A stretch of 64,000 nucleotides of DNA from Actinomycetota bacterium. Lineage in GTDB: Bacteria; Actinomycetota; Actinomycetes; S36-B12. This document shows, one piece after another, positions 1 through 64,000 of the stretch. The notes below the pieces were generated by a model, which was not told where the DNA came from, did no database searches, and worked only from the letters and a program-made list of their open reading frames with translations. A program made the translations under genes and the position numbers. Numbering within the stretch: position 1 is the first letter of the stretch; the number at the start of each line of letters is the position of its first letter. The stretch spans positions 1 to 64,000 of the forward strand of contig SYJA01000003.1 in the NCBI GenBank assembly GCA_005798555.1. Reading direction: 5' to 3'.

Positions 1-1
1 C

Positions 2-739
2 GTCGACACTTGGTGGCAGACCGAAACCGGTGCCATCATGATCTCGCCGCTGCCTGGCGTAACAACTTGCAAACCTGGTTCTGCGATGACCGCCCTACCC
101 GGTATCGGCACTGCCGTCGTCGACGATCAGGGGCTGCCAACCGGCGAAGGCACCACCGGCTACCTAATCCTCACCGAGCCCTGGCCGTCAATGCTGCGCG
201 GCATCTGGCGCGATCCGGAGCGCTACCAGGAGGGCTACTGGAAGCACTTCCCCGATGTCTATTTCGCCGGTGATGGCGCCCGCCTGGATCATGACGGTGC
301 GATTCGCCTACTTGGCCGAGTTGACGATGTCATGAATGTCTCTGGTCATCGCATCTCGACCACCGAGGTGGAGGCCGCACTTGGCTCCCACCCAAAAGTT
401 GCCGAGTCGGCGGTGGTCGGGGCCACCGATGCCACCACCGGGCAAGGCATCGTGGCATTTGTAATTCTCAAGGGGGGTGTTGCCGAGGAAGGCACCGGCC
501 GCACCTCGGTGGTCAAGGAGTTGCGCGATCACGTAGCGCAAGAGATCGGGCCTATTGCAAAGCCGCGGCAGATCCTCATCGTCGCTGAACTGCCGAACAC
601 CCGCTCCGGAAAAATCATGCGCCGCCTACTTCGTGATGTGGCCGAGCAGCGTGATATCGGTGACGCCACCACCCTTGCCGATCCCGCGGTGATGAGCCTG
701 ATTGCCTCCGGCCTTGCTGCTAATAAGTCCGAGGACTGA
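2..739 (+). CDS. AMP-dependent acyl/acetyl-CoA synthetase, C-terminal part (5' truncated by window edge)
   Basis: Frame is open from base 2 (VDTWWQTETGAIM...); motifs TWWQTETG, YFAGDGARLDHDGAIRLLGRVDDVMNVSGHR and C-terminal RSGKIMRRLLR are typical of acetyl-CoA synthetase. Confidence 0.93.
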   Translation, partial: VDTWWQTETGAIMISPLPGVTTCKPGSAMTALPGIGTAVVDDQGLPTGEGTTGYLILTEPWPSMLRGIWRDPERYQEGYWKHFPDVYFAGDGARLDHDGAIRLLGRVDDVMNVSGHRISTTEVEAALGSHPKVAESAVVGATDATTGQGIVAFVILKGGVAEEGTGRTSVVKELRDHVAQEIGPIAKPRQILIVAELPNTRSGKIMRRLLRDVAEQRDIGDATTLADPAVMSLIASGLAANKSED

Positions 740-749
740 TAATTAGCCG

Positions 750-2030
750 GTGACTACGCCTGATGACTTTCTGGCGCGGCCATCCCTTCGTGAGCGCGGC
801 TGGCTACTCAAGCAACTTCGTGACGAGACCGTTGGCGGGGTGCTGCTGCTCATCGCAGCTGCGCTCGCGCTGATCTGGGCTAATTCGATGTGGAGCGGTG
901 CCTACTTCGCCTTCGTGCAAACCGAGATTGGGCCCCCATGGCTGTCGCTACCGATATCCGCCTGGGCTGCTGACGCATTACTCGCGGTTTTTTTCTTTGT
1001 TGTCGGAATCGAGCTTAAGCACGAATTCGTTCTCGGATCGCTCTCCAAGCCCGCGAAGGCGGCCGTACCGATTGCCGGAGCGCTCGGTGGCATGGCGCTA
1101 TCGGCAGCCATCTACTTTGTCATTAACTCAACTGCCGCGGACGGCTCCACTCGGGGCTGGGGTATTCCGATGGCAAGTGACATCGCATTTGGCCTCGCGG
1201 TACTTGCCGTAGTTGGCCGAGGGGTGCCGGTTGCGCTGCGCGCATTCTTGCTCACCTTGGCGGTGGTCAACGACCTCGGGGCAATCGTCGTCATCGGAAT
1301 TTTCTACTCAAGTTCATTTAATCTCTGGTGGGTCCTGTCGTCTATTGCCTGCTTTACCATTTATTGGTACGCACAGCGTCGGCGCATCACTGCCGCCTAT
1401 CTCTACGTCCCACTCGTAATATTCACTTGGGTTTCCATGTATGAAAGTGGGATTCATGCAACCGTTGCAGGCGTAGTCCTCGGGCTGCTCACCCGCGTCA
1501 GACTTGATCCCGAAGAGGCCCTCTCCCCCGCCGATCGAGTGGGGCATCGGTTGCACCCACTAAGTGCCGGGTTCGGTGTTCCTGTCTTTGCCTTCTGCGT
1601 TGTCGGCGTTGATCTCACGGCCATCGGGCTCGGTGGGGTAATCGGCACCCCAATCGCGCTGGGCGTAATCATTGGTCTTGTGATAGGCCAACCCATCGGA
1701 GTTGTAGGCACCTCGTGGGTTGTTGCACGCTTCACCCGGGCATCGCTGGCGGCACCCCTTAAGTGGCTAGATGTAGCGGCCATCGGGTTGCTTGCGGGTA
1801 TCGGCTTCACCGTCCCGCTTTTGATCGCAGAGATCGCATACGGTGAAATCCCCGTGGATCTGGACACCGCCAAAATGGCCATCCTGGCTGGTTCCATAAC
1901 TTCCGCCCTACTCGCGTCAGTCGTCCTCGTCACCCGAAACCGGCATTTCGCCAATATCGCACTGGTTGAGGAGCAAGACGAGGACCAGGACGGAATCCCA
2001 GATGTGTACCAGCAGGGGCCCGGGCGGTAG
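750..2030 (+). CDS. nhaA: Na+/H+ antiporter NhaA family
   Basis: ETVGGVLLLIAAALALIWANS, FFFVVGIELKHEFVLGSL, PMASDIAFGLAVLA, LAVVNDLGAI motifs; multi-TM protein. Confidence 0.95.
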   Translation: MTTPDDFLARPSLRERGWLLKQLRDETVGGVLLLIAAALALIWANSMWSGAYFAFVQTEIGPPWLSLPISAWAADALLAVFFFVVGIELKHEFVLGSLSKPAKAAVPIAGALGGMALSAAIYFVINSTAADGSTRGWGIPMASDIAFGLAVLAVVGRGVPVALRAFLLTLAVVNDLGAIVVIGIFYSSSFNLWWVLSSIACFTIYWYAQRRRITAAYLYVPLVIFTWVSMYESGIHATVAGVVLGLLTRVRLDPEEALSPADRVGHRLHPLSAGFGVPVFAFCVVGVDLTAIGLGGVIGTPIALGVIIGLVIGQPIGVVGTSWVVARFTRASLAAPLKWLDVAAIGLLAGIGFTVPLLIAEIAYGEIPVDLDTAKMAILAGSITSALLASVVLVTRNRHFANIALVEEQDEDQDGIPDVYQQGPGR

Positions 2031-2050
2031 CCTCTACCCGGAGGATCACC

Positions 2051-2458
2051 ATGGCGGCTAAAACCGAACCGAGCATCTCTGAGCTAGTGGGCAAGGTTAT
2101 TTCTGATGCCCAGCGGCTGGCAATGGCGCAGTTGGCCCTGGCCAAGGATGAATTCGGCAAGGCCGGTTCGCGCATCGGGGCCGGTGCGGCACTTGGGATC
2201 GCAGCACTGAGCCTGATCAGTCTGGCGACGGTTTTCCTGCTCATCGCCTTGGCCTACGGCCTGGTGCAACTAGGGCTGCAAACCTGGCTCGGGTTCTTGA
2301 TAGTGGCACTTCTCCTGATTCTCGGTGCTGTCATCACCGGGCTGATCGCGCACAAGAAACTTCTCGAAGTTCGTGTCGGCACGATGACCACCATCGATGA
2401 ACTCGGCAAGACCGCGAGTGCCTTAGGGGCCACCGATCCCGAGAGTTCCGGCACCTAA
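2051..2458 (+). CDS. Putative Actinobacterial Holin-X / phage-holin-superfamily-III-like small membrane protein
   Basis: 135 aa: amphipathic N-terminus (SISELVGKVISDAQRLAMAQLALAKDEF) followed by two TM helices, the usual layout of this family. Confidence 0.7.
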   Translation: MAAKTEPSISELVGKVISDAQRLAMAQLALAKDEFGKAGSRIGAGAALGIAALSLISLATVFLLIALAYGLVQLGLQTWLGFLIVALLLILGAVITGLIAHKKLLEVRVGTMTTIDELGKTASALGATDPESSGT

Positions 2459-2461
2459 CCC

Positions 2462-3373
2462 GTGCCGATAGCCGACCCAGAACAGGCTATCCGGGTACCC
2501 GGTCCCTGGACCCATCGTGATGTCCCCGCGCACGGCGCCCGCTTCCACGTGGTTGAAGCAGGTGAGGGCCCAGCCATGGTGCTCCTGCACGGTTTTCCCA
2601 CCTACTGGTGGACTTGGCGAAACCAGTTAACGGCACTAGCCGAGGCCGGTTACCACGCCATAGCGATGGACCTGCGCGGCTACGGCGGCTCTGACCACAC
2701 TCCGCGCGGCTATGACCCGATGAGCCTTTCGGCCGACGTCGCGGGTGTGATTCGCTGCCTTGGCGAATCCGAGGCGATCGTCATCGGCCATGGTTGGGGT
2801 GGCTTGATCGCCTGGTCAATGGCGGTTACCCAACCAGACGCAGTCCGTGGCATCGTCACGGTTTCCGCCCCACATCCACGGTTGATGCGCCGGGCGGCAC
2901 TGCGGCCACGGCAATTGGCGAAACTGGGTTACCTTGCCGGTTTCCAACTTCCGTTCCTGCCGGAAAATTCATTCATGAAAGCTGACGGCAAGCGCATCAG
3001 TGACCTACTGACAAAGTGGTCGGCCGACCCGGCTTGGGTTGACGAAGCCGGTGAGATGTATCGCGCGGCATTTCTGCGCTGGCCGACCGCGCATACCGCG
3101 ATCGAATACCACCGTTGGTCGGTGCGATCCCTGCTGCGTCCAGACGGCCTGCGGTATATGTCGGCCATGTCGACGTCAATCAAGAAAAATGTGCTCCAGA
3201 TCCACGGTACCGAAGACCCAATGGTGCTACTTGCTAGTTGTGAAGGCAGCGATAAGTACGTAAGTGGCGAATATAGTTTCCAGACCCTGCCGACCGGGCA
3301 CTTCCCGCATGAGGAATCCCCGGCGGCCTTTGGCGAACTCATCTTGCCTTGGCTCGCTAAACAGCATACTTAG
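2462..3373 (+). CDS. Alpha/beta hydrolase (epoxide-hydrolase-like)
   Basis: MVLLHGFPTYWWTWRNQ, AMDLRGYGGSD, IGHGWGG (Asp/Ser nucleophile elbow region) and TGHFPHEE motifs. Confidence 0.88.
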   Translation: MPIADPEQAIRVPGPWTHRDVPAHGARFHVVEAGEGPAMVLLHGFPTYWWTWRNQLTALAEAGYHAIAMDLRGYGGSDHTPRGYDPMSLSADVAGVIRCLGESEAIVIGHGWGGLIAWSMAVTQPDAVRGIVTVSAPHPRLMRRAALRPRQLAKLGYLAGFQLPFLPENSFMKADGKRISDLLTKWSADPAWVDEAGEMYRAAFLRWPTAHTAIEYHRWSVRSLLRPDGLRYMSAMSTSIKKNVLQIHGTEDPMVLLASCEGSDKYVSGEYSFQTLPTGHFPHEESPAAFGELILPWLAKQHT

Positions 3374-3377
3374 TTTC

Positions 3378-3761
3378 ATGCCGCGCCCGCGTGATCGCTA
3401 CGGCCGCCCGCTCCCGCCCGATGCGCCGGCAGCACAGATAACCCCCCCGGCGCCCGAAAAATCCAGCATCACCAGCGCCGCGGCCTGGAACGAGGCGATC
3501 AGCTATCTGAATCAGGACTTGCCCTTTCACGCGCACGAAGTCTTCGAGCAGCGCTGGCGTTGCTGCCCGCCCGCCGAGCGTGACTGCTGGCGCGCACTTG
3601 CGCAATGGGGCGCAGCACTTACCCACCTTGCCCGTGGCAACCCTAAGGGCACTCGTGAAGTAGCGCGCCGAGCAGTTGAGCTATTTAGCAACTGCACCAT
3701 CGTCGCCCCGGTGGATAGTGAATTCGTCCTGAATTCGCTCGCCCGACTCATTAAAAAGTAG
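3378..3761 (+). CDS. DUF309 domain protein
   Basis: NQDLPFHAHEVFEQRWR...CWRALAQWGAALTHLARGNPKG motif; ATG at 3378 chosen over the longer ORF start at 3264, which overlaps the upstream gene. Confidence 0.8.
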   Translation: MPRPRDRYGRPLPPDAPAAQITPPAPEKSSITSAAAWNEAISYLNQDLPFHAHEVFEQRWRCCPPAERDCWRALAQWGAALTHLARGNPKGTREVARRAVELFSNCTIVAPVDSEFVLNSLARLIKK

Positions 3762-3792
3762 TTTCGGGTGGCTAGGAACCGAGGACTACTTT
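3755..3792 (+). terminator. Hairpin downstream of the DUF309 gene
   Basis: AAAGTAGT (3755-3762) pairs with ACTACTTT (3785-3792), extended by TCGG/CCGA inside. Confidence 0.5.
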
Positions 3793-3869
3793 GGGGGTGG
3801 GGATGCCAACTGGCGGCCGGGTAGGGCAGGGTTAGGTCACTGAGTCTATGTCGCGACCCGGAGGCACAA

Positions 3870-5234
3870 ATGACCCGCATTGCCCGGCTCGATGTCGAGA
3901 CCCTCAAGCGCGAAGTCGAGGCCGGCAATATCGACACCGTCGCCGTCGCCATCACCGACATGCAAGGGCGCCTGCAGGGCAAGCGGATTCACGCACACTA
4001 TTTCGTTGACGAGGTCCTGGGCCATGGCACCGAGGGCTGCAACTACCTCCTTGCCGTCGACGTCGACATGAAAACCGTCGATGGCTACGCGATGTCATCG
4101 TGGGAGACCGGTTACGGCGACCTAGTGATGCGCCCCGACCTTGGTACCTTGCACTACCAACCGTGGCAGCCCGGCACCGTTGGGGTGTTATGCGATGTGC
4201 TCTGGCAGGACGGCTCCGAGGTCGTCGCATCACCGCGCCAGATCCTGCGAAGGCAACTCGCTCGCCTGGCTGATGCGGGTATGGGTGCCTTCGTTGGCAC
4301 CGAGCTTGAGTTCATCGTGTTCATGGATTCCTATGAAGAAGCATGGGAGAGCGGGTACCGCGACCTGACTCCCGCGAATCTTTATAACGTTGATTACTCA
4401 ATGCTCGGCACCGCACGGGTCGAACCACTGCTTCGCCGCATCCGGAATGAGATGACCGCAGCCGGCATGACAGTTGAAAGTGCCAAGGGCGAGTGCAATC
4501 TCGGACAGCATGAGATCGCCTTCAAGTACACCGATGCACTAGCGACCTGCGACAACCATGTGGTTTACAAGACCGGGGCTAAGGAGATAGCCGCCCAAGA
4601 AGGCGTTTCTCTCACCTTCATGGCCAAGTTCAATGAGCGCGAGGGCAGTTCCTGCCACATTCACCTATCCTTCCGCGGCAACGACGGCTCGATGGTGATG
4701 GCTGATGATAACGACCCGTCTGGGATGTCGGCGTTGGGTAAAGCATTCATCGCCGGTCAGTTGGCACATATTGATGAACTCACGCTGCTCTACGCACCCC
4801 AGATCAACTCTTATAAGCGCTTCGTCCCCGGTTCCTTCGCGCCAACAGCGGTGCGCTGGGGTCGCGATAACCGCACCTGCGCTTTCCGGCTTGTCGGCCA
4901 CGGTCAATCACTTCGCCTTGAGAACCGAGTTCCAGGCGGTGATGTAAATCCGTATCTCGCCGTCGCCGGGATGATCGCTGCCGGCCTAGATGGCGTCGAG
5001 CGCAACTTGCCACTGGAGCCGGAGTTCGAAGGCAATGCCTACTCGAGTGCTTCAGCCCATGTGGCTTCTGACATGCGCGACGCCCTCGAGCTCTGGGAGT
5101 CCTCGACCTGGATAACCGACACCTTCGGTGCCTCGGTGCAGGAGCACTACTCGAATATGGCGAGGGTGGAACTAGCCGCCTTCGGCAAGGCGGTTACCGA
5201 CTGGGAGCGCTATCGCAGCTTCGAACGCCTCTAG
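3870..5234 (+). CDS. Glutamine synthetase family protein, probable gamma-glutamyl-amine ligase (PuuA/GlnA3-like)
   Basis: GTELEFIVF, GECNLGQHEIAFKY, GSSCHIHLSF, RWGRDNRTCAFR, ENRVPGGDVNPYLA GS motifs; flap segment is PGSFAP rather than PGxEAP. Confidence 0.92.
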   Translation: MTRIARLDVETLKREVEAGNIDTVAVAITDMQGRLQGKRIHAHYFVDEVLGHGTEGCNYLLAVDVDMKTVDGYAMSSWETGYGDLVMRPDLGTLHYQPWQPGTVGVLCDVLWQDGSEVVASPRQILRRQLARLADAGMGAFVGTELEFIVFMDSYEEAWESGYRDLTPANLYNVDYSMLGTARVEPLLRRIRNEMTAAGMTVESAKGECNLGQHEIAFKYTDALATCDNHVVYKTGAKEIAAQEGVSLTFMAKFNEREGSSCHIHLSFRGNDGSMVMADDNDPSGMSALGKAFIAGQLAHIDELTLLYAPQINSYKRFVPGSFAPTAVRWGRDNRTCAFRLVGHGQSLRLENRVPGGDVNPYLAVAGMIAAGLDGVERNLPLEPEFEGNAYSSASAHVASDMRDALELWESSTWITDTFGASVQEHYSNMARVELAAFGKAVTDWERYRSFERL

Positions 5235-5276
5235 ACCCAGCACCCTCACCGCCGAATTCACTACTCAGGAGACGAA

Positions 5277-6635
5277 ATGCACGCCGTAATCAACCCCGCT
5301 ACCGAAGAGGTAGTTGCCAAGATCGCGGCAACTTCCGCTGAGGAAGCAGACCACGCCATCGCCAGAGCACATGCGGCATTTGACTCCTGGCGTGCCATCG
5401 CGCCTGGCGATCGAGCGAATCTGCTGCGCAGGTTTTCTGATGTAGTACGCGAGCATGTTGAGGAACTGGCGTTGCTTGAAGTCAAGAACTCCGGTCACAC
5501 CATCGGCAATGCCCGCTGGGAGGCCAATAACGTCGCGAACGTCCTGAACTACTACGCCGGCGCCCCGGAGCGGCTCTTCGGGCAGCAGATCCCGGTGCCG
5601 GGGGGAGTCGACATAACTTTCAAGGAGCCACTTGGCGTGGTCGGGGTGATTGTGCCGTGGAACTTCCCGATGCCAATTGCCGGCTGGGGGTTCGCGCCCG
5701 CCTTGGCCGCAGGGTGCACCGTGGTGCTGAAGCCAGCGGAGCTAACTCCCCTCACCGCCATCCGCTTGGGTGAATTGGCCCTTGTCGCAGGTATCCCGGA
5801 AGACGTCTTCAGCGTCCTACCCGGCAAGGGATCGATCGTGGGTCAGCGGTTCGTTGACAACCCGCTCGTGCGCAAAGTGGTTTTCACCGGGTCAACATCG
5901 GTGGGTGCGGCAGTCATGGCCGGATGTGCATCACAAATCAAGCCGGTAACCCTTGAGTTGGGCGGCAAGAGCGCGAATATTGTTTTCGCCGACGCCGATA
6001 TCGAGAAAGCCGCGGCCACCGCGCCGTATGGGGTGTTCGATAACGCCGGCCAGGATTGCTGTGCGAGATCACGCATCTTGGTGCAACGCTCAGTACTAGA
6101 TCGATTCATGGGGCTGTTAGAGACCGCCGTCAAGGGCGTCGTCGTTGGCGACCCGACACTCGAGCAAACCGAGATGGGTCCACTTATTTCACGCGGGCAA
6201 CATGACACTGTTTCTTCGTATGTGCCAAGCGATGCCCCCGTCGCATTCCAAGGTAGTTGCCCAAGCGGGCCGGGCTACTGGTTCGCCCCGACCGTTCTGG
6301 CCCCGGTAGCGCCCAGTGCCCGGGCATTTCGCGAGGAGATTTTCGGCCCGGTTGTTGTGGTGACCGCCTTCGAGGATGAAGCAGATGCGATCGCCTTGGC
6401 AAATGATTCAGAGTTTGGGCTTTCAGGCTCCATCTGGACGCGAGATGTCGGTCGCGCCCTGCGTGTTGCCCGTGGAGTCGAAGCCGGCAACCTCTCGGTG
6501 AACTCCCACTCCTCGGTTCGCTACTGGACCCCGTTCGGCGGCTTCAAGCGCTCCGGGCTCGGCCGTGAACTCGGCCCTGATGCACCAGATGCCTTCACCG
6601 AAACCAAGAATGTTTTCCTGAGTACCGAGGACTAA
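5277..6635 (+). CDS. Aldehyde dehydrogenase family protein (PuuC/betaine-aldehyde type)
   Basis: GVIVPWNFPMPIAGW, VTLELGGKSANIVF, FDNAGQDCCARSRILV (catalytic Cys), EEIFGPVVVV, PFGGFKRSGLGRELG. Confidence 0.94.
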   Translation: MHAVINPATEEVVAKIAATSAEEADHAIARAHAAFDSWRAIAPGDRANLLRRFSDVVREHVEELALLEVKNSGHTIGNARWEANNVANVLNYYAGAPERLFGQQIPVPGGVDITFKEPLGVVGVIVPWNFPMPIAGWGFAPALAAGCTVVLKPAELTPLTAIRLGELALVAGIPEDVFSVLPGKGSIVGQRFVDNPLVRKVVFTGSTSVGAAVMAGCASQIKPVTLELGGKSANIVFADADIEKAAATAPYGVFDNAGQDCCARSRILVQRSVLDRFMGLLETAVKGVVVGDPTLEQTEMGPLISRGQHDTVSSYVPSDAPVAFQGSCPSGPGYWFAPTVLAPVAPSARAFREEIFGPVVVVTAFEDEADAIALANDSEFGLSGSIWTRDVGRALRVARGVEAGNLSVNSHSSVRYWTPFGGFKRSGLGRELGPDAPDAFTETKNVFLSTED

Positions 6636-6679
6636 GTTCACCACCAGCAGCGATCCCACTTATTAGGAATTGAGGAATC

Positions 6680-7459
6680 ATGAGTGACAGCAACTGCCGC
6701 AGACTCGTTGGTCGGGTCGCGGTCGTAACCGGCGGGGCCAGTGGCATTGGCCTGGCAACGGTTCGACGGTTCGCTGACGAAGGTGCACTTGTCGTCATCG
6801 GTGACGTTGACCCGACAACCGGTGAGGCCGCCGCGGCCGAAGTCGGCGGCCTATTCATCAAAACCGATGTCACTGACGCCGACCAGGTCGCTGCCATGTT
6901 TCAGGCGGCGAAGGATACCTACGGCAGCGTAGACATCGCCTTCAACAATGCGGGCATCTCACCACCCGATGACGACTCAATCTTGGAGACCGGCATCGAC
7001 GCCTGGCGTCGAGTCCAAGAAGTCAACCTCACCTCGGTGTTTCTTTGCTGCAAGGCGGTGCTGCCCTACATGCTCGAGCAAGGCAAGGGTTCGATCATCA
7101 ACACGGCTTCATTCGTAGCCACCATGGCCGCCGCCACTTCGCAGATCTCCTACACGGCCTCAAAGGGCGGTGTCCTCGCAATGAGCCGCGAGCTCGGCGT
7201 GCAATTCGCACGCTCCGGGGTGCGGGTCAATGCCCTTTCCCCCGGACCGGTGAACACTCCTTTGCTGATTGAGCTCTTCGCCAAGGATCCGGAGCGCGCA
7301 GCTCGTCGCCTAGTCCACATTCCGTTCGGCCGCTTTGGTGAGCCCGATGAGATTGCCGCCGCGGTCGCCTTCTTGGCCAGCGATGACTCGTCGTTTATCA
7401 CCGCAGCTAACTTCTTGGTCGACGGTGGGATCTCCGGGGCGTACGTCACCCCGCTATAA
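6680..7459 (+). CDS. SDR family oxidoreductase
   Basis: TGGASGIG Rossmann motif, NNAGIS, YTASKGG active site, VNALSPGPVNTPL. Confidence 0.93.
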   Translation: MSDSNCRRLVGRVAVVTGGASGIGLATVRRFADEGALVVIGDVDPTTGEAAAAEVGGLFIKTDVTDADQVAAMFQAAKDTYGSVDIAFNNAGISPPDDDSILETGIDAWRRVQEVNLTSVFLCCKAVLPYMLEQGKGSIINTASFVATMAAATSQISYTASKGGVLAMSRELGVQFARSGVRVNALSPGPVNTPLLIELFAKDPERAARRLVHIPFGRFGEPDEIAAAVAFLASDDSSFITAANFLVDGGISGAYVTPL

Positions 7460-7460
7460 A

Positions 7461-7512
7461 AACCTGCTCGCTCCGTCAAAAATCGCCACGGAAATGACGG
7501 ATCGAGCAGGTT
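7461..7512. terminator. Bidirectional terminator-like hairpin between convergent genes
   Basis: AACCTGCTCG-CTCCGTCA (7461-7478) pairs with TGACGGA-T-CGAGCAGGTT (7495-7512). Confidence 0.75.
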
Positions 7513-7530
7513 CAAGGACCGGGTTAGCGG

Positions 7531-8241
7531 TCAGGTGCGGTAGCTGCTCGCCGCGGCCAAGAAGGCGCCGATCAGGTTCGCATCGGGAACCCTGCGGTCT
7601 GGGTGCTCCGGATGCCACTGCACCCCGAGGCAGAAGTCAGCGCCCAAGTCCTCGCAAACTTCGATGGTGCCGTCAGCGGCCCATCCGGTCACCGTTAGAT
7701 CACCGGGGCTGTCAATGCCTTGGTGGTGCGAGGAGTTGACGGTGGTTGCGGTGGTGCCCATTACCTGGGCAATGAGCGAACCGGGGGCGAAAGTGGCTTC
7801 GTGTTCCACGAACTGCCCGGGCACTTCACGGTGCACCGTGGCCAGCCCCAGATCGGGCAGGTTCTGGATCAGCGTGCCGCCGTGTGCCACCGCCATGATC
7901 TGCAGGCCGCGGCAGATACCCAGCACGGGCATCCCGCGCTCCCGTGCCCCTCGGTAGAGCAAGGTTTCAGATTCATCCCTTGACTCACGTGGCGCATCCG
8001 CCGTCCCATGGGGTGCGGCGCCGTAGCGGCGTGCATCGACGTCGGCGCCGCCAACGAGTACCAAGCCGTCAAGGCGGTCCAAGGCGTCGGCGTTGGTCGC
8101 AGGGGGTAGCAACACGATCCGCCCACCGGCATCTTGGAACAGGTCTAGATACCAGTGCGGGAGTTCGGCCGCCTTGATATCCCAAGCCCCCCATTTGGCC
8201 TGCTCGAAGTAGACGGAGACACCGACCACGGGCGCTGACAT
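7531..8241 (-). CDS. Gamma-glutamyl-gamma-aminobutyrate hydrolase family (peptidase C26, PuuD-like)
   Basis: VLGICRGLQIMAVAHGGTLIQNLPDL nucleophile elbow; NSSHHQGID; FCLGVQWHPEHP. Confidence 0.92.
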   Translation of the reverse strand: MSAPVVGVSVYFEQAKWGAWDIKAAELPHWYLDLFQDAGGRIVLLPPATNADALDRLDGLVLVGGADVDARRYGAAPHGTADAPRESRDESETLLYRGARERGMPVLGICRGLQIMAVAHGGTLIQNLPDLGLATVHREVPGQFVEHEATFAPGSLIAQVMGTTATTVNSSHHQGIDSPGDLTVTGWAADGTIEVCEDLGADFCLGVQWHPEHPDRRVPDANLIGAFLAAASSYRT

Positions 8242-8279
8242 CCGGCAATGCTCTCACAGCCGCGACCCCATGCCGTAGA

Positions 8280-9473
8280 TTGCCCAGCGTGCAATCTGAT
8301 CTAACCTCGCTCCTCGTCATCGTCTCGATCGCCGCCATCGTGCCGCTGATCGTCGGGCTCACCAGGGTCAAGGTTGCCGAGGTGGTGCTGCTCCTGGTCG
8401 GAGGGATCGTCTTTGGTCCATACGTCCTGAACTGGATGCAGGTGGACGCCGCCATTGGCCTCCTCGCCGAGATGGGCTTGGGCCTGCTTTTCTTCCTTGC
8501 CGGCAATGAACTAGAGCGGACCGCCATCTCCGGCCGGACTGGCAAACTGGCCGCCATCGGCTGGGGCACTTCACTGCTCCTCGCCGGCCTGCTGACCGGT
8601 GGACTTTATGCAGTTGGCTTCGTTCAGGACTATTTAGGGATTGCGATCGCGCTCACCACAACTGCCCTCGGTACCTTACTGCCGGTGCTGCGCGATGCTG
8701 GGGAATCGAAGACGCGTTTTGGGACGTTTTTCATGGGGGCTGGGGTGTGGGGGGAATTTGGCCCGATCATCGCGATCGCTATTTTGTTCGGTACCCAGTC
8801 ATCGTTCGGAGCGATTTTGTCCCTTGCCGCCTTTGCGATTGTCGCCTTAATCGTGGCACTGCTACCGCAGCGATTGAACAACCCTCGGGTGCGGGCGGTG
8901 CTGCAGCGCGGATACGGCACCAGCTCGCAAACCGCGGTGCGCATCACCATGTTGCTGCTCATATTTCTCTTGACCTTGGCCTCAGGTTTTGGATTGGACG
9001 CAGTCCTCGGTGCCTTCATTGCCGGCATCATCGTGCGGCGCTACGCACCACGCAGTGAAGATTCCATGCTGCATGGCCGGATCGAAGGGATAGCTTTCGG
9101 ATTCTTCATTCCAATTTTCTTCATTGTCTCCGGCGCAAACCTGGATGTCATGTCAATTATTCAGAACCCACTTGTCCTCATCGTTTTCTTCGTGCTACTA
9201 CTACTGGTTCGCGGGCTACCGCAATTCTTCATTTACCGTAAGGCGATGCCCGATGCCTTCCAGCGCGGGCGCTTCTCCTTGCTTGTTGCCACCGGGCTCC
9301 CGGTGATCGTCGCGATTACCACCTTGCAAGTCGAAGCCGGTGAGATGCTGCCCCAGAACGCGGCTGGGTTGGTCGGCGCTGGCGCCCTTTCGGTTCTAGT
9401 TTTTCCGCTGCTTGCCAATGCACTCGGAAGAAAGGTGCGAAACCCGCTACCCGAGGAAGAGCAGGTTAATTAA
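8280..9473 (+). CDS. Cation:proton antiporter (CPA2 family)
   Basis: Approximately 12-TM sequence with GLLFFLAGNELE, FFIPIFFIVSGANLD. Start could be TTG 8280 or GTG 8289. Confidence 0.88.
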   Translation: MPSVQSDLTSLLVIVSIAAIVPLIVGLTRVKVAEVVLLLVGGIVFGPYVLNWMQVDAAIGLLAEMGLGLLFFLAGNELERTAISGRTGKLAAIGWGTSLLLAGLLTGGLYAVGFVQDYLGIAIALTTTALGTLLPVLRDAGESKTRFGTFFMGAGVWGEFGPIIAIAILFGTQSSFGAILSLAAFAIVALIVALLPQRLNNPRVRAVLQRGYGTSSQTAVRITMLLLIFLLTLASGFGLDAVLGAFIAGIIVRRYAPRSEDSMLHGRIEGIAFGFFIPIFFIVSGANLDVMSIIQNPLVLIVFFVLLLLVRGLPQFFIYRKAMPDAFQRGRFSLLVATGLPVIVAITTLQVEAGEMLPQNAAGLVGAGALSVLVFPLLANALGRKVRNPLPEEEQVN

Positions 9474-9482
9474 GTCCAGCGC

Positions 9483-10433
9483 TTAGGCGCGAGCCGCATA
9501 CACCGCGTGCAAGGCAATGCCCGCAGCGACCGCAGCGTTTAGGGACTCCGTAGAACTGTTCATGTCAATTCGCGCCAGCCAGTCGCAGGTCTCGCCGACC
9601 AATCGCGATAAACCTTCGCCCTCAGCCCCAATCACGAGTACCACCCGATCGGTCAACGTGCCGCCGGGCAGGCCACCTAAGTTCGTGGCACCATCGGCGG
9701 CCAGCCCAATGACGGTGAAGCCCTTTTTCTGCAAGGACTGCAGGGCGCGAGTCAGGTTCGGCACCTGGGCAACAGGCACGCGCGCCAGTGCTCCGGCCGA
9801 CGTCTTCCACGCCCCAGCGCTAATACCCGCTGCACGCCGGGTCGGGATGACGATGCCATCAGCACCGAAGGCAGCAGCTGACCGGGCAACGGCACCCAGA
9901 TTGCGCGGGTCGGTCACCCCATCGAGTGCGACGAGGAGTCGGCCCCCGCTGATAGCCGCAAGGTCGGCATACTCATATGGCGGCATCGTGAGGACCAAAC
10001 CTTGATGCACGGCATTGTGGGTCATTTCATCAAGATCGGCTCGGGAGATTTCGAACATCGGGACGTTCTGCGCTACCGCCAGGCGAAGGGCCTCGCGCAG
10101 CCGATCGTCAGCGTCCAATTTAACCTGTACGTATAAGGCCTTGGCTGGTACTCGTGCCCGCAGCGCCTCAACCACAGAGTTGCGCCCGATAAGCAGGTCA
10201 GCGGTATCGCGTGTGCGACCACCGGAGGGGCGAGCAGTCTTCTTAGCTGTCTCCTGAATGCGGACTGACGCACGTTCGCGCCGCCCAGCAGGGTGGTGCG
10301 GGCGCTCAACCGCCTTCGGCGTCGGGCCTTTGCCCTTGAGTTGCTTGCGGCGCTGACCTCCCGAGCCAACCGTCGCCCCCTTCTTGCTGCCCTCACTTCG
10401 CATAGCGCCACGACGCTGTGAATTACCGGCCAT
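9483..10433 (-). CDS. rlmB: 23S rRNA (guanosine-2'-O-)-methyltransferase RlmB / TrmH family
   Basis: GRNSVVEALRA, VALDGVTDPRNLGAVARSAAAFGADGIV, IGAEGEGLSRLV, MNSSTESLNAAVAAGI SPOUT motifs; directly downstream of cysS. Confidence 0.94.
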   Translation of the reverse strand: MAGNSQRRGAMRSEGSKKGATVGSGGQRRKQLKGKGPTPKAVERPHHPAGRRERASVRIQETAKKTARPSGGRTRDTADLLIGRNSVVEALRARVPAKALYVQVKLDADDRLREALRLAVAQNVPMFEISRADLDEMTHNAVHQGLVLTMPPYEYADLAAISGGRLLVALDGVTDPRNLGAVARSAAAFGADGIVIPTRRAAGISAGAWKTSAGALARVPVAQVPNLTRALQSLQKKGFTVIGLAADGATNLGGLPGGTLTDRVVLVIGAEGEGLSRLVGETCDWLARIDMNSSTESLNAAVAAGIALHAVYAARA

Positions 10434-10435
10434 GA

Positions 10436-11851
10436 CTATTGCTCCAAAGTCCAGCGGGCACCTTCGGGGGTGTCCTCGATGCGGATACCGATGGCATCAA
10501 GGCCATCGCGGATTGCATCAGACGCGGCAAAATCCTTACGCGCCCGCGCTTCTTGCCTTTGTTCCAGTGCCACCTGCACCAGCGCATCGATAACTGAATC
10601 AGTGTCGGCTCGACCTACCTGCGCCCAGGACTTCGACCACGGATTAAGGCCAAGGATGTCGAGCATTGCGACAGTCGCCGACAATGCCTCGGTTACCAGG
10701 CCCGTGTCCTTAGCGGTCAACGCCGCATTGCCGCCGCGCACTGTCTCATGGAGTACTGCGAATGCCTGCGGCACTGCGAGGTCGTCATTCATCGCCGCGT
10801 CAAATGCCTCAGGTCTAGATGAGGGATTAGGGGTAAGCAACTGTGGATCTGTGCCTAGGAATTCATGGCCACGTTGCAAGAATCCCTCAATCCGGCGAAA
10901 CCCTTGCCCGGCTTCGTTTACCGATTCATCGGAGTACTCAAGCATTGAGCGGTAATGCGCACCCACCAAGTAGTAGCGCAACTCAATCGGGCGAACGCGC
11001 TTGATGACCTCGTCAACCAACAAGGAATTACCCAGGGACTTACTCATCTTCTCGCCAGCGGTGGTAACCCACGCATTGTGCACCCAATAGTTGGCGAATG
11101 GGTTTCCGGCGGCCTTCGATTGCGCTATCTCATTCTCGTGGTGCGGGAAGATCAAGTCGAGCCCGCCACCATGGATATCAAATTGCGGACCTAGGTACTT
11201 CTCGGCCATCGCCGAGCACTCAATATGCCATCCCGGACGGCCCGGGCCCCAAGGGGTGTGCCAATGCGGTTCACCCGGCTTGGCCGATTTCCACATTGCA
11301 AAATCACGGGCATCACGTTTGATCTGCGCTTGGGAGTCCGGCGATGCCAACATGTCATCAATGCGTTGACCACTTAACTTCCCGTAGCCATCAAAGGCAC
11401 GAACATCGAAATAGACATCGCCTGCCACCGCATAGCCAAAACCCGAAGCGATCAATTGCTGCATCATCGCGATCATCTCAGGGATATGCCCGGTCGCACG
11501 CGGTTCATAAGTTGGCGGTAGGCAACCGAGAGCATCGTAGGCCCGGTTGAAGGCCCGCTCATTGCGCATCGCGACAACCCAATAAGGGACATCTTCATGT
11601 CCCGCGTTATGGATGATCTTGTCGTCAATATCGGTGACATTACGAATGAAGGTGACGTCCATGCCCTGGCCGGTCAACCACCGGAGTAGCACATCAAAGG
11701 CCACCCCACTGCGAATATGCCCGACGTGCGGGGGCGCCTGCACGGTCGCACCGCAAAGGTAAATGCCAACCTGGCCTGGGGTAATCGGGGTGAACTCGCG
11801 CACCGAGCGCGTGGCAGTGTCATATAAGGACAGGGTGGAAGGCACAGGCAC
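10436..11851 (-). CDS. cysS: Cysteinyl-tRNA synthetase
   Basis: YLCGATVQAPPHVGHIRSGVAFDVL, PGRPGWHIECSAMAEKYLG, HNAWVTTAGEKMSKSLGNSL. Confidence 0.97.
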   Translation of the reverse strand: MPVPSTLSLYDTATRSVREFTPITPGQVGIYLCGATVQAPPHVGHIRSGVAFDVLLRWLTGQGMDVTFIRNVTDIDDKIIHNAGHEDVPYWVVAMRNERAFNRAYDALGCLPPTYEPRATGHIPEMIAMMQQLIASGFGYAVAGDVYFDVRAFDGYGKLSGQRIDDMLASPDSQAQIKRDARDFAMWKSAKPGEPHWHTPWGPGRPGWHIECSAMAEKYLGPQFDIHGGGLDLIFPHHENEIAQSKAAGNPFANYWVHNAWVTTAGEKMSKSLGNSLLVDEVIKRVRPIELRYYLVGAHYRSMLEYSDESVNEAGQGFRRIEGFLQRGHEFLGTDPQLLTPNPSSRPEAFDAAMNDDLAVPQAFAVLHETVRGGNAALTAKDTGLVTEALSATVAMLDILGLNPWSKSWAQVGRADTDSVIDALVQVALEQRQEARARKDFAASDAIRDGLDAIGIRIEDTPEGARWTLEQ

Positions 11852-11854
11852 AGG

Positions 11855-12256
11855 CTACCGCTGGAGCGTGACGATCTTTTCCGGCGTGATGCGGACGACC
11901 ACCCGCACGTTATCGGTGCCGTCATCAAAGGCGTATCTATCCAGGCCCAGATACGCCTTCGCGGCTCGGTCGATCAACTCACGGCCACCTGATTCGGTCA
12001 TCGTGGCAGTGCCCCGGACCTCAACGTATGAGTAGGGGTTGTCCTTCGGGTAAACCAGCAGGGTGACCCGCGGGTCACTTTCCATGTTGAGGTGCTTGCG
12101 GCGCCCCTTGACGGTGGAGACCAGCAAGTCATTGCCGTCGCGCTCAACCCAGACGACTGACAGGTGCGGCTGGCCATCAGGGAGCAAGGTGGCGATGGTC
12201 GCGAATTCCGGGTCATCAAACCAGGGTTTTACCTCGTCGGGGATCTGGGTTGTCAT
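11855..12256 (-). CDS. PPOX-class (pyridoxamine 5'-phosphate oxidase-like / F420-dependent) oxidoreductase
   Basis: FATIATLLPDGQPHLSVVWVERDGNDLLVSTVKGRRKHLNMESDPRVTLLVYPKDNPYSYVEVRGTA split-barrel signature. Confidence 0.88.
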   Translation of the reverse strand: MTTQIPDEVKPWFDDPEFATIATLLPDGQPHLSVVWVERDGNDLLVSTVKGRRKHLNMESDPRVTLLVYPKDNPYSYVEVRGTATMTESGGRELIDRAAKAYLGLDRYAFDDGTDNVRVVVRITPEKIVTLQR

Positions 12257-12273
12257 AACCCGAGATCCTAGGT

Positions 12274-12774
12274 CTAGTCAGCGGTGGGTAAGACACTGGC
12301 AACGGCTACTGCGGCCAGCCCCTCGCCGCGGCCGGTCAAGCCAAGGCCATCGGTGGTGGTGCCGGCGATCCGGACCGGTGCGCCGATCGCCGCCGAGAGC
12401 ACGTCTTGGGCCTCTTGGCGCCGCGACCCAACTCGGGGTTGATTGCCGATTATCTGCACACTGGCATTGCCGATCTCGAACCCCCCTTGCCGCACCAAGG
12501 ACGCTACCTCGGATAACAAGGTCACCCCGGAGGCTCCCGAATACTTAGAGTCGTCGGTGCCGAAAACCGATCCAAGGTCTCCGAGGCCGGCGGCCCCGAG
12601 CAGGGCATCACAGATGGCATGCGCGGCGACATCAGCGTCTGAATGCCCGCTGAGCCCAACGGCCTCGGGCCAGTACAAGCCGGCCAGCCAAAGCGGTCTG
12701 GTCGCGTCAAATGCGTGCACATCCACCCCGATGCCAACAAGTGGTATCGGCAGCTGTTGGTTGCTAGACGCCAC
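12274..12774 (-). CDS. ispF: 2-C-methyl-D-erythritol 2,4-cyclodiphosphate synthase
   Basis: [58 protein letters not shown]. Confidence 0.97.
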
Positions 12775-13471
12775 CGGCGGCCCGCCGCTTCGCGAGAATT
12801 GCCTCGGCCAAGATTAGGTCGATCGGACGCGTGACTTTGAAGGCTTCTTCGCGGCCCGCGATCACATGCACCACCACCCCCATGCGCTCGACCATGCCAG
12901 CGTCGTCGGTGATCGTTGCTTCGTCAACATCCAAAGCGGCATGCGCAGCCTGCAGCACCTCGCGGGTAAAGCCCTGTGGAGTTTGTATCGCACGTAGTGT
13001 TGATCGCGGCGGTGTAGAAGTGACATCGGATTTCGCGTCCACCTCTTTGACGGTGTCGACCATCGCGACACCGGGAACCACCGCAAGGTGACCTTGGCGC
13101 ACCGCGGCCACCACGGCGCTCACCAGCTCCGGTGGCACCAGTGGCCGGGCGGCGTCATGCACGAGAACCACATCAACGTCAGCCGGCAGGCCAATCAAGG
13201 CGCGCGCCACCGACTCCGGTCGCGTATCACCACCGGCCACCACACTGACGTCGGCTGAGAATTGCTGCTGCACCAACAGTGCGCTTACTTCGTCGACGCT
13301 GGCAGCGGGAACGGCAACAATCACCAGATCGACCGCCCGCGACTCGGTGAGAGCATTGACCGCGTGCACGAACATCGGCACGCCGCCAAGTTGACGTAAA
13401 GCCTTCGGGGTGCCAGGACCCAAGCGTTCGCCCCGGCCGGCCGCGGGCACCAGGGCAGCGGTTCGCCCCAT
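12764..13471 (-). CDS. ispD: 2-C-methyl-D-erythritol 4-phosphate cytidylyltransferase
   Basis: [49 protein letters not shown]; overlaps ispF. Confidence 0.97.
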
Positions 13472-13486
13472 TTAGATCACCACCTG

Positions 13487-13969
13487 CTAGGAAGCTAGGA
13501 CCTCGTCGAGGATCGCCTCGGCATTGTCCTCATTGGTCTTCTCCGCAAGGGCGAGTTCACTCACCAAGATCTGCCGGGCTTTGGCCAGCATCCGCTTCTC
13601 GCCCGCCGACAGACCGCGCTCGCGCTCGCGGCGCCAAAGATCGCGGACCACCTCGGCCACCTTGATGACGTCGCCGGAGGCGAGTTTCTCCAGATTTGCC
13701 TTGTAGCGGCGCGACCAGTTGGTCGGCTCCTCGGTGTATGGCTGGCGTAGAACGTTAAAGACCCGATTTAGGCCCTCGGCGTTGACGACATCGCGGACGC
13801 CCACTAAATCGACGTTGTCGGAGGGGACGCGAACGGTCAAATCACCCTGGGCCACCCGCAAAACTAGGTACTCACGGTCCTCGCCCTTAATTGACCGGGT
13901 CTCAACAGCTTCGATAAGTGCCGCCCCGTGATGTGGATATACGACGGTGTCACCGACGTTGAAAGCCAT
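13487..13969 (-). CDS. carD: CarD family transcriptional regulator
   Basis: [25 protein letters not shown]...[17 protein letters not shown]; located upstream of ispD as in other Actinobacteria. Confidence 0.96.
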
Positions 13970-14053
13970 GTAGGAAAACCCCTCTCGAAGGATCTAACGA
14001 TACCACGCTCCGATTGGGGTGGATCACACCCCAAAAAGGCAGGCAAACACCTG

Positions 14054-14821
14054 CTAAAGACCGCGAACCTTCTCGTAGATCCGAGTTCGCAACTTCGCGA
14101 ACTTCGGGTCATTTCTGGTAGCTACTTGCGATCGCGGAAACGGTAGATTCACGGTCACCACTTCCGACACCTTGGCGGGTGAGCCATGCAGCACCACTAC
14201 CTCGTCACTCAGATACACAGCCTCGTCAATGTCGTGGGTCACCATGACCGTGGTGATTCCAAAATCTGCTCGGACCTTAAGCACTAAATCCTCAAGGTCG
14301 AATCTCGTTTGGGCGTCAACCGAAGCAAATGGCTCATCCATGACGAGGATTGACGGTCTAACTGCTAGCGCACGAGCAATCGAAACACGTTGCTGCATTC
14401 CTCCAGACAGTTGCCATGGGTATACCTTTTCATTGCCGGTCAGGCCTACTTCCTCCAGCGAATCTGAAATTCGAAGTTTGACTTCGGCTTTGTTAAGTTT
14501 TTGGGTCTTCAGCGGTAGTCCAATGTTCTTTTCAACCGTCAGCCAAGGCATCAGCGAACGCGTGTAATCTTGCAGTACCACCGCTAAGCCCTGCGGAGCG
14601 CCGCTAAGTTTTGACCCACGGACCAATATTTCCCCACCAGTCGGCGTGGCCAAGCCGGTCAGCAACCGGAGCAAGGTGGTCTTGCCCACGCCAGAAGGCC
14701 CAACTATCGAGACGAAATGCCCATCAGCTACGTCATAGGAGACCGCATCCAAAACATGTTTAATTCCCGAGTATGTCTTGTAATCCATACTGACTGAATC
14801 GATGGATATTGCGATGGTCAT
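14054..14821 (-). CDS. ABC transporter ATP-binding protein (nitrate/sulfonate/taurine type)
   Basis: GPSGVGKTTLLRLLTGL Walker A, LSGGMQQRVSIARAL signature, VMDEPFASVD Walker B, VTHDIDEAV. Confidence 0.95.
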   Translation of the reverse strand: MTIAISIDSVSMDYKTYSGIKHVLDAVSYDVADGHFVSIVGPSGVGKTTLLRLLTGLATPTGGEILVRGSKLSGAPQGLAVVLQDYTRSLMPWLTVEKNIGLPLKTQKLNKAEVKLRISDSLEEVGLTGNEKVYPWQLSGGMQQRVSIARALAVRPSILVMDEPFASVDAQTRFDLEDLVLKVRADFGITTVMVTHDIDEAVYLSDEVVVLHGSPAKVSEVVTVNLPFPRSQVATRNDPKFAKLRTRIYEKVRGL

Positions 14822-14841
14822 CTGGTCTTTATCCCAATCAC

Positions 14842-15615
14842 CTAAGAGAGTTTCTTTTGCCCGAAATACCAGCGCAGAGATTTGCGCTCAACGATGTCAA
14901 ATACGAGATTTAGCGCATAGCCAAGCAGACCCAGTAAAATAACGCCTGTCCAGGCGTCAACAATCATGAATGAATCGGCCGCGATGAGCGTAAAAGCACC
15001 CAGTCCGAATCCCGAGCCAAGGATTTCAGAAGCGATAGTGACAACGAAGGCAACCTGAAAAGCAACCTGCAACCCTGCGAATATCTGTGGCATTGCGTTT
15101 GGCGCGCGCACTCGCCATAAGACTTGCCTTTTAGATAGGTGAAACACGTGCGCAGTGTCCAACAGCACATTATTTGTTGCCTTTACCGCATCAATGCCAG
15201 ACAGGAGAATTGGGAATGAAGCGGAAAAGGCCACAGCAGCGATCCGCATAGTTGAATCCAGACCCAAAAGTAGTATGAAAATGGGAACCAAAGCGACCGG
15301 GGGGATACTGCGGACGAAATCAATCACTGGCTCCACATATGATCCACCGCTTTTAGATGCCCCCACAATGACACCCAGCGGTATGGCTACAGCCACCGCG
15401 ATGAGGTAGCCGATGAGTAAATTCCGCAGGCTGGGAACCACGTGGATCGGGACGAGGGCAAACACCCAATTCTCTTGAAATCTGGCCCAAATGTCAGGCA
15501 GCGGCGGAAAATATGGATTAGTGGAGTCAATGCTGACCCGGTACCAACCCCATACTAGTAACACTGGGACCCAAAGACCCAAAAGAAATGAGGTAGCCAA
15601 GTTTCGGATTTTCAC
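14842..15615 (-). CDS. ABC transporter permease (SsuC/TauC type)
   Basis: VKIRNLATSFLLGLWVPV...SIPPVALVPIFILLLG permease signature; GTG at 15615 overlaps the upstream stop (GTGA). The longer ORF start is not supported. Confidence 0.92.
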   Translation of the reverse strand: MKIRNLATSFLLGLWVPVLLVWGWYRVSIDSTNPYFPPLPDIWARFQENWVFALVPIHVVPSLRNLLIGYLIAVAVAIPLGVIVGASKSGGSYVEPVIDFVRSIPPVALVPIFILLLGLDSTMRIAAVAFSASFPILLSGIDAVKATNNVLLDTAHVFHLSKRQVLWRVRAPNAMPQIFAGLQVAFQVAFVVTIASEILGSGFGLGAFTLIAADSFMIVDAWTGVILLGLLGYALNLVFDIVERKSLRWYFGQKKLS

Positions 15616-16370
15616 TTGCCCATCCAAAAAACAAGGCGTCGTTGTGCTAAGACGATTCCACGCGAAACCAGGATTCCAAGAATTCCGAGCAGTAAAACCA
15701 CCGCGAACGTCTTGGCTATTTGATTTCCTGTTTGATACATGGCTAGCAGTTGCCCTAAGCCTGGTGCTCCCCCGACCAATCCTGCCACCACAGCAACAAT
15801 GAGAGCCACCGATGCGGCAATTCGCAGACCAACCGCAACGAATGGTGCGGCTGCTGGCAAGCGGGCAAAGAGAATCTGTCGACCGGTACCTAGGCGGTAG
15901 CACCGCATGGTCTCAAGCAGCACTACATCAGTATCACGGACACCATAGGCAGTTTGAATCGCCAGAGCGAAGAAATTTGCGAATACGACCAGAAATATGC
16001 CCATCTGAATTGTCGGACCTAGGACCAAAATCGTGATCGGGATTATGACAATCGGTGGTATCACCTTGAAGAAATCAAAAGTGAACTTGGTCGATCGATA
16101 TGCGAATCGACTAAGTCCTAAGCAGATGCCAACGGGAACCGCAAGAACGACGCTTAAGACGAACCCGACAACTGCCATTTGCGCGGTTGCCAGCAACTGA
16201 GTCCATAAAATTGGCTCGGTCAGGATGATGAAGAAAGCCCCGACTGTTGCTATTGCAGTAGGGAAGGAGCCGCTGCTCAGCGGACCAACCATCGCAGCTA
16301 CCTGCCAAATCAGCAGCGCTGCCAAGGTCGACACCACTCCCGCAGGCACGCGGCGAGTGATTGCTGACAC
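15612..16370 (-). CDS. ABC transporter permease (SsuC/TauC type)
   Basis: FFKVIPPIVIIPITILVLGPTIQMGIFLVVFANFF; multi-TM; co-directional with neighbours. Confidence 0.92.
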   Translation of the reverse strand: MSAITRRVPAGVVSTLAALLIWQVAAMVGPLSSGSFPTAIATVGAFFIILTEPILWTQLLATAQMAVVGFVLSVVLAVPVGICLGLSRFAYRSTKFTFDFFKVIPPIVIIPITILVLGPTIQMGIFLVVFANFFALAIQTAYGVRDTDVVLLETMRCYRLGTGRQILFARLPAAAPFVAVGLRIAASVALIVAVVAGLVGGAPGLGQLLAMYQTGNQIAKTFAVVLLLGILGILVSRGIVLAQRRLVFWMGK

Positions 16371-16406
16371 AGCGGCTCCTTCAATCAGCCCATAGGCCCA
16401 TCTTGA

Positions 16407-17432
16407 CTACGGTCGATATTGCCTCATTAATAGCCCTGACGTATTCAGCGGTGTAGTCAGGTAACCCAGCAGCAGCATTTTATCTGCTGGACGCTTTAGG
16501 TCAGCCGCCAGAATTGTGTACGGGAAATATGACGGGTTTGCAGCCCTCGCTGTTGCGAGGTCAACCCCGGTGTACTGGAGCGACTTCTGTAGCACCTGAT
16601 CCCATCCCGCCTTGGTGCTGGCTACTTTGTTCACCTGTGAGATGGACTTCTGAAATGCCAGGACTACGGCCGGATTAGCCGCGGCATATGCGGCAGTAGT
16701 GACCCACATTCCAACTGCGTTTTCGAGATCGAAGAACTGAATTCCGGGTGACCCAAGATTCGTCATGCCGGCTGCTATACAAGCCGAGGTGAATGGCTCA
16801 ACCGTGAAGGCTGCTTGAGTGGTTCCATTTACCACTCCCGGAATAGCCTGCGGGAATGGCACAGTGACCCAGTTAATTGACTTCGGGTCACCCTTAGCAT
16901 TCTTCACTGCCTGCGCAATTGTTACTTCGCCCTGTGCTGATCGAGCCGGTACCGACACGGTCTTGCCAACCAGATCCTTCCAGGACTTGATCCCGGAATT
17001 TGGGTTCACACAAACACCAGTATCATCGAGCTTGGCAGCTAGTGCCGCATTCTTCTTGGCTTTTGCAACCTCTGTTGGTTTGTAGCCGTCTGCCGGTGCC
17101 ACTACCTTCAGCGCCATACCGGCGTTGGCATACGCATTGACGATTGGGATTGATGGTGCGTACACGAACTGGACCGCTCCTGCTGCTAAGCCAGCCAATG
17201 AGGGCGGTGGTGCCGGGAAGAGCACAACTTCGGTTACGTTCAAGCCATTCTTGGCGAAGATCCCCGAGTCTTGAGCTAGCGGAATTACTCCAGCCGCGTT
17301 GATAGCGACGGTCCCCACCTTTATGTCTGTCGTGGCCGCAGTGGCCGGATTGGCGGCCACGCCTACCAGAGTCGCGGCGAGCACACCGATCGCTCCGGCG
17401 GCCGCAACACTTTTGCGCTTAAACTTGCTCAC
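16407..17432 (-). CDS. ABC transporter substrate-binding protein (SsuA/THI5-like)
   Basis: Signal-peptide-like N-terminus MSKFKRKSVAAAGAIGVLAATLVGVAANPATAATT; LAQDSGIFAKNGLNVTEV; WKDLVGKTVSVPARSAQGEV. GTG at 17432 preferred over the long ORF start. Confidence 0.9.
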   Translation of the reverse strand: MSKFKRKSVAAAGAIGVLAATLVGVAANPATAATTDIKVGTVAINAAGVIPLAQDSGIFAKNGLNVTEVVLFPAPPPSLAGLAAGAVQFVYAPSIPIVNAYANAGMALKVVAPADGYKPTEVAKAKKNAALAAKLDDTGVCVNPNSGIKSWKDLVGKTVSVPARSAQGEVTIAQAVKNAKGDPKSINWVTVPFPQAIPGVVNGTTQAAFTVEPFTSACIAAGMTNLGSPGIQFFDLENAVGMWVTTAAYAAANPAVVLAFQKSISQVNKVASTKAGWDQVLQKSLQYTGVDLATARAANPSYFPYTILAADLKRPADKMLLLGYLTTPLNTSGLLMRQYRP

Positions 17433-17639
17433 GTATGTCCTCCTAAGTTCGAACGGCAGACCGCCTGCCGAGGGCGAGCCTAGGCGAAACAAATAGGACA
17501 CCGCAGGTGAACAGAGCAGGTCGTGCGGGCCCGAAAGGATTCTATCGGCGCCGGAACCGTGGATCACTACTCTCGGCATGGGGTGGCAATCCGATGATTT
17601 GCGGGGAAAACAGCAGCCGATGTGACCCGCGCCACTTTC

Positions 17640-17667
17640 ATTGACTACTAGCCTTATTGACTTACTA
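17640..17667. repeat. Short direct repeat upstream of the ABC operon SBP gene
   Basis: ATTGACTACTA (17640-17650) and ATTGACTTACTA (17656-17667), 16-nt period, in the 17433-17744 intergenic region. Confidence 0.4.
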
Positions 17668-17744
17668 GAGATTCCCACCGGGCAACTTGGGCAGGTCCCT
17701 TGACGAGTCTTCCTCTTGCAGCGAGCCGTTATCTAGTCTTGCGG

Positions 17745-19313
17745 TCAGGCAGCATGAAATGGAACAGAGGAATCATCCAAAAGGAGCAGGACTTCCTGCA
17801 ACATGACCGCCCGAGCCTCGGATAGTAATTCACCTGAGTCCACGGCAATTGCCAAGTTCCGCAACTCATTTGGATCTGCCCGAAGGTCATAGAGTTCGGT
17901 GAATCCTTTACCCGCTATTTCAGTTAACCGGAAACGTTCGGTAATTACTGTCCTGATGCGCACTGGGCCAGCAAGGTCCTCGACTCCAAACGGCTGGTCT
18001 TCCTCAACGATTAGGGCCGCACGCCAGCCCGTGGCATCCCCGCTCATTAACCCAGCCAGTGATTCACCTTGGGCTTTGGGTAAGGCTGGCGCACCAGCGA
18101 TATCAAGGATTGTCGGTGCTATGTCGGCACTGGACACCAATTCGCGATGAACGCCTTTCCCGGTCGCGAGGTCGCGGATAATCAAGGGCACTCTAAGCAC
18201 CCCTTGGTAATGCGTAAAGTGTTTCAGAATCAGGCCATGGTCCCCAAAAATATCGCCATGATCGGATGTGAAAACAATGATGGTTGATTCATCCAGGCCG
18301 AGATCAGCGATTGTTTCCAAGATTCGGCCTACTGAATCGTCAATAAACTCAATTGATCCCAGTTCAGCTGCAAGCGCGTGCCGATACTGGTCCTCGGTCG
18401 GTGCCCATACCATCATTGGATCACTACCGACAGCACCGCGCTTAGCAATAAGGCGACGAATGTAACTTGGAGAATTTTCGTGCGCGTCAGTAAAGGTCTC
18501 CGGGATGGGCATATCCGCTGGGTCGTGGCGCTGGAAGTACTCAGTTGGTGGCGCGAATGGGTGATGCGGATCAGGGAAGGACACAAATAGACAAAATGGT
18601 TGCTTGGCCTCGGCGAAAGACTCGAGCCTCGAAATCGACTCATCCGTTACGAAAGTTGTCGGATGCAGGGCGGCAGGGACCGCGCTTTCATAAACATGGT
18701 CCCAACTCGGGTACGTCGAGGTCGCATTCTTCCGACCAGCCTGGGTTTGCGGATCCCATCCACGACTTCGCGCCCATCGCGCATAGTTGCCAGAAACTCG
18801 ATCACCGTGCCCCGATGCCAAAGTGACGTTGTCAAAGCCGTAATAATCATCGGGTAGCTGCACATCCTGCTCGAAGTGCCAGTTGATGTCTTCCCATGAT
18901 CGGAAACTCTCGCCGAACTTTCCGATTACTGACTCCTCATAGAGCTCTGGAATAGCCTCGCGAATTTCATCAAGCTGGTAGTCCTCGTATGGGTATCCCA
19001 TCGGCTGGAAATGCAACTTGCCAACCGCGCTGGTCTGCCAGCCACTAGCCCGCATGGCGCGCGAAAAGGTGGCGGCATCAGGGTCAAGCGGGATTCCGTT
19101 CGTGCGCAAGCCATGAACAGACGGCCACCTGCCGGTCATGATTGTCGCTCGGTTTGGCATGCAGACCGGATTACATACGTAGGCATTCTCGAAAACGTGA
19201 CCTTGGCTCGCCAGCACGTCAAGGTGCGGCGTATTGACCGGCACTCTTCCCGCGAAACCCAGATGGTCTGCGCGCAGCTGATCCGCCACGATCACTACCA
19301 CATTTTTCTTCAT
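17745..19313 (-). CDS. Type I sulfatase (alkaline phosphatase superfamily), predicted cytoplasmic
   Basis: VVIVADQLRADHLG, NPVCMPNRATIMTGRWPS (CxPxR formylglycine motif), FTSDHGDIFGDHGLILKH; no signal peptide visible. Confidence 0.93.
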   Translation of the reverse strand: MKKNVVVIVADQLRADHLGFAGRVPVNTPHLDVLASQGHVFENAYVCNPVCMPNRATIMTGRWPSVHGLRTNGIPLDPDAATFSRAMRASGWQTSAVGKLHFQPMGYPYEDYQLDEIREAIPELYEESVIGKFGESFRSWEDINWHFEQDVQLPDDYYGFDNVTLASGHGDRVSGNYARWARSRGWDPQTQAGRKNATSTYPSWDHVYESAVPAALHPTTFVTDESISRLESFAEAKQPFCLFVSFPDPHHPFAPPTEYFQRHDPADMPIPETFTDAHENSPSYIRRLIAKRGAVGSDPMMVWAPTEDQYRHALAAELGSIEFIDDSVGRILETIADLGLDESTIIVFTSDHGDIFGDHGLILKHFTHYQGVLRVPLIIRDLATGKGVHRELVSSADIAPTILDIAGAPALPKAQGESLAGLMSGDATGWRAALIVEEDQPFGVEDLAGPVRIRTVITERFRLTEIAGKGFTELYDLRADPNELRNLAIAVDSGELLSEARAVMLQEVLLLLDDSSVPFHAA

Positions 19314-20995
19314 GCAAAGTCTCCGAACTCGACGTTACCGCCAATTACGGTAGCCCGAACACCAGATTCCGGGATCGACCACGGCTCGGTGAAGTTGAGT
19401 ACTTGATCCATCACGACCAGGTCGGCTGCATAGCCCGGCGCGATCCTTCCTCGCCAGGTTTCCGAGTGGCTCTGCCAGGCACCATTAATGGTCAAGGCAT
19501 CAATGGCCTGCATGCCGGTGAGTTTCTGCGCATCTGAGTACCCAGGGTCAGACCTCAAGGAACGTGTCATCGCTGCGGCCACTATTACTCTCCAGTCCGG
19601 ATCCGTCACCGGTGCATCAGACGATATTGCAACATTCACTCCAGCGCGACACGCAGCGGCCAGGGGTTGTCGGCCCAAGCTTCGTTCCCTGCCCAAGAGG
19701 TTGGCGGCTCCAGCAGCAACCGCCCATCTAATACTAGGGTTTGAGTTCATAGTTACACCCAGGGCGGCCATCCGCTCCAATTCATCGTGGTGCACTAAAT
19801 CACCGTGAATGACATAGTGGCGAAGATCTTTAGGGTTGGACGTGGCGGCCACGGCATCGAGATAGGCCGAGACCGTTCGGTCGCCGATCGCATGTGCCCC
19901 AACCTGCCACCCACTAGCCGCGGAGTCCGCGACCATCTGAGCTAGTTCCGCAACACGTTCGCTGTCAGTACTACCGGCTACCTGCAGGTGACCACAGGAG
20001 CAGTCGTCGTAGGGCTCGGTCACCCATGCGGTCTTGGAGCGAGGGATTCCGTCCGCAAATATCTTTAATTGCGAGATCCCCAGTCGGCCAAATGGCTTCA
20101 TTGCGGCTGGCGGGCCAAATTCAGCCAAGCCTGCCCGCACATCTGCTGCCGTGGTGCCACCGAGACCGCCAAACAGCAGCATCACATTCGCTCGCACGGA
20201 TAATTCCCCGCTGTCGGCTAGATCACGGTAGGCCTGGACCGCGCTTAGGTACCCGCTGCCTTCCATCAAGCTCACCGCACCCGGACCCAATCCCGGTTCA
20301 GTAAATGCGGTAATCCCGCGAGTCAAAAGATCGCTCTGCGCCGTGAGAATTGCTGCACGTTCCGCGATCGGAGACAGTAGTGGTGCTATTTCATTCACTC
20401 GCCGAACGGCACCTTCCAGGATGAGCCCCGTCGGCACACCATGCTCATCACGGACGAAGGACCCGCCCACTGGATCAGTTGTCTGCTCTGTGATCCCAGC
20501 GAGCCGCATCACGAGTGAGTTTCCGACGCCCTGGTGCCCGGTCATGTCGGTCAAGAACACCGGCACGTCCGGCTGTACTTCGTCAAGGTCGGCCGCGCAG
20601 ACCGTCCCGCCGGGCCCGGTACCTTGGATTCGACCGGCATCCCAGCCGTTCCCGCGGATCCAGCCCGATTCATTAGCGCCCGCGCTGCGCAAAATAATTT
20701 TGAGGTCACCCAGCGTCTCGGCCTTTTGAAAATCTACCGAAATCAGGGCCCGGCCAAAATAGAAAGCGTGCAGGTGGGAGTCATCTATGCCCGGCAATAC
20801 AGTGCAGCCCATCAAATCAACGCCACCTGATTCAACGGATCGAACCCGCTCCGCTAATGGCTCAACGACGTCAATGACGCCATCGCGAATCACGATCCTA
20901 TGCAAGCCGGATCCGTACGGGCCCAAGTCAACATTGACCAATTCCAAATCGCGACTCCAATTCACGCCATCATCGTCATGGGTTCCCAGGCCCAC
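19310..20995 (-). CDS. Amidohydrolase family protein (YtcJ-like)
   Basis: VLPGIDDSHLHAFYFG, GWQVGAHAIGDRTVSAYLDA, AISSDAPVTDPDW, IAPGYAADLVVMD; stop overlaps sulfatase start. N-terminal start uncertain. Confidence 0.9.
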   Translation of the reverse strand: MGLGTHDDDGVNWSRDLELVNVDLGPYGSGLHRIVIRDGVIDVVEPLAERVRSVESGGVDLMGCTVLPGIDDSHLHAFYFGRALISVDFQKAETLGDLKIILRSAGANESGWIRGNGWDAGRIQGTGPGGTVCAADLDEVQPDVPVFLTDMTGHQGVGNSLVMRLAGITEQTTDPVGGSFVRDEHGVPTGLILEGAVRRVNEIAPLLSPIAERAAILTAQSDLLTRGITAFTEPGLGPGAVSLMEGSGYLSAVQAYRDLADSGELSVRANVMLLFGGLGGTTAADVRAGLAEFGPPAAMKPFGRLGISQLKIFADGIPRSKTAWVTEPYDDCSCGHLQVAGSTDSERVAELAQMVADSAASGWQVGAHAIGDRTVSAYLDAVAATSNPKDLRHYVIHGDLVHHDELERMAALGVTMNSNPSIRWAVAAGAANLLGRERSLGRQPLAAACRAGVNVAISSDAPVTDPDWRVIVAAAMTRSLRSDPGYSDAQKLTGMQAIDALTINGAWQSHSETWRGRIAPGYAADLVVMDQVLNFTEPWSIPESGVRATVIGGNVEFGDFA

Positions 20996-21119
20996 GTCAA
21001 GATCCCCTTTCGTTACTTCCGGCGGGAGACAGCTGGTTGGATCGGACCGATTTCGATGGACGGCCCGCGTGGACGGGATCCGCTCGCGACGGTGCCTTTT
21101 GCTCCGCTACCCTCTGCCT

Positions 21120-21656
21120 GTGACCTCAATTACGCGCCGGCCGCACGCCACCCGCCCCGCCCTTGCACTAGCGACCATCGCCGTCGCGCTGACCGCCACA
21201 CTAAGTGGCTGCTACAGCGGGTTTCGGGCGAATACCTACGAGCAGAGCCTGATGAACTCTGGCAACGGCACCCAGGCGCAGATCGGGGAGATTCGCATCG
21301 AGAATGCCACTTTGGTGCTCGGACCCGACGCCGCTGGCACCGCAACCCTGACCACCACCCTAGTCAACCAAGGCGATGCACCGGATTCGCTAATCGGCCT
21401 TGAGATCGACAACAAACCCGTCTATGTCACACCCGGTGCCGGTGAACTTGCCGCTGGCGCCGCTGTATCGTTTGGTTACAACAGTTCAAATTGGATTAAT
21501 TCATATGAATTTACCGCGCCGGTGAGCACCTATGTGCCCGTGAAGATTCAGTTTCGGGATGCCGGGATAGTGCTGCTAAGCGTGCTCACCGTTCCGCCTA
21601 CCGGTATCTATGCCGGACTTGCGCCCGAACCAACCACTTTGCCTGCTACTAGCTAG
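21120..21656 (+). CDS. Secreted lipoprotein of unknown function
   Basis: GTG at 21120; ALALATIAVALTATLSGCYSG lipobox (LSGC). Confidence 0.75.
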   Translation: MTSITRRPHATRPALALATIAVALTATLSGCYSGFRANTYEQSLMNSGNGTQAQIGEIRIENATLVLGPDAAGTATLTTTLVNQGDAPDSLIGLEIDNKPVYVTPGAGELAAGAAVSFGYNSSNWINSYEFTAPVSTYVPVKIQFRDAGIVLLSVLTVPPTGIYAGLAPEPTTLPATS

Positions 21657-22333
21657 TTGTCCAGCTTGTAGCCTAGACCACGAACGGTTAGTAGGTGCAC
21701 CGGTTTAGTCGGATCCTCTTCGATCTTGGCGCGCAGCCTCTTTACATGCACGTCGAGTGTCTTGGTGTCGCCGACGTAGTCGTGACCCCAGACCCGATCG
21801 ATCAGTTGTGAGCGGGTGACTACCCGGCCACTGTTGCGAACAAGAACCTCGAGTAAGTCAAACTCTTTTAGCGGCATCGAAACTACTTCACCGCGAACGC
21901 TGACAATGTGACGGTCAATATCCAAACGCACCGGGCCCGCTTCAACTACGAGCGGCAATATTTCCTCGAAATCACCATGCCGACGCAACACCGCGCGCAC
22001 TCTGGCTAGTAGTTCGCGTGAGGAAAATGGCTTTGTCACATAGTCGTCGGCGCCCAGTTCGAGCCCAACGACCTTGTCAACCTCACCATCCTTAGCCGTG
22101 ACCATGATGATCGGCACAAGGGACTTAGCGCGTACCTGCCGGCAGACCTCGGTACCTGAGACGCCAGGAAGCATCAGATCAAGCAGGATCAAATCCGCAC
22201 CGTTCTTCTCGAAATCCTCGAGCGCCTTGTTGCCGTCACCGGCCACTTCCACCTCATAGCCTTCTTTGCGAAGCATGAATGAAAGCGCTTCGGAGAAAGA
22301 TTCCTCATCTTCAACTACCAAAATTCGGGTCAA
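21653..22333 (-). CDS. regX3: OmpR/PhoB-type response regulator, RegX3-like
   Basis: TRILVVEDEESFSEALSFMLRKEGYEVEVA, LILLDLMLPGVSG, ADDYVTKPFSSRELLARVRAVLRR, winged-helix C-terminus; next to senX3/phoU/mshA/gpmA. TTG start at 22333 most likely. Confidence 0.92.
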   Translation of the reverse strand: MTRILVVEDEESFSEALSFMLRKEGYEVEVAGDGNKALEDFEKNGADLILLDLMLPGVSGTEVCRQVRAKSLVPIIMVTAKDGEVDKVVGLELGADDYVTKPFSSRELLARVRAVLRRHGDFEEILPLVVEAGPVRLDIDRHIVSVRGEVVSMPLKEFDLLEVLVRNSGRVVTRSQLIDRVWGHDYVGDTKTLDVHVKRLRAKIEEDPTKPVHLLTVRGLGYKLDN

Positions 22334-23475
22334 GACAGCACCTCTTGCTCGTGGATTGTCACAGCATCCCATGTGACATCATCGGTGGTTCCGGGCCCTT
22401 GTGCTACATACGCAGGTAGGCGGAGCGTAAAACTCGAACCAACCCCAACTTCAGACCATACCGTGCATTCACCACCGTGGTTTTGGCATACATGTTTGAC
22501 GATTGCGAGCCCAAGGCCCGTGCCACCGGTTAGTCGCGATCTCGCTGGATCAACTCGATAGAAACGCTCAAACACTCGATCGAGTTCATGTGACGGAATA
22601 CCGATCCCTTGATCCTTGACGATAATCTCGACCAAGCCAGCGTTGATCTTCGTGTCAACCGCGACCCTTGTCGATGCGGGTGAATACGCGATCGCATTCG
22701 CGAGTAAATTACGCACAGCGGTCTGAATTTGACTCAGGTCGCCATAGACGGCGCCGCCACTGTCAACAGATTCGATGAACTCAATATCGCTGCTCATCGC
22801 TATGGTTCGAACTTCATCGACCGCGCGATTTACCAACTCATCCACGCTGATCACCTGTGCATGCGTGAGGGGGTCATCACCTTGCAATCTCGACAGGTCA
22901 ATTACATCTTGGATCAAATTGCCTAAGCGGCCGGCTTCAATCTGCATACGTTCCGCGAAGTGACGCACCTGCACCGCGTCATCACTTGCGGAAAGTACGG
23001 CTTCAGCGAGCAATGCGAGGGCACCAACCGGTGTCTTGAGCTCGTGGCTAACATTCGCGACGAAGTCACGGCGCACCGCGTCGACCTTGCGCTCTTCGGC
23101 TAGGTCATCAATAAGAGCCAGGAGGGCGCCAGTACCCAGAGCCGCAACTCGGACCCGCAACTCCAGCAGCTCGCGCCCAAGCGGGGGCCGACGTACTCGC
23201 ATCTCCTGCTCTCGGGCCGCGCCGTCCCCAGCTACGCGTTCAATGAGGTGAGCAATGTCAGGGATGGTCACCATATTCCGACTCACCAGCCCAAGGGCCA
23301 TGCTTCGGGCGCTCGCCCGCAATACCGTGCCATCCGCGGCAACCACAAGCGAGGCCGACGGCAACACATTGAGAACCCGGATGATTTCCTCGGGCACACC
23401 CGCATTTGAATCCCGATGCGAGACCGCAGCAAGGCGCGGGGGGCCCGCCGTCGAAGTCACCCGTTGTCTTGCCAC
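22330..23475 (-). CDS. senX3: Sensor histidine kinase, SenX3-like but without apparent N-terminal TM helices
   Basis: PAS-like N-terminus then RRDFVANVSHELKTPVGALALLAEAV, NAIAYSP, DQGIGIPSHELDRVFERFYRVD, GGTGLGLAIVKHV. In-frame stop a few codons upstream of the GTG start. Confidence 0.9.
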   Translation of the reverse strand: MARQRVTSTAGPPRLAAVSHRDSNAGVPEEIIRVLNVLPSASLVVAADGTVLRASARSMALGLVSRNMVTIPDIAHLIERVAGDGAAREQEMRVRRPPLGRELLELRVRVAALGTGALLALIDDLAEERKVDAVRRDFVANVSHELKTPVGALALLAEAVLSASDDAVQVRHFAERMQIEAGRLGNLIQDVIDLSRLQGDDPLTHAQVISVDELVNRAVDEVRTIAMSSDIEFIESVDSGGAVYGDLSQIQTAVRNLLANAIAYSPASTRVAVDTKINAGLVEIIVKDQGIGIPSHELDRVFERFYRVDPARSRLTGGTGLGLAIVKHVCQNHGGECTVWSEVGVGSSFTLRLPAYVAQGPGTTDDVTWDAVTIHEQEVLS

Positions 23476-23567
23476 CCGATAAGGATAGGCGGCAAGTGCC
23501 TAGGAAACGAATACGGCAGCGGTAGGTCTCCGGGGGGTTCCCGCAGGATTCACTTTTAGCACTAATT

Positions 23568-23585
23568 GTTAACCTTTTGACCACC
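23568..23585. promoter_or_regulatory. Candidate PHO box in the senX3/phoU divergent promoter
   Basis: GTTAACC-TTTT-GACCACC, two 7-mers at 11-nt spacing resembling actinobacterial PHO-box direct repeats (GTTCACC-N4-GTTCACC). Confidence 0.4.
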
Positions 23586-23675
23586 TGCTGTACATCGACA
23601 CTGCGATGAAATGGGGTACCGCGTACGCTTTGCTTCCGACGGCGCGGGCCCTTCCGCGGGTGAGGTGAGGTCAAG

Positions 23676-24335
23676 GTGCCTGATTCCTATCAAGACAAGC
23701 TTGATGAGGTCAACGCAGACCTCGTCGCAATTACTCGCTTCGTTGGCTCAGCCATGAATCAGGCAACTCAGTCACTGCTCGATGCGGATCTTTCCATCGC
23801 CGAGAAGGTGATCGAGTCGGACGCTCGCATCGATACCCTGTGTAGTTCGGTTGAGGAGCGCTGCTTCGATATTATCGCGTTGGGGCATCCAACCGAAGCA
23901 GATCTGCGCTTGATAATTGGCGCCCTGCGTATTGCAACTTCACTTGAACGCATGGGCGACCTTGCGGAGCACATCGCCAAGCAGGCTCGGATGCGCTACC
24001 CGAAGCCTTCGGTACCACAGGAGCTTCGTGCCACCTTCGCAATCATGGGAGGTGTCGCCGAAGCCATAGTCTCTAAAACCGGTTCAGTGATCGCGAATAA
24101 AAATGTCTCGCTCGCCACCGATATCGCACATCATGACGCTGAAATGGATAATCTGCACCGCGAACTTTTCACCATCGTGCTTTCACCTACGTGGAAACAT
24201 GGGGTTGAAGCAGCGATTGACGTGACCTTATTGTCGAGGTATTACGAGCGCTACGCCGATCATGCTGTTTCGGTAACTCGGCGGGTGATAAATGTGGTTA
24301 CGGGCGAACCATACGTAGCAGTCGAAATCACCTAG
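23676..24335 (+). CDS. phoU: Phosphate signaling complex protein PhoU
   Basis: ERMGDLAEHIAKQARMR and ERYADHAVSVTRRV PhoU repeats. Confidence 0.94.
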   Translation: MPDSYQDKLDEVNADLVAITRFVGSAMNQATQSLLDADLSIAEKVIESDARIDTLCSSVEERCFDIIALGHPTEADLRLIIGALRIATSLERMGDLAEHIAKQARMRYPKPSVPQELRATFAIMGGVAEAIVSKTGSVIANKNVSLATDIAHHDAEMDNLHRELFTIVLSPTWKHGVEAAIDVTLLSRYYERYADHAVSVTRRVINVVTGEPYVAVEIT

Positions 24336-24375
24336 CAACTGAAATGTCACCCAGTTTCGGAGGGAGTTAGCACAA

Positions 24376-25662
24376 ATGCAGCGACGCAAGCCAGCACCAC
24401 GTCGCATCGCGGTGCTCTCCATTCACACCTCACCACTTGATCAGCCCGGCACCGGTGATGCGGGCGGAATGAACGTCTATGTTGTTGAGACCGCACGCAG
24501 ATTGGCGGAGAGCGGGATCGAGGTGGAAATATTCACCCGAGCCACCGCGTCCAACTTGGCGCCGGTAATTGACTTCATGCCCGGAGTCAAGGTGCGTCAT
24601 ATCACTGCGGGACCATACGAGGGCCTGCTCAAGCAGGATCTTCCAGCCCAGTTATGCGCCGTCTCTGCCGGCGTCATGCGAGTTGAAGCAGCCCACCCGG
24701 AAGGATGGTTCGATTTAATCCACTCGCACTACTGGCTGTCGGGGCAAGTTGGTTGGTTGGCAGCTGACCGGTGGCAGGTGCCACTCGTGCATTCCATGCA
24801 CACGATGGCAAAAGTTAAGAATGCGGAATTGGCTGCAGGCGATACGCCGGAGCCCGCGATGCGGGTCATCGGCGAGGAGCAGGTGATTGCGGCAGCAGAT
24901 CGCTTGGTGGCCAATACCAGCGATGAGGCCGATCAGCTGATTAACCTGTACGACGCGGATCCGCAGCGAATTGATGTCGTCCACCCCGGCGTCGATCTAA
25001 ATGTCTTCGCCCCCGGTGACAAATCGAAAGCGCGAGCTCGATTCGGGCTGCGGCCAGAGCAAGTAGTGCTCCTGTTCGTCGGGCGTATCCAACCGCTCAA
25101 GGCTCCCGACGTCCTCATCAAAGCCGCTGCCCACCTCGTGCAGTCGGACCCGACCCTTCGCGATCGCCTGGTGCTCACCATTTGCGGTGGTCCATCGGGC
25201 AGTGGCTTGGATCAGCCGACCGCCCTCACCGACCTTGTTGCGCAACTAGGACTTACCAACTTGGTTCGCTTCGAGCCGCCCGGTGACCGGCAGACCCTCG
25301 CCGACTGGTACCGGGCTGCCGACCTAGCCGTCGTTCCTTCGTACTCCGAATCATTCGGCTTGGTTGCTGTCGAAGCCCAGGCGTGCGCCACGCCTGTCGT
25401 AGCATCAAGTGTCGGCGGACTTCGCACCGCCGTTGCCGACGGCGTCAGCGGGGTACTGATCGGCAGCCATGATTCACTTGACTACTCACATGCCATTGGC
25501 GCACTAATCAATAACCCCGATCGCTTGCACGAGCTTTCAGCAGGTGCTCGAATGCACGCCGCAACCTTCGGCTGGAGCGCAACCACCGCTGGTCTGATGG
25601 CGTCCTATCGCGCAGCAATGGCAAACCGAACCTCAACCACCAAACTCGTTGCTACGCCTTGA
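24376..25662 (+). CDS. mshA: D-inositol-3-phosphate glycosyltransferase (mycothiol biosynthesis)
   Basis: [54 protein letters not shown]; synteny with YbjN-gpmA-senX3-regX3. Confidence 0.96.
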
Positions 25663-25690
25663 GGGCCCCGAAGTTGACGAGGCGCCGATC

Positions 25691-26200
25691 ATGACCCAGC
25701 AAAGCGCTGCTGCAGTGCTCGTAGAATACTTGTCCGCGTCTGACTTGCCTTATGAACAGGCTAGTGACGTAACTTTCGTGGTCACGTTGCCTGGTGAGCA
25801 CAAGCTTCAGACCAATATGTCCATCACGCTCGGCACGCACGCGCTCACTATAAATGCATTTGTTTCGCGCAACCCTGATGAGAACCATGAGGCCGTCTAT
25901 CGTTGGTTACTCGAGCGCAATAGACGGATGTATGCGGTCGCATTCGCCATTGACCACCTAGGTGACATCTACCTAACCGGCCGACTCCGACTCGACTCGA
26001 TCACGCCCGATGAACTCGACCGGGTTTTTGGATCCGTCTTGGAGTACTCAGACGGGGCCTTCAACACGATTCTCGAGCTCGGTTTCGCCTCGGCAATTAA
26101 GCGGGAGTGGGCCTGGCGCACCTCCCGTGGCGAGTCAACGGCCAATTTAGCCGCGTTCGCCCACTTGGCCGAAGTCGAACAGGCGAGCGACCCCAACTAG
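25691..26200 (+). CDS. YbjN domain-containing protein
   Basis: Between mshA and gpmA as in the mycobacterial Rv0486-Rv0489 order; [28 protein letters not shown]. Confidence 0.85.
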
Positions 26201-26220
26201 GCATCGGGCAGGATGTACCT

Positions 26221-27012
26221 ATGAGCACTTCACCTGCGACCACTGCAAGTGCGACCAATGCGCCGTACACCTTGATCTTGCTTCGCCACGGCGAAAGCGT
26301 CTGGAATGCGCAGGACCTTTTCACCGGTTGGGTTGATGTCGATCTAACCGATAAAGGTCGGGCCGAGGCAACACGCGGTGGCGAGCTATTAGCGGCGGCC
26401 GGGATCCTCCCTGACGTCGTTCACACCTCGGTCCTACAGCGAGCAATTAAGACTTCGCAACTGGCCCTGGCCGCCTGCGACCGACTTTGGATTCCGGTCG
26501 TTCGAAATTGGCGCTTGAACGAACGTCACTACGGTGCGCTGCAGGGTAAGAGTAAGAAGGAGACCCTCAAGCAGTACGGTGAAGAGCAGTTCATGCTTTG
26601 GCGCCGCTCCTATGACATCCCGCCACCGCCAATTGATGCTGGCGACAAGTGGGCGCAGACCGGTGACGCGCGTTACGCCGCCCTACCTCCCGAAGCACTA
26701 CCGGCAACCGAATGCCTGGCCGATGTGGTAGATCGATTGATGCCTTATTGGCAGGACGTCATTGTCGCTGAGCATCTGCGCGCCGGCATGACGGTGCTGG
26801 TCGCAGCGCACGGTAACTCACTGCGCGCCATGGTGAAATGCCTTGACGGGATTTCAGATCATGACATCGCGGCTCTGAATATCCCGACCGGCATCCCGCT
26901 CGTTTATCGGCTTGACGAGAACCTGAGCCCAATCGTGCCAGGTGGTGAGTACCTAGACCCCGAAGCCGCTATTGCTGCCGCTGCTGCGGTGGCGGCCCAG
27001 GGCAAGAAGTAG
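26221..27012 (+). CDS. gpmA: 2,3-bisphosphoglycerate-dependent phosphoglycerate mutase
   Basis: [72 protein letters not shown] at 26221. Confidence 0.96.
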
Positions 27013-27390
27013 AGCCGCCTCGAAGGCTTCGAGTGCTTCATCATTGAAGAGAACGAACTGCACCTTGCTGATCTGGGATTGCGGGTGGGCGTCAAAGTAC
27101 TCGCGGACCGCAGTTAGGGCAATCGGTGCTGCGTCGGTTGCCGACCAGCCATATACCCCGCAGGAGATGGCCGGAAAAGCGATCGATGTCGCACCAAGTT
27201 GATCAGCGATCGCTAGCGCATTTCGGTGGCAATCCGCTAACAGGTCGGCGCCGCCGCCGACATGCTCCCAGTGCATCGGGCCTGCCCCATCAACGCCACC
27301 ACCACCTAGTAGCCCAGAGTTCGCCGCGTTAACCAATACATCGCAGCTGGTCTTCGTGAGGTCGCCTCGTGATACCCCAATAGCGGTCAT
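26953..27390 (-). CDS. Macro domain protein (ADP-ribose binding/deacetylase-like) with apparent internal deletion
   Basis: [28 protein letters not shown] then directly [23 protein letters not shown]...[12 protein letters not shown]; the usual ~40-45 residue middle (IHRAAGP...VIHTVGP) is missing. Confidence 0.75.
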
Positions 27391-27396
27391 CGCAAA

Positions 27397-27678
27397 CTAG
27401 CGACGGGTGATGTCGATGATGCGCGGGCGAATGTCGAAAAGATAAATCAAGGCGATGACGATTCCCGCGATGCCAAAGATCGATAGTGTCAATTGTGGCA
27501 ATACGCCGGTAAGTGCGGCCAGACCGGTGAGGATCAGCCACAGCACTTTGGTCTGGCGGCCGACCGCGGGGAAGGCGTCAGGGCGACGCCGCACGCAGTC
27601 GATAAAGGCAAATGCCTTGACCCCAAGGGTCACCACCCATAGCGCCAGCATTACGAGGTCTTGCACGGCCCCAAACAT
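27397..27678 (-). CDS. DUF2516 family membrane protein (Rv0476-like)
   Basis: MFGAVQDLVMLALWVVTLGVKAFAFIDCVRRRPDAFPAVGRQTKVLWLILTGLA; ATG at 27678 chosen over long ORF start. Confidence 0.82.
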   Translation of the reverse strand: MFGAVQDLVMLALWVVTLGVKAFAFIDCVRRRPDAFPAVGRQTKVLWLILTGLAALTGVLPQLTLSIFGIAGIVIALIYLFDIRPRIIDITRR

Positions 27679-27792
27679 GGGCTGAACGCTATAGCGGTTC
27701 GGTTGGATAGCAAATTCGCCTGGGCGAACCGAGGCAGTTGGTACATTTTTGAGCCAACCAACCCTGCCCGAGACTAACCACAAACCCGCTGC

Positions 27793-27829
27793 TTGCATCT
27801 TGATGCTATCAAGTGATGCTAAGATGCAA
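27793..27829. promoter_or_regulatory. Probable TA operator: 9-bp perfect inverted repeat
   Basis: TTGCATCTT (27793-27801) / AAGATGCAA (27821-27829), ending 2 nt before the antitoxin GTG; inner TTGATGCTATCAA palindrome and repeated GATGCTA. Confidence 0.7.
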
Positions 27830-27831
27830 AT

Positions 27832-28080
27832 GTGCGAACAACCTTGACCCTGCGCGATGACATCTACCGCGAGATTCGGCAGGTTGCTGCTGATCAGGGC
27901 TGCTCGGTTGGCTCGGTGATCGAGGATGCGATCGGCCTGCTGCTCGCGCGGCGAAGGCAAGCCCATGATGGTGCTGACCGCGAACTGCCACCGTTGCCGC
28001 TCTTCAGCGGCGGGGGCCTGCAGCCCGGGATTGACCTCGACAGTAACGCCGCACTCAGCGAGCTTCTCGATGAGCACTGA
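27832..28080 (+). CDS. VapB-type ribbon-helix-helix antitoxin
   Basis: MRTTLTLRDDIYREIRQVAADQGCSVGSVIEDAIGLLL RHH motif; directly upstream of a PIN gene; GTG start. Confidence 0.82.
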   Translation: MRTTLTLRDDIYREIRQVAADQGCSVGSVIEDAIGLLLARRRQAHDGADRELPPLPLFSGGGLQPGIDLDSNAALSELLDEH

Positions 28081-28107
28081 CGAGCACTGACATGAGCGGG
28101 CCCTTCC

Positions 28108-28536
28108 ATGCATTGCGTTGATGTGAACGTACTCCTTGATTCAGTTATTTCGACCTCGCCAAACCACGCTACGGCCAGGGACGCACTTGAAGTTCTGCGC
28201 AGAGCGCCAGAGGGACTTGGTCTCTTCTCTACCGTGATCTCCGGGTTCATCCGGGTGGTAACCAGCCGCCAGGTACTCAAGGAGCCACTTGATCTCACCT
28301 CAGCGCTCGGTGTGGTCGACGCACTCACCCGGTCACCGTTCGTGCAGATCATCAACCCGGGGCCGGGGCACTGGCCTATTTTCCGTGATCTGCTCGACCG
28401 CAATCGACCGCGTGCCCATGACGTCACCGACGTCTGGCTCGCTGCGGCAGCAATGGAAATCAACGCGACGTGGGTCTCATTTGATCGGGGCTTCGTCAGG
28501 TTTAAAGAACTGCGCTGGGTTGACCCGGCCGCGTAA
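28108..28536 (+). CDS. VapC-type PIN-domain ribonuclease toxin
   Basis: CVDVNVLLDS, FSTVISGFIRVVTSRQV, AHDVTDVWLAAAAME, WVSFDRGFVRFKELRW; PIN acidic residues retained. Confidence 0.85.
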   Translation: MHCVDVNVLLDSVISTSPNHATARDALEVLRRAPEGLGLFSTVISGFIRVVTSRQVLKEPLDLTSALGVVDALTRSPFVQIINPGPGHWPIFRDLLDRNRPRAHDVTDVWLAAAAMEINATWVSFDRGFVRFKELRWVDPAA

Positions 28537-28618
28537 TTCTCGTCCCGATGCCACTCGGCCCCACTCGATCTGTTCCTGCGTGACCCTTTCGCGCGGTTCA
28601 TCGGCTACTCTCTAAAGC

Positions 28619-29803
28619 GAATTCCGGTCAGCCAAATGGCTTCTCGACGAGGGTGAGGCACAGACGCTGCCGACGAAGGCACTCATCAACGGCTCATGGG
28701 TCGTAGGATCCAGCGGCACCTTGGCGGTGCACTCCCCGCAGTCCGGTGCGCTCATCGCCGACGTGGCACGCTGTGAGGCCGCCGACGTTGACCGAGCAGT
28801 CAAGGCCGCCCGGGCAGCGCAGCCCGGTTGGACCGCCACCCCGCTGATCGAGCGGGTGCAGATCATGTGCCGAATCCACGGTCTTTTCGCAACCCGCGCC
28901 GAGGAGGTGCTGCGGCACCGCGGACTGTCTTTCCCATCCACTCAGGAGCAGACGAACAACAAGCGGCTCGTACTGACGCATCGCCCGCTAGGCGTCGTTG
29001 GCGTCATCACCCCCTACAACTTCCCCACCGACATCGCGTCAATTGCCCTCGCCCACATCATCGCGTCCGGAAATACTGCCGTCTGGAAGCCGTCCGAGTT
29101 CTCCCCCATCTGTTGCAACATAATCGCCGAGATCTGCTCCGAGGCCGGGCTACCCCCGGGTGTTCTCAATGTCGTGCATGGCATGGGTGATATCGGCGCT
29201 GCGATCGTGGAGCATGGCGACGTTGACGGGATCTTCTTAACCGGCTCCACCGCCGCCGGTCTGCGCATCGCGGAGAAGGCCGCGCTTCGCCCACGCCTGC
29301 TGGAACTCGGCGGTGATGGCCCGGCCACTGTCCTTGCCGATGCCGATATCGATGCGGCCGTAGCGGGCGCGATAAACGCCCGCTTCTACTACGCCGGGCA
29401 GGTTTGCACCTCGGGTGAGCGGCTCCTGGTGCACGCCGATATCCACGCTGAGTTCGTTTCGAAGCTAAAGGCGCGGGTCGCGCAACTACGCATCGGCGAC
29501 CCCGGCCTAGATGACACCGACATGGGGCCGCTGCGAGGCTCCGCCACGCTCGCTTGCGTGGTCAATCACGTCGAGGGCGCACGTGCCCTGGGCGCAGAGG
29601 TTACCCAGTACGGCACCGTGAACATTAACGAGACAAGCAACTACTGGGACCAGCTCGCACCATTTGGTGGCACCGGTAACAGTGGCTTGGGCCGCAAACT
29701 CTCGCAATGGTTCCTCGAGCGCTTCACCGAGCAAAAGCTGCTCGTATTTGACCTAGGCGATACCGAGGTGCGCTACAACCGGCGCGCCGAGGGCGGTTGG
29801 TAA
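28619..29803 (+). pseudogene. Decayed aldehyde dehydrogenase
   Basis: ALDH homology starts upstream of the ORF (KALINGSWVVGSSGTLAVHSPQSG, frame open from 28616 with no ATG/GTG). Lacks ~35-40 aa between EEVLRH and LVLTHRPLGVVG, and ~70 aa including EEIFGPV between GAEVTQYG and TVNINE. Catalytic Cys segment YYAGQVCTSGERLLV retained. Confidence 0.75.
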
Positions 29804-29805
29804 CA

Positions 29806-29846
29806 CGCGAACGGGCCCGCACCTATTGGCACGGGCCCGCCGTTAA
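29806..29846. terminator. Terminator-like hairpin between convergent genes
   Basis: AACGGGCCCG (29810-29819) faces CGGGCCCGCCGTT (29832-29844). Confidence 0.6.
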
Positions 29847-29883
29847 CGAAATCGAATCGCCTTAGACGCGTAAACGAACTGCG

Positions 29884-30204
29884 TTAGAGACCAACTACCT
29901 CACGAAGCAAAGTCACGCCGTGATTTACCGAGTTGCGCACATCCGTGGCTCTGGTTTCCACCCGCGTGCGTGCGCCGGTGACCATGTCACCGACATTGAG
30001 ATTCAACAGATCCACTTTGGGTAGCTGAACTTTAGGTAGGTCGATCTTTGGCAGCTCGAACTTAGGCAGCTCAAATGGCAAACTCGCCTTAGCGGTGCTC
30101 GCCGCCTTCGCCGTGGTGGCCTTGGCGCTGCCGGCTGCTTTGGTAGTGGTGGCCTTCGCCGCCGCGGCGGCCTTCTTGGTTGATGTGGTTACCTTGCTTG
30201 TCAT
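29884..30204 (-). CDS. Lys/Ala-rich protein with LPKxx pentad repeats (HbhA-like position)
   Basis: MTSKVTTSTKKAAAAAKATTTKAAGSAKATTAKAASTAKAS then LPFELPKFELPKIDLPKVQLPKVDL; starts overlapping the XRE regulator stop. Confidence 0.7.
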   Translation of the reverse strand: MTSKVTTSTKKAAAAAKATTTKAAGSAKATTAKAASTAKASLPFELPKFELPKIDLPKVQLPKVDLLNLNVGDMVTGARTRVETRATDVRNSVNHGVTLLREVVGL

Positions 30205-30575
30205 GATTTCTCATCCTCTCTTGGTGTTGCCTGCGCCTGGTTCTCAGACTGAAATGCGGCGTAAATTTGCAGCAGTGTCGCTCGTTGCCGTTCGGTGAGC
30301 GTGGCGTCCGAGGCGATGGCCGTGGTGACCACCTCATCCCCCTCCCGCTCCGCCAGAATGCCCGCCCGTACGTACAAGGTTTCCGCGGAAATCCGCAGAC
30401 CCTGAGCGATCCGGCCGAGGATCTCGGCACTGGGTTTACGAAGGCCGCGTTCGACTTGACTCAGGTACGGATTGGAGACCTCCGCCGCCTTGGCCAATTG
30501 GCGCACGGACATCTGCGCCTGGTCGCGCTGCTCGCGGATGAACCCGCCGAGCCCGCTCACGTCGATTCTTGCCAT
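30201..30575 (-). CDS. XRE family HTH transcriptional regulator (Rv0474-like)
   Basis: REQRDQAQMSVRQLAKAAEVSNPYLSQVERGLRKPSAEILGRIAQGLRIS HTH; ATG at 30575. Confidence 0.88.
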   Translation of the reverse strand: MARIDVSGLGGFIREQRDQAQMSVRQLAKAAEVSNPYLSQVERGLRKPSAEILGRIAQGLRISAETLYVRAGILAEREGDEVVTTAIASDATLTERQRATLLQIYAAFQSENQAQATPREDEKS

Positions 30576-30645
30576 GGGACCAGTATGCCCCGGGAGTGCT
30601 TGCAATTGCAAACGCACGTGCTAGCAGTGGCTAGCGTGACCTATG

Positions 30646-31608
30646 TCACCCGGCCAAGACGCTGGCTACCCGCCCGACCGGCACCCCGCCCCCCAGCAAT
30701 GGCACGGTGGCCAGGGGCCCCAGGGGCCGGGGATCTGCACCCATGCGCGTCAGCAGGGCAGCCACCGTCACCGTGCGCCCGCGATCGGCACCGTCTTCCA
30801 TCTTGACCGCAAAGGCGCGGCCATCAGGGAAAGCGCCCACATAAACACCTTCGGCGCCATCCTTCGCGACCAGGCCCGGTACCGCGCGCATGAACTCGGT
30901 GACGTCACGGCGCGAGCCACCTACCTGCTGGGGCCAAGCCCGCATCGCGTCCACCACCCGACGACCAGATGATTGCTCATCACCTTGGACCAGCCGGGAG
31001 ACCGACCGAGCCAGCCCGGCTAGTGAGATTGCCAGCACCGGCGCACCACAGCCATCTACCCCGATCGCCCTGATCGGCTCGCCCGCGCACCGCTCGACCT
31101 CGCGGACGATTTCAAGTTGCAATGGGTGCGAAGGGTCACGATAGTTCTTGATCTGCCAACCATTAATTACACAAGTCGCCAACATGGATGCGTGCTTACC
31201 TGAACAGTTCATCGCAATTGGCACGGCTTCTCGGCCAGCCACGATCCAGGAATCCCGCTCTACCTCGTCGAGTGGGAAATCAGGTGGAGTCTGCAAATCC
31301 GCTTCGGTGAGCCCGGCTCCCCCCAAGATTTCGCGTACTGCGTCAAGATGAATCTGTTCACCACTGTGCGAGGCTGCGGCAAGGGCGAGCAGGTGCGGCG
31401 GTAGATCTAACCCGAGGTTGACCAGTGCCGTTGCCTGCGCCGGCTTATTCGATGAACGCGGGAAGATAACTCGATTTGGATCCCCCCAGGATTCGACGAC
31501 GTCGCCGTGCGGGCTCACGATCACGGCATGGCCACTGTGCACGCCCTCGACAAACCCACTACGGGATACCTTCGCGAGTACCACTGCATCGGTCGGGTGT
31601 GAGGCCAC
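30646..31608 (-). CDS. Asparaginase (AnsA/L-asparaginase II family)
   Basis: RSGFVEGVHSGHAVIVSPHGDVVESWGDPNRVIFPRSSNKPAQATALV; NCSGKHASML; DGCGAPVLA. Confidence 0.92.
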   Translation of the reverse strand: MASHPTDAVVLAKVSRSGFVEGVHSGHAVIVSPHGDVVESWGDPNRVIFPRSSNKPAQATALVNLGLDLPPHLLALAAASHSGEQIHLDAVREILGGAGLTEADLQTPPDFPLDEVERDSWIVAGREAVPIAMNCSGKHASMLATCVINGWQIKNYRDPSHPLQLEIVREVERCAGEPIRAIGVDGCGAPVLAISLAGLARSVSRLVQGDEQSSGRRVVDAMRAWPQQVGGSRRDVTEFMRAVPGLVAKDGAEGVYVGAFPDGRAFAVKMEDGADRGRTVTVAALLTRMGADPRPLGPLATVPLLGGGVPVGRVASVLAG

Positions 31609-31634
31609 TCGCGAATCATGGCACGCTTGGCTCC

Positions 31635-32114
31635 ATGAGGGCAGTCGTGCAACGTGCAGCAGGTGCCAAAGTCAGCGTTGATGGCGAGGTCGTGGGCCAA
31701 TTCAGCGGTCCCGGGCTCGTGGTCTTCGTCGGTGTTACCCATACCGACACGGTGCTGGCGGCAGCGGCACTTGCAAACAAGGTCTACGACATGCGGCTGT
31801 TTTCGCGCGATCACGCCAAGGTGGTTGGCGTGGAAATTCCCGATGACGCCAGCCGCGAGCTCTCCGCGGCTGAACTTAGGCTCCCGGTGCTGGTCATCAG
31901 CCAATTCACTTTGTACGCGGAGACGAAAAAAGGCCGCCGGCCGACCTGGGACCAAGCTGCGCCCGGGCCGGTGGCAGAACCACTAGTTGACGCCGTCGTT
32001 CTCTCCTTGCGTGCGCGCGGGGTCGAAGTGGCAACCGGTCGATTTGGTGCCGACATGCAAGTGTCGCTGGTCAATGACGGTCCGGTGACTATCACCGTCG
32101 AAGTAGACGGCTAA
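31635..32114 (+). CDS. dtd: D-aminoacyl-tRNA deacylase
   Basis: MRAVVQRAAGAKVSVDGEVVG, VISQFTLYAETKKGRRPTWDQAAPG, VNDGPVTITVE. Confidence 0.95.
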   Translation: MRAVVQRAAGAKVSVDGEVVGQFSGPGLVVFVGVTHTDTVLAAAALANKVYDMRLFSRDHAKVVGVEIPDDASRELSAAELRLPVLVISQFTLYAETKKGRRPTWDQAAPGPVAEPLVDAVVLSLRARGVEVATGRFGADMQVSLVNDGPVTITVEVDG

Positions 32115-32155
32115 CCGAACCCTTGACCAGCGACGCTGCACCAGTAGGTAAGGAC

Positions 32156-32375
32156 TTAACGCGCCGTGACTCCGGCTGGCTCGGCCGCTCCATTTAGGTT
32201 GCTGGCACTTGATGCACAGAAACCAAATGAGGTGACACTGCGTCCCGGTGCTAATTGCGCCGCCCAGGGTGCCGGGGTTACCGTCACAGCAGTTCCGGAC
32301 CGCACCAAGTTGCCATCCCAAGTTGAGTCCTTCAACATCGTGACGGTGAGGAGTTGGGCAGCAGGCGGCAGTGTC
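32156..32375 (-). pseudogene. Remnant of a second CBM2-like half-domain in another frame downstream of the GH5 stop
   Basis: YPTLPPAAQLLTVTMLKDSTWDGNLVRSGTAVTVTPAPWAAQLAPGRSVTSFGFCASSASNLNGAAEPAGVTAR matches the C-terminal half of CBM2. Confidence 0.65.
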
Positions 32376-34035
32376 GGGTAACCAACGGGGTAACCGACGG
32401 GCTAACACTTGGAGTTGGCGTGCTGGCGCCGACAATTCGTGTAGTGGCCATGACCGCCGCCGGAGCTGCACCGGTGACACATAACCCGGTATCGGTGAAG
32501 GAGGAGCCGGCAGCGGCACCGGCCCAACTCGGTGGCGTCACCAAGACGTGATTACCGACCCGAGTAAAGGTGCCGTTCCACGTGGTAGAAACGGCGCCAC
32601 CGATCGCAAGATCAAATTCGATTTTATCGATGATGATCTTGTTGCTAGTACCGTTTTGCACGCCCAGCTTTCCGCACCAACCACCCGGCCACGAAGAGTC
32701 AGTGACGATCTTTGCGGTAATGACGCCGCTGGTGATCCCCGGATTCGCCGGCCCGGTGGTGGGTGCCGGATCTACTGCCAGCGTCGGCGTCGGCGTTGGC
32801 GTTGGCAGCGGCGCAACGGTACCGGCAAATGCAATTGCCTCCTTGTTCATCAGCGAGCGCAGCAACGCCATCTTGGCAAGGTTGATGGTCCGCCAGTCGT
32901 CTAGGAGCACACCACCGGTATCTCCCGAGTTGGGATTCCACGACCAAAATGTCCAACTGATGCTCTTTCGGCCCAGGTAGTCAGCAAACTGCCTAATCCA
33001 CCGACCTTCTTTCGTATCAAGGCCGACATTCTTGGCACCGAACTCCCCGATGAGGACCGGCGCCGTGCCAGCGTCAACGAGATAGCCAAAGCCCTTTTCC
33101 CAACGGTCCGCCAAAATCGACGCTTGATTCGAACCCGAAAACCACGGCTGGGCAAAGACACCTGGTCCGTATTCATGTGGTGAGTACACGAGTTTATTCG
33201 ACTTGGAAAGGCGCACCGGGTTAGCGCGTGCCCCCTCGAGGTTTCCGCCCCACCAATGCCGATCAAGTTTTTGCCCGCCGGCAACTTGACCCTCGATACC
33301 CTCGACGAGGATAAGCATGTTCGGATTCTGTGCAAGCACAGCATTGCCGGCGAGTTCCGCGGCACGACGCCAGTCAGTCGCTAAGCCGGTACCCCAAGTG
33401 GCCGAACCGTGCGGCTCGTTCTTCAAGTCAGCCCCGATGACATTGGGTCTATCCGAATACCGCTTAGCGAGCGCCTGCCAGGTACCAAGCCAATTCGCTT
33501 CGGTGTAACCGTTTTGCCCATACCAAAGGTCGTACATGAAACCATCATCTGCCTGCGAGTGGTTATCAAGGATGATCATCAACCCTTGCCTTGCGGCCTC
33601 GTCAATGATTACGTCCATCACCTGCTGTGGGGTCTTGCCGGCCAACGCTGCATTTAGACCATTTGCGTAATCGATGCCACTGGTTGTCGATGCATCCATC
33701 GCCTGCAGCGAGAAGGGCAGCCGCACGGTGTTGAAGCCCTGGGCTTTGATCTGCGCCAGCATCTCCTTGTAGTCGCGACTCCATAAGCCGTGGGGAGCAT
33801 GGTTGGCGGTCTCGAAGCCAAACCAGTTGACACCCTGCAAGGTGACGGTGGCTCCCGTGGCATCGATGATCTTGCTTCCACTCGTTGACAGCGGCAGTGC
33901 CGGCAAGCCGGCCGCGGCAATAGCGTTCGGAGCGTTAACAACCCCAACCCCCGCGGCCAAGGCCGTGAGAATCAGGCCCAAAACGAGTGAAATAGCGGTT
34001 TTTCGATGAATTCGGGGTTGCTCAATTGAGGTCAT
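32332..34035 (-). CDS. Secreted GH5 cellulase with CBM2-like domain; C-terminus frameshifted
   Basis: Signal peptide; GVNWFGFETANHAPHGLWSRDY, VIGADLKNEPHG (acid/base Glu), APVLIGEFGAK (nucleophile Glu), P/T linker then WPGGWCGKLGVQNGTSNKI...CVTG CBM2-like. Ends RHCRLLPNSSPSRC* out of family context. Confidence 0.88.
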   Translation of the reverse strand: MTSIEQPRIHRKTAISLVLGLILTALAAGVGVVNAPNAIAAAGLPALPLSTSGSKIIDATGATVTLQGVNWFGFETANHAPHGLWSRDYKEMLAQIKAQGFNTVRLPFSLQAMDASTTSGIDYANGLNAALAGKTPQQVMDVIIDEAARQGLMIILDNHSQADDGFMYDLWYGQNGYTEANWLGTWQALAKRYSDRPNVIGADLKNEPHGSATWGTGLATDWRRAAELAGNAVLAQNPNMLILVEGIEGQVAGGQKLDRHWWGGNLEGARANPVRLSKSNKLVYSPHEYGPGVFAQPWFSGSNQASILADRWEKGFGYLVDAGTAPVLIGEFGAKNVGLDTKEGRWIRQFADYLGRKSISWTFWSWNPNSGDTGGVLLDDWRTINLAKMALLRSLMNKEAIAFAGTVAPLPTPTPTPTLAVDPAPTTGPANPGITSGVITAKIVTDSSWPGGWCGKLGVQNGTSNKIIIDKIEFDLAIGGAVSTTWNGTFTRVGNHVLVTPPSWAGAAAGSSFTDTGLCVTGAAPAAVMATTRIVGASTPTPSVSPSVTPLVTRHCRLLPNSSPSRC

Positions 34036-34069
34036 GGCCTGGTTATTCCCAACTGGCTCAGATCTAAAC

Positions 34070-35047
34070 CTAAATCGTCAAAGTATTTTCCTGGGCCGCT
34101 GCCACATCGCCCTCATCCGTTCTAACAGTCAGCACAGCATCAAAGGGCACCTTGCGTTTGATAATGGCCGTCGCGATCGGGCCGAGTTCGTAGTGGCGGG
34201 CCGCCGAACCTACCCAGCCCACCTCGTCATCGCCCGCAAATACCCGAGCACCATGGCCGGGGAGGATCTCCGGTGCGCCATCTAGATGCAATAGCACCAG
34301 TCGCCTGGGCGGCTTACCCAAGTTCTGCACGCGGGCCACGGTCTCCTGACCGCGGTAGCACCCCTTTTGCAGGTGGACCGCCGAGCCGATCCAGCCCACC
34401 TCATGCGGCAAGGTCTTGTGGTCGGTTTCAAACCCAAGCCGCGGCATCGAGGCCGCAACCCTTAGCGCTTCGAGAGCCCAGCTGCCGCTGCGCTCGGGCG
34501 CGCCCGTAAGTCGCGCGGGTAGTTCCTCTCGCGGCAGTATCACCTCGCGTCCACGAAATCCGCTGCTCGCAAAAGGCTCGGGGACCAACCAAGTCGGGTG
34601 GTTTGCATCAATCGATGCGATCGGCTCCCAAACCACCGCGAACCTCGAAGTGACATTGGAAATTGTCACGCGCAACATGAACTGCATCGACACCAGGTAC
34701 TTTTCCAAGGTATCGGCCGTGCCTGGCTCAACAATGAGCCAGGTGGTTTCACCGTCGTCAACTAGATGAAGCTCATGTTCCACGTGCCCGTGCGGGCTCA
34801 GAATCAATACCAAGGCGGACTCACTCGGCTGCAGGTTCTGTAGGTGCTGGGTTGTCAGCGTATGCATCCATGTGAGCCGGTCGGGGCCGGTAACTGTTAC
34901 CACCCCACGATTAGAAATATCCACGACGCTCATGCCGTCGGCTAGAAACCGCTGTTCGCGGTGCGGATCCCCAAAATGCCACGCGATTGACTCGTCAACG
35001 AATCCGGCTGGCCCGGCCACCGCAAGCGGCAAGTCCAACGACGTCAC
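34070..35047 (-). CDS. ygfZ: YgfZ/GcvT-domain folate-binding protein
   Basis: GVVTVTGPDRLTWMHTLTTQHL; LQKGCYRGQETVARVQNLGKPPRRLVLL (KGCYxGQE); GTG 35047 overlaps upstream stop. Confidence 0.92.
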   Translation of the reverse strand: MTSLDLPLAVAGPAGFVDESIAWHFGDPHREQRFLADGMSVVDISNRGVVTVTGPDRLTWMHTLTTQHLQNLQPSESALVLILSPHGHVEHELHLVDDGETTWLIVEPGTADTLEKYLVSMQFMLRVTISNVTSRFAVVWEPIASIDANHPTWLVPEPFASSGFRGREVILPREELPARLTGAPERSGSWALEALRVAASMPRLGFETDHKTLPHEVGWIGSAVHLQKGCYRGQETVARVQNLGKPPRRLVLLHLDGAPEILPGHGARVFAGDDEVGWVGSAARHYELGPIATAIIKRKVPFDAVLTVRTDEGDVAAAQENTLTI

Positions 35048-35493
35048 AATTCGTCTTCCCTTAAATCCTCGCCCGACTTGCCCTCGCATTTCGAGCAATG
35101 CCCGTGGATGGCCATATGCGAGATATCAGTCGTGAACCCTTGGTCCGCGCGCAGGCGATCAACAAAAGTAGCCGCCACGCCAGCCGGGACACTCACGACC
35201 GAGGAACAACGGTCACAGACCAGATGGATGTGGAGTTCTTCATCGACCGCATGATAGGTCGGGGCCCCGTGCCCGATATGGGCATGGGTGACGAGGCCGA
35301 CACTTTCCAGAACCTCAAGGGTGCGGTAGACCGTGGAGAGGTTCACGCCCGTAGCGGTGCGCTGCACTTCGACCAAAATGGTCTCCGGGGTTCCGTGTTG
35401 CAACCGCTCGACAGCCTCAAGCACCAGCTGGCGCTGTGGGGTTATGCGAAAACCGTGCTCGTGCAGGCGCCTATCCCAATCCTCACTCGCCAC
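35044..35493 (-). CDS. Fur family transcriptional regulator
   Basis: GFRITPQRQLVLEAVE, NLSTVYRTLEVLESVGLV, HIHLVCDRCSSV, HGHCSKCEG. Confidence 0.94.
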   Translation of the reverse strand: MASEDWDRRLHEHGFRITPQRQLVLEAVERLQHGTPETILVEVQRTATGVNLSTVYRTLEVLESVGLVTHAHIGHGAPTYHAVDEELHIHLVCDRCSSVVSVPAGVAATFVDRLRADQGFTTDISHMAIHGHCSKCEGKSGEDLREDEL

Positions 35494-36031
35494 TTTCGTC
35501 TCCCTCAGCGATACGGGTAAGGGTAGCCGCGAGGTGATTGGTCATCTGCTGACCCATTGCAGCCATGTCGAAAGTCCAAAGCAGTCTGTCTTCGACTAAG
35601 CCATAGAGCCGGTGGCCATCGGTGTACTCCTTGGCGCTCTGCGTGCGGGCAACGACATCCGTGCGGAGTTCCGCACGGGCGCCGGTGATAACTGCATCCT
35701 CGATCCCGGTCACCTCAATTTGCCCGTACCAAACTTCGGCGTAGCCGGTCGGATGGGCGAGTTGCATTTCGAGCCGATTATCCGGGCGTGGGCGCCAGAA
35801 TCCAGTTTCAGTACCGAGCGGACGAACGCGGTTGCCGTCATCGTCGAGTAACCAACTACGTGACCAGTAGGAAATAAATGGTCGCCCGTCGCAGGCGAAT
35901 GAAACTTCTTGCCCGAATCGGAAATCCGCAATCGTTGGATACTGCCCGGTGCCAACGCCAACCCAATGGCCGACCAACCAAGAAAGCGGTAGCAACTCCT
36001 TAGGGAGAACCCCGACCGCGGTAGCGGCCAT
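35483..36031 (-). CDS. Nitrobindin-family (FABP-like heme-binding) protein
   Basis: LSWLVGHWVGVGTGQYPTIADFRFGQEVSF...YWSRSW...TETGFWRP; typical GxWxGxGxGxYPTI motif. Confidence 0.88.
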   Translation of the reverse strand: MAATAVGVLPKELLPLSWLVGHWVGVGTGQYPTIADFRFGQEVSFACDGRPFISYWSRSWLLDDDGNRVRPLGTETGFWRPRPDNRLEMQLAHPTGYAEVWYGQIEVTGIEDAVITGARAELRTDVVARTQSAKEYTDGHRLYGLVEDRLLWTFDMAAMGQQMTNHLAATLTRIAEGDESGE

Positions 36032-36034
36032 GAC

Positions 36035-36148
36035 TCACTCACCGCCTGTCATTGGTGCATCTAGCAATCGGTAAACCAGATAAAGGCAGCCGCCGGAAAG
36101 CAGCAAAGTGGCGCCGATTAGGAGGGTGGCTATCAATGCATCGAACAC
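36035..36148 (-). CDS. Possible 37-aa single-TM protein
   Basis: GTG at 36148: VFDALIATLLIGATLLLSGGCLYLVYRLLDAPMTGGE, hydrophobic; position only, no homology seen. Confidence 0.35.
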   Translation of the reverse strand: MFDALIATLLIGATLLLSGGCLYLVYRLLDAPMTGGE

Positions 36149-36167
36149 ATACGGCAGCCTACTCCCT

Positions 36168-36542
36168 ATGAGTGGATCTGAATCCCGTCGCTTACTGGTC
36201 AAAGTGATGGTCGGCGCTGATGCACCTGAGCGCTGCTCACAGGGCTTCACCGTTGCCGCGATGGCCGCCGCCTCCGGTGTCGGGGTTGGGCTTTGGCTAA
36301 CCGGTGAGGCAGCTTGGTTCGCCTTACCAGGGCGCGCAGACGATTTCGTCCTAGCACATGCAGCGCCGCTATCGGATCTGCTTACCGGCATTTTGGCTGC
36401 CGGTACCGTCACCGTTTGCACCCAGTGCGCCCAGCGACGTGGCATTGAGGCCGCCGACGTGATTCCTGGAATCCGCATCGCCGGCGCCGCGGTGTTCGTC
36501 GAGGAAGCAATTCAGCCCGGGGTCCAGGCCCTCACCTACTAA
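36168..36542 (+). CDS. DsrE-family protein
   Basis: LLVKVMVGADAPERCSQGFTVAAMAAASGVGVGLWLTGEAAWFALPG; CTQCAQRRGI. Confidence 0.78.
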   Translation: MSGSESRRLLVKVMVGADAPERCSQGFTVAAMAAASGVGVGLWLTGEAAWFALPGRADDFVLAHAAPLSDLLTGILAAGTVTVCTQCAQRRGIEAADVIPGIRIAGAAVFVEEAIQPGVQALTY

Positions 36543-36543
36543 G

Positions 36544-36999
36544 TCAGCCGGCAGATGACAGGCGCTTAGCTAGTACAAACACTTCACAGCCCAAGCAGAA
36601 GTTGAATGCCGCATTGAGGAAGGCCGCCGCCAGCGCAATAGCAACCGCGACGGTGGCAATCAAAGTACTCCCGAGAAGAATGGCCGCCAATGCGAATGCA
36701 ACAAAACAAAACCCAACTAATTGCGCAAATCGCGGTGGGGCCGCCGCCTCCAGCTCGACCGGTGCCGAGAGCCGAGGTGAGACGAAGGTCCGGAAAACCC
36801 AGCCATAGGGCTGGGCCCATAACCCCACAAAGGCGCCTAGAGCAAAGATGATCACCTGCCACGCGAGGAGTGCCGAGCCAACCGGGGTACCCATGGTGAT
36901 CAGCGCGATGGCAAGCACCACGGTGGTGATGGCACCTCCGAACCTAGGCCCCCGAGGGTCAATACGCGCGCGCGTGCAAACTTCGGTTGTGGTTGTCAT
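36544..36999 (-). CDS. DUF4395 domain membrane protein
   Basis: IDPRGPRFGGAITTVVLAIAL...FNFCLGCEVFVLAKRL; upstream of a thioredoxin-like gene. Confidence 0.8.
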   Translation of the reverse strand: MTTTTEVCTRARIDPRGPRFGGAITTVVLAIALITMGTPVGSALLAWQVIIFALGAFVGLWAQPYGWVFRTFVSPRLSAPVELEAAAPPRFAQLVGFCFVAFALAAILLGSTLIATVAVAIALAAAFLNAAFNFCLGCEVFVLAKRLSSAG

Positions 37000-37083
37000 G
37001 TGGCAAAGGTAGGTTGCCGTTCAGTAGCCCATAGGTGGCCTTCAGTACTTAAGTCTGCTGGCTACTTGCAAGGATTTTGCAGG

Positions 37084-37524
37084 CTAGTCGAGTTGGCCCA
37101 AGGCCGCGATCACATCGACCTTTCTTGGCAAGCCACTTGCTCGGCGTCGTATGCGCCCCTCCTCATCTAGAACCAGCACCGTTGGCGTGCGCCTGATATC
37201 GAGTGCGCGCACCAGATCCAGATTGGCTTCGGCATCGATATCAACGTGCGCAACTCCGTCGACCATGCCACTTACCTCGATCAGGATTTGTCGAGTGGCG
37301 CGGCAGGGCTGGCAAAAAGCTGACGAAAACTGCACGAGGGTGGCACGGGCACCAAGGTCCCCACCGATGGTCTGCGCATCAAGGATCGCAACACCATGTT
37401 CTGTGGTCCCGGCACTGCGATGCTCGACCGTTTTCATCCGTCCGCTATTCGAGCGGTGCCAGAGCCCAAATGCGGTAGCCAGAATCACTATCGCAAGCAC
37501 CATGAAAATGCCAGTCATTGGCAA
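37084..37524 (-). CDS. Membrane-anchored thioredoxin-family protein
   Basis: N-terminal TM; TLVQFSSAFCQPCRATRQIL (CxxC); RRTPTVLVLDEEGRI. Confidence 0.88.
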   Translation of the reverse strand: MPMTGIFMVLAIVILATAFGLWHRSNSGRMKTVEHRSAGTTEHGVAILDAQTIGGDLGARATLVQFSSAFCQPCRATRQILIEVSGMVDGVAHVDIDAEANLDLVRALDIRRTPTVLVLDEEGRIRRRASGLPRKVDVIAALGQLD

Positions 37525-38324
37525 TCACCTGGAATCGTGCGTGGGTCGCCTTCACATCGCTTGGCCGCCCATCGCCCGATGTCCTCGATGGTTTGGCGAT
37601 CGATTGCCGACTCCGCGTGACCGAAGCCCCCAATTATCCACTCCTCGGATTGCACACTTCCGCCATCGATCGCTGCGCGATACAGCGCGTGCGCATGCTC
37701 AACCGGAAAATAGCGATCGACGGTGCCGTGCACAACCAACAACGGGATCCCGCCCAACTCGGCAGCCGCTTCTACGGGAGGGATCGGCGGTGGAGTTGGC
37801 CACGGGTCCGAACCGATCCGCACCCCACGAGTTCGCATCGCAGCTCGGCCGGCAGGTGTCTCGACAAGGCGATGCACAAGGCGCATAACCGGCGTGCCCC
37901 GGTAGTACCAAAACGCGGTGCCGCTAACACTGACTACCGCATCTACCTGTGCCGTCGTTTGGCGTTGCAGTGCGGCTTCGCGCACCACCACCGATCCGCC
38001 CATCGAAAAACCCACTGATGCGACTTGCTGGTAGCCAAGACCCCGGGCCCAGGTGACCGCGGCTGCGACGTCATGTACTTCATCCATCCCCAGCGTGGAC
38101 TTGCCGCCGGATCGCCCGTGCCCGCGCAAATCGAGCGCAACTACCCCGCCGAAATCCCGCAGCCCGGCAATGACTTTCTGGATCCGCTCCTGCCGCCAAC
38201 CACCGGTGAAACCGTGCACTACCACGAAGGCGAGTTGAGCGCCGGGGCTCGGCCCCGCCGTATGGGACGCACTGATACGCAGCCCATCAGCGGTCATCAA
38301 AGTCACCTGCTGGTCCGCGAACAT
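37515..38324 (-). CDS. Alpha/beta hydrolase
   Basis: FVVVHGFTGGWRQE, LDLRGHGRSGG, VGFSMGGSVVVREA nucleophile elbow, VVHGTVDRYFPVEHA. Confidence 0.9.
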   Translation of the reverse strand: MFADQQVTLMTADGLRISASHTAGPSPGAQLAFVVVHGFTGGWRQERIQKVIAGLRDFGGVVALDLRGHGRSGGKSTLGMDEVHDVAAAVTWARGLGYQQVASVGFSMGGSVVVREAALQRQTTAQVDAVVSVSGTAFWYYRGTPVMRLVHRLVETPAGRAAMRTRGVRIGSDPWPTPPPIPPVEAAAELGGIPLLVVHGTVDRYFPVEHAHALYRAAIDGGSVQSEEWIIGGFGHAESAIDRQTIEDIGRWAAKRCEGDPRTIPGDCQ

Positions 38325-38356
38325 CCGCCTAGTCTTCCGGACGGTAGAGTGGGCGC

Positions 38357-39094
38357 ATGCGCTTGGTCCTGTTAACCCGAGCTATGGAGCCTTCTTTTGA
38401 GGTGCTTCCCGCCCTCAGCCTGCTGGCCCACCATGTGCGAACCCTGCCAGCCGAGCCCACCGCCTTGCTTTCGGCACCCGACTGTGACGCCTTGATCGTT
38501 GATGGTCGACGCGATCTGCCAGCGGTACGCGGCCTCACCCGGCTGATCCGCCAAACCGGGGTTGATGTGCCAGTGCTCTTGGTTACCACCGAAGGTGGCC
38601 TCTCGGCTATTCAATGGGATTGGGGCATGGACGAAGTCCTCGTTGACACCACCTCACCCGCTGAACTTGAGGCGCGCCTTCGCCTGGCGGTATCGCGCGT
38701 GCATGAAATCAAGGGCGCACCTGCGGGTGAGCCCGAGGAGATCCGTAGTGGCGAGTTGATGATTGATGAGGCCACCTATACCGCAAAGCTTCGCGGTCGC
38801 ACTTTGGATCTCACCTTTAAGGAGTTTGAACTCTTAAAGTACCTCGCTCAACACGCTGGTCGCGTCTTCACGAGAGCGCTTCTCCTGCAAGAGGTTTGGG
38901 GTTACGACTACTTTGGAGGTACGCGGACTGTTGACGTTCACGTCCGCCGCCTTAGAGCAAAGCTTGGCGTGGAGGACGAAGCACTGATTGGTACCGTGCG
39001 AAATGTCGGATACCGATTTGTGCCCCAGCGCACCGACGACTCCACCCTTGCCACTTTGGACTCCTCGGCTGTTGCCCGCTCATCGAGCGCGTAA
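38357..39094 (+). CDS. glnR: GlnR-like orphan OmpR-type regulator
   Basis: Receiver lacks the N-terminal acidic pair ([11 protein letters not shown]); winged helix [52 protein letters not shown]; followed by mshD. Confidence 0.85.
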
Positions 39095-39098
39095 TCCC

Positions 39099-40028
39099 GT
39101 GCCCGACCTGGAAGTCACCTCACATCTAAGTGACGATGAGACCGTGGAAGTCTCAAACCTAGTAGAGCGCGTTACGCATGCCGATGGCCTGCATCCGCTG
39201 TCAGAGCACGTCTGGCTTCACGTGCGTCACGGTGGCGACCTACATGACCAACATTTCCTGATGCGTAGCGATGGCATCCTCGTCGGTTATGCGCACCTGG
39301 ACGCTACTGACAAAGTCGCCGGCCCGAGCGCCGAACTTGCGGTTCATCCACAGTATCGGCGCAACGGGATCGGGCACACTCTCGTGCAGTCAATGCTCGA
39401 CGAAATACCAGACCAGCCACTTCGGCTGTGGGCACATGGTGAGCAAGCAGCAGCGATTGCACTAGCACGCTCCATGAATTTCATTGACAGTCGAGTACTC
39501 TGGCAGATGCGTCGATCCCTGCGAGCGCCACTTAGCCAACCCAATTTGCCTGCCGGTATCACCCTGCGAAGTTTCAATCCCAAACTGGATATGGAATCGT
39601 GGCTCGCAGTCAATCACCGCGCCTTTGCCGACCACCCCGAGCAGGGCGGGTGGCAGCTGCCTGACCTCCAGCGACGGATGCAGGAGCCCTGGTTTTCGAC
39701 CGACGGCTTCATCTTGGCTATTGCAACAGCCACCGGCGACATCGCCGGATTTCACTGGACCAAAGTTCATGGGGCATCCGGCCATGCACCGCATGCGCAC
39801 GAGGAGATCGGTGAGGTTTACGTGGTCGGCGTAGATCCGGCCTGGCAGGGGGCCGGCCTCGGCCGGGCGCTCACCATCGTTGGGCTGCAATACCTTAGAA
39901 ACCTCAGCCTCGGTCAGGCAATGCTGTACGTCGACGCGACCAATGGTCCTGCCATCGCCCTCTATACCGGCTTGGGTTTTGCGCGCTGGGACACCGATGT
40001 TCTCTATTCGCAGGATGCTCGCCATTAG
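39099..40028 (+). CDS. mshD: Mycothiol synthase (two GNAT domains)
   Basis: HPQYRRNGIGHTLVQSML; GEVYVVGVDPAWQGAGLGRALTIVGLQYL; MLYVDATNGPAIALYTGLGF; next to glnR. GTG 39099. Confidence 0.94.
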   Translation: MPDLEVTSHLSDDETVEVSNLVERVTHADGLHPLSEHVWLHVRHGGDLHDQHFLMRSDGILVGYAHLDATDKVAGPSAELAVHPQYRRNGIGHTLVQSMLDEIPDQPLRLWAHGEQAAAIALARSMNFIDSRVLWQMRRSLRAPLSQPNLPAGITLRSFNPKLDMESWLAVNHRAFADHPEQGGWQLPDLQRRMQEPWFSTDGFILAIATATGDIAGFHWTKVHGASGHAPHAHEEIGEVYVVGVDPAWQGAGLGRALTIVGLQYLRNLSLGQAMLYVDATNGPAIALYTGLGFARWDTDVLYSQDARH

Positions 40029-40058
40029 TTGTTAACCAAACTATGGGAGCATCAGCCC

Positions 40059-42170
40059 ATGACAGGCAACCAGGAGAACCCCGAGAACTCACCAAATGCC
40101 GCGAGCCCGGAACCGATTTCCAGCGTAGACCGCTTCCTCGATCGCGAATTATCTTGGTTGGCATTCAACCAGCGGGTCCTTGAATTAGCCGAGGACGACC
40201 GCCTGCCGGTTCTAGAGCGCGCCAAATTCCTCGCAATTTTCGCCAGCAATCTAGACGAGTTCTTCATGGTTAGAGTTGCCGGGCTCAAACGCCGCATCGC
40301 CACCGGTATCGCGGTTCGAGCCGCGAACGGCAACACACCTCGCGAGGTTCTCGAAAACATCTGGGAGCGCGCCCACGCGATGCAGCGTGAGCAGGCTCAG
40401 GTTTTCCACGTCGACGTCATTCCCGGGCTGCTGGAGGCCGGGATCGAATTACTGCGTTGGCAAGACCTCACTCAGAATGAACGCGCCGATATGGATCGAT
40501 TCTTCGATTCGCAGGTGTTCCCGGTGCTTACTCCACTTGCGGTGGACCCGTCACACCCATTTCCTTATATCAGCGGGCTATCACTCAATCTCGCCGTTGT
40601 GGTGCGCAATCCAGTCAGTGGCACCGAGTTGTTCGCCCGCGTCAAAGTGCCCCCATCGTTGCCCCGATTCGTTAAAGTGGCACCGCAGCGCTTTGTGCCA
40701 CTTGAAGATGTAATCGGTGCGCACCTCGACGATCTATTCCCGGGCATGCAGATTCTGCAGAATCACTCATTTCGAGTAACCCGCAACGAGGATGTGGAAG
40801 TCGAGGAGGATGACGCCGAGAACCTCCTGCTGGCATTGGAACGCGAACTCATGCGGCGCCGCTTCGGCCCACCGGTGCGCCTTGAGGTCGAACAATCAAT
40901 CGACCCGCACGTACTCGAATTGCTCATGAGCGAACTCGACGTGAACGAGCACGAGGTCTTTCGGATACCCGGACCACTTGACCTGACCGGCCTCTGGGAT
41001 TTTTACGCATTGGATCGTGACGACCTAAAGCTTCGAAAGTTTGTCTCAAAGACCTCACGGCAACTTGCCGGTGTCGAGTCGGCATCAGCGCCTGATGTCC
41101 TCGCCTGTATTCGTGAACGCGATATTTTGCTGCACCACCCTTATGACTCATTCTCAACTAGCGTTCAATTATTCCTTGAGCAGGCCGCGGTTGACCCCAA
41201 TGTGCTCGCAATCAAGCAGACCCTTTACCGCACGAGCGGTGATTCCCCAATTGTTGATGCGCTCATCACCGCAGCCCAAGAGGGTAAGCAGGTGCTTGCC
41301 ATCGTCGAAATCAAGGCACGCTTTGATGAAGAGAACAACATCGCCTGGAGCCGTAAACTTGAAGAAGCCGGAGTCCATGTTGTGTACGGGCTGGTCGGCT
41401 TAAAAACCCACAGCAAGTTGTCAATGGTCGTGCGTAATGACGGTGATCAACTCCGCCGCTATTGCCATATCGGCACCGGGAACTATCACCCCAAGACCGC
41501 CCGTCTGTATGAGGATTTTGGCCTGCTCACCTGCAGTACGTCAGTCGGTGATGACGTTGCTAATCTTTTCAATGTCCTGTCCGGCTACTCAATGAACACC
41601 GAGTACGACCGATTGCTCGTAGCCCCGCACTCGGTGCGCTCAGGGTTACTAGAAAAGATCGACCGCGAGATCGAGCACCATGGACAAGGTCGGCCCGCAC
41701 GAATCCGGTTCAAGGTAAATGCACTTGTTGATGAGAGAGTCGTCGATGCTCTTTACCGAGCTTCCGCCGCAGGAGTGCCCGTAGAAATCTGGGTTCGCGG
41801 CATCTGCTCACTGCGCCCTAGCGTGCCGGGGCTTAGTGAAAGTATTCGTGTGATAAGCATCCTTGGTCGATTCCTGGAGCACTCACGTTGCTACGGATTC
41901 GAAAATGGCGGAGTACCCGAGCTTTGGATCGGATCCGCCGACATGATGCACCGCAATCTTGATCGCCGGGTGGAGGCACTCGTGCAGTTGCGCGACCCGC
42001 AGCATCTAACCGAGATCAACGAGCTATTCGACCTAGCCTTCGATGCAGGCACGTCTGCGTGGGACTTAAACGCTGATGGCTCATGGACCCGCCGCACTCA
42101 CAGTGCCGACGGTGCCCTACTCCTCGATTTCCAAGAGACCCTTATCGCGGGCAACCGGGGTACTTCGTGA
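40059..42170 (+). CDS. ppk: Polyphosphate kinase 1
   Basis: [64 protein letters not shown]. Confidence 0.97.
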
Positions 42171-43696
42171 CACCGGCGCAAGTCCACCGCGAAATTGAAC
42201 GCAAGCTGCGGGTGCCTGCCGAGTTCGAGTTTCCCGATCTGCAGGGCAGCGCGGTAATTGGTTCCTGGGAACCCGGTGCGCCATTTGAGATGACCGCCGT
42301 CTACTACGACACTCCTGGGCTTCGGCTCTTCCGCTGGCGGATAACCATGCGCCGGCGAGTTGGGGGCAAGGATGCTGGCTGGCATCTCAAACTGCCGGTG
42401 GCAAATACTGATGGTCCCGCACGCGATGAACTTCAATTGCCACTTGAAGCGGGGGCTCCCGGAGTGGTTCCGGCCGTCCTCGCCGACATAGTTTCACCCC
42501 TAGTTCGAGATGCACAGTTACTACCACTCGTCACGGTGACCACGAGCCGTACCCCTTATTTGGTGTTGGATTCGAATGGCTCCGGAATTATCGAGATCGT
42601 CGATGATCGGGTTGTCGTCTCGGAGACCGCAAATCAGACTACGACCAGTTTCCGCGAGATCGAAGTCGAGGCGCTGGATGCCGAGGATGCCAACGCACTT
42701 GCCCTGATAGATTCAATAGCCGCAGCCTTCATCGATGTTGGTGCCGTTCCTGGTTCAACAAGTAAGGCTGCGAGCGCGTTTGGTGCACGCGCTACCGCGC
42801 CACCGGATATCCCGGCTATGCCAATGACAACCCGCGAGGGGGTTGCGATTGATGCAATTCGCGCAATCATCGGGGAACACACGCGGCATTTACTCTTTGC
42901 CGACGTAGGCGTGCGGTGCGATGCCGAGGACTCCGTGCATCAGATGCGGGTCGCGGCACGTCGGCTACGCAGCACCTTACGCACTTTCGGTCCGCTGCTT
43001 GATGAGGAGTGGACGGCCACCCTGACCGAGGAGTTGGCGTGGATGGCCCAGGAGATGGGGGCAATACGCGATACAGAGGTACTACTTAAGAGGCTCATCA
43101 AGGATGCGAAGATCCTGGATCCCAATGACGATCTAGCACCAACCGCAATCAACAATTGGCTGCAGGCCCGCTTGATCAGCGCCCGAGCGGGCGCGCTGGC
43201 CGGGCTTCGCAGTGACCGACATGAGTACCTACTGGAAGATCTGGTCACCGCAGCGCGCGAGCCGAAGGTAAGAGACGACGCGTACTTACCTTGCGCAGAG
43301 GTGCTGCCAAAACTTGTTGCACGTGAATGGTCCGCCTTGCGTAAGTCCGTGAGTGGACTTCAGGAGGACACCCCGAGCGCCGTCTGGCACCGAGCCCGGA
43401 TTAAGGCCAAGCGTGCGCGCTATGCCGTCGAGGCCGTGTCCCCGATTTTCGGGCCCGCAGCGGCGGCATTTGGGAGCGCACTTGCAGACGTCACCGAGGT
43501 GCTAGGCGAACATCAGGACACCTATATTGCCCAACATCTGCTCCTTGAGTTAGTAGACAAAGCTAACGGGCCCACCGCTTTCATGCTCGGACGCCTCTAC
43601 TCCTATGAAATTGAGCGTGAAATGGCATACCGTGACGACTTCAGCAACCTCTGGCCCGAGGTTCGCAAAGCCGCCAAGCGCTCAGGCTTGGTGTGA
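42167..43696 (+). CDS. CYTH-CHAD domain protein
   Basis: EIERKLRVP (ExExK) [22 protein letters not shown] and [18 protein letters not shown] motifs; GTG overlaps ppk stop. Confidence 0.93.
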
Positions 43697-43700
43697 CCCG

Positions 43701-44618
43701 ATGTCAAATAGTGATCTAGTCCGTGCCGCAGGGGTGGTCCTCCTGCGCGGTACCCCAGAAGATCGCGAAGTCCTCATCGTGCACCGGCCAAGGCGAAGCG
43801 ACTGGTCACTGCCAAAGGGCAAAGTTGACCCAGGTGAGCACGTGCTCGCCGCAGCCTTGCGTGAGTGCATGGAAGAGTCAGGACACCTACCACAACTGGG
43901 TGCCCCGCTACCGACTTTGGCTTATAACGCACTTGGCCGACCCAAGCAGGTGCAGTACTGGGCAGCATCCGTCCGAAGCAACGAGACTTTTCTTCCTAAT
44001 GATGAAGTTGATGAAATCCGCTGGCTACCAGTAAGTCAGGCACGGCACCAACTCACTTACGAACACGATGCCGATACCGTTGAAGCAGCAACCGCTCTGC
44101 CAACGACGATACCGCTGATAGTCCTGCGCCACACTCAAGCGGTTAAGCGCACTGACTTCAGCGGGACAAGTGACGAGCTGCGCCCCCTGAGCGACAAAGG
44201 TCGGTCACAAGCCAAGTCCCTGATCCCACTGCTTGACTCATTCGGCATTAAGGCGGTGCACTCTTCTGATGCAAACCGTTGCCTTGAGACTGTTGCGGGA
44301 CTGGCCGCCTTCCTAGATGTCGAGGTGCATTTTGAATCCAAACTTAGCGAAGGGGGATTTGAACTAGACCCGAAGCAGGCGCGGAAGCGAATGATCCAGC
44401 TTTCAGAGCAACGAAGTCCGACGGTCATCTGCTCGCACCGACCCGTGCTGCCTGCCCTCATGCGGGCCATAACAGCGACCTTGGATGTTGAAGTTGCCCC
44501 GGAAATCTGGGATACCAAGCTTTCACCCGGCAGTTTCATCGTCGTGCATCGCGTGTTCAACGAAGATGCGCGACCACGCGTGATAGCTGTCGAACGTCAC
44601 GACCTAGCTGAGGTCTAG
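43701..44618 (+). CDS. Nudix + histidine phosphatase fusion (MutT1-like)
   Basis: KGKVDPGEHVLAAALRECMEESGH Nudix box; LIVLRHTQAVKRTDF and CSHRPVLPALM phosphatase motifs. Confidence 0.9.
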   Translation: MSNSDLVRAAGVVLLRGTPEDREVLIVHRPRRSDWSLPKGKVDPGEHVLAAALRECMEESGHLPQLGAPLPTLAYNALGRPKQVQYWAASVRSNETFLPNDEVDEIRWLPVSQARHQLTYEHDADTVEAATALPTTIPLIVLRHTQAVKRTDFSGTSDELRPLSDKGRSQAKSLIPLLDSFGIKAVHSSDANRCLETVAGLAAFLDVEVHFESKLSEGGFELDPKQARKRMIQLSEQRSPTVICSHRPVLPALMRAITATLDVEVAPEIWDTKLSPGSFIVVHRVFNEDARPRVIAVERHDLAEV

Positions 44619-44620
44619 AT

Positions 44621-45946
44621 TTACGCGGCAACACCGATAAATGCATTTGCCCGCTTACCGGTCGACCGCACTAGTACCGCGCAGGTGCCCGCTGCTCGCA
44701 TTTGCACCCCGGCCTTAACCGCCTTGCAAATAGTGGGGGTGGACGTACTCAACTTGGTCGTTGCCGAATACTTGAGACCAGACCACTTAGCGACAGTCTT
44801 GGACTTGACCGTCCGTCCAATGATTGCTGTGCCATCAACCGCGACAATAGGTGCAGATGCAACCGAGGCTTGCCCTGCCCCAACGGAGTTCGAGGCGCTG
44901 ACAGTGAAGGTGTAGCTCGTACCCGGCGTCAGACCCGGCACGGCGCAGGTGATCTCGGTCGTTGAACAAGTACCGCCGCCCGGTGCGGCTATGGCGGTAT
45001 AGGCGGCGACAGGCGCACCACCATTGTTGACCGACGCCATCCAACTTACTACCGCTTGGGCGCCAGCGACCGCAACTACAGCTACTTCAGTAGGTGGTAT
45101 CGGTGCCGTCACCGGTACATCCACATACCCGCGGATCCACGGGATGAAGGTGCTGGTTCGCGTATAAATACCAGGAAAGTTAGCGCGGGCACACTCGAAA
45201 CCGACGCTGGTCACACCGGCCAGAATTGGTACTCCCGCAACGTTGATTACCAAAGGTCCACCGCTGTCACCTTGACAGGTATCAACGCCGCCACCTTGTG
45301 CACCCGCGCATAAGGAGAGGAATCCATTGAACCCGGTGCCGTATTCGCCGCAGGCGGCCGCCGGTGGCGCCAAAACCTGCACTGTTGCCTTCAATAGTTG
45401 ATCACTTGTTGAACTACCCGTGAAATTCGCGACCCCCCAACCACTAATAGTGGCCTCGGTACCAACGGGTGGCCAAGCCGCCGGGTCCTGGGCCACTGGT
45501 AGCGCGACTATTTGCGCCCCCGGCCCAGGGGTGATCGGGGTAGTTAAGTTGATCAGCGCGATGTCGTTGGCATACGACGGCGGAGCAAAGTCTGGGTGCA
45601 CCATGATCCCCGCTGCACGTATCGGTGCCACCGACGCGCGCTGGGAATCATTGGATATGCCACTGTAGACCGACACCTGCAACGGGCCGAGGCCGTTAAC
45701 ACAATGCGCGGCCGTCAAGATCCAAGTACTTGAGATTATTGAACCGCCGCAGAGTTTGCCGCCGACGATGATGAGCACCTGCCAAGGCACGTCATTTATG
45801 GTGGTGGGCGAGCCGCCGACGATTCGAGGCGCCAGGCTTGGTGGTGCGGCAAGCGCCCCGGCGGCGGCAATTGACCCCGCGGTTCCGGCGGCGAATACCG
45901 CCGTCAAAAGCCCCGCCGTCAACCGGAATCCAATGCCCCTATTCAT
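44621..45946 (-). CDS. Secreted trypsin-like (S1A) serine protease with fibronectin-III-like C-terminal domain
   Basis: Signal peptide; APRIVGG zymogen site; LTAAHC, NDIALI, DTCQGDSGGP triad; WMASVNNGGAPVAAYTAIAAPGG...YTFTVSASNSVGAGQAS Fn3. Confidence 0.93.
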   Translation of the reverse strand: MNRGIGFRLTAGLLTAVFAAGTAGSIAAAGALAAPPSLAPRIVGGSPTTINDVPWQVLIIVGGKLCGGSIISSTWILTAAHCVNGLGPLQVSVYSGISNDSQRASVAPIRAAGIMVHPDFAPPSYANDIALINLTTPITPGPGAQIVALPVAQDPAAWPPVGTEATISGWGVANFTGSSTSDQLLKATVQVLAPPAAACGEYGTGFNGFLSLCAGAQGGGVDTCQGDSGGPLVINVAGVPILAGVTSVGFECARANFPGIYTRTSTFIPWIRGYVDVPVTAPIPPTEVAVVAVAGAQAVVSWMASVNNGGAPVAAYTAIAAPGGGTCSTTEITCAVPGLTPGTSYTFTVSASNSVGAGQASVASAPIVAVDGTAIIGRTVKSKTVAKWSGLKYSATTKLSTSTPTICKAVKAGVQMRAAGTCAVLVRSTGKRANAFIGVAA

Positions 45947-45986
45947 AATTCCCGAAGTCTCTCACGTGCAGGTGGCAACAGGTTAA

Positions 45987-47213
45987 CTACTGCCCCTTCG
46001 CCGTGACCCCTTTACCGAGGGCTACTACCCCAGCATCACTCACGGTGTAGAGGCCACGATCACGTTCCAAATCGACTCCGACCTGAGCACCGTCTGGGAT
46101 CACCACGTTCTTGTCCAAAATAGCTCGACGAACCACGGCGTCTCGGCCGATGCGTGCACCCGGCATGATCACACTGCCCTCGACATAGGCCCCGGTGCCA
46201 ATCGTGACACTGGATGAGACTACTGAGGTTCTGACGTGCGCCCCAGAGATAACCGTGCCCGCGCCGACCATGGACTCGTGCGCATTACCCCCCTCTACGA
46301 ATTTCGCCGGCGGCAGTGACGGCAGATTGGTAAGAATCGGCCACCGCCGGTTGTACAGGTTGAAAATCGGATGAACTGAAACCAGATCCATGTGGGCATC
46401 GTGATAACTGTCAAGGCTACCTACATCGCGCCAGTAGCCGTGGTCGCGTTCAGTTTCACCTGGCACCACATTTTCGGCAAAGTCATACACCTGCGCCAAT
46501 CCCTCTGCGGTCAGCATCGGGATGATGTTCGTGCCCATGTCGTGTATTGACGACGGATCGCCCGCATCAACTCGCAAAGCCTCTAATAGCACGTCAGTCG
46601 CAAAAACATAATTACCCATAGACACGTAGCAATTGTCATCATCCCCGGGAATCGTCGGGGGGCTAATGGGTTTTTCGACAAAGCGTGAGATATTCCGTCC
46701 GTCGGGTGCGGCTTCGATAACGCCGAACTGGCTTGCTTGCGCCTTCGGCATCCGGATACCAGCTACGGTTACGCCCGCGCCGTTCTCAATGTGCGCCTCG
46801 ATCATCTGCATTGGATCCATGCGGTAGACGTGGTCTGCTCCAAAAACAACTACATACTCGGGTTCTTCGTCATAGACCAAGTTCAAACTCTGGAATATCG
46901 CGTCAGCGCTGCCGGTGTACCAACGCGGGCCGAGTCGTTGCTGAGCGGGGACCGGCGTAACGTAGTCGCCCAGCAATGTTGGCATCCGCCAGGTAGTTGT
47001 GACATGGCGGTCCAATGAGTGGGACTTGTACTGGGTAAGTACGCAGACTCGACGCATGCCCGCGTTGATTAGGTTTGACAGGACGAAATCAATAAGGCGG
47101 TACGAACCACCGAAGGGCACCGCCGGCTTGGCCCGATCCGCCGTCAGCGGCATCAACCGCTTACCGGCCCCGCCGGCAAGCACCATGGCTAGGACATGCG
47201 GCCCGGCGGTCAC
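45987..47213 (-). CDS. glgC: Glucose-1-phosphate adenylyltransferase
   Basis: [52 protein letters not shown]. Confidence 0.97.
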
Positions 47214-47278
47214 GATCGAACCCTAACCGTCTTAAGCCATCGAACGATAGTCATGGTTATGTCTCTATGCTCGTAGCC

Positions 47279-48442
47279 ATGAAGGTTGGCATGTTGACCC
47301 GGGAGTGGCCCCCGGCGAACTACGGGGGCGCCGGGGTTCATGTGGAGCAATTGGTGGCCCACCTCCAGTCCTTGGTAGAAGTAGAAGTCCACTGTTTTGG
47401 ACCCAGCCGCCAAGACGCCACCGCCCACCAGGTGCCGGCCGGACTAAGTGCGGCGAATCCGGCTATCGGTGTGCTCGGCGTGGACCTCGAGATCGCCGCA
47501 GCGGTCGCGGGCCTGGACTTACTCCACTCCCACACCTGGTACACCAATTTCGCCGGGCAGATCGGCGCCCTGCTGCATGAGGTACCACACGTCCTGACCG
47601 CCCACTCCCTTGAGCCATTACGCCCTTGGAAACATGAGCAACTTGGTGGCGGGTACCGGGTTTCCTCATGGGTGGAGCGCATCGCTTACGAGGACGCCGA
47701 TGCAATCATCGCCGTCAGCCATGGCATGCGTAGGGATGTATTGAGCACCTACCCATTCGTGGACCCGGCAAAAGTCCATGTCATCCACAACGGGATAGAC
47801 ACCGAGCGCTTCGAACCGGATCTAGATCGCGCCGGGCTCACCGAACTTGGGGTGGACGAGACGCGCCCGTATGTGCTTTTCGTCGGACGTATCACCCACC
47901 AAAAAGGCATCCTGCATTTGATAAATGCCGCGCGCCAGTTCGATGATGATGTCGTGCTCGTACTTGCTGCCTCATCTCCCGATACCGAAGCCATCGCTGC
48001 GGAGACAGCGCATGCGGTAGCCCAGTTAAGAGCCGCGCGCGGTGACCAGAGCGTGGTTTGGCTAACGGAACAAGTCCCCCGACCTACCCTCATCAAGCTA
48101 TTTTCCGGCGCCCTCGCATTCGCCTGCCCGTCCATCTACGAACCACTTGGCATCGTCAACCTCGAAGCCATGGCCTGCCAAACCGCGGTAATCGCCAGCG
48201 CCGTAGGCGGCATCCCCGAGGTCGTGGTCGACGGACACACCGGCCTGCTCGTGCCATATGAAGCCAATTCCCCTCTGGAGTTCGAGCGTGCCTTTGCCGC
48301 AGCGGTGAACGCCCTCGCTGCCGACCCGACTCGGGCGGCAAATATGGGTCGCGCCGGTCGCGCCCGAGCGCAATCAGAATTCGGTTGGGATGCCATCGCC
48401 GAACGCACCGTCGCCGTCTATCAGCAGGTACTCAACAGGTGA
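47279..48442 (+). CDS. glgA: Glycogen synthase, Corynebacterium-type (GT4)
   Basis: MKVGMLTREWPPANYGGAGVHVEQLVAHL; LFVGRITHQKGILHLI; PSIYEPLGIVNLEAMAC; divergent from glgC. Confidence 0.93.
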   Translation: MKVGMLTREWPPANYGGAGVHVEQLVAHLQSLVEVEVHCFGPSRQDATAHQVPAGLSAANPAIGVLGVDLEIAAAVAGLDLLHSHTWYTNFAGQIGALLHEVPHVLTAHSLEPLRPWKHEQLGGGYRVSSWVERIAYEDADAIIAVSHGMRRDVLSTYPFVDPAKVHVIHNGIDTERFEPDLDRAGLTELGVDETRPYVLFVGRITHQKGILHLINAARQFDDDVVLVLAASSPDTEAIAAETAHAVAQLRAARGDQSVVWLTEQVPRPTLIKLFSGALAFACPSIYEPLGIVNLEAMACQTAVIASAVGGIPEVVVDGHTGLLVPYEANSPLEFERAFAAAVNALAADPTRAANMGRAGRARAQSEFGWDAIAERTVAVYQQVLNR

Positions 48443-49398
48443 GCGATGTCGCCGAACCGCTGACCGGCATTTCTCCCGCCAAGCAACAGCATCCTAGGAC
48501 GGGTTATTTATTTTACCTTGCGGCAGCCTGCCTGTTCGCCCTGAACGGCACGGTTTCAAAGTCACTCTTGCTGACCGGCATTGACGCCGCACGGCTTTCG
48601 CAAATACGAGTTACTGGAGCATTTCTAGTCCTCTTGATCGTTGTGGCAATCACGCGCCCCGCAGCGCTGCGAATCACCAAGAAGGAACTACCCGTACTAC
48701 TCGCCTACGGGGTGCTGGGCATCGGGATGACCCAGTACCTGTATTTCGTCGCTCTTGAAACACTGCCTATCGGTGTCGCTCTTCTCATTGAGTTCACCGC
48801 GCCGATCATGGTTGCGCTTTGGTTTCGCTTCGGCATGAAGCAGCACACCCGCAAGCTGGTCTGGGTGGCACTTGTCATGGCATTGACGGGCCTGGCGATG
48901 GTGGCGCAGGTCTGGCTCGGGTTCACCCTGAACGCCTTGGGTGTCACCGCCTCCTTCGGAGCGGCAATTGCCCTGGCGATCTACTACGTACTCGCTGACA
49001 GGCAATTGCGATCAGCCAACCCCCGTGATCCGATTTCTTTGACCATGTGGGGGTTCGGCGCATCGGCGGCCTTCTGGGCGATTGTGCAGCCCTGGTGGTC
49101 ATTTCCCTGGGCCAATCTTGCTGGGGCCGGCTTCCCACTAGGTGCAGATGGGACGGCCATCCCTATCTGGCTATTGGTGAGTGACCTGATTGTTATCGGT
49201 ACCGCTCTGCCCTTCCTACTCGTGGTCTATTCATTGCGGCATATCCGCGCCTCCCAAGCTTCGGTTATCGGCATGACCGAACCACTTATCGCGATCGTGA
49301 TCGCTTGGGTTGCCCTGGGTGAGGTTATGACGCCGGTGCAACTGATTGGCGCCCTAGTGGTGCTGACCGGGGTGGTAATGGCGGAACGATCCCGATAA
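48439..49398 (+). CDS. EamA/DMT family transporter
   Basis: Ten-TM DMT pattern; TEPLIAIVIAWVALGEVMTPVQLIGALVVLTGVVMAE. Confidence 0.9.
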   Translation: MSDVAEPLTGISPAKQQHPRTGYLFYLAAACLFALNGTVSKSLLLTGIDAARLSQIRVTGAFLVLLIVVAITRPAALRITKKELPVLLAYGVLGIGMTQYLYFVALETLPIGVALLIEFTAPIMVALWFRFGMKQHTRKLVWVALVMALTGLAMVAQVWLGFTLNALGVTASFGAAIALAIYYVLADRQLRSANPRDPISLTMWGFGASAAFWAIVQPWWSFPWANLAGAGFPLGADGTAIPIWLLVSDLIVIGTALPFLLVVYSLRHIRASQASVIGMTEPLIAIVIAWVALGEVMTPVQLIGALVVLTGVVMAERSR

Positions 49399-49431
49399 AA
49401 ATGAGACTTGGCACGTGGTACAAATAGCACC

Positions 49432-50586
49432 GTGAAATGGGTGGAAGATCCGCAGCACGAAGACCTCAGGTCCGGTGTCCGCCAAGTCTGCTCTGGTTTC
49501 ACCGGCAGTTACTGGCGCGATCTTGAACCCGATACGTATCCGGCGCAGTTTGTTGAAGCCATCACCCAAGCCGGCTTCCTTGGCGCCTTGATACCCGAGG
49601 AGTACGGCGGTGGCGGAGCCACGCTGACGGAGGCCTCGGTGATCTTGGAGGAGATCGCAGCCTCAGGCGGCAACCCGGCTGCTTGCCACGCGCAGATGTA
49701 TGTCATGGGTACCGTGCTGCGTCACGGCAGCGTCGAGCAGAAACTGCAATACCTGCCGGAGCTCGCGGCCGGTCGGCTGCGCCTGCAGGCCTTCGGAGTT
49801 ACCGAGCCAGGTGCGGGTTCGGAGACCACGCGGATTAGTACCCGGGCCGAGAAGGTGCCCGGTGGCTGGCGAATCAACGGTCAGAAGATCTGGACATCGC
49901 GGGCCCTTTATTCCGATCTGATGCTGCTCTTAGCACGAACCACGCCTTATGAGGAGTGCGCGAAACCGACTGAAGGTCTCTCGACATTCTTAGTTGACAT
50001 GCGCAACGCCGAAGGCATCACCATTAATCCGATCAAGACAATGATAAATCACAGCACTACCGAAGTTTTCTTCGAAAATGTCGTAATCCCTGACGCGGCA
50101 TTAGTTGGCGAAGCTGGTAACGGCTTTCGCTACATCCTGGACGGCATGAACGCAGAGCGCATCCTGATTGCAGCTGAATGCATCGGCGACGGCAGGTACC
50201 TGCTCGAGAAAGGCGTCGACTATGCCAATCAGCGAATCGTCTTCGATCGCCAAATCGGCTCGAATCAAGGGGTTCAGTTTCCGCTGGCTAAGGCCTATGC
50301 CCAATTACGTGCGGCCGATCTGGTGCGTTTTGACGCAGCCGCTAAGTACGATGCGGGTAAATCATGTGCCACCGAGGCCAATATGGCAAAACTCCTTGCC
50401 TCCGATGCTTCATGGGCTGCCGCAAACGCCGCAATGGATACCCACGGCGGGTTCGGATTCGCCGTCGAGTACGACATCGAAAGAAAATTTCGGGAGACCC
50501 GGCTCTATCAAGTTGCACCTATCAACAACAACCTAGTTCTGGCCTATCTCGGACAGCATGTCCTTGGGCTGCCCAAGTCCTACTAG
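49432..50586 (+). CDS. Acyl-CoA dehydrogenase
   Basis: IPEEYGGGGATLTEASVILEEIA; FGVTEPGAGSETTRISTRAEK; DTHGGFGFAVEYDIERKFRETRLYQVAPINNNLVLAYLGQ. Confidence 0.93.
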   Translation: MKWVEDPQHEDLRSGVRQVCSGFTGSYWRDLEPDTYPAQFVEAITQAGFLGALIPEEYGGGGATLTEASVILEEIAASGGNPAACHAQMYVMGTVLRHGSVEQKLQYLPELAAGRLRLQAFGVTEPGAGSETTRISTRAEKVPGGWRINGQKIWTSRALYSDLMLLLARTTPYEECAKPTEGLSTFLVDMRNAEGITINPIKTMINHSTTEVFFENVVIPDAALVGEAGNGFRYILDGMNAERILIAAECIGDGRYLLEKGVDYANQRIVFDRQIGSNQGVQFPLAKAYAQLRAADLVRFDAAAKYDAGKSCATEANMAKLLASDASWAAANAAMDTHGGFGFAVEYDIERKFRETRLYQVAPINNNLVLAYLGQHVLGLPKSY

Positions 50587-50618
50587 CTCAACCCCCTATT
50601 TTTTGTGCAGTGTTGAGC
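50586..50618. terminator. Hairpin between convergent genes
   Basis: GCTCAAC (50586-50592) / GTTGAGC (50612-50618), T-tract in the loop. Confidence 0.4.
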
Positions 50619-50619
50619 G

Positions 50620-52062
50620 TCAGATGGGCAGGCCAGGCCGGTCGACACCGACTATCTGGGCTCCGCAAAAGAACCGGAAGACATCCCGATCACCGTGGCC
50701 GCCCAATCCGCTGCCCCGCCAAAAACTCTGCACCGACTCCGGGCTCAGGTCCAACAAACTGGTGCCATTGACTTTCACCTCACCGAATCTAATGCGGCGG
50801 GCCACCGCCATAGCCGCATCGATATCAGTGCCGAAGACATAACCGGCCAGGCCATAAGGCGAGGAATTGGCGAGGTCAATAGCCACGTCGATGGGGCTGG
50901 TCGCGTGAACCGTGACCACCGGGCCGAATAGCTCATCAACGCAGAGTCCTTCAGGCGCGTCGGTTACTACCACTGGCGGCCAAAACCATCCGGGTAAATC
51001 CGGGGCGGTATGCACTTGGTGCGCGGTCGCGCCGCCGCGCACTAGACCGTCAACCCGAGACTGCAACTGTTCACGGTGGTCTCGATGCGCGAGCGGCCCC
51101 ATTAACGCAGCCGGATCATCATGGGCCCCGATCACCACACCCCCCAGTTCCACCAGCAGGGCGCTAACAAGCGCGCGCTCAAGGGCTGGCGGTACGAAGA
51201 TTTTGCCCGGCCCTTCGCACCATTGCCCATTAAGCTTGGTCATGCCGGTGGCGATGCTTTTCGCCGCCTGGTTGATATCCGCATCAGGCATGATGATCAC
51301 CGGGTTATTACCGCCTAGTTCTAGTTGTACTGCCTTGAAGTCCGCGGCCGCGGCGATGGCGATCGCCCGCCCTGTGGTGACCGAACCGGTGAACGAGATA
51401 CACCTAATGCGCGGATCGGTCGTTAACTGAACGCCGACATCAGCACCGCCATGCACCAGCTGGAAAACCCCGCCCGGAAGCCCTGCTGCCGCGATGGCTT
51501 CGGCGAGCACATTGCAGCCAAATGGTGCCCGCTCCGGTGGCTTGAGAATTACCGGAGCCCCTGCTGCAAGTGCGTATGCGCACTTTTTTGCAGCCATCGC
51601 CGCTGGGGCATTCCATGGCACCAGCACGGTGGTCGGACCCCAAGGAATACGAAGGATTTCTACCGGCCTATCGATCTCGCCGACCTGCTGGACTAGTACG
51701 CCGCTTCGCATCTGCTCGACCGCGTCGCGAAAGGATCCAGCCAACGAACCGCCAAATAGTCGGGCGATGGATATCACAACACCCGACCCCAATGACTCAG
51801 CCGCCCCGATCCGATCACCGCGTTGATCCAACTCATCGGCCACGCGCAGCAGGGCCGCCGCACGGTCATCGATGCTCTGCAGGCGCCACGAACCGGCCTT
51901 ATCGATTCGGTCCGCGGCCGCGATGGCGCGATCGACCTCGGTTGGATCCGTTTGGGCAACTTTTGCGATGAACTCACCGGTGGACGGGTTGGTCAGTTCG
52001 ATCTCCACAGTCTGGCTTGGCAAACACCGCACCCCGTCGATTAGATCGAGTTGAGATTCCAT
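50620..52062 (-). CDS. Aldehyde dehydrogenase family protein
   Basis: TTVLVPWNAPAAMAAKKCAYALAAG; VQLELGGNNPVIIM; NGQWCEGPGKIFV catalytic Cys; ELFGPVVTVHA. Confidence 0.92.
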   Translation of the reverse strand: MESQLDLIDGVRCLPSQTVEIELTNPSTGEFIAKVAQTDPTEVDRAIAAADRIDKAGSWRLQSIDDRAAALLRVADELDQRGDRIGAAESLGSGVVISIARLFGGSLAGSFRDAVEQMRSGVLVQQVGEIDRPVEILRIPWGPTTVLVPWNAPAAMAAKKCAYALAAGAPVILKPPERAPFGCNVLAEAIAAAGLPGGVFQLVHGGADVGVQLTTDPRIRCISFTGSVTTGRAIAIAAAADFKAVQLELGGNNPVIIMPDADINQAAKSIATGMTKLNGQWCEGPGKIFVPPALERALVSALLVELGGVVIGAHDDPAALMGPLAHRDHREQLQSRVDGLVRGGATAHQVHTAPDLPGWFWPPVVVTDAPEGLCVDELFGPVVTVHATSPIDVAIDLANSSPYGLAGYVFGTDIDAAMAVARRIRFGEVKVNGTSLLDLSPESVQSFWRGSGLGGHGDRDVFRFFCGAQIVGVDRPGLPI

Positions 52063-52063
52063 C

Positions 52064-53446
52064 TCAAATATTCTCAAAGTAGCGCTCGAGCTCCCAATCG
52101 GTCACCGCGCGCTGAAAGCACTCCCACTCCCACGCCGCCGCTGACCCATACTGCTCGACGACTGCAGGTCCAAAGTTGCGCATGATGAACTCACTTGCGG
52201 TAAAGCGCTCCGCGGCGGCGCCCAGATGTTTCGGGAACTGCTCGGTAGCCGACTTCACCTGGTACGCATCACCGGTGCGCTCCGGACCCGGATCAATATC
52301 GCGCTCAATACCGTCACCAACCGCGGCAAGGAGCCCGGCAATCGCCAGATAGGGGTTGATGTCGGCGCCCGGTACCCGCCATTCAACCCGCATTGATGCC
52401 GGGTCGGTGCCGAGTACCCGACATGAGACCGTGCGGTTGTCCACCGCCCAAGTTGCCCCGTGGCCGGCGAAGTCACCTGAATTGGTGCGCCGGTAGGAAT
52501 TGATGGTCGGCGCGTACCAAGCCATCAAATCCGGTGCGGTTTCCAAGATGCCGCCCATTACCTGACGCATTGTGTTGCTGATGTGCTGTGGTTCGTTATC
52601 GGACCACATTACTTGTGCCGCAGGCCCGGATCCCTCGAGATCGCGAAGTGACAAATGGATGTGCCCAGACGACCCAACGCCGTCGGCCTGTGGTTTTGGC
52701 AGGAAGGTAGCCGAGAGGCCGGCTTGCGCGGCAACATCCTTAACCGCCAACTTGAAAAGCACATGACGGTCCGCCATATCCAGGGCATCCCCGTAGGTGA
52801 GGTTGATCTCCCATTGCCCCAAGCCCCACTCACCCTGGCTCATCTCGACGTTCATCCCGGATTCGTCCAAAACATTGCGCAGGCGCCGGAAGAATGGTTC
52901 CCAATTGTTGACCTGCTGAACGGTGTAGTCGGAATGAATCAGGGTGCTTGGAGTTCGGGTGTGATAGCCCGCCTGCCGCAATCGGTCATAACTCTCACGA
53001 TAAAGATGAAACTCTAATTCGGTGCCAACCCCTGCTGCTAACCCACGCTCAGCCAACGCGGAGACCTGTCGCTGCAGGATCCTTCGGGGGGTGATCTCCA
53101 CCGGGGAACGATCATGCTCCTCGACGATGTCGGCGAGCACAATCGCGGTGCCGTCAAGCCACGCCGCATTGATGAGAGTCGCCATATCCGGGATCAGCAG
53201 AAAGTCCCGCCAACCCGTATGCCAACCTGCATACGCTGATTGGTAGCCAATGTCCTGTGGGAGATCCCAGCCAAATGTGCAGGCCGAGACCGCGATCCCG
53301 CGCTCCGCGAACTCGGCCAATCGCTTCGGCGCCAATCGCTTGCCGATTAGTCGTCCATGCATGTCAGGTGCAGCTATAATTACGGTGTCGAAGTCGCCGG
53401 CTTGCAAATCCTGCATGGTCAGCACATTCATCATCTGGTCAGCCAC
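52064..53446 (-). CDS. Glutamine synthetase family protein, probable gamma-glutamyl-amine ligase
   Basis: PDMHGRLIGKRL; GVGTELEFHLY; GEWGLGQWEINLTY; GSSGHIHLSL; flap GDFAGH; DNRTVSCRVLG; EWRVPGADINPYLA. Confidence 0.92.
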   Translation of the reverse strand: MADQMMNVLTMQDLQAGDFDTVIIAAPDMHGRLIGKRLAPKRLAEFAERGIAVSACTFGWDLPQDIGYQSAYAGWHTGWRDFLLIPDMATLINAAWLDGTAIVLADIVEEHDRSPVEITPRRILQRQVSALAERGLAAGVGTELEFHLYRESYDRLRQAGYHTRTPSTLIHSDYTVQQVNNWEPFFRRLRNVLDESGMNVEMSQGEWGLGQWEINLTYGDALDMADRHVLFKLAVKDVAAQAGLSATFLPKPQADGVGSSGHIHLSLRDLEGSGPAAQVMWSDNEPQHISNTMRQVMGGILETAPDLMAWYAPTINSYRRTNSGDFAGHGATWAVDNRTVSCRVLGTDPASMRVEWRVPGADINPYLAIAGLLAAVGDGIERDIDPGPERTGDAYQVKSATEQFPKHLGAAAERFTASEFIMRNFGPAVVEQYGSAAAWEWECFQRAVTDWELERYFENI

Positions 53447-54192
53447 CCGCCATCAACCGCAAGTTGCGTGCCAGTTATGTACGATGCGGCATCTGAAAGC
53501 AGGAATGAGGCGGCTCGCGCGATATCTTCCGGCTCGCCGACGCGCGGCACTAATAATCGCTGACTCATAAAAGCCATGGCTTCCGGTCCGGTGATGTCGC
53601 CGCCCGTAAACCGAGTGTTGATCGGTCCCGGTGCGATGGCATTGACCCGAATGCCCATTGCTGCCAACTCAACGGCCAAAGCCTTCGTGAGCATCTTTAC
53701 CCCACCTTTGGATGCGTTGTAGTGCACCTGGCAATTGCCACTCGAGGAGACCACAACTTCGGCTTCAACGGTTGTCATATTGACCATCGCACCACCATTT
53801 CGCATGACCCGAGATGCAGCCTGGGCTACGATAAATGGGCCTTTCATGTTGATGTCAACAACAAAATCCCACTCCTCATCGGATACGGTGTCAAGGCCGG
53901 ACATCGTGACAACTCCAGCGTTGTTGACGATCAGGTCGAGTCGTCCAAAGGTGTCAAGGACGTCGGCTAGTGCCTTTTCAACCGCCACTCGGTCGCGAAC
54001 ATCGGCAACTAATACCGCAGCAGAACCGCCTGCATCAGTGATGAACTTCGCTGTCGCTTCGGCAAGTTCCATCTTGATATCGACGCAGGCGACGGAGGCT
54101 CCGTCATCAGCCAGTTGTCTTGCGATGGCCCGCCCGATACCTGAGCCAGCTCCGGTGACGAACGCCACTTTGCCACTATGGTCAATGATCAT
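53431..54192 (-). CDS. SDR family oxidoreductase
   Basis: VTGAGSGIGRAIA, NNAGVV, YNASKGG, VNAIAPGPINTRF. Confidence 0.92.
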   Translation of the reverse strand: MIIDHSGKVAFVTGAGSGIGRAIARQLADDGASVACVDIKMELAEATAKFITDAGGSAAVLVADVRDRVAVEKALADVLDTFGRLDLIVNNAGVVTMSGLDTVSDEEWDFVVDINMKGPFIVAQAASRVMRNGGAMVNMTTVEAEVVVSSSGNCQVHYNASKGGVKMLTKALAVELAAMGIRVNAIAPGPINTRFTGGDITGPEAMAFMSQRLLVPRVGEPEDIARAASFLLSDAASYITGTQLAVDGGWLTR

Positions 54193-54932
54193 GATCTGCT
54201 CCCATTTTTCGATTCTGAAATAAGCCAATTGAAAATAGGATCAACGCCGGCATGCATTTCGGGGTGCCACTGAACGGCGAGCACTTTGACTTCAGTGGAT
54301 TCAACGGCCTCGATCGTGCCATCTGACGCCCAAGCCACGATTCGCAGTCCTTGTCCAGGTTCGTCGATAGCCTGATGGTGGTAACTGTTGACCGCCGCGT
54401 TGCCCTCGTTATCCACCTCGGCGCCGAGTGCCACCCTCAGCATCGACTCCGCAGCAACCGCGACCTTGTGCCTTCGAGTCGAACGGTACTCCTGCGTGTC
54501 AGCATGTGAGAAGCCATCAACTTCGGGCAGGTGCTGTATCAAGGTGCCACCCCGCGCGACATTCACCACCTGGCAGCCGCGACAGATGGCGAGAATCGGG
54601 ATTCCGCTTTCAATTGCCGCGGAGACCAATCCGAATTCGAATTCATCGCGTTCCCGGTCATGCTGCGTGGATTCAGGCACCGGCTCCATGTTGTACCGGT
54701 GTGGATCGACATCCTCGCCGCCACTGAGCAGTAATCCGTCAAGGCGCGTGACAATGTCACGTGGGTTCACTGACCGAGGAATCATTACCGGTATTCCGCC
54801 GGCGCCACTCACCGCTTCGCAATAGTCAGCGAACACCCCCCACAGGTGCGCACCGTCGATACCTTTGGGGACGACCCCTAATCCACTTGCCTCGATAACC
54901 CGAGTGGTGATCCCGATGAGGGGCGCTCTCAT
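54189..54932 (-). CDS. Gamma-glutamyl-gamma-aminobutyrate hydrolase family (PuuD-like)
   Basis: LSGGEDVDPHRYNMEP; ILAICRGCQVVNVARGGTLIQHLPEV; VLAVQWHPEMH. Confidence 0.92.
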   Translation of the reverse strand: MRAPLIGITTRVIEASGLGVVPKGIDGAHLWGVFADYCEAVSGAGGIPVMIPRSVNPRDIVTRLDGLLLSGGEDVDPHRYNMEPVPESTQHDRERDEFEFGLVSAAIESGIPILAICRGCQVVNVARGGTLIQHLPEVDGFSHADTQEYRSTRRHKVAVAAESMLRVALGAEVDNEGNAAVNSYHHQAIDEPGQGLRIVAWASDGTIEAVESTEVKVLAVQWHPEMHAGVDPIFNWLISESKNGSRS

Positions 54933-55651
54933 GAGGAACCCGTCTCGCGAATTATTGCGTGTAGGTTCCGCAGGGTCTCGTCCATGTGCGCCCGAGCCGC
55001 CGAGGCCGCGGCCACCGCGTCACCATCAACAATCGCTTCATAGATGGCGGTGTGTTGCTGGCGGGTTACCTCGACTCGCTGCTCATAAGGCAGGTTGTCG
55101 GTCGGCAGGAACAATTCAGCGCGCGCTCGCCGTGATGCCTCGGTCAACCGCTCATTGCTGGCCGCTGCTGACACCGCGGCATGGAATTGCCCATCGGCTT
55201 CACGAAATGCACCGTATGAAAATCCGTCACTGGTAAGCACGGCGCCTGGCAGTGCTGCGATCGCAGTTCGCATCGCCTGCAAATCCGAGTCCGAGCGCCG
55301 CAGCGCAGCCAACGAACAGATGTGCTGCTCAATGGCCGATCGAAAGTCGATTAACTCCTCCATATCCGGGAGGTTTTCCCGAAGGAGTTCACGCCAAACT
55401 GAGACCGGGGTACTCGGCTCAACTACGAAGCTACCGCCGCGAGCACCCCGGCGAGTGACCAGGTAGCCCTCGGCTTCTAGATGCGCGATACCCTCACGCA
55501 CCGCCTGCCGGCCGACCCCTAACTCAATTGCCAGTTGGCGCTGGGCCGGGAGTCGGTAGCCCACGCCCCATTCACCGCAGGCGATGCGCTCACGCAGGTA
55601 GGCCGCAACCTCCTGGCCCGTCCGCACCGTCTGCAACTGTCTCATATCCAT
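54929..55651 (-). CDS. FadR-type GntR family transcriptional regulator
   Basis: VGYRLPAQRQLAIELGVGRQAVREGIAHLEAEGYLVTRRGARGGSFV wHTH; helical FCD C-terminus. Confidence 0.92.
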   Translation of the reverse strand: MDMRQLQTVRTGQEVAAYLRERIACGEWGVGYRLPAQRQLAIELGVGRQAVREGIAHLEAEGYLVTRRGARGGSFVVEPSTPVSVWRELLRENLPDMEELIDFRSAIEQHICSLAALRRSDSDLQAMRTAIAALPGAVLTSDGFSYGAFREADGQFHAAVSAAASNERLTEASRRARAELFLPTDNLPYEQRVEVTRQQHTAIYEAIVDGDAVAAASAARAHMDETLRNLHAIIRETGSS

Positions 55652-55750
55652 TGGTGCGCACTATGAACCATTAGGATCACGGTGTCAATCCCAAAATGGC
55701 CGGCGTTCTGCAGGTGGGCGGAACAAGATCAACCACCCGCCCTAGAGTAG

Positions 55751-56602
55751 ATGCGTGAGGTACCGGTGCTAACCCCTTTCTTGCTGCCCCTCCTCGGCCT
55801 CGTTGTCACGTTCGGCCTCGGTTGGTCGGTCGCAATGCTGCTAGCCAAGCTCGAGGCAGCGCGCGGACTGCTAGCCAAGCGTGAGGGCTCTCTCGTCGCC
55901 GACGGCGCGCAGGGTGTCCTGGGATTCATTGGGGGGGCCTCCGCATTTCTCATCGGCGTTCTAATGCTCGCCTCGGTCGATCATTTCAACGCAACGTCTC
56001 AGGTCGCCAATGAAGAGGCGATCGCGTACTCAGCAGCGTTTCGATCCTCAGTGGCGCTATCGGATCCTGCACGCCAGATCGTGCAGCGGGATCTGGTGTG
56101 CTTGATGCGGTCGATTGCAACCGACTCGTGGAATGCCGGGTCCCGTGGTGATCTGACTGGGGCTCGCAACTCGAACGCCTGGCTGGCGAGGACGGTCTCG
56201 AATTTGGGCACGCTCGGGCAGCAGCCGGCCACGTCACTCGACACGCTCGATGCGGTGGAGTCGGAACTTCGGGAGGCCGCCAAGTTCGGCCAGCATAGGC
56301 TGCTGGCTGGGGAGTCGGTTCTTCCGCTGGCGATGTGGGCGCTACTCTTTTTGAGCCTGCTAGTCCTCACATTTCTCATGACGCTCATGATGCGTCCATA
56401 CCCGCTTCTGCTGGCTTTATGTCTCGGGTCAACTTTCATCGTGAGTACAGGCATGGTCTTTGTGCTGGTTGCGTTCGCTGAGCCCTTCGACACTAACACC
56501 GGTGTCTACATCAGTCCGGAGGCGCTGGAGGTCGTGTTGCTTTCCGCGGAGAAGACACAGCCGGGCGCGGCGTGGGCTTCGTGTGAGCGTCTGAGCCCGT
56601 AG
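55751..56602 (+). CDS. DUF4239 (bestrophin-like) membrane protein
   Basis: TM helices; GFIGGASAFLIGVLMLASVDHFNATSQVANEEAIAYSAAFRSSVAL. Confidence 0.68.
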   Translation: MREVPVLTPFLLPLLGLVVTFGLGWSVAMLLAKLEAARGLLAKREGSLVADGAQGVLGFIGGASAFLIGVLMLASVDHFNATSQVANEEAIAYSAAFRSSVALSDPARQIVQRDLVCLMRSIATDSWNAGSRGDLTGARNSNAWLARTVSNLGTLGQQPATSLDTLDAVESELREAAKFGQHRLLAGESVLPLAMWALLFLSLLVLTFLMTLMMRPYPLLLALCLGSTFIVSTGMVFVLVAFAEPFDTNTGVYISPEALEVVLLSAEKTQPGAAWASCERLSP

Positions 56603-57060
56603 CGCTCGCCGACTGGTCGTGATGGGGATACCCACCCGCTGCTATCAAATGGTGGAGCGAGGGGTTCAAACGGCCCATACTCAGTCTGCACCTGGCGAAA
56701 GTGGTCGCGCGCCCGATACTGCTCATGCTCCCATCACTTCGGGCAAATGTTCCATGAGGTGCAATCGCATGATATCGACGCCCGGTGCAATCACGGCGCC
56801 CGAGCGCAGCCAGGACGCTGGTCAGCGCATACATTCCGGCGGAGATATCAGCGACTGCGCAGCCTCCCTTGCTCATTCCCTCATCGCCTGGCACCGAGAA
56901 GGCGCCAGCTAGCGACGCCTGCAGCAGGCGTTCGTCACCTGGGTTGCGCGGATCCATCGCCACCGACTGCTTGCCCACATTCGCCCAGACGAAGAAGGCC
57001 AAGTTGCCTTTCACTAAGGAGTCGTAGTGCCGTGCGAAATAGCCTGTTTGACCGGGACAA
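56590..57060 (-). pseudogene. Remnant of a CaiB/BaiF family CoA-transferase
   Basis: Open frame GYFARHYDSLVKGNLAFFVWANVGKQSVAMDPRNPGDERLLQ, then MSKGGCAVADISAGMYALTSVLAALGRRDCTGRR; a C-terminal-like VQTEYGPFEPLAPPFD lies in another frame. N-terminal and catalytic regions absent. Confidence 0.72.
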
Positions 57061-57089
57061 CCACGATGCCGGCATGGGGCGCCGAGGAT

Positions 57090-57809
57090 TCAGTCACGGG
57101 CCAGTTCCAGTAGTTGGATGCCAGCGATATCTTTCATGAACCACTCAACCAAGGCATCGCAATTCGCTCGAAGTTGCGCCCCCGCCTCGCCGATGTCCCC
57201 GAGGACTTCAGCCGCCGACGTATGACTTGGTATGTGGTCTGGACCGATAGCCGCCCAGCCACTTACCAGCCCAAGATCAGCCTCGGGATGGAATTGGGTG
57301 CCCACCGCGCGGCCGGATCGAAACAGCTGAACGGCACTTGGGGTACTCGCCAACAACTGGGCGGACTCCGGGATGACCATGCGATCCTCGTGCCAGGTGA
57401 ACCAAGGCCCGGCCGGAATCGGCAGCACCTCGGCTCCTGAATTCAGGTAGATAAGGCCAATCTCGGCTGCACCGGTAGGCGCCGGCTCGACCTGGCCGCC
57501 GAGGGCTTCGGCAAGGAGTTGACCGCCAAAGCAGACACCAAGGTAGGGGATGTCCAGGTCCACAAGTTTTGCAATGTGCTCGATCTCCGGGCCCACCCAC
57601 GCGCGAGCCGATGTCTCGTAGGCATTGGCGAAGGAACCGAAAGCGATCACCGCGTCGTATTCACCGGGGTCGGGGAAGTCAAGATTGGGCGCCGCCGGAT
57701 CAGCAAGCACTATGTGCTGCTCGGTCTGGACGCCACGTAGTGCCAATATTTCACCGATCATTCCTGGTGCAGCTTCGGGCTCATGACTGATTAGCAGCAC
57801 TCGCGCCAT
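57090..57809 (-). CDS. Class I glutamine amidotransferase (GMP-synthase-like)
   Basis: DIPYLGVCFGGQLLAEALGG nucleophile Cys; VGTQFHPEAD; abuts the upstream GS gene (57809/57810). Confidence 0.92.
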   Translation of the reverse strand: MARVLLISHEPEAAPGMIGEILALRGVQTEQHIVLADPAAPNLDFPDPGEYDAVIAFGSFANAYETSARAWVGPEIEHIAKLVDLDIPYLGVCFGGQLLAEALGGQVEPAPTGAAEIGLIYLNSGAEVLPIPAGPWFTWHEDRMVIPESAQLLASTPSAVQLFRSGRAVGTQFHPEADLGLVSGWAAIGPDHIPSHTSAAEVLGDIGEAGAQLRANCDALVEWFMKDIAGIQLLELARD

Positions 57810-59159
57810 CTAGATAACCCCTCGATAGCGTTTGATCTCCCACTCACTTACCTGATCCGGCGGGCCCTGCCCGTGCTCCGCGAACTCGGCAGCCTCACGG
57901 CGCTGCATGAAGACGAAGTTATCGACAAACACATCCCCATAGGTGCTGCGGGTGAATTCACTATCAAAATTATCTATCGCACCTGTTAGCTCAGTTGGCA
58001 GCCGCTGCCATCCTTCATCGGCATGCGGGTCTCCGACCACCTGATCCATCAGGTCATAAGCATGCTCGAGCCCGTCCATGCCAGCCGCCAGACACCCGGC
58101 TAACACTAGGTACGGGTTAGCGTCGGCCGCCGCCCAGCGGGATTCCAGACGGTTGGCCGCACCCGCTCCAGTGATTGACCGCACCCCGACCAGCCGGTGA
58201 TCAAGGCCCCAGGTGACCTGGGTCGGCGAGAAGGAGTAGTCCTGCAGGCGCTTGTAGCCGCTGACGGTCGGGGTCATCACCAACTGCAACTCCATATGGT
58301 GCCTCAACAGCCCGGTTAGGTACTTGCGCATCAAGGAGTTGCCAATAATCGAATCCTCATCGGCTAGCGCGAACGCATTGACACCGTCACGTTCAAGTGA
58401 CTGATGTATATGCATGCCGTTACCGGCTTCTTGGAGAAACGGCTTGGCCATAAAGGTGGTGTTGATTCCATGTTTCTTGGCCACCGTACGCACTATGTAC
58501 TTGAAGTAGACCGTGGCATCCGCCATCTCGAGCAGGGGACCGTACCGCAGATTAATCTCGGTCTGGCCCGGGCCATATTCCACGTTCCAGGCCTCAACTT
58601 CAATACCGGTCTTGCGAAGGGACTCGCAGATATCGTGCATGAAGTAGTTCATCTCTGCGCCACGTGCTATCGAATAGCAGTTTATGTCGTCATATAACGG
58701 CTCCCACTTCTCGGTGAAGAAGTGGCACTCGAGCTCGGTAGCACCATTTACTGAAAACCCGGCCGCCGCAAACTTCGCCAACTGCTTCTTGAGCATGTTG
58801 CGAGCGTCCATCTGGATTGGCGCATTGGTACCCGGGTGCACGGTGTCGCAGATGACGATGGCCACGCCCTCCGTCCAGCCGGCCACCCGAAAGCTAGACA
58901 GATCGGGCACCGCGTGCATATCGGGAAAGCCATCCTCCTCATTGACCCAAGGGGTGGCGAAGATGAAGCAAGTTGGATCCCAACTGTAGACGACATTTGC
59001 GATCGCGTAACCCGAGCCTCGTAGGAACTGCCGCACCGGAATTCGCTTACCGCGCGGGATGCCCCAGGTGTCAACGATCACACACTCCACCGTGTGAATG
59101 CGATGCTCCTCGCAAAGCGCGGCAACCCGGTCGCGTTCAGAGGCATCCCAGCCGGACAT
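57810..59159 (-). CDS. Glutamine synthetase family protein (third paralogue)
   Basis: VDTWGIPRGKRIPVRQF; GATELECHFFTEKW; YGPGQTEINLRYGP; GNGMHIHQSL; flap YSFSPTQVTWGLDHRL. Confidence 0.92.
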   Translation of the reverse strand: MSGWDASERDRVAALCEEHRIHTVECVIVDTWGIPRGKRIPVRQFLRGSGYAIANVVYSWDPTCFIFATPWVNEEDGFPDMHAVPDLSSFRVAGWTEGVAIVICDTVHPGTNAPIQMDARNMLKKQLAKFAAAGFSVNGATELECHFFTEKWEPLYDDINCYSIARGAEMNYFMHDICESLRKTGIEVEAWNVEYGPGQTEINLRYGPLLEMADATVYFKYIVRTVAKKHGINTTFMAKPFLQEAGNGMHIHQSLERDGVNAFALADEDSIIGNSLMRKYLTGLLRHHMELQLVMTPTVSGYKRLQDYSFSPTQVTWGLDHRLVGVRSITGAGAANRLESRWAAADANPYLVLAGCLAAGMDGLEHAYDLMDQVVGDPHADEGWQRLPTELTGAIDNFDSEFTRSTYGDVFVDNFVFMQRREAAEFAEHGQGPPDQVSEWEIKRYRGVI

Positions 59160-59175
59160 CAGGCCTCCATTCCAG

Positions 59176-59199
59176 GTGCCAATTGCACTTGATCGATCA
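59176..59199. promoter_or_regulatory. Palindromes in the GS / ADH-P450 divergent promoter
   Basis: TGATCGATCA (59190-59199) perfect palindrome next to GTGC-CAATT-GCAC (59176-59188). Confidence 0.35.
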
Positions 59200-59286
59200 T
59201 TAATACCGGGCTAAATGTAGTGTTCCACTTGGCCGGCAACGGGCATTCCAGCATTTTTCCATCGTATTTGGCGAGTAGGGAGACAA

Positions 59287-60261
59287 ATGCGAGCCGTCAT
59301 CTTGACCGCACCGGGTACACCGCTCGGCATCCAGGAGGTGCCGACGCCGACCGCAGATCCGGGCGGGGTTGTTGTTGACGTACTGGCCTGCGGGGTCTGC
59401 CATTCGGATCTGCACGCGGCCGCCGGCGACTACCCGACCGCACTGCCTATTACCTTGGGCCATGAGGTTGCAGCCATGCATCCAAAGCTTGGCCCGGTCT
59501 TGGTTTATGCCTGCTGGGGTTGTCGCAAACCAGACTGCTGGGCCTGTTCCTCGAAGCAAGAGATGATCTGCCCCAATGCCACCGAGGCCGGGCTTTTTCG
59601 CGATGGCGGGTATGCCGAAAAGATGTTGGTACCGGACGAGTACTACCTGATCCCCATCGGCGACCTTGACCCGGCGCGCACCGCGCCACTGGCGTGCGGT
59701 GGCCTCACTGCTTACCGAGCCGTAGATCACACGCTGGCCACCTTGGCTGCCGCCCCACATCCCCGGGCCCTTGTTATCGGCGCCGGCGGGTTGGGCCAAT
59801 TCGCCCTGCAATTCGCCAAGATTCGCTCGGCTGCCCAGGTGGTCGTTGTTGATGCCGCACCGGAGAAGCGTGCCCTCGCACTAGCCCTCGGCGCGGACGC
59901 TGCCGTAGCACCCGGTGAAGTCGAGGGCACCTTTCATGCGGTGATCGACTTTGTCGGAGCAGAGCAAACTTTGCAGACCGCACGTGACCACGTGGCGCGC
60001 CAGGGGATCGCGGTCGTGGTTGGGCTCTATGGTGGCGCCATCCCGTTCGGCTTCGGATTGGTGCCGCATGAGGCCAGGTTCATGTCATCAATTTGGGGCA
60101 CCCGCGACCAACTTGCTGACCTAGTTGCGTTAGCGCAGCAGCACGACCTGCACTCCGAGATCGAGGTGGTTGCGCTCGAGGACGCCCAGTTGGCCCATGA
60201 CCGACTGCAGCGCGGCGAGGTTTCCGGCCGATTCGTGATCGTCCCCGGGGCACCCGAGTGA
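59287..60261 (+). CDS. Zinc-type alcohol dehydrogenase family protein
   Basis: ACGVCHSDLHAAAGDYPTALPITLGHE; YACWGCRKPDCWACSSKQEMICPNA; VIGAGGLGQFALQFAK. Confidence 0.92.
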   Translation: MRAVILTAPGTPLGIQEVPTPTADPGGVVVDVLACGVCHSDLHAAAGDYPTALPITLGHEVAAMHPKLGPVLVYACWGCRKPDCWACSSKQEMICPNATEAGLFRDGGYAEKMLVPDEYYLIPIGDLDPARTAPLACGGLTAYRAVDHTLATLAAAPHPRALVIGAGGLGQFALQFAKIRSAAQVVVVDAAPEKRALALALGADAAVAPGEVEGTFHAVIDFVGAEQTLQTARDHVARQGIAVVVGLYGGAIPFGFGLVPHEARFMSSIWGTRDQLADLVALAQQHDLHSEIEVVALEDAQLAHDRLQRGEVSGRFVIVPGAPE

Positions 60262-61487
60262 CGATCGAGTCTCTGCCCGACATCACAGATCCGGCGGTTT
60301 ATGAACGCGGAATACCACATGCGACTTTCGCTCGGCTAAGGCAGCAATCACCTGTTGCCGAACTCACTTATGCCGGCAAGCCTTACTGGGCGGTCACCCG
60401 CTACCGGGATCTGCTCACCGTCACCCGCGATGCATTCACCTACTCCAGCGCCAAGGATTTCGTCAATCTTTGGGATCTAACCGAGGAGGCCAAGGCCGTC
60501 CGCCGCTCGATAATTGAAACGGATCCGCCGGAGCATGTGCGCCTTAGACGGCTCGGCATGCCAGCCTTCACCGGCCGCCGGGTGCGTTCCTACGAGGACG
60601 CAACCCGGGCAATCACGGTTCAAATCCTCCAGCAGGCTCTTCGGCAGGGCGACATTGACGTCGTACATTCCATTTCCGCACCGCTGCCTATCCGGGTCAT
60701 CGTCGATATTTTGGGGGTGCCCGCGTCGGATACCGACTTCATGGTGCAGTTGAGCGATGAGCTAGTTGACGGCGTCGACCTCCCGGCAGCTGCCTATGGC
60801 AATGTGACGCCACTTGAACTACTGCCATTTAACTCCCCCGCCGCCCATGCCCTCTTCGAATATGCCAAGGATATCGGCGACAGGCGTCGCGCCGACCCGC
60901 ACGATGACCTGGTCTCAACCCTCGTACACTCAAAGGTCGACGGTGATCAGCTAACCGAGAATGAATTCGCGAACATGTTCCAGGTACTTGTTTTCGCCGG
61001 AAACGAAACCACCCGAACCGCTATCAGCAACGGCGTACAGCAGTTCATGCAGCACCCGGACCAGTTGGAGCTGCTCTATCAAAGACCAGAGCTGGTGGAA
61101 AATGCGGTCGAAGAGATCATTCGTTATGCCACGCCTGTTATCCACATGCGGCGCACCGCCACCCGCGACACAGTACTTGCCGGTGTGCCGATCGCAGGTG
61201 GTGACAAAGTCGTGATCTGGTACGCGTCGGCTAACTTTGATGAAACGGTATTTAATACCCCACTGACCTTCGACATATCGCGTCCGGTGCGACCCAAGCA
61301 GGTCGCCTTCGGAGCCCAGGGCCCGCACCACTGCTTGGGGGCCCCGCTCGCTCGCCTTGAGATCAGGGTGCTACTGGAAGAACTGATCCGGCTGCGGGTT
61401 AGATTCACCGCCAACGGCGAGGCGGTGCGGACCCGCTCCAATTTCGTCAACGGAATCCTGAAGTTGCCCGCCCTTATTTCAACTTGA
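60258..61487 (+). CDS. Cytochrome P450
   Basis: VLVFAGNETTRT I-helix, ENAVEEIIRY ExxR, FGAQGPHHCLGAPLARLE heme motif; GTG overlaps ADH stop. Confidence 0.96.
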   Translation: MTIESLPDITDPAVYERGIPHATFARLRQQSPVAELTYAGKPYWAVTRYRDLLTVTRDAFTYSSAKDFVNLWDLTEEAKAVRRSIIETDPPEHVRLRRLGMPAFTGRRVRSYEDATRAITVQILQQALRQGDIDVVHSISAPLPIRVIVDILGVPASDTDFMVQLSDELVDGVDLPAAAYGNVTPLELLPFNSPAAHALFEYAKDIGDRRRADPHDDLVSTLVHSKVDGDQLTENEFANMFQVLVFAGNETTRTAISNGVQQFMQHPDQLELLYQRPELVENAVEEIIRYATPVIHMRRTATRDTVLAGVPIAGGDKVVIWYASANFDETVFNTPLTFDISRPVRPKQVAFGAQGPHHCLGAPLARLEIRVLLEELIRLRVRFTANGEAVRTRSNFVNGILKLPALIST

Positions 61488-63072
61488 ACCGCTGCAGTTT
61501 GCCAGTTGCTGTCTTCGGGAGTTCGTCAACGAACTCAATCTCCCGCGGGTATTTATAAGGTGAGATGGCGGCCTTCACGAAACCTTGTAACTCATGTACG
61601 AGCCCGTCGGAGGCGGTCGCGTTAGGGGTAAGGACCACGAACGCTTTTACGATCATCCCCCGTGCCTCATCAGGCTTACCGACTACCGCAACCTCCTGAA
61701 TGGCAACATGTCCCATGAGTGCGGACTCCACTTCAGGTGCGGCGATGTTGTAACCACTCGAGACGATGATGTCGTCGGCCCGAGCTTGGTAGAAGAAGTA
61801 CCCATTTTCGTCCTTGATGTAGACGTCGCCGGTCACGTTCCAGCCAGCACGCACATAGTCGCGCTGCCGATCGTCATTTAGGTAGCGGCAGCCGGTTGGC
61901 CCTTTGACGACAAGGCGCCCGGGCTGCCCTGGTGGCATTGGGTTGAAATCGTCATCAACCACATCCGCGAGATACCCTGGCACCCCCTTACCTGTCGACC
62001 CCGGCACGATCTGCGACCCGGTGGCAGAGATGAACACGTGCAGCATCTCGGTGGCACCGATGCCGTCAACCAACGCCTGCCCGGTGGCCGCATGCCAGGC
62101 CCGCCAAGTGGGCTCGGGCAGGGTTTCCCCGGCCGAAACGCAAACCCGAAGGCTGGACAGATCTACCTCCCCGACACTTGGCAGCATGGCCCGATACGCG
62201 GTCGGCGCGGTGAAGAGGCAGGTGACCCGATGGCGCTCAATGGCTTTCAGGAGCAGCGGCGGGGCTGCTGACTCGAGCAACAGGGAGCTTGCTCCAAATC
62301 GCAGCGGGAATACCAGCAATGCGCCCAGCCCGAAGGTGAAGGCAAACGGCGGGCTGCCCGCGAAGACATCTGCGGGCGTTGGTTGCACTATTGACGCGCA
62401 AAAAGAGTCAGCAATCGCCAGCACGTCTCGATGAAAATGCATGGTTGCCTTAGGTTTTCCGGTGGTGCCGGATGTGAATGCCAGCATGCAGACATCATCA
62501 GCGGCCGTGTCCACCGGCACGTGACTACCTGCGGCACCAATCACCAACTGGTCTAGATCATTTGCATGCGTGCTGCCATAGGTCACTGTCACACCGGGAA
62601 AATTGGACACCGCAGCCCATTCATCGACGAAACGGTGGTCAACAAGGGCGAACTGCACCTGCGCGATGTCGACAATTTTCTCCAACTCCCCGGCGCGCAG
62701 CAATGGCATCGTGGTTACCGCCACGGCTCCGACGCGAATCACTGCCAGCCAGGTGACCGCCAGCCAAGGGTTGTTCGGCCCGCGCAGCAGCACCCGATTA
62801 CCGGGCACTACCCCCAAGCCCACCAGCACATTCGCGGTCCTTTGCACCCGGTCAACGAGTTGGTCGTAGGTCCAAGACTGCTCCCCATCAAGGAGGGCGC
62901 AGCCCTGGCCGCCAAATCTGGCTATCGAACCGTCCAGCAGCTCGGCCGCGCAATTAAGTCGATCGGGATAGCGCTCGGTCAACCAGGCTTCGTTGAACTC
63001 GGGCCACTGATCAGCCGGGGGGAGGTTGTCGCGGGTAAATGAGTCAAGGTGCGCAGATGGGGTCAAGCTCAC
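61474..63072 (-). CDS. AMP-dependent acyl/aryl-CoA ligase (benzoate-CoA-ligase-like)
   Basis: LAFTSGTTGKPKATMHFHRD; DGIGATEMLHVFIS; SGYNIAAPEVE; PKTATGKLQRFKLK. GTG 63072 preferred because the long ORF start overlaps a terminator-like hairpin. Confidence 0.92.
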   Translation of the reverse strand: MSLTPSAHLDSFTRDNLPPADQWPEFNEAWLTERYPDRLNCAAELLDGSIARFGGQGCALLDGEQSWTYDQLVDRVQRTANVLVGLGVVPGNRVLLRGPNNPWLAVTWLAVIRVGAVAVTTMPLLRAGELEKIVDIAQVQFALVDHRFVDEWAAVSNFPGVTVTYGSTHANDLDQLVIGAAGSHVPVDTAADDVCMLAFTSGTTGKPKATMHFHRDVLAIADSFCASIVQPTPADVFAGSPPFAFTFGLGALLVFPLRFGASSLLLESAAPPLLLKAIERHRVTCLFTAPTAYRAMLPSVGEVDLSSLRVCVSAGETLPEPTWRAWHAATGQALVDGIGATEMLHVFISATGSQIVPGSTGKGVPGYLADVVDDDFNPMPPGQPGRLVVKGPTGCRYLNDDRQRDYVRAGWNVTGDVYIKDENGYFFYQARADDIIVSSGYNIAAPEVESALMGHVAIQEVAVVGKPDEARGMIVKAFVVLTPNATASDGLVHELQGFVKAAISPYKYPREIEFVDELPKTATGKLQRFKLK

Positions 63073-63102
63073 CGCGGTGTCATCTCCCTGGGATCGCAAT
63101 GA

Positions 63103-63137
63103 GAAAGGGGCGGGCTCATCAAGCACCCGCCCCTTTC
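63103..63137. terminator. Strong terminator-like hairpin
   Basis: GAAAGGGGCGGG (63103-63114) / CCCGCCCCTTTC (63126-63137), perfect 12-bp stem. Confidence 0.85.
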
Positions 63138-63151
63138 CTTTTCGCAAGTGG

Positions 63152-64000
63152 TTAGCTCACGAAGTTATGCACCGCGTCGTAGTTCTCACTCTTCTTGCGT
63201 GTTGCGCCCACGATTAGGCCCACCACGAAGAGCACGAATGGCGACAGGACAAGAATCCAGCCGGTCACGTTCATCTCCCATGGACCACCCTCGCCGGCGG
63301 AGGTGCCGGAGAACAGGTTGAAGCGGCTCATCAGCATGTATTCGCCGATCGCCAACCCGATGATTGCCAAGATTGGCGCAATCAGGGTGTTCCAGGGCCG
63401 AGTGTCTTCCTTGGTGCGACGGAAGTAAACGATCACCGAGATACTCACCATGATTTCGGTGAGCACGATGGCCAGTACCGCAACCGCGCCGAACCAGAAG
63501 AACATATGAACGATCGGGTCCAGATTGAACAGGATGAAGATGACCGTGATCGCTACCGCCAAGATACTGACCACGATGGTCGCAATCCACGGTGCCTGGG
63601 CCCTGTTTGTGCGATCTAGTACCTTAGGCAGCACACCCGCGCGTCCCATGGCAAAGAAATAGCGCGCCGCCGAGTTCTGCATGGCGAGGCCGCCGGCGAA
63701 CAGTGAGGTCAAGATGATCCAGCCGAAGAGTTCGCTCATCCAGGCGCCCACGTAGGTGGTCGAGGCGTTGAAGAGCACCGCCGAGGGATCAGAAAGTGGC
63801 ACCCCATCGATTGCCGTCAGCTCAAACACCTTGTTGGCGATATCGGTGGCACCAAGGCTGGTGACCAACCCAAGACCCACGATCGCGAATAATGCGGTAA
63901 TCAAGATCACCGAGATATAGGTGGCCTGAGGTACCGTCTTCTTCGGATCCTTGGACTCCTCACCGTAGATAGCGGTTGCTTCGAAGCCAATGAACGAGGC
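63152..64000 (-). CDS. APC family amino-acid/amine permease (5' end beyond window)
   Basis: Frame open to base 64000 (ASFIGFEATAIYGEESKDPKKTVPQATYISVILI...), typical APC motif; multi-TM. Confidence 0.92.
   Translation of the reverse strand, partial: ASFIGFEATAIYGEESKDPKKTVPQATYISVILITALFAIVGLGLVTSLGATDIANKVFELTAIDGVPLSDPSAVLFNASTTYVGAWMSELFGWIILTSLFAGGLAMQNSAARYFFAMGRAGVLPKVLDRTNRAQAPWIATIVVSILAVAITVIFILFNLDPIVHMFFWFGAVAVLAIVLTEIMVSISVIVYFRRTKEDTRPWNTLIAPILAIIGLAIGEYMLMSRFNLFSGTSAGEGGPWEMNVTGWILVLSPFVLFVVGLIVGATRKKSENYDAVHNFVS

Follow-up and report, generated by a model that had tools for sequence, protein, structure and literature searches.

What joins a glutamine synthetase-like ligase to a cytochrome P450? 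The question is raised by one end of a 64,000-nucleotide stretch (hereafter the window) from a freshwater Actinomycetota bacterium of the S36-B12 lineage (GCA_005798555.1, contig SYJA01000003.1, positions 1 to 64,000), where a ligase-amidotransferase gene pair is transcribed divergently from a dehydrogenase-P450 pair. The original prediction read this locus as a possible P450 analogue of the gamma-glutamylation route of aniline degradation and as the best candidate for an undescribed pathway, with a gamma-glutamylated amine as a possible P450 substrate. We find that the four genes form a conserved functional unit and that such a capped amine is the most likely P450 substrate; some other parts of the prediction need revision.

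Gene Organization of the Locus

The boundaries of all four core genes proved correct. The glutamine synthetase (GS)-like protein GS3, a putative gamma-glutamyl-amine ligase of 449 aa (57810..59159, minus strand; PF00120, 267 bits), is followed by a class-I amidotransferase (GATase) of 239 aa, probably a gamma-glutamylamide hydrolase (57090..57809, minus strand; PF00117, 51 bits), whose CFGG nucleophile and FHPE motifs are intact. As had been predicted, the two genes abut, the TAG stop of GS3 being followed directly by the ATG of the GATase with no gap. According to the gene coordinates, a divergent intergenic region of 127 bp (59160..59286) separates this pair from a plus-strand zinc alcohol dehydrogenase (ADH; 324 aa, 59287..60261; PF08240/PF00107), nearest among solved structures to Rhodococcus-type ADH-A (PDB matches), and a P450 of 409 aa (60258..61487, plus strand; PF00067). 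The GTG start of the P450 overlaps the TGA stop of the ADH by 4 nt, in line with the proposed translational coupling.

Next door lie, also as proposed, an acyl/aryl-CoA ligase gene (61474..63147, minus strand), which scores 352 bits against the benzoate-CoA-ligase family (TIGR02262) and is thus under the cut-off of 375, and an APC amine/amino-acid permease (PF00324/PF13520), of which the C-terminal part is in the window (63152..63910, minus strand) and whose gene runs past the window edge to a full length of 513 aa. On the other side of the GATase we found a gene absent from the original prediction, a decayed CaiB/BaiF CoA-transferase in three fragments (about 56632..57044, minus strand). The fragments are 40–57% identical to intact CaiB proteins whose genes take the corresponding position in other strains and genera, and the gene is a pseudogene in this strain.

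A Predicted Gamma-Glutamyl-Amine Ligase

In GS3 the ammonium-site residues are replaced (D50 by T and E327 by F), while H269, E357, R359 and E212 of the catalytic core are retained. IpuC, NpaA1, TdnQ and PuuA are likewise without D50 and E327, the latter position being occupied by W in IpuC, L in NpaA1 and TdnQ and Y in PuuA; both residues are retained in the host's own GlnA. Because D50 and E327 are absent as in amine ligases, the residues of GS3 suit an amine and not ammonia. Judged by its sequence, with the core kept and the ammonium site turned to hydrophobic residues, GS3 would belong to the gamma-glutamyl-amine ligases (GoaS-like), and by these residues it does not class as an ammonia-assimilating glutamine synthetase.

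GS3 is also below the model cut-offs for GlnA, type III GS and gamma-glutamylputrescine synthetase. The Puu putrescine pathway (PuuA/PuuD) shares gamma-glutamylation followed by GATase hydrolysis, however it has no P450, and GS3 reaches 220 bits against the gamma-glutamylputrescine synthetase cut-off of 650. In trees with E. coli puu genes as the outgroup, GS3 forms a clade of its own.

A P450 Clade Linked to GS-Like Genes

The P450 holds the expected functional motifs, namely the Cys-ligand loop FGAQGPHHCLG, the ExxR motif (EEIIR) and the I-helix motif AGNETT (AGxxTT). Its closest solved relatives by both sequence and fold are CYP125 and CYP124 (33–44% identity, PDB matches), which are sterol C26 and methyl-branched-lipid omega-hydroxylases. 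However, its clade is marked by an acidic residue, E87, and by P190-F191-x-x-P194 (PFxSP), both absent from CYP125/CYP124, and adjoins these families as a separate branch (98/95) in a tree whose CYP125/CYP124 references were the ancestral CYP125 and one CYP124. In an AlphaFold2 model (pLDDT 92), for which plasmid-derived rows were left out of the input, PFxSP sits in the F-G loop. Tree, motif and model together assign the window protein to this clade.

P450s with PFxSP occur beside GS-like ligases and GATases in Actinomycetota and Alphaproteobacteria, 30 of 34 lying at most 6 kb from a GS or GATase gene. The same linkage within 6 kb was seen for none of nine homologues without the motif, and no random P450 (0/21) was near a GS. 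A sterol or terpene role, hinted at by the CYP125/CYP124 matches and named beforehand as the result that would undo the prediction, was rejected in view of the GS linkage and the tree. In a search of open-licence papers the P450-GS clade was not described anywhere, and the branch is widespread and apparently undescribed.

Conservation of the Module and its Partners

Orthologues of GS3 and the P450 occur together in 21 genomes, GS3 only in two, the P450 only in none, and neither in 75, an arrangement far beyond chance given these counts; both are thus present in 21 of 23 relatives. The block order is conserved, with the same block in eight genera and two families, and the GS-P450 linkage spans genera, families and classes, reaching Alphaproteobacteria; a linkage confined to this strain, which would have counted against the prediction, is thus not what is seen. 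Two genomes outside the host's class (G465 and G489) hold a single cluster in the order ADH, GS-GATase-CaiB, Fd(-FdR) and P450, and other gene orders that still keep GS and P450 near each other are seen in several genomes, among them S. canus, Sagittula and G465. In one genome (G001) the P450 has decayed beside intact GS3, GATase and ADH and a different P450 adjoins, so that a change of oxygenase may not put an end to the module.

The conserved partners of the module are ADH, CaiB and an acyl-CoA dehydrogenase (ACAD). The ADH orthologue is present in 25/25 family loci (70–96% identity). An orthologue of the window ACAD (49408..50586, plus strand; 73–94% identity) adjoins the module in 19 of the 29 loci, the remaining loci being mostly short contigs. 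The permease was found in 21/29 module loci, a set that includes several short contigs, and the CoA ligase is a variably present accessory gene (11/29). Modules of Mesorhizobium and genome G362 contain a 3-sulfinopropanoyl-CoA desulfinase gene. For the window module the idea of a sulfur-amine substrate was dropped, since its ACAD is far under the desulfinase cut-off (184 bits against 600) and resembles ordinary ACADs.

Between the ACAD and the CaiB fragments lies an insert encoding ALDH, GS2, SDR and a PuuD-type GATase (50620..54932, minus strand) with its GntR/FCD regulator (54929..55651, minus strand; PF00392 and PF07729), present only in loci of the same genus. GS2 is 36–37% identical to IpuC, and the SDR (47%) and GATase (33–41%) match Ipu proteins of strain TC1 or Microbacterium, the whole resembling an Ipu cluster without its P450. 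No ferredoxin gene was found beside the window P450; the nearest match is on host contig C90. Nowhere else does the host encode a matching P450-type ferredoxin or a close reductase relative. Of 12 good module-A genomes, 11 have the reductase.

Proposed Pathway

Gene order, conservation, enzyme families and diagnostic residues are observed directly, and from these we infer all the catalytic steps. The module is probably catabolic, with glutamate serving as a temporary cap: the amine would be oxidized by P450 and ADH in its capped form before the glutamate is taken off again. The APC permease would import an amine, and GS3, as its residues allow, would use ATP to couple it to the gamma-carboxylate of L-glutamate. 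The P450, fed by the ferredoxin and reductase presumably supplied from contig C90, would then hydroxylate the organic part of the gamma-glutamylamide, as suggested by its linkage and the Ipu precedent, and the coupled zinc ADH would oxidize the alcohol, with an aldehyde dehydrogenase perhaps giving the acid. The class-I GATase, with its intact catalytic motifs, may hydrolyze the gamma-glutamyl bond to return glutamate; its counterpart in aniline degradation undoes the ligase reaction and does not release product (PMC11335346), so the window GATase could act in reverse as well. Finally, the acid would be activated either by the CoA transferase, a pseudogene here but intact in relatives, or by the CoA ligase, and then passed to the ACAD. 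Points that weigh against this pathway are the low identity (about 33%) between GS3 and IpuC, the absence of a ferredoxin gene next to the window P450 and the decay of the P450 in G001. Kinship with CYP125/CYP124 hints that a methyl group, terminal or branched, is attacked, which makes a short or branched alkylamine our first guess for the substrate.

Known Systems and Alternative Explanations

The general scheme of GS, P450 and GATase is not new. In the Ipu isopropylamine pathway, IpuC acts with an amidotransferase and a P450 that has its own ferredoxin and reductase, and the gamma-glutamylamide is the P450 substrate, hydroxylated at a methyl group (PMC6776027). Because Ipu already pairs these enzymes, the idea that a P450 version of the route is undescribed is not supported; what appears novel by sequence is that P450, GATase and ligase all lie outside both the Ipu and the aniline (AtdA/TdnQ) clades. 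On the basis of the trees, direct orthology of GS3 or the GATase to either system was rejected. A further likeness, by description, is offered by PipA/MorA (CYP151) clusters for secondary amines, for example in Gulosibacter, where a glutamine synthetase gene adjoins the amine-breakdown P450 and has been read as serving ammonium assimilation (PMC9477822).

Degradation of aromatic amines by a P450 analogue of the aniline route seems unlikely. The aniline and 1-naphthylamine systems (AtdA1-A5, TdnQ/T, NpaA1-A5) share a GS-like ligase, a PF00117-type GATase and an adjacent oxygenase, the aryl-CoA-ligase-like neighbor would suit such a role, and sister P450-GS modules adjoin extradiol dioxygenase/FAH or phenylacetyl-CoA epoxidase genes. 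However, the oxygenase there is a Rieske dioxygenase, and none is found among the annotated neighboring genes of the window locus; in the module, whose conserved partners are ADH, CaiB and ACAD, no ring-cleavage gene was found either. GS3 falls outside the AtdA1/TdnQ clade (100/100), NpaA1 included, and the window GATase is placed away from the TdnT-NpaA2 pair (99/96), grouping with an R. gordoniae GATase from a dioxygenase cluster, so the aniline enzymes are not the closest relatives as had been supposed. One of the sister modules, a second P450-GS-GATase module with extradiol dioxygenase (ring-cleavage-type genes) on host contig C90, fits the description of a P450 analogue of aniline degradation better than the window module.

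An Ipu-type pathway with swapped parts, acting on isopropylamine or a close analogue and yielding gamma-glutamyl-alaninol from the P450 step, is distinctly unlikely. The parts list matches the clusters of Paenarthrobacter aurescens TC1 (pTC1/pTC2) and Pseudomonas KIE171 (GS-like amine ligase, P450, GATase, amine permease, alcohol and aldehyde dehydrogenases), and IpuC, at ~33% identity, ranks with the nearest named relatives of GS3. Nevertheless, GS3 is not inside the IpuC clade (100/98), the GS1 and GS2 cassettes of the window being nearer to Ipu, and the window P450 is about 28% identical to that of Ipu and in a distant clade. The PF00117-type GATase occupies the tree half opposite to the C26/PuuD-type GATases of the TC1 operons, the Ipu operon has its own ferredoxin and reductase, and CaiB and ACAD belong to the window module.

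Alpha-hydroxylation of amides is known chemistry, and the same genes would be compatible with a P450 hydroxylating the carbon alpha to the amide nitrogen, the gamma-glutamylamide then giving glutamine and an aldehyde and the GATase acting as a glutaminase. This we consider quite improbable, since a GATase serving solely as a glutaminase would have no need to follow the P450 clade, the P450 is coupled to an ADH dedicated to alcohol oxidation, and the precedent of Ipu is methyl hydroxylation (PMC6776027). Very improbable is a stand-alone GS3-GATase pair for amine detoxification or nitrogen salvage beside an ADH-P450 pair oxidizing an unrelated lipid, sterol or terpenoid, which the best PDB matches of the P450 and the two divergent operons would favor and against which stand the lack of P450-only genomes in the co-occurrence count, the separate GS-linked P450 clade and the closeness of GS and P450 in other gene orders.

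Implications for P450 Function

Returning to glutamate capping, we see about even chances that the PFxSP clade is a widespread, undescribed P450 subfamily dedicated to the oxidation of gamma-glutamyl-capped amines, in which the F-G-loop motif and E87 would recognize the glutamyl head group. Different amines, whether alkyl, aromatic or perhaps sulfur-containing, would be handled by the related modules. Among the relatives of sterol hydroxylases, many P450s lack a known substrate; if this reading is true, motif and gene neighborhood would foretell the class of substrate across an entire P450 branch of Actinomycetota and Alphaproteobacteria. Glutamate capping before P450 oxidation would then be a general strategy, arrived at in two or more P450 lineages, and freshwater actinobacteria would gain a route to amines as carbon and nitrogen.

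Gene Organization of the Locus

The GATase (57090-57809, minus strand), GS3 (57810-59159, minus strand), ADH (59287-60261, plus strand) and P450 (60258-61487, plus strand) genes are present as the original prediction described. They lie on contig C13, whose 69018 bases begin with the 64000 of the window; the draft genome measures 2.09 Mb, is 85.7% complete and has relatives labeled Candidatus Nanopelagicales or acSTL freshwater actinobacteria. The GATase ATG comes immediately after the GS3 TAG stop, and the ADH TGA shares 4 nt with the P450 GTG start; because of these abutting or overlapping codons, GS3-GATase and ADH-P450 are each probably co-translated. The divergent pairs are 127 bp apart, an acyl-CoA ligase and an APC permease are encoded beyond them, and no ferredoxin gene adjoins the four-gene block. 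Directly downstream of GATase, a CaiB/BaiF CoA-transferase has decayed into three pieces (56632-57044, minus strand), whereas it is intact at the same place in several same-genus strains and in other genera. Elsewhere in the window (3870-8241), GS1, ALDH, SDR and a PuuD-type GATase form a set resembling that of the isopropylamine (Ipu) pathway without a P450; GS1 is 36-37% identical to IpuC, and the ALDH shares about 50% identity with an ALDH of an Ipu cluster. The end of C13 holds a fourth GS-like gene (L115 7987-9018), which neighbors a 357-aa protein that has no Pfam match.

Conservation of the Block

Among relatives, GS3 orthologs (at least 55% identity) were found in 23 genomes, 21 of which also hold a P450 ortholog (at least 64%); no genome has the P450 only and 75 have neither (Fisher p = 2e-19, although related genomes are not independent). 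As for the two exceptions, in G038 the contig stops inside ADH, and in G001 (L057 7388-8916) the P450 is a remnant with an internal deletion, residues 22-60 running into 315-360, and is adjoined by a P450 from a different lineage. In 25 public contigs collected by GS3 search, where GS3 presence is fixed by sampling, ADH always adjoins GS3, and GATase and P450 occur in every contig long enough, the decayed P450 excepted. Two genomes from another family of the same order retain the block (GS3 identity 55%); the linkage thus extends beyond one strain to relatives, other genera and another family, in a comparison of mostly draft genomes. In most genera CaiB comes after GATase and an acyl-CoA dehydrogenase (ACAD) faces it. 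Outside the host's class, G465 and G489 carry ADH, GS-GATase-CaiB, a ferredoxin and a sister type of the window P450, with a ferredoxin reductase too in G465. A methylmalonyl-CoA-mutase large-subunit homolog adjoining the G465 cluster (L173 2205-3827) may point to a substrate whose carbon skeleton is branched.

A GS-Linked P450 Clade

The nearest solved relatives of the window P450 are ancestral CYP125 (331 bits), CYP124 and CYP125. When 397 genomes from across the phylum were sampled, most of its best homologs (42-52% identity) proved to adjoin a GS, in many cases with a GATase in divergent orientation, and plasmid homologs of Mesorhizobium loti, Streptomyces canus, Sagittula stellata and Ruegeria TM1040 are likewise GS-linked. 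All 63 clade P450s share P190, F191 and P194 (the PFxSP motif) and an acidic residue at 87, which are missing from CYP125, CYP124 and unlinked homologs; one member, L061_151, misses the text pattern used for scoring. The clade is supported at 98/95 in a tree where two reference sequences represent CYP125/CYP124. A GS or GATase lies within 6 kb of 30 of the 34 motif-positive P450s vs. 0/9 motif-negative homologs, the motif having been picked with the help of some of the same data; for genomes that played no role in defining it, 8/9 motif-positive and 0/5 motif-negative P450s are linked. The 21 background P450s yielded a single neighboring GATase and no GS. In an AlphaFold2 model (pLDDT 92), residues 172-193 lie in the F-G loop and the motif sits at the start of helix G; our guess is that E87 and this loop might bind the glutamyl head group.

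A further P450 lineage far from this clade, CYPb, also adjoins GS-like genes (L061 3735-4919, L047 2250-3413, L168 2637-3788). A 3-sulfinopropanoyl-CoA desulfinase adjoins P450-GS modules of M. loti (L120 14607-15803) and genome G362 (L162 1031-2245), scoring 677 and 663 bits against an NCBIfam cut-off of 600, which hints at sulfur-containing amines in these two cases.

Relation to Known Pathways

A gamma-glutamylation route with a P450, which the original prediction took as a candidate for an undescribed pathway, already exists in Paenarthrobacter aurescens TC1, where isopropylamine passes through gamma-glutamylated intermediates with the help of IpuC, an amidotransferase and a P450 that has its own ferredoxin and reductase (PMC6776027). 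In Gulosibacter, GS genes adjoin PipA-type P450s (PMC9477822), and the routes for aniline and naphthylamine combine this kind of capping with a Rieske dioxygenase, their GATase reversing the ligase (PMC11335346). Given these precedents, the principle is known; judging from the genes, the module with GS3 departs from them in the clade of its P450, the type of its GATase and its ADH/CaiB/ACAD context, each catalytic step being predicted. GS3 has D50 and E327 replaced and catalytic residues kept, as in IpuC, NpaA1, TdnQ and PuuA. In the GS tree it forms a clade with proteins of G091, G465 and G489, apart from the Ipu and aniline ligase clades (deep branches are weak). The window GATase clusters with sister-module GATases and that of a Rhodococcus gordoniae dioxygenase cluster, while TdnT/NpaA2 and the C26-type Ipu GATases fall elsewhere in the tree.

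The Second Module

A second P450-GS-GATase module lies on host contig C90 (L179 1088-12678). It is annotated with GS', GATase', a PFxSP P450, an acetoacetate-decarboxylase-like/MppR protein, an F420-dependent oxidoreductase, an HpaE-like ALDH, an HpaD-like dioxygenase, a fumarylacetoacetate-hydrolase-family protein, a ferredoxin and a reductase; S. canus has much the same gene set. Nowhere else in the host is there a matching P450-type ferredoxin or a close relative of its reductase, and a C90-type reductase is present in 16 of the 21 genomes with the window-type module (11 of the 12 best), suggesting that electrons probably reach the window P450 in trans. The proposed P450 analog of the aniline route fits this module, with its HpaD-like dioxygenase and fumarylacetoacetate-hydrolase-family protein, better than that of the window, and by its gene content the C90 module looks like a candidate route for the breakdown of a glutamyl-capped aromatic amine.
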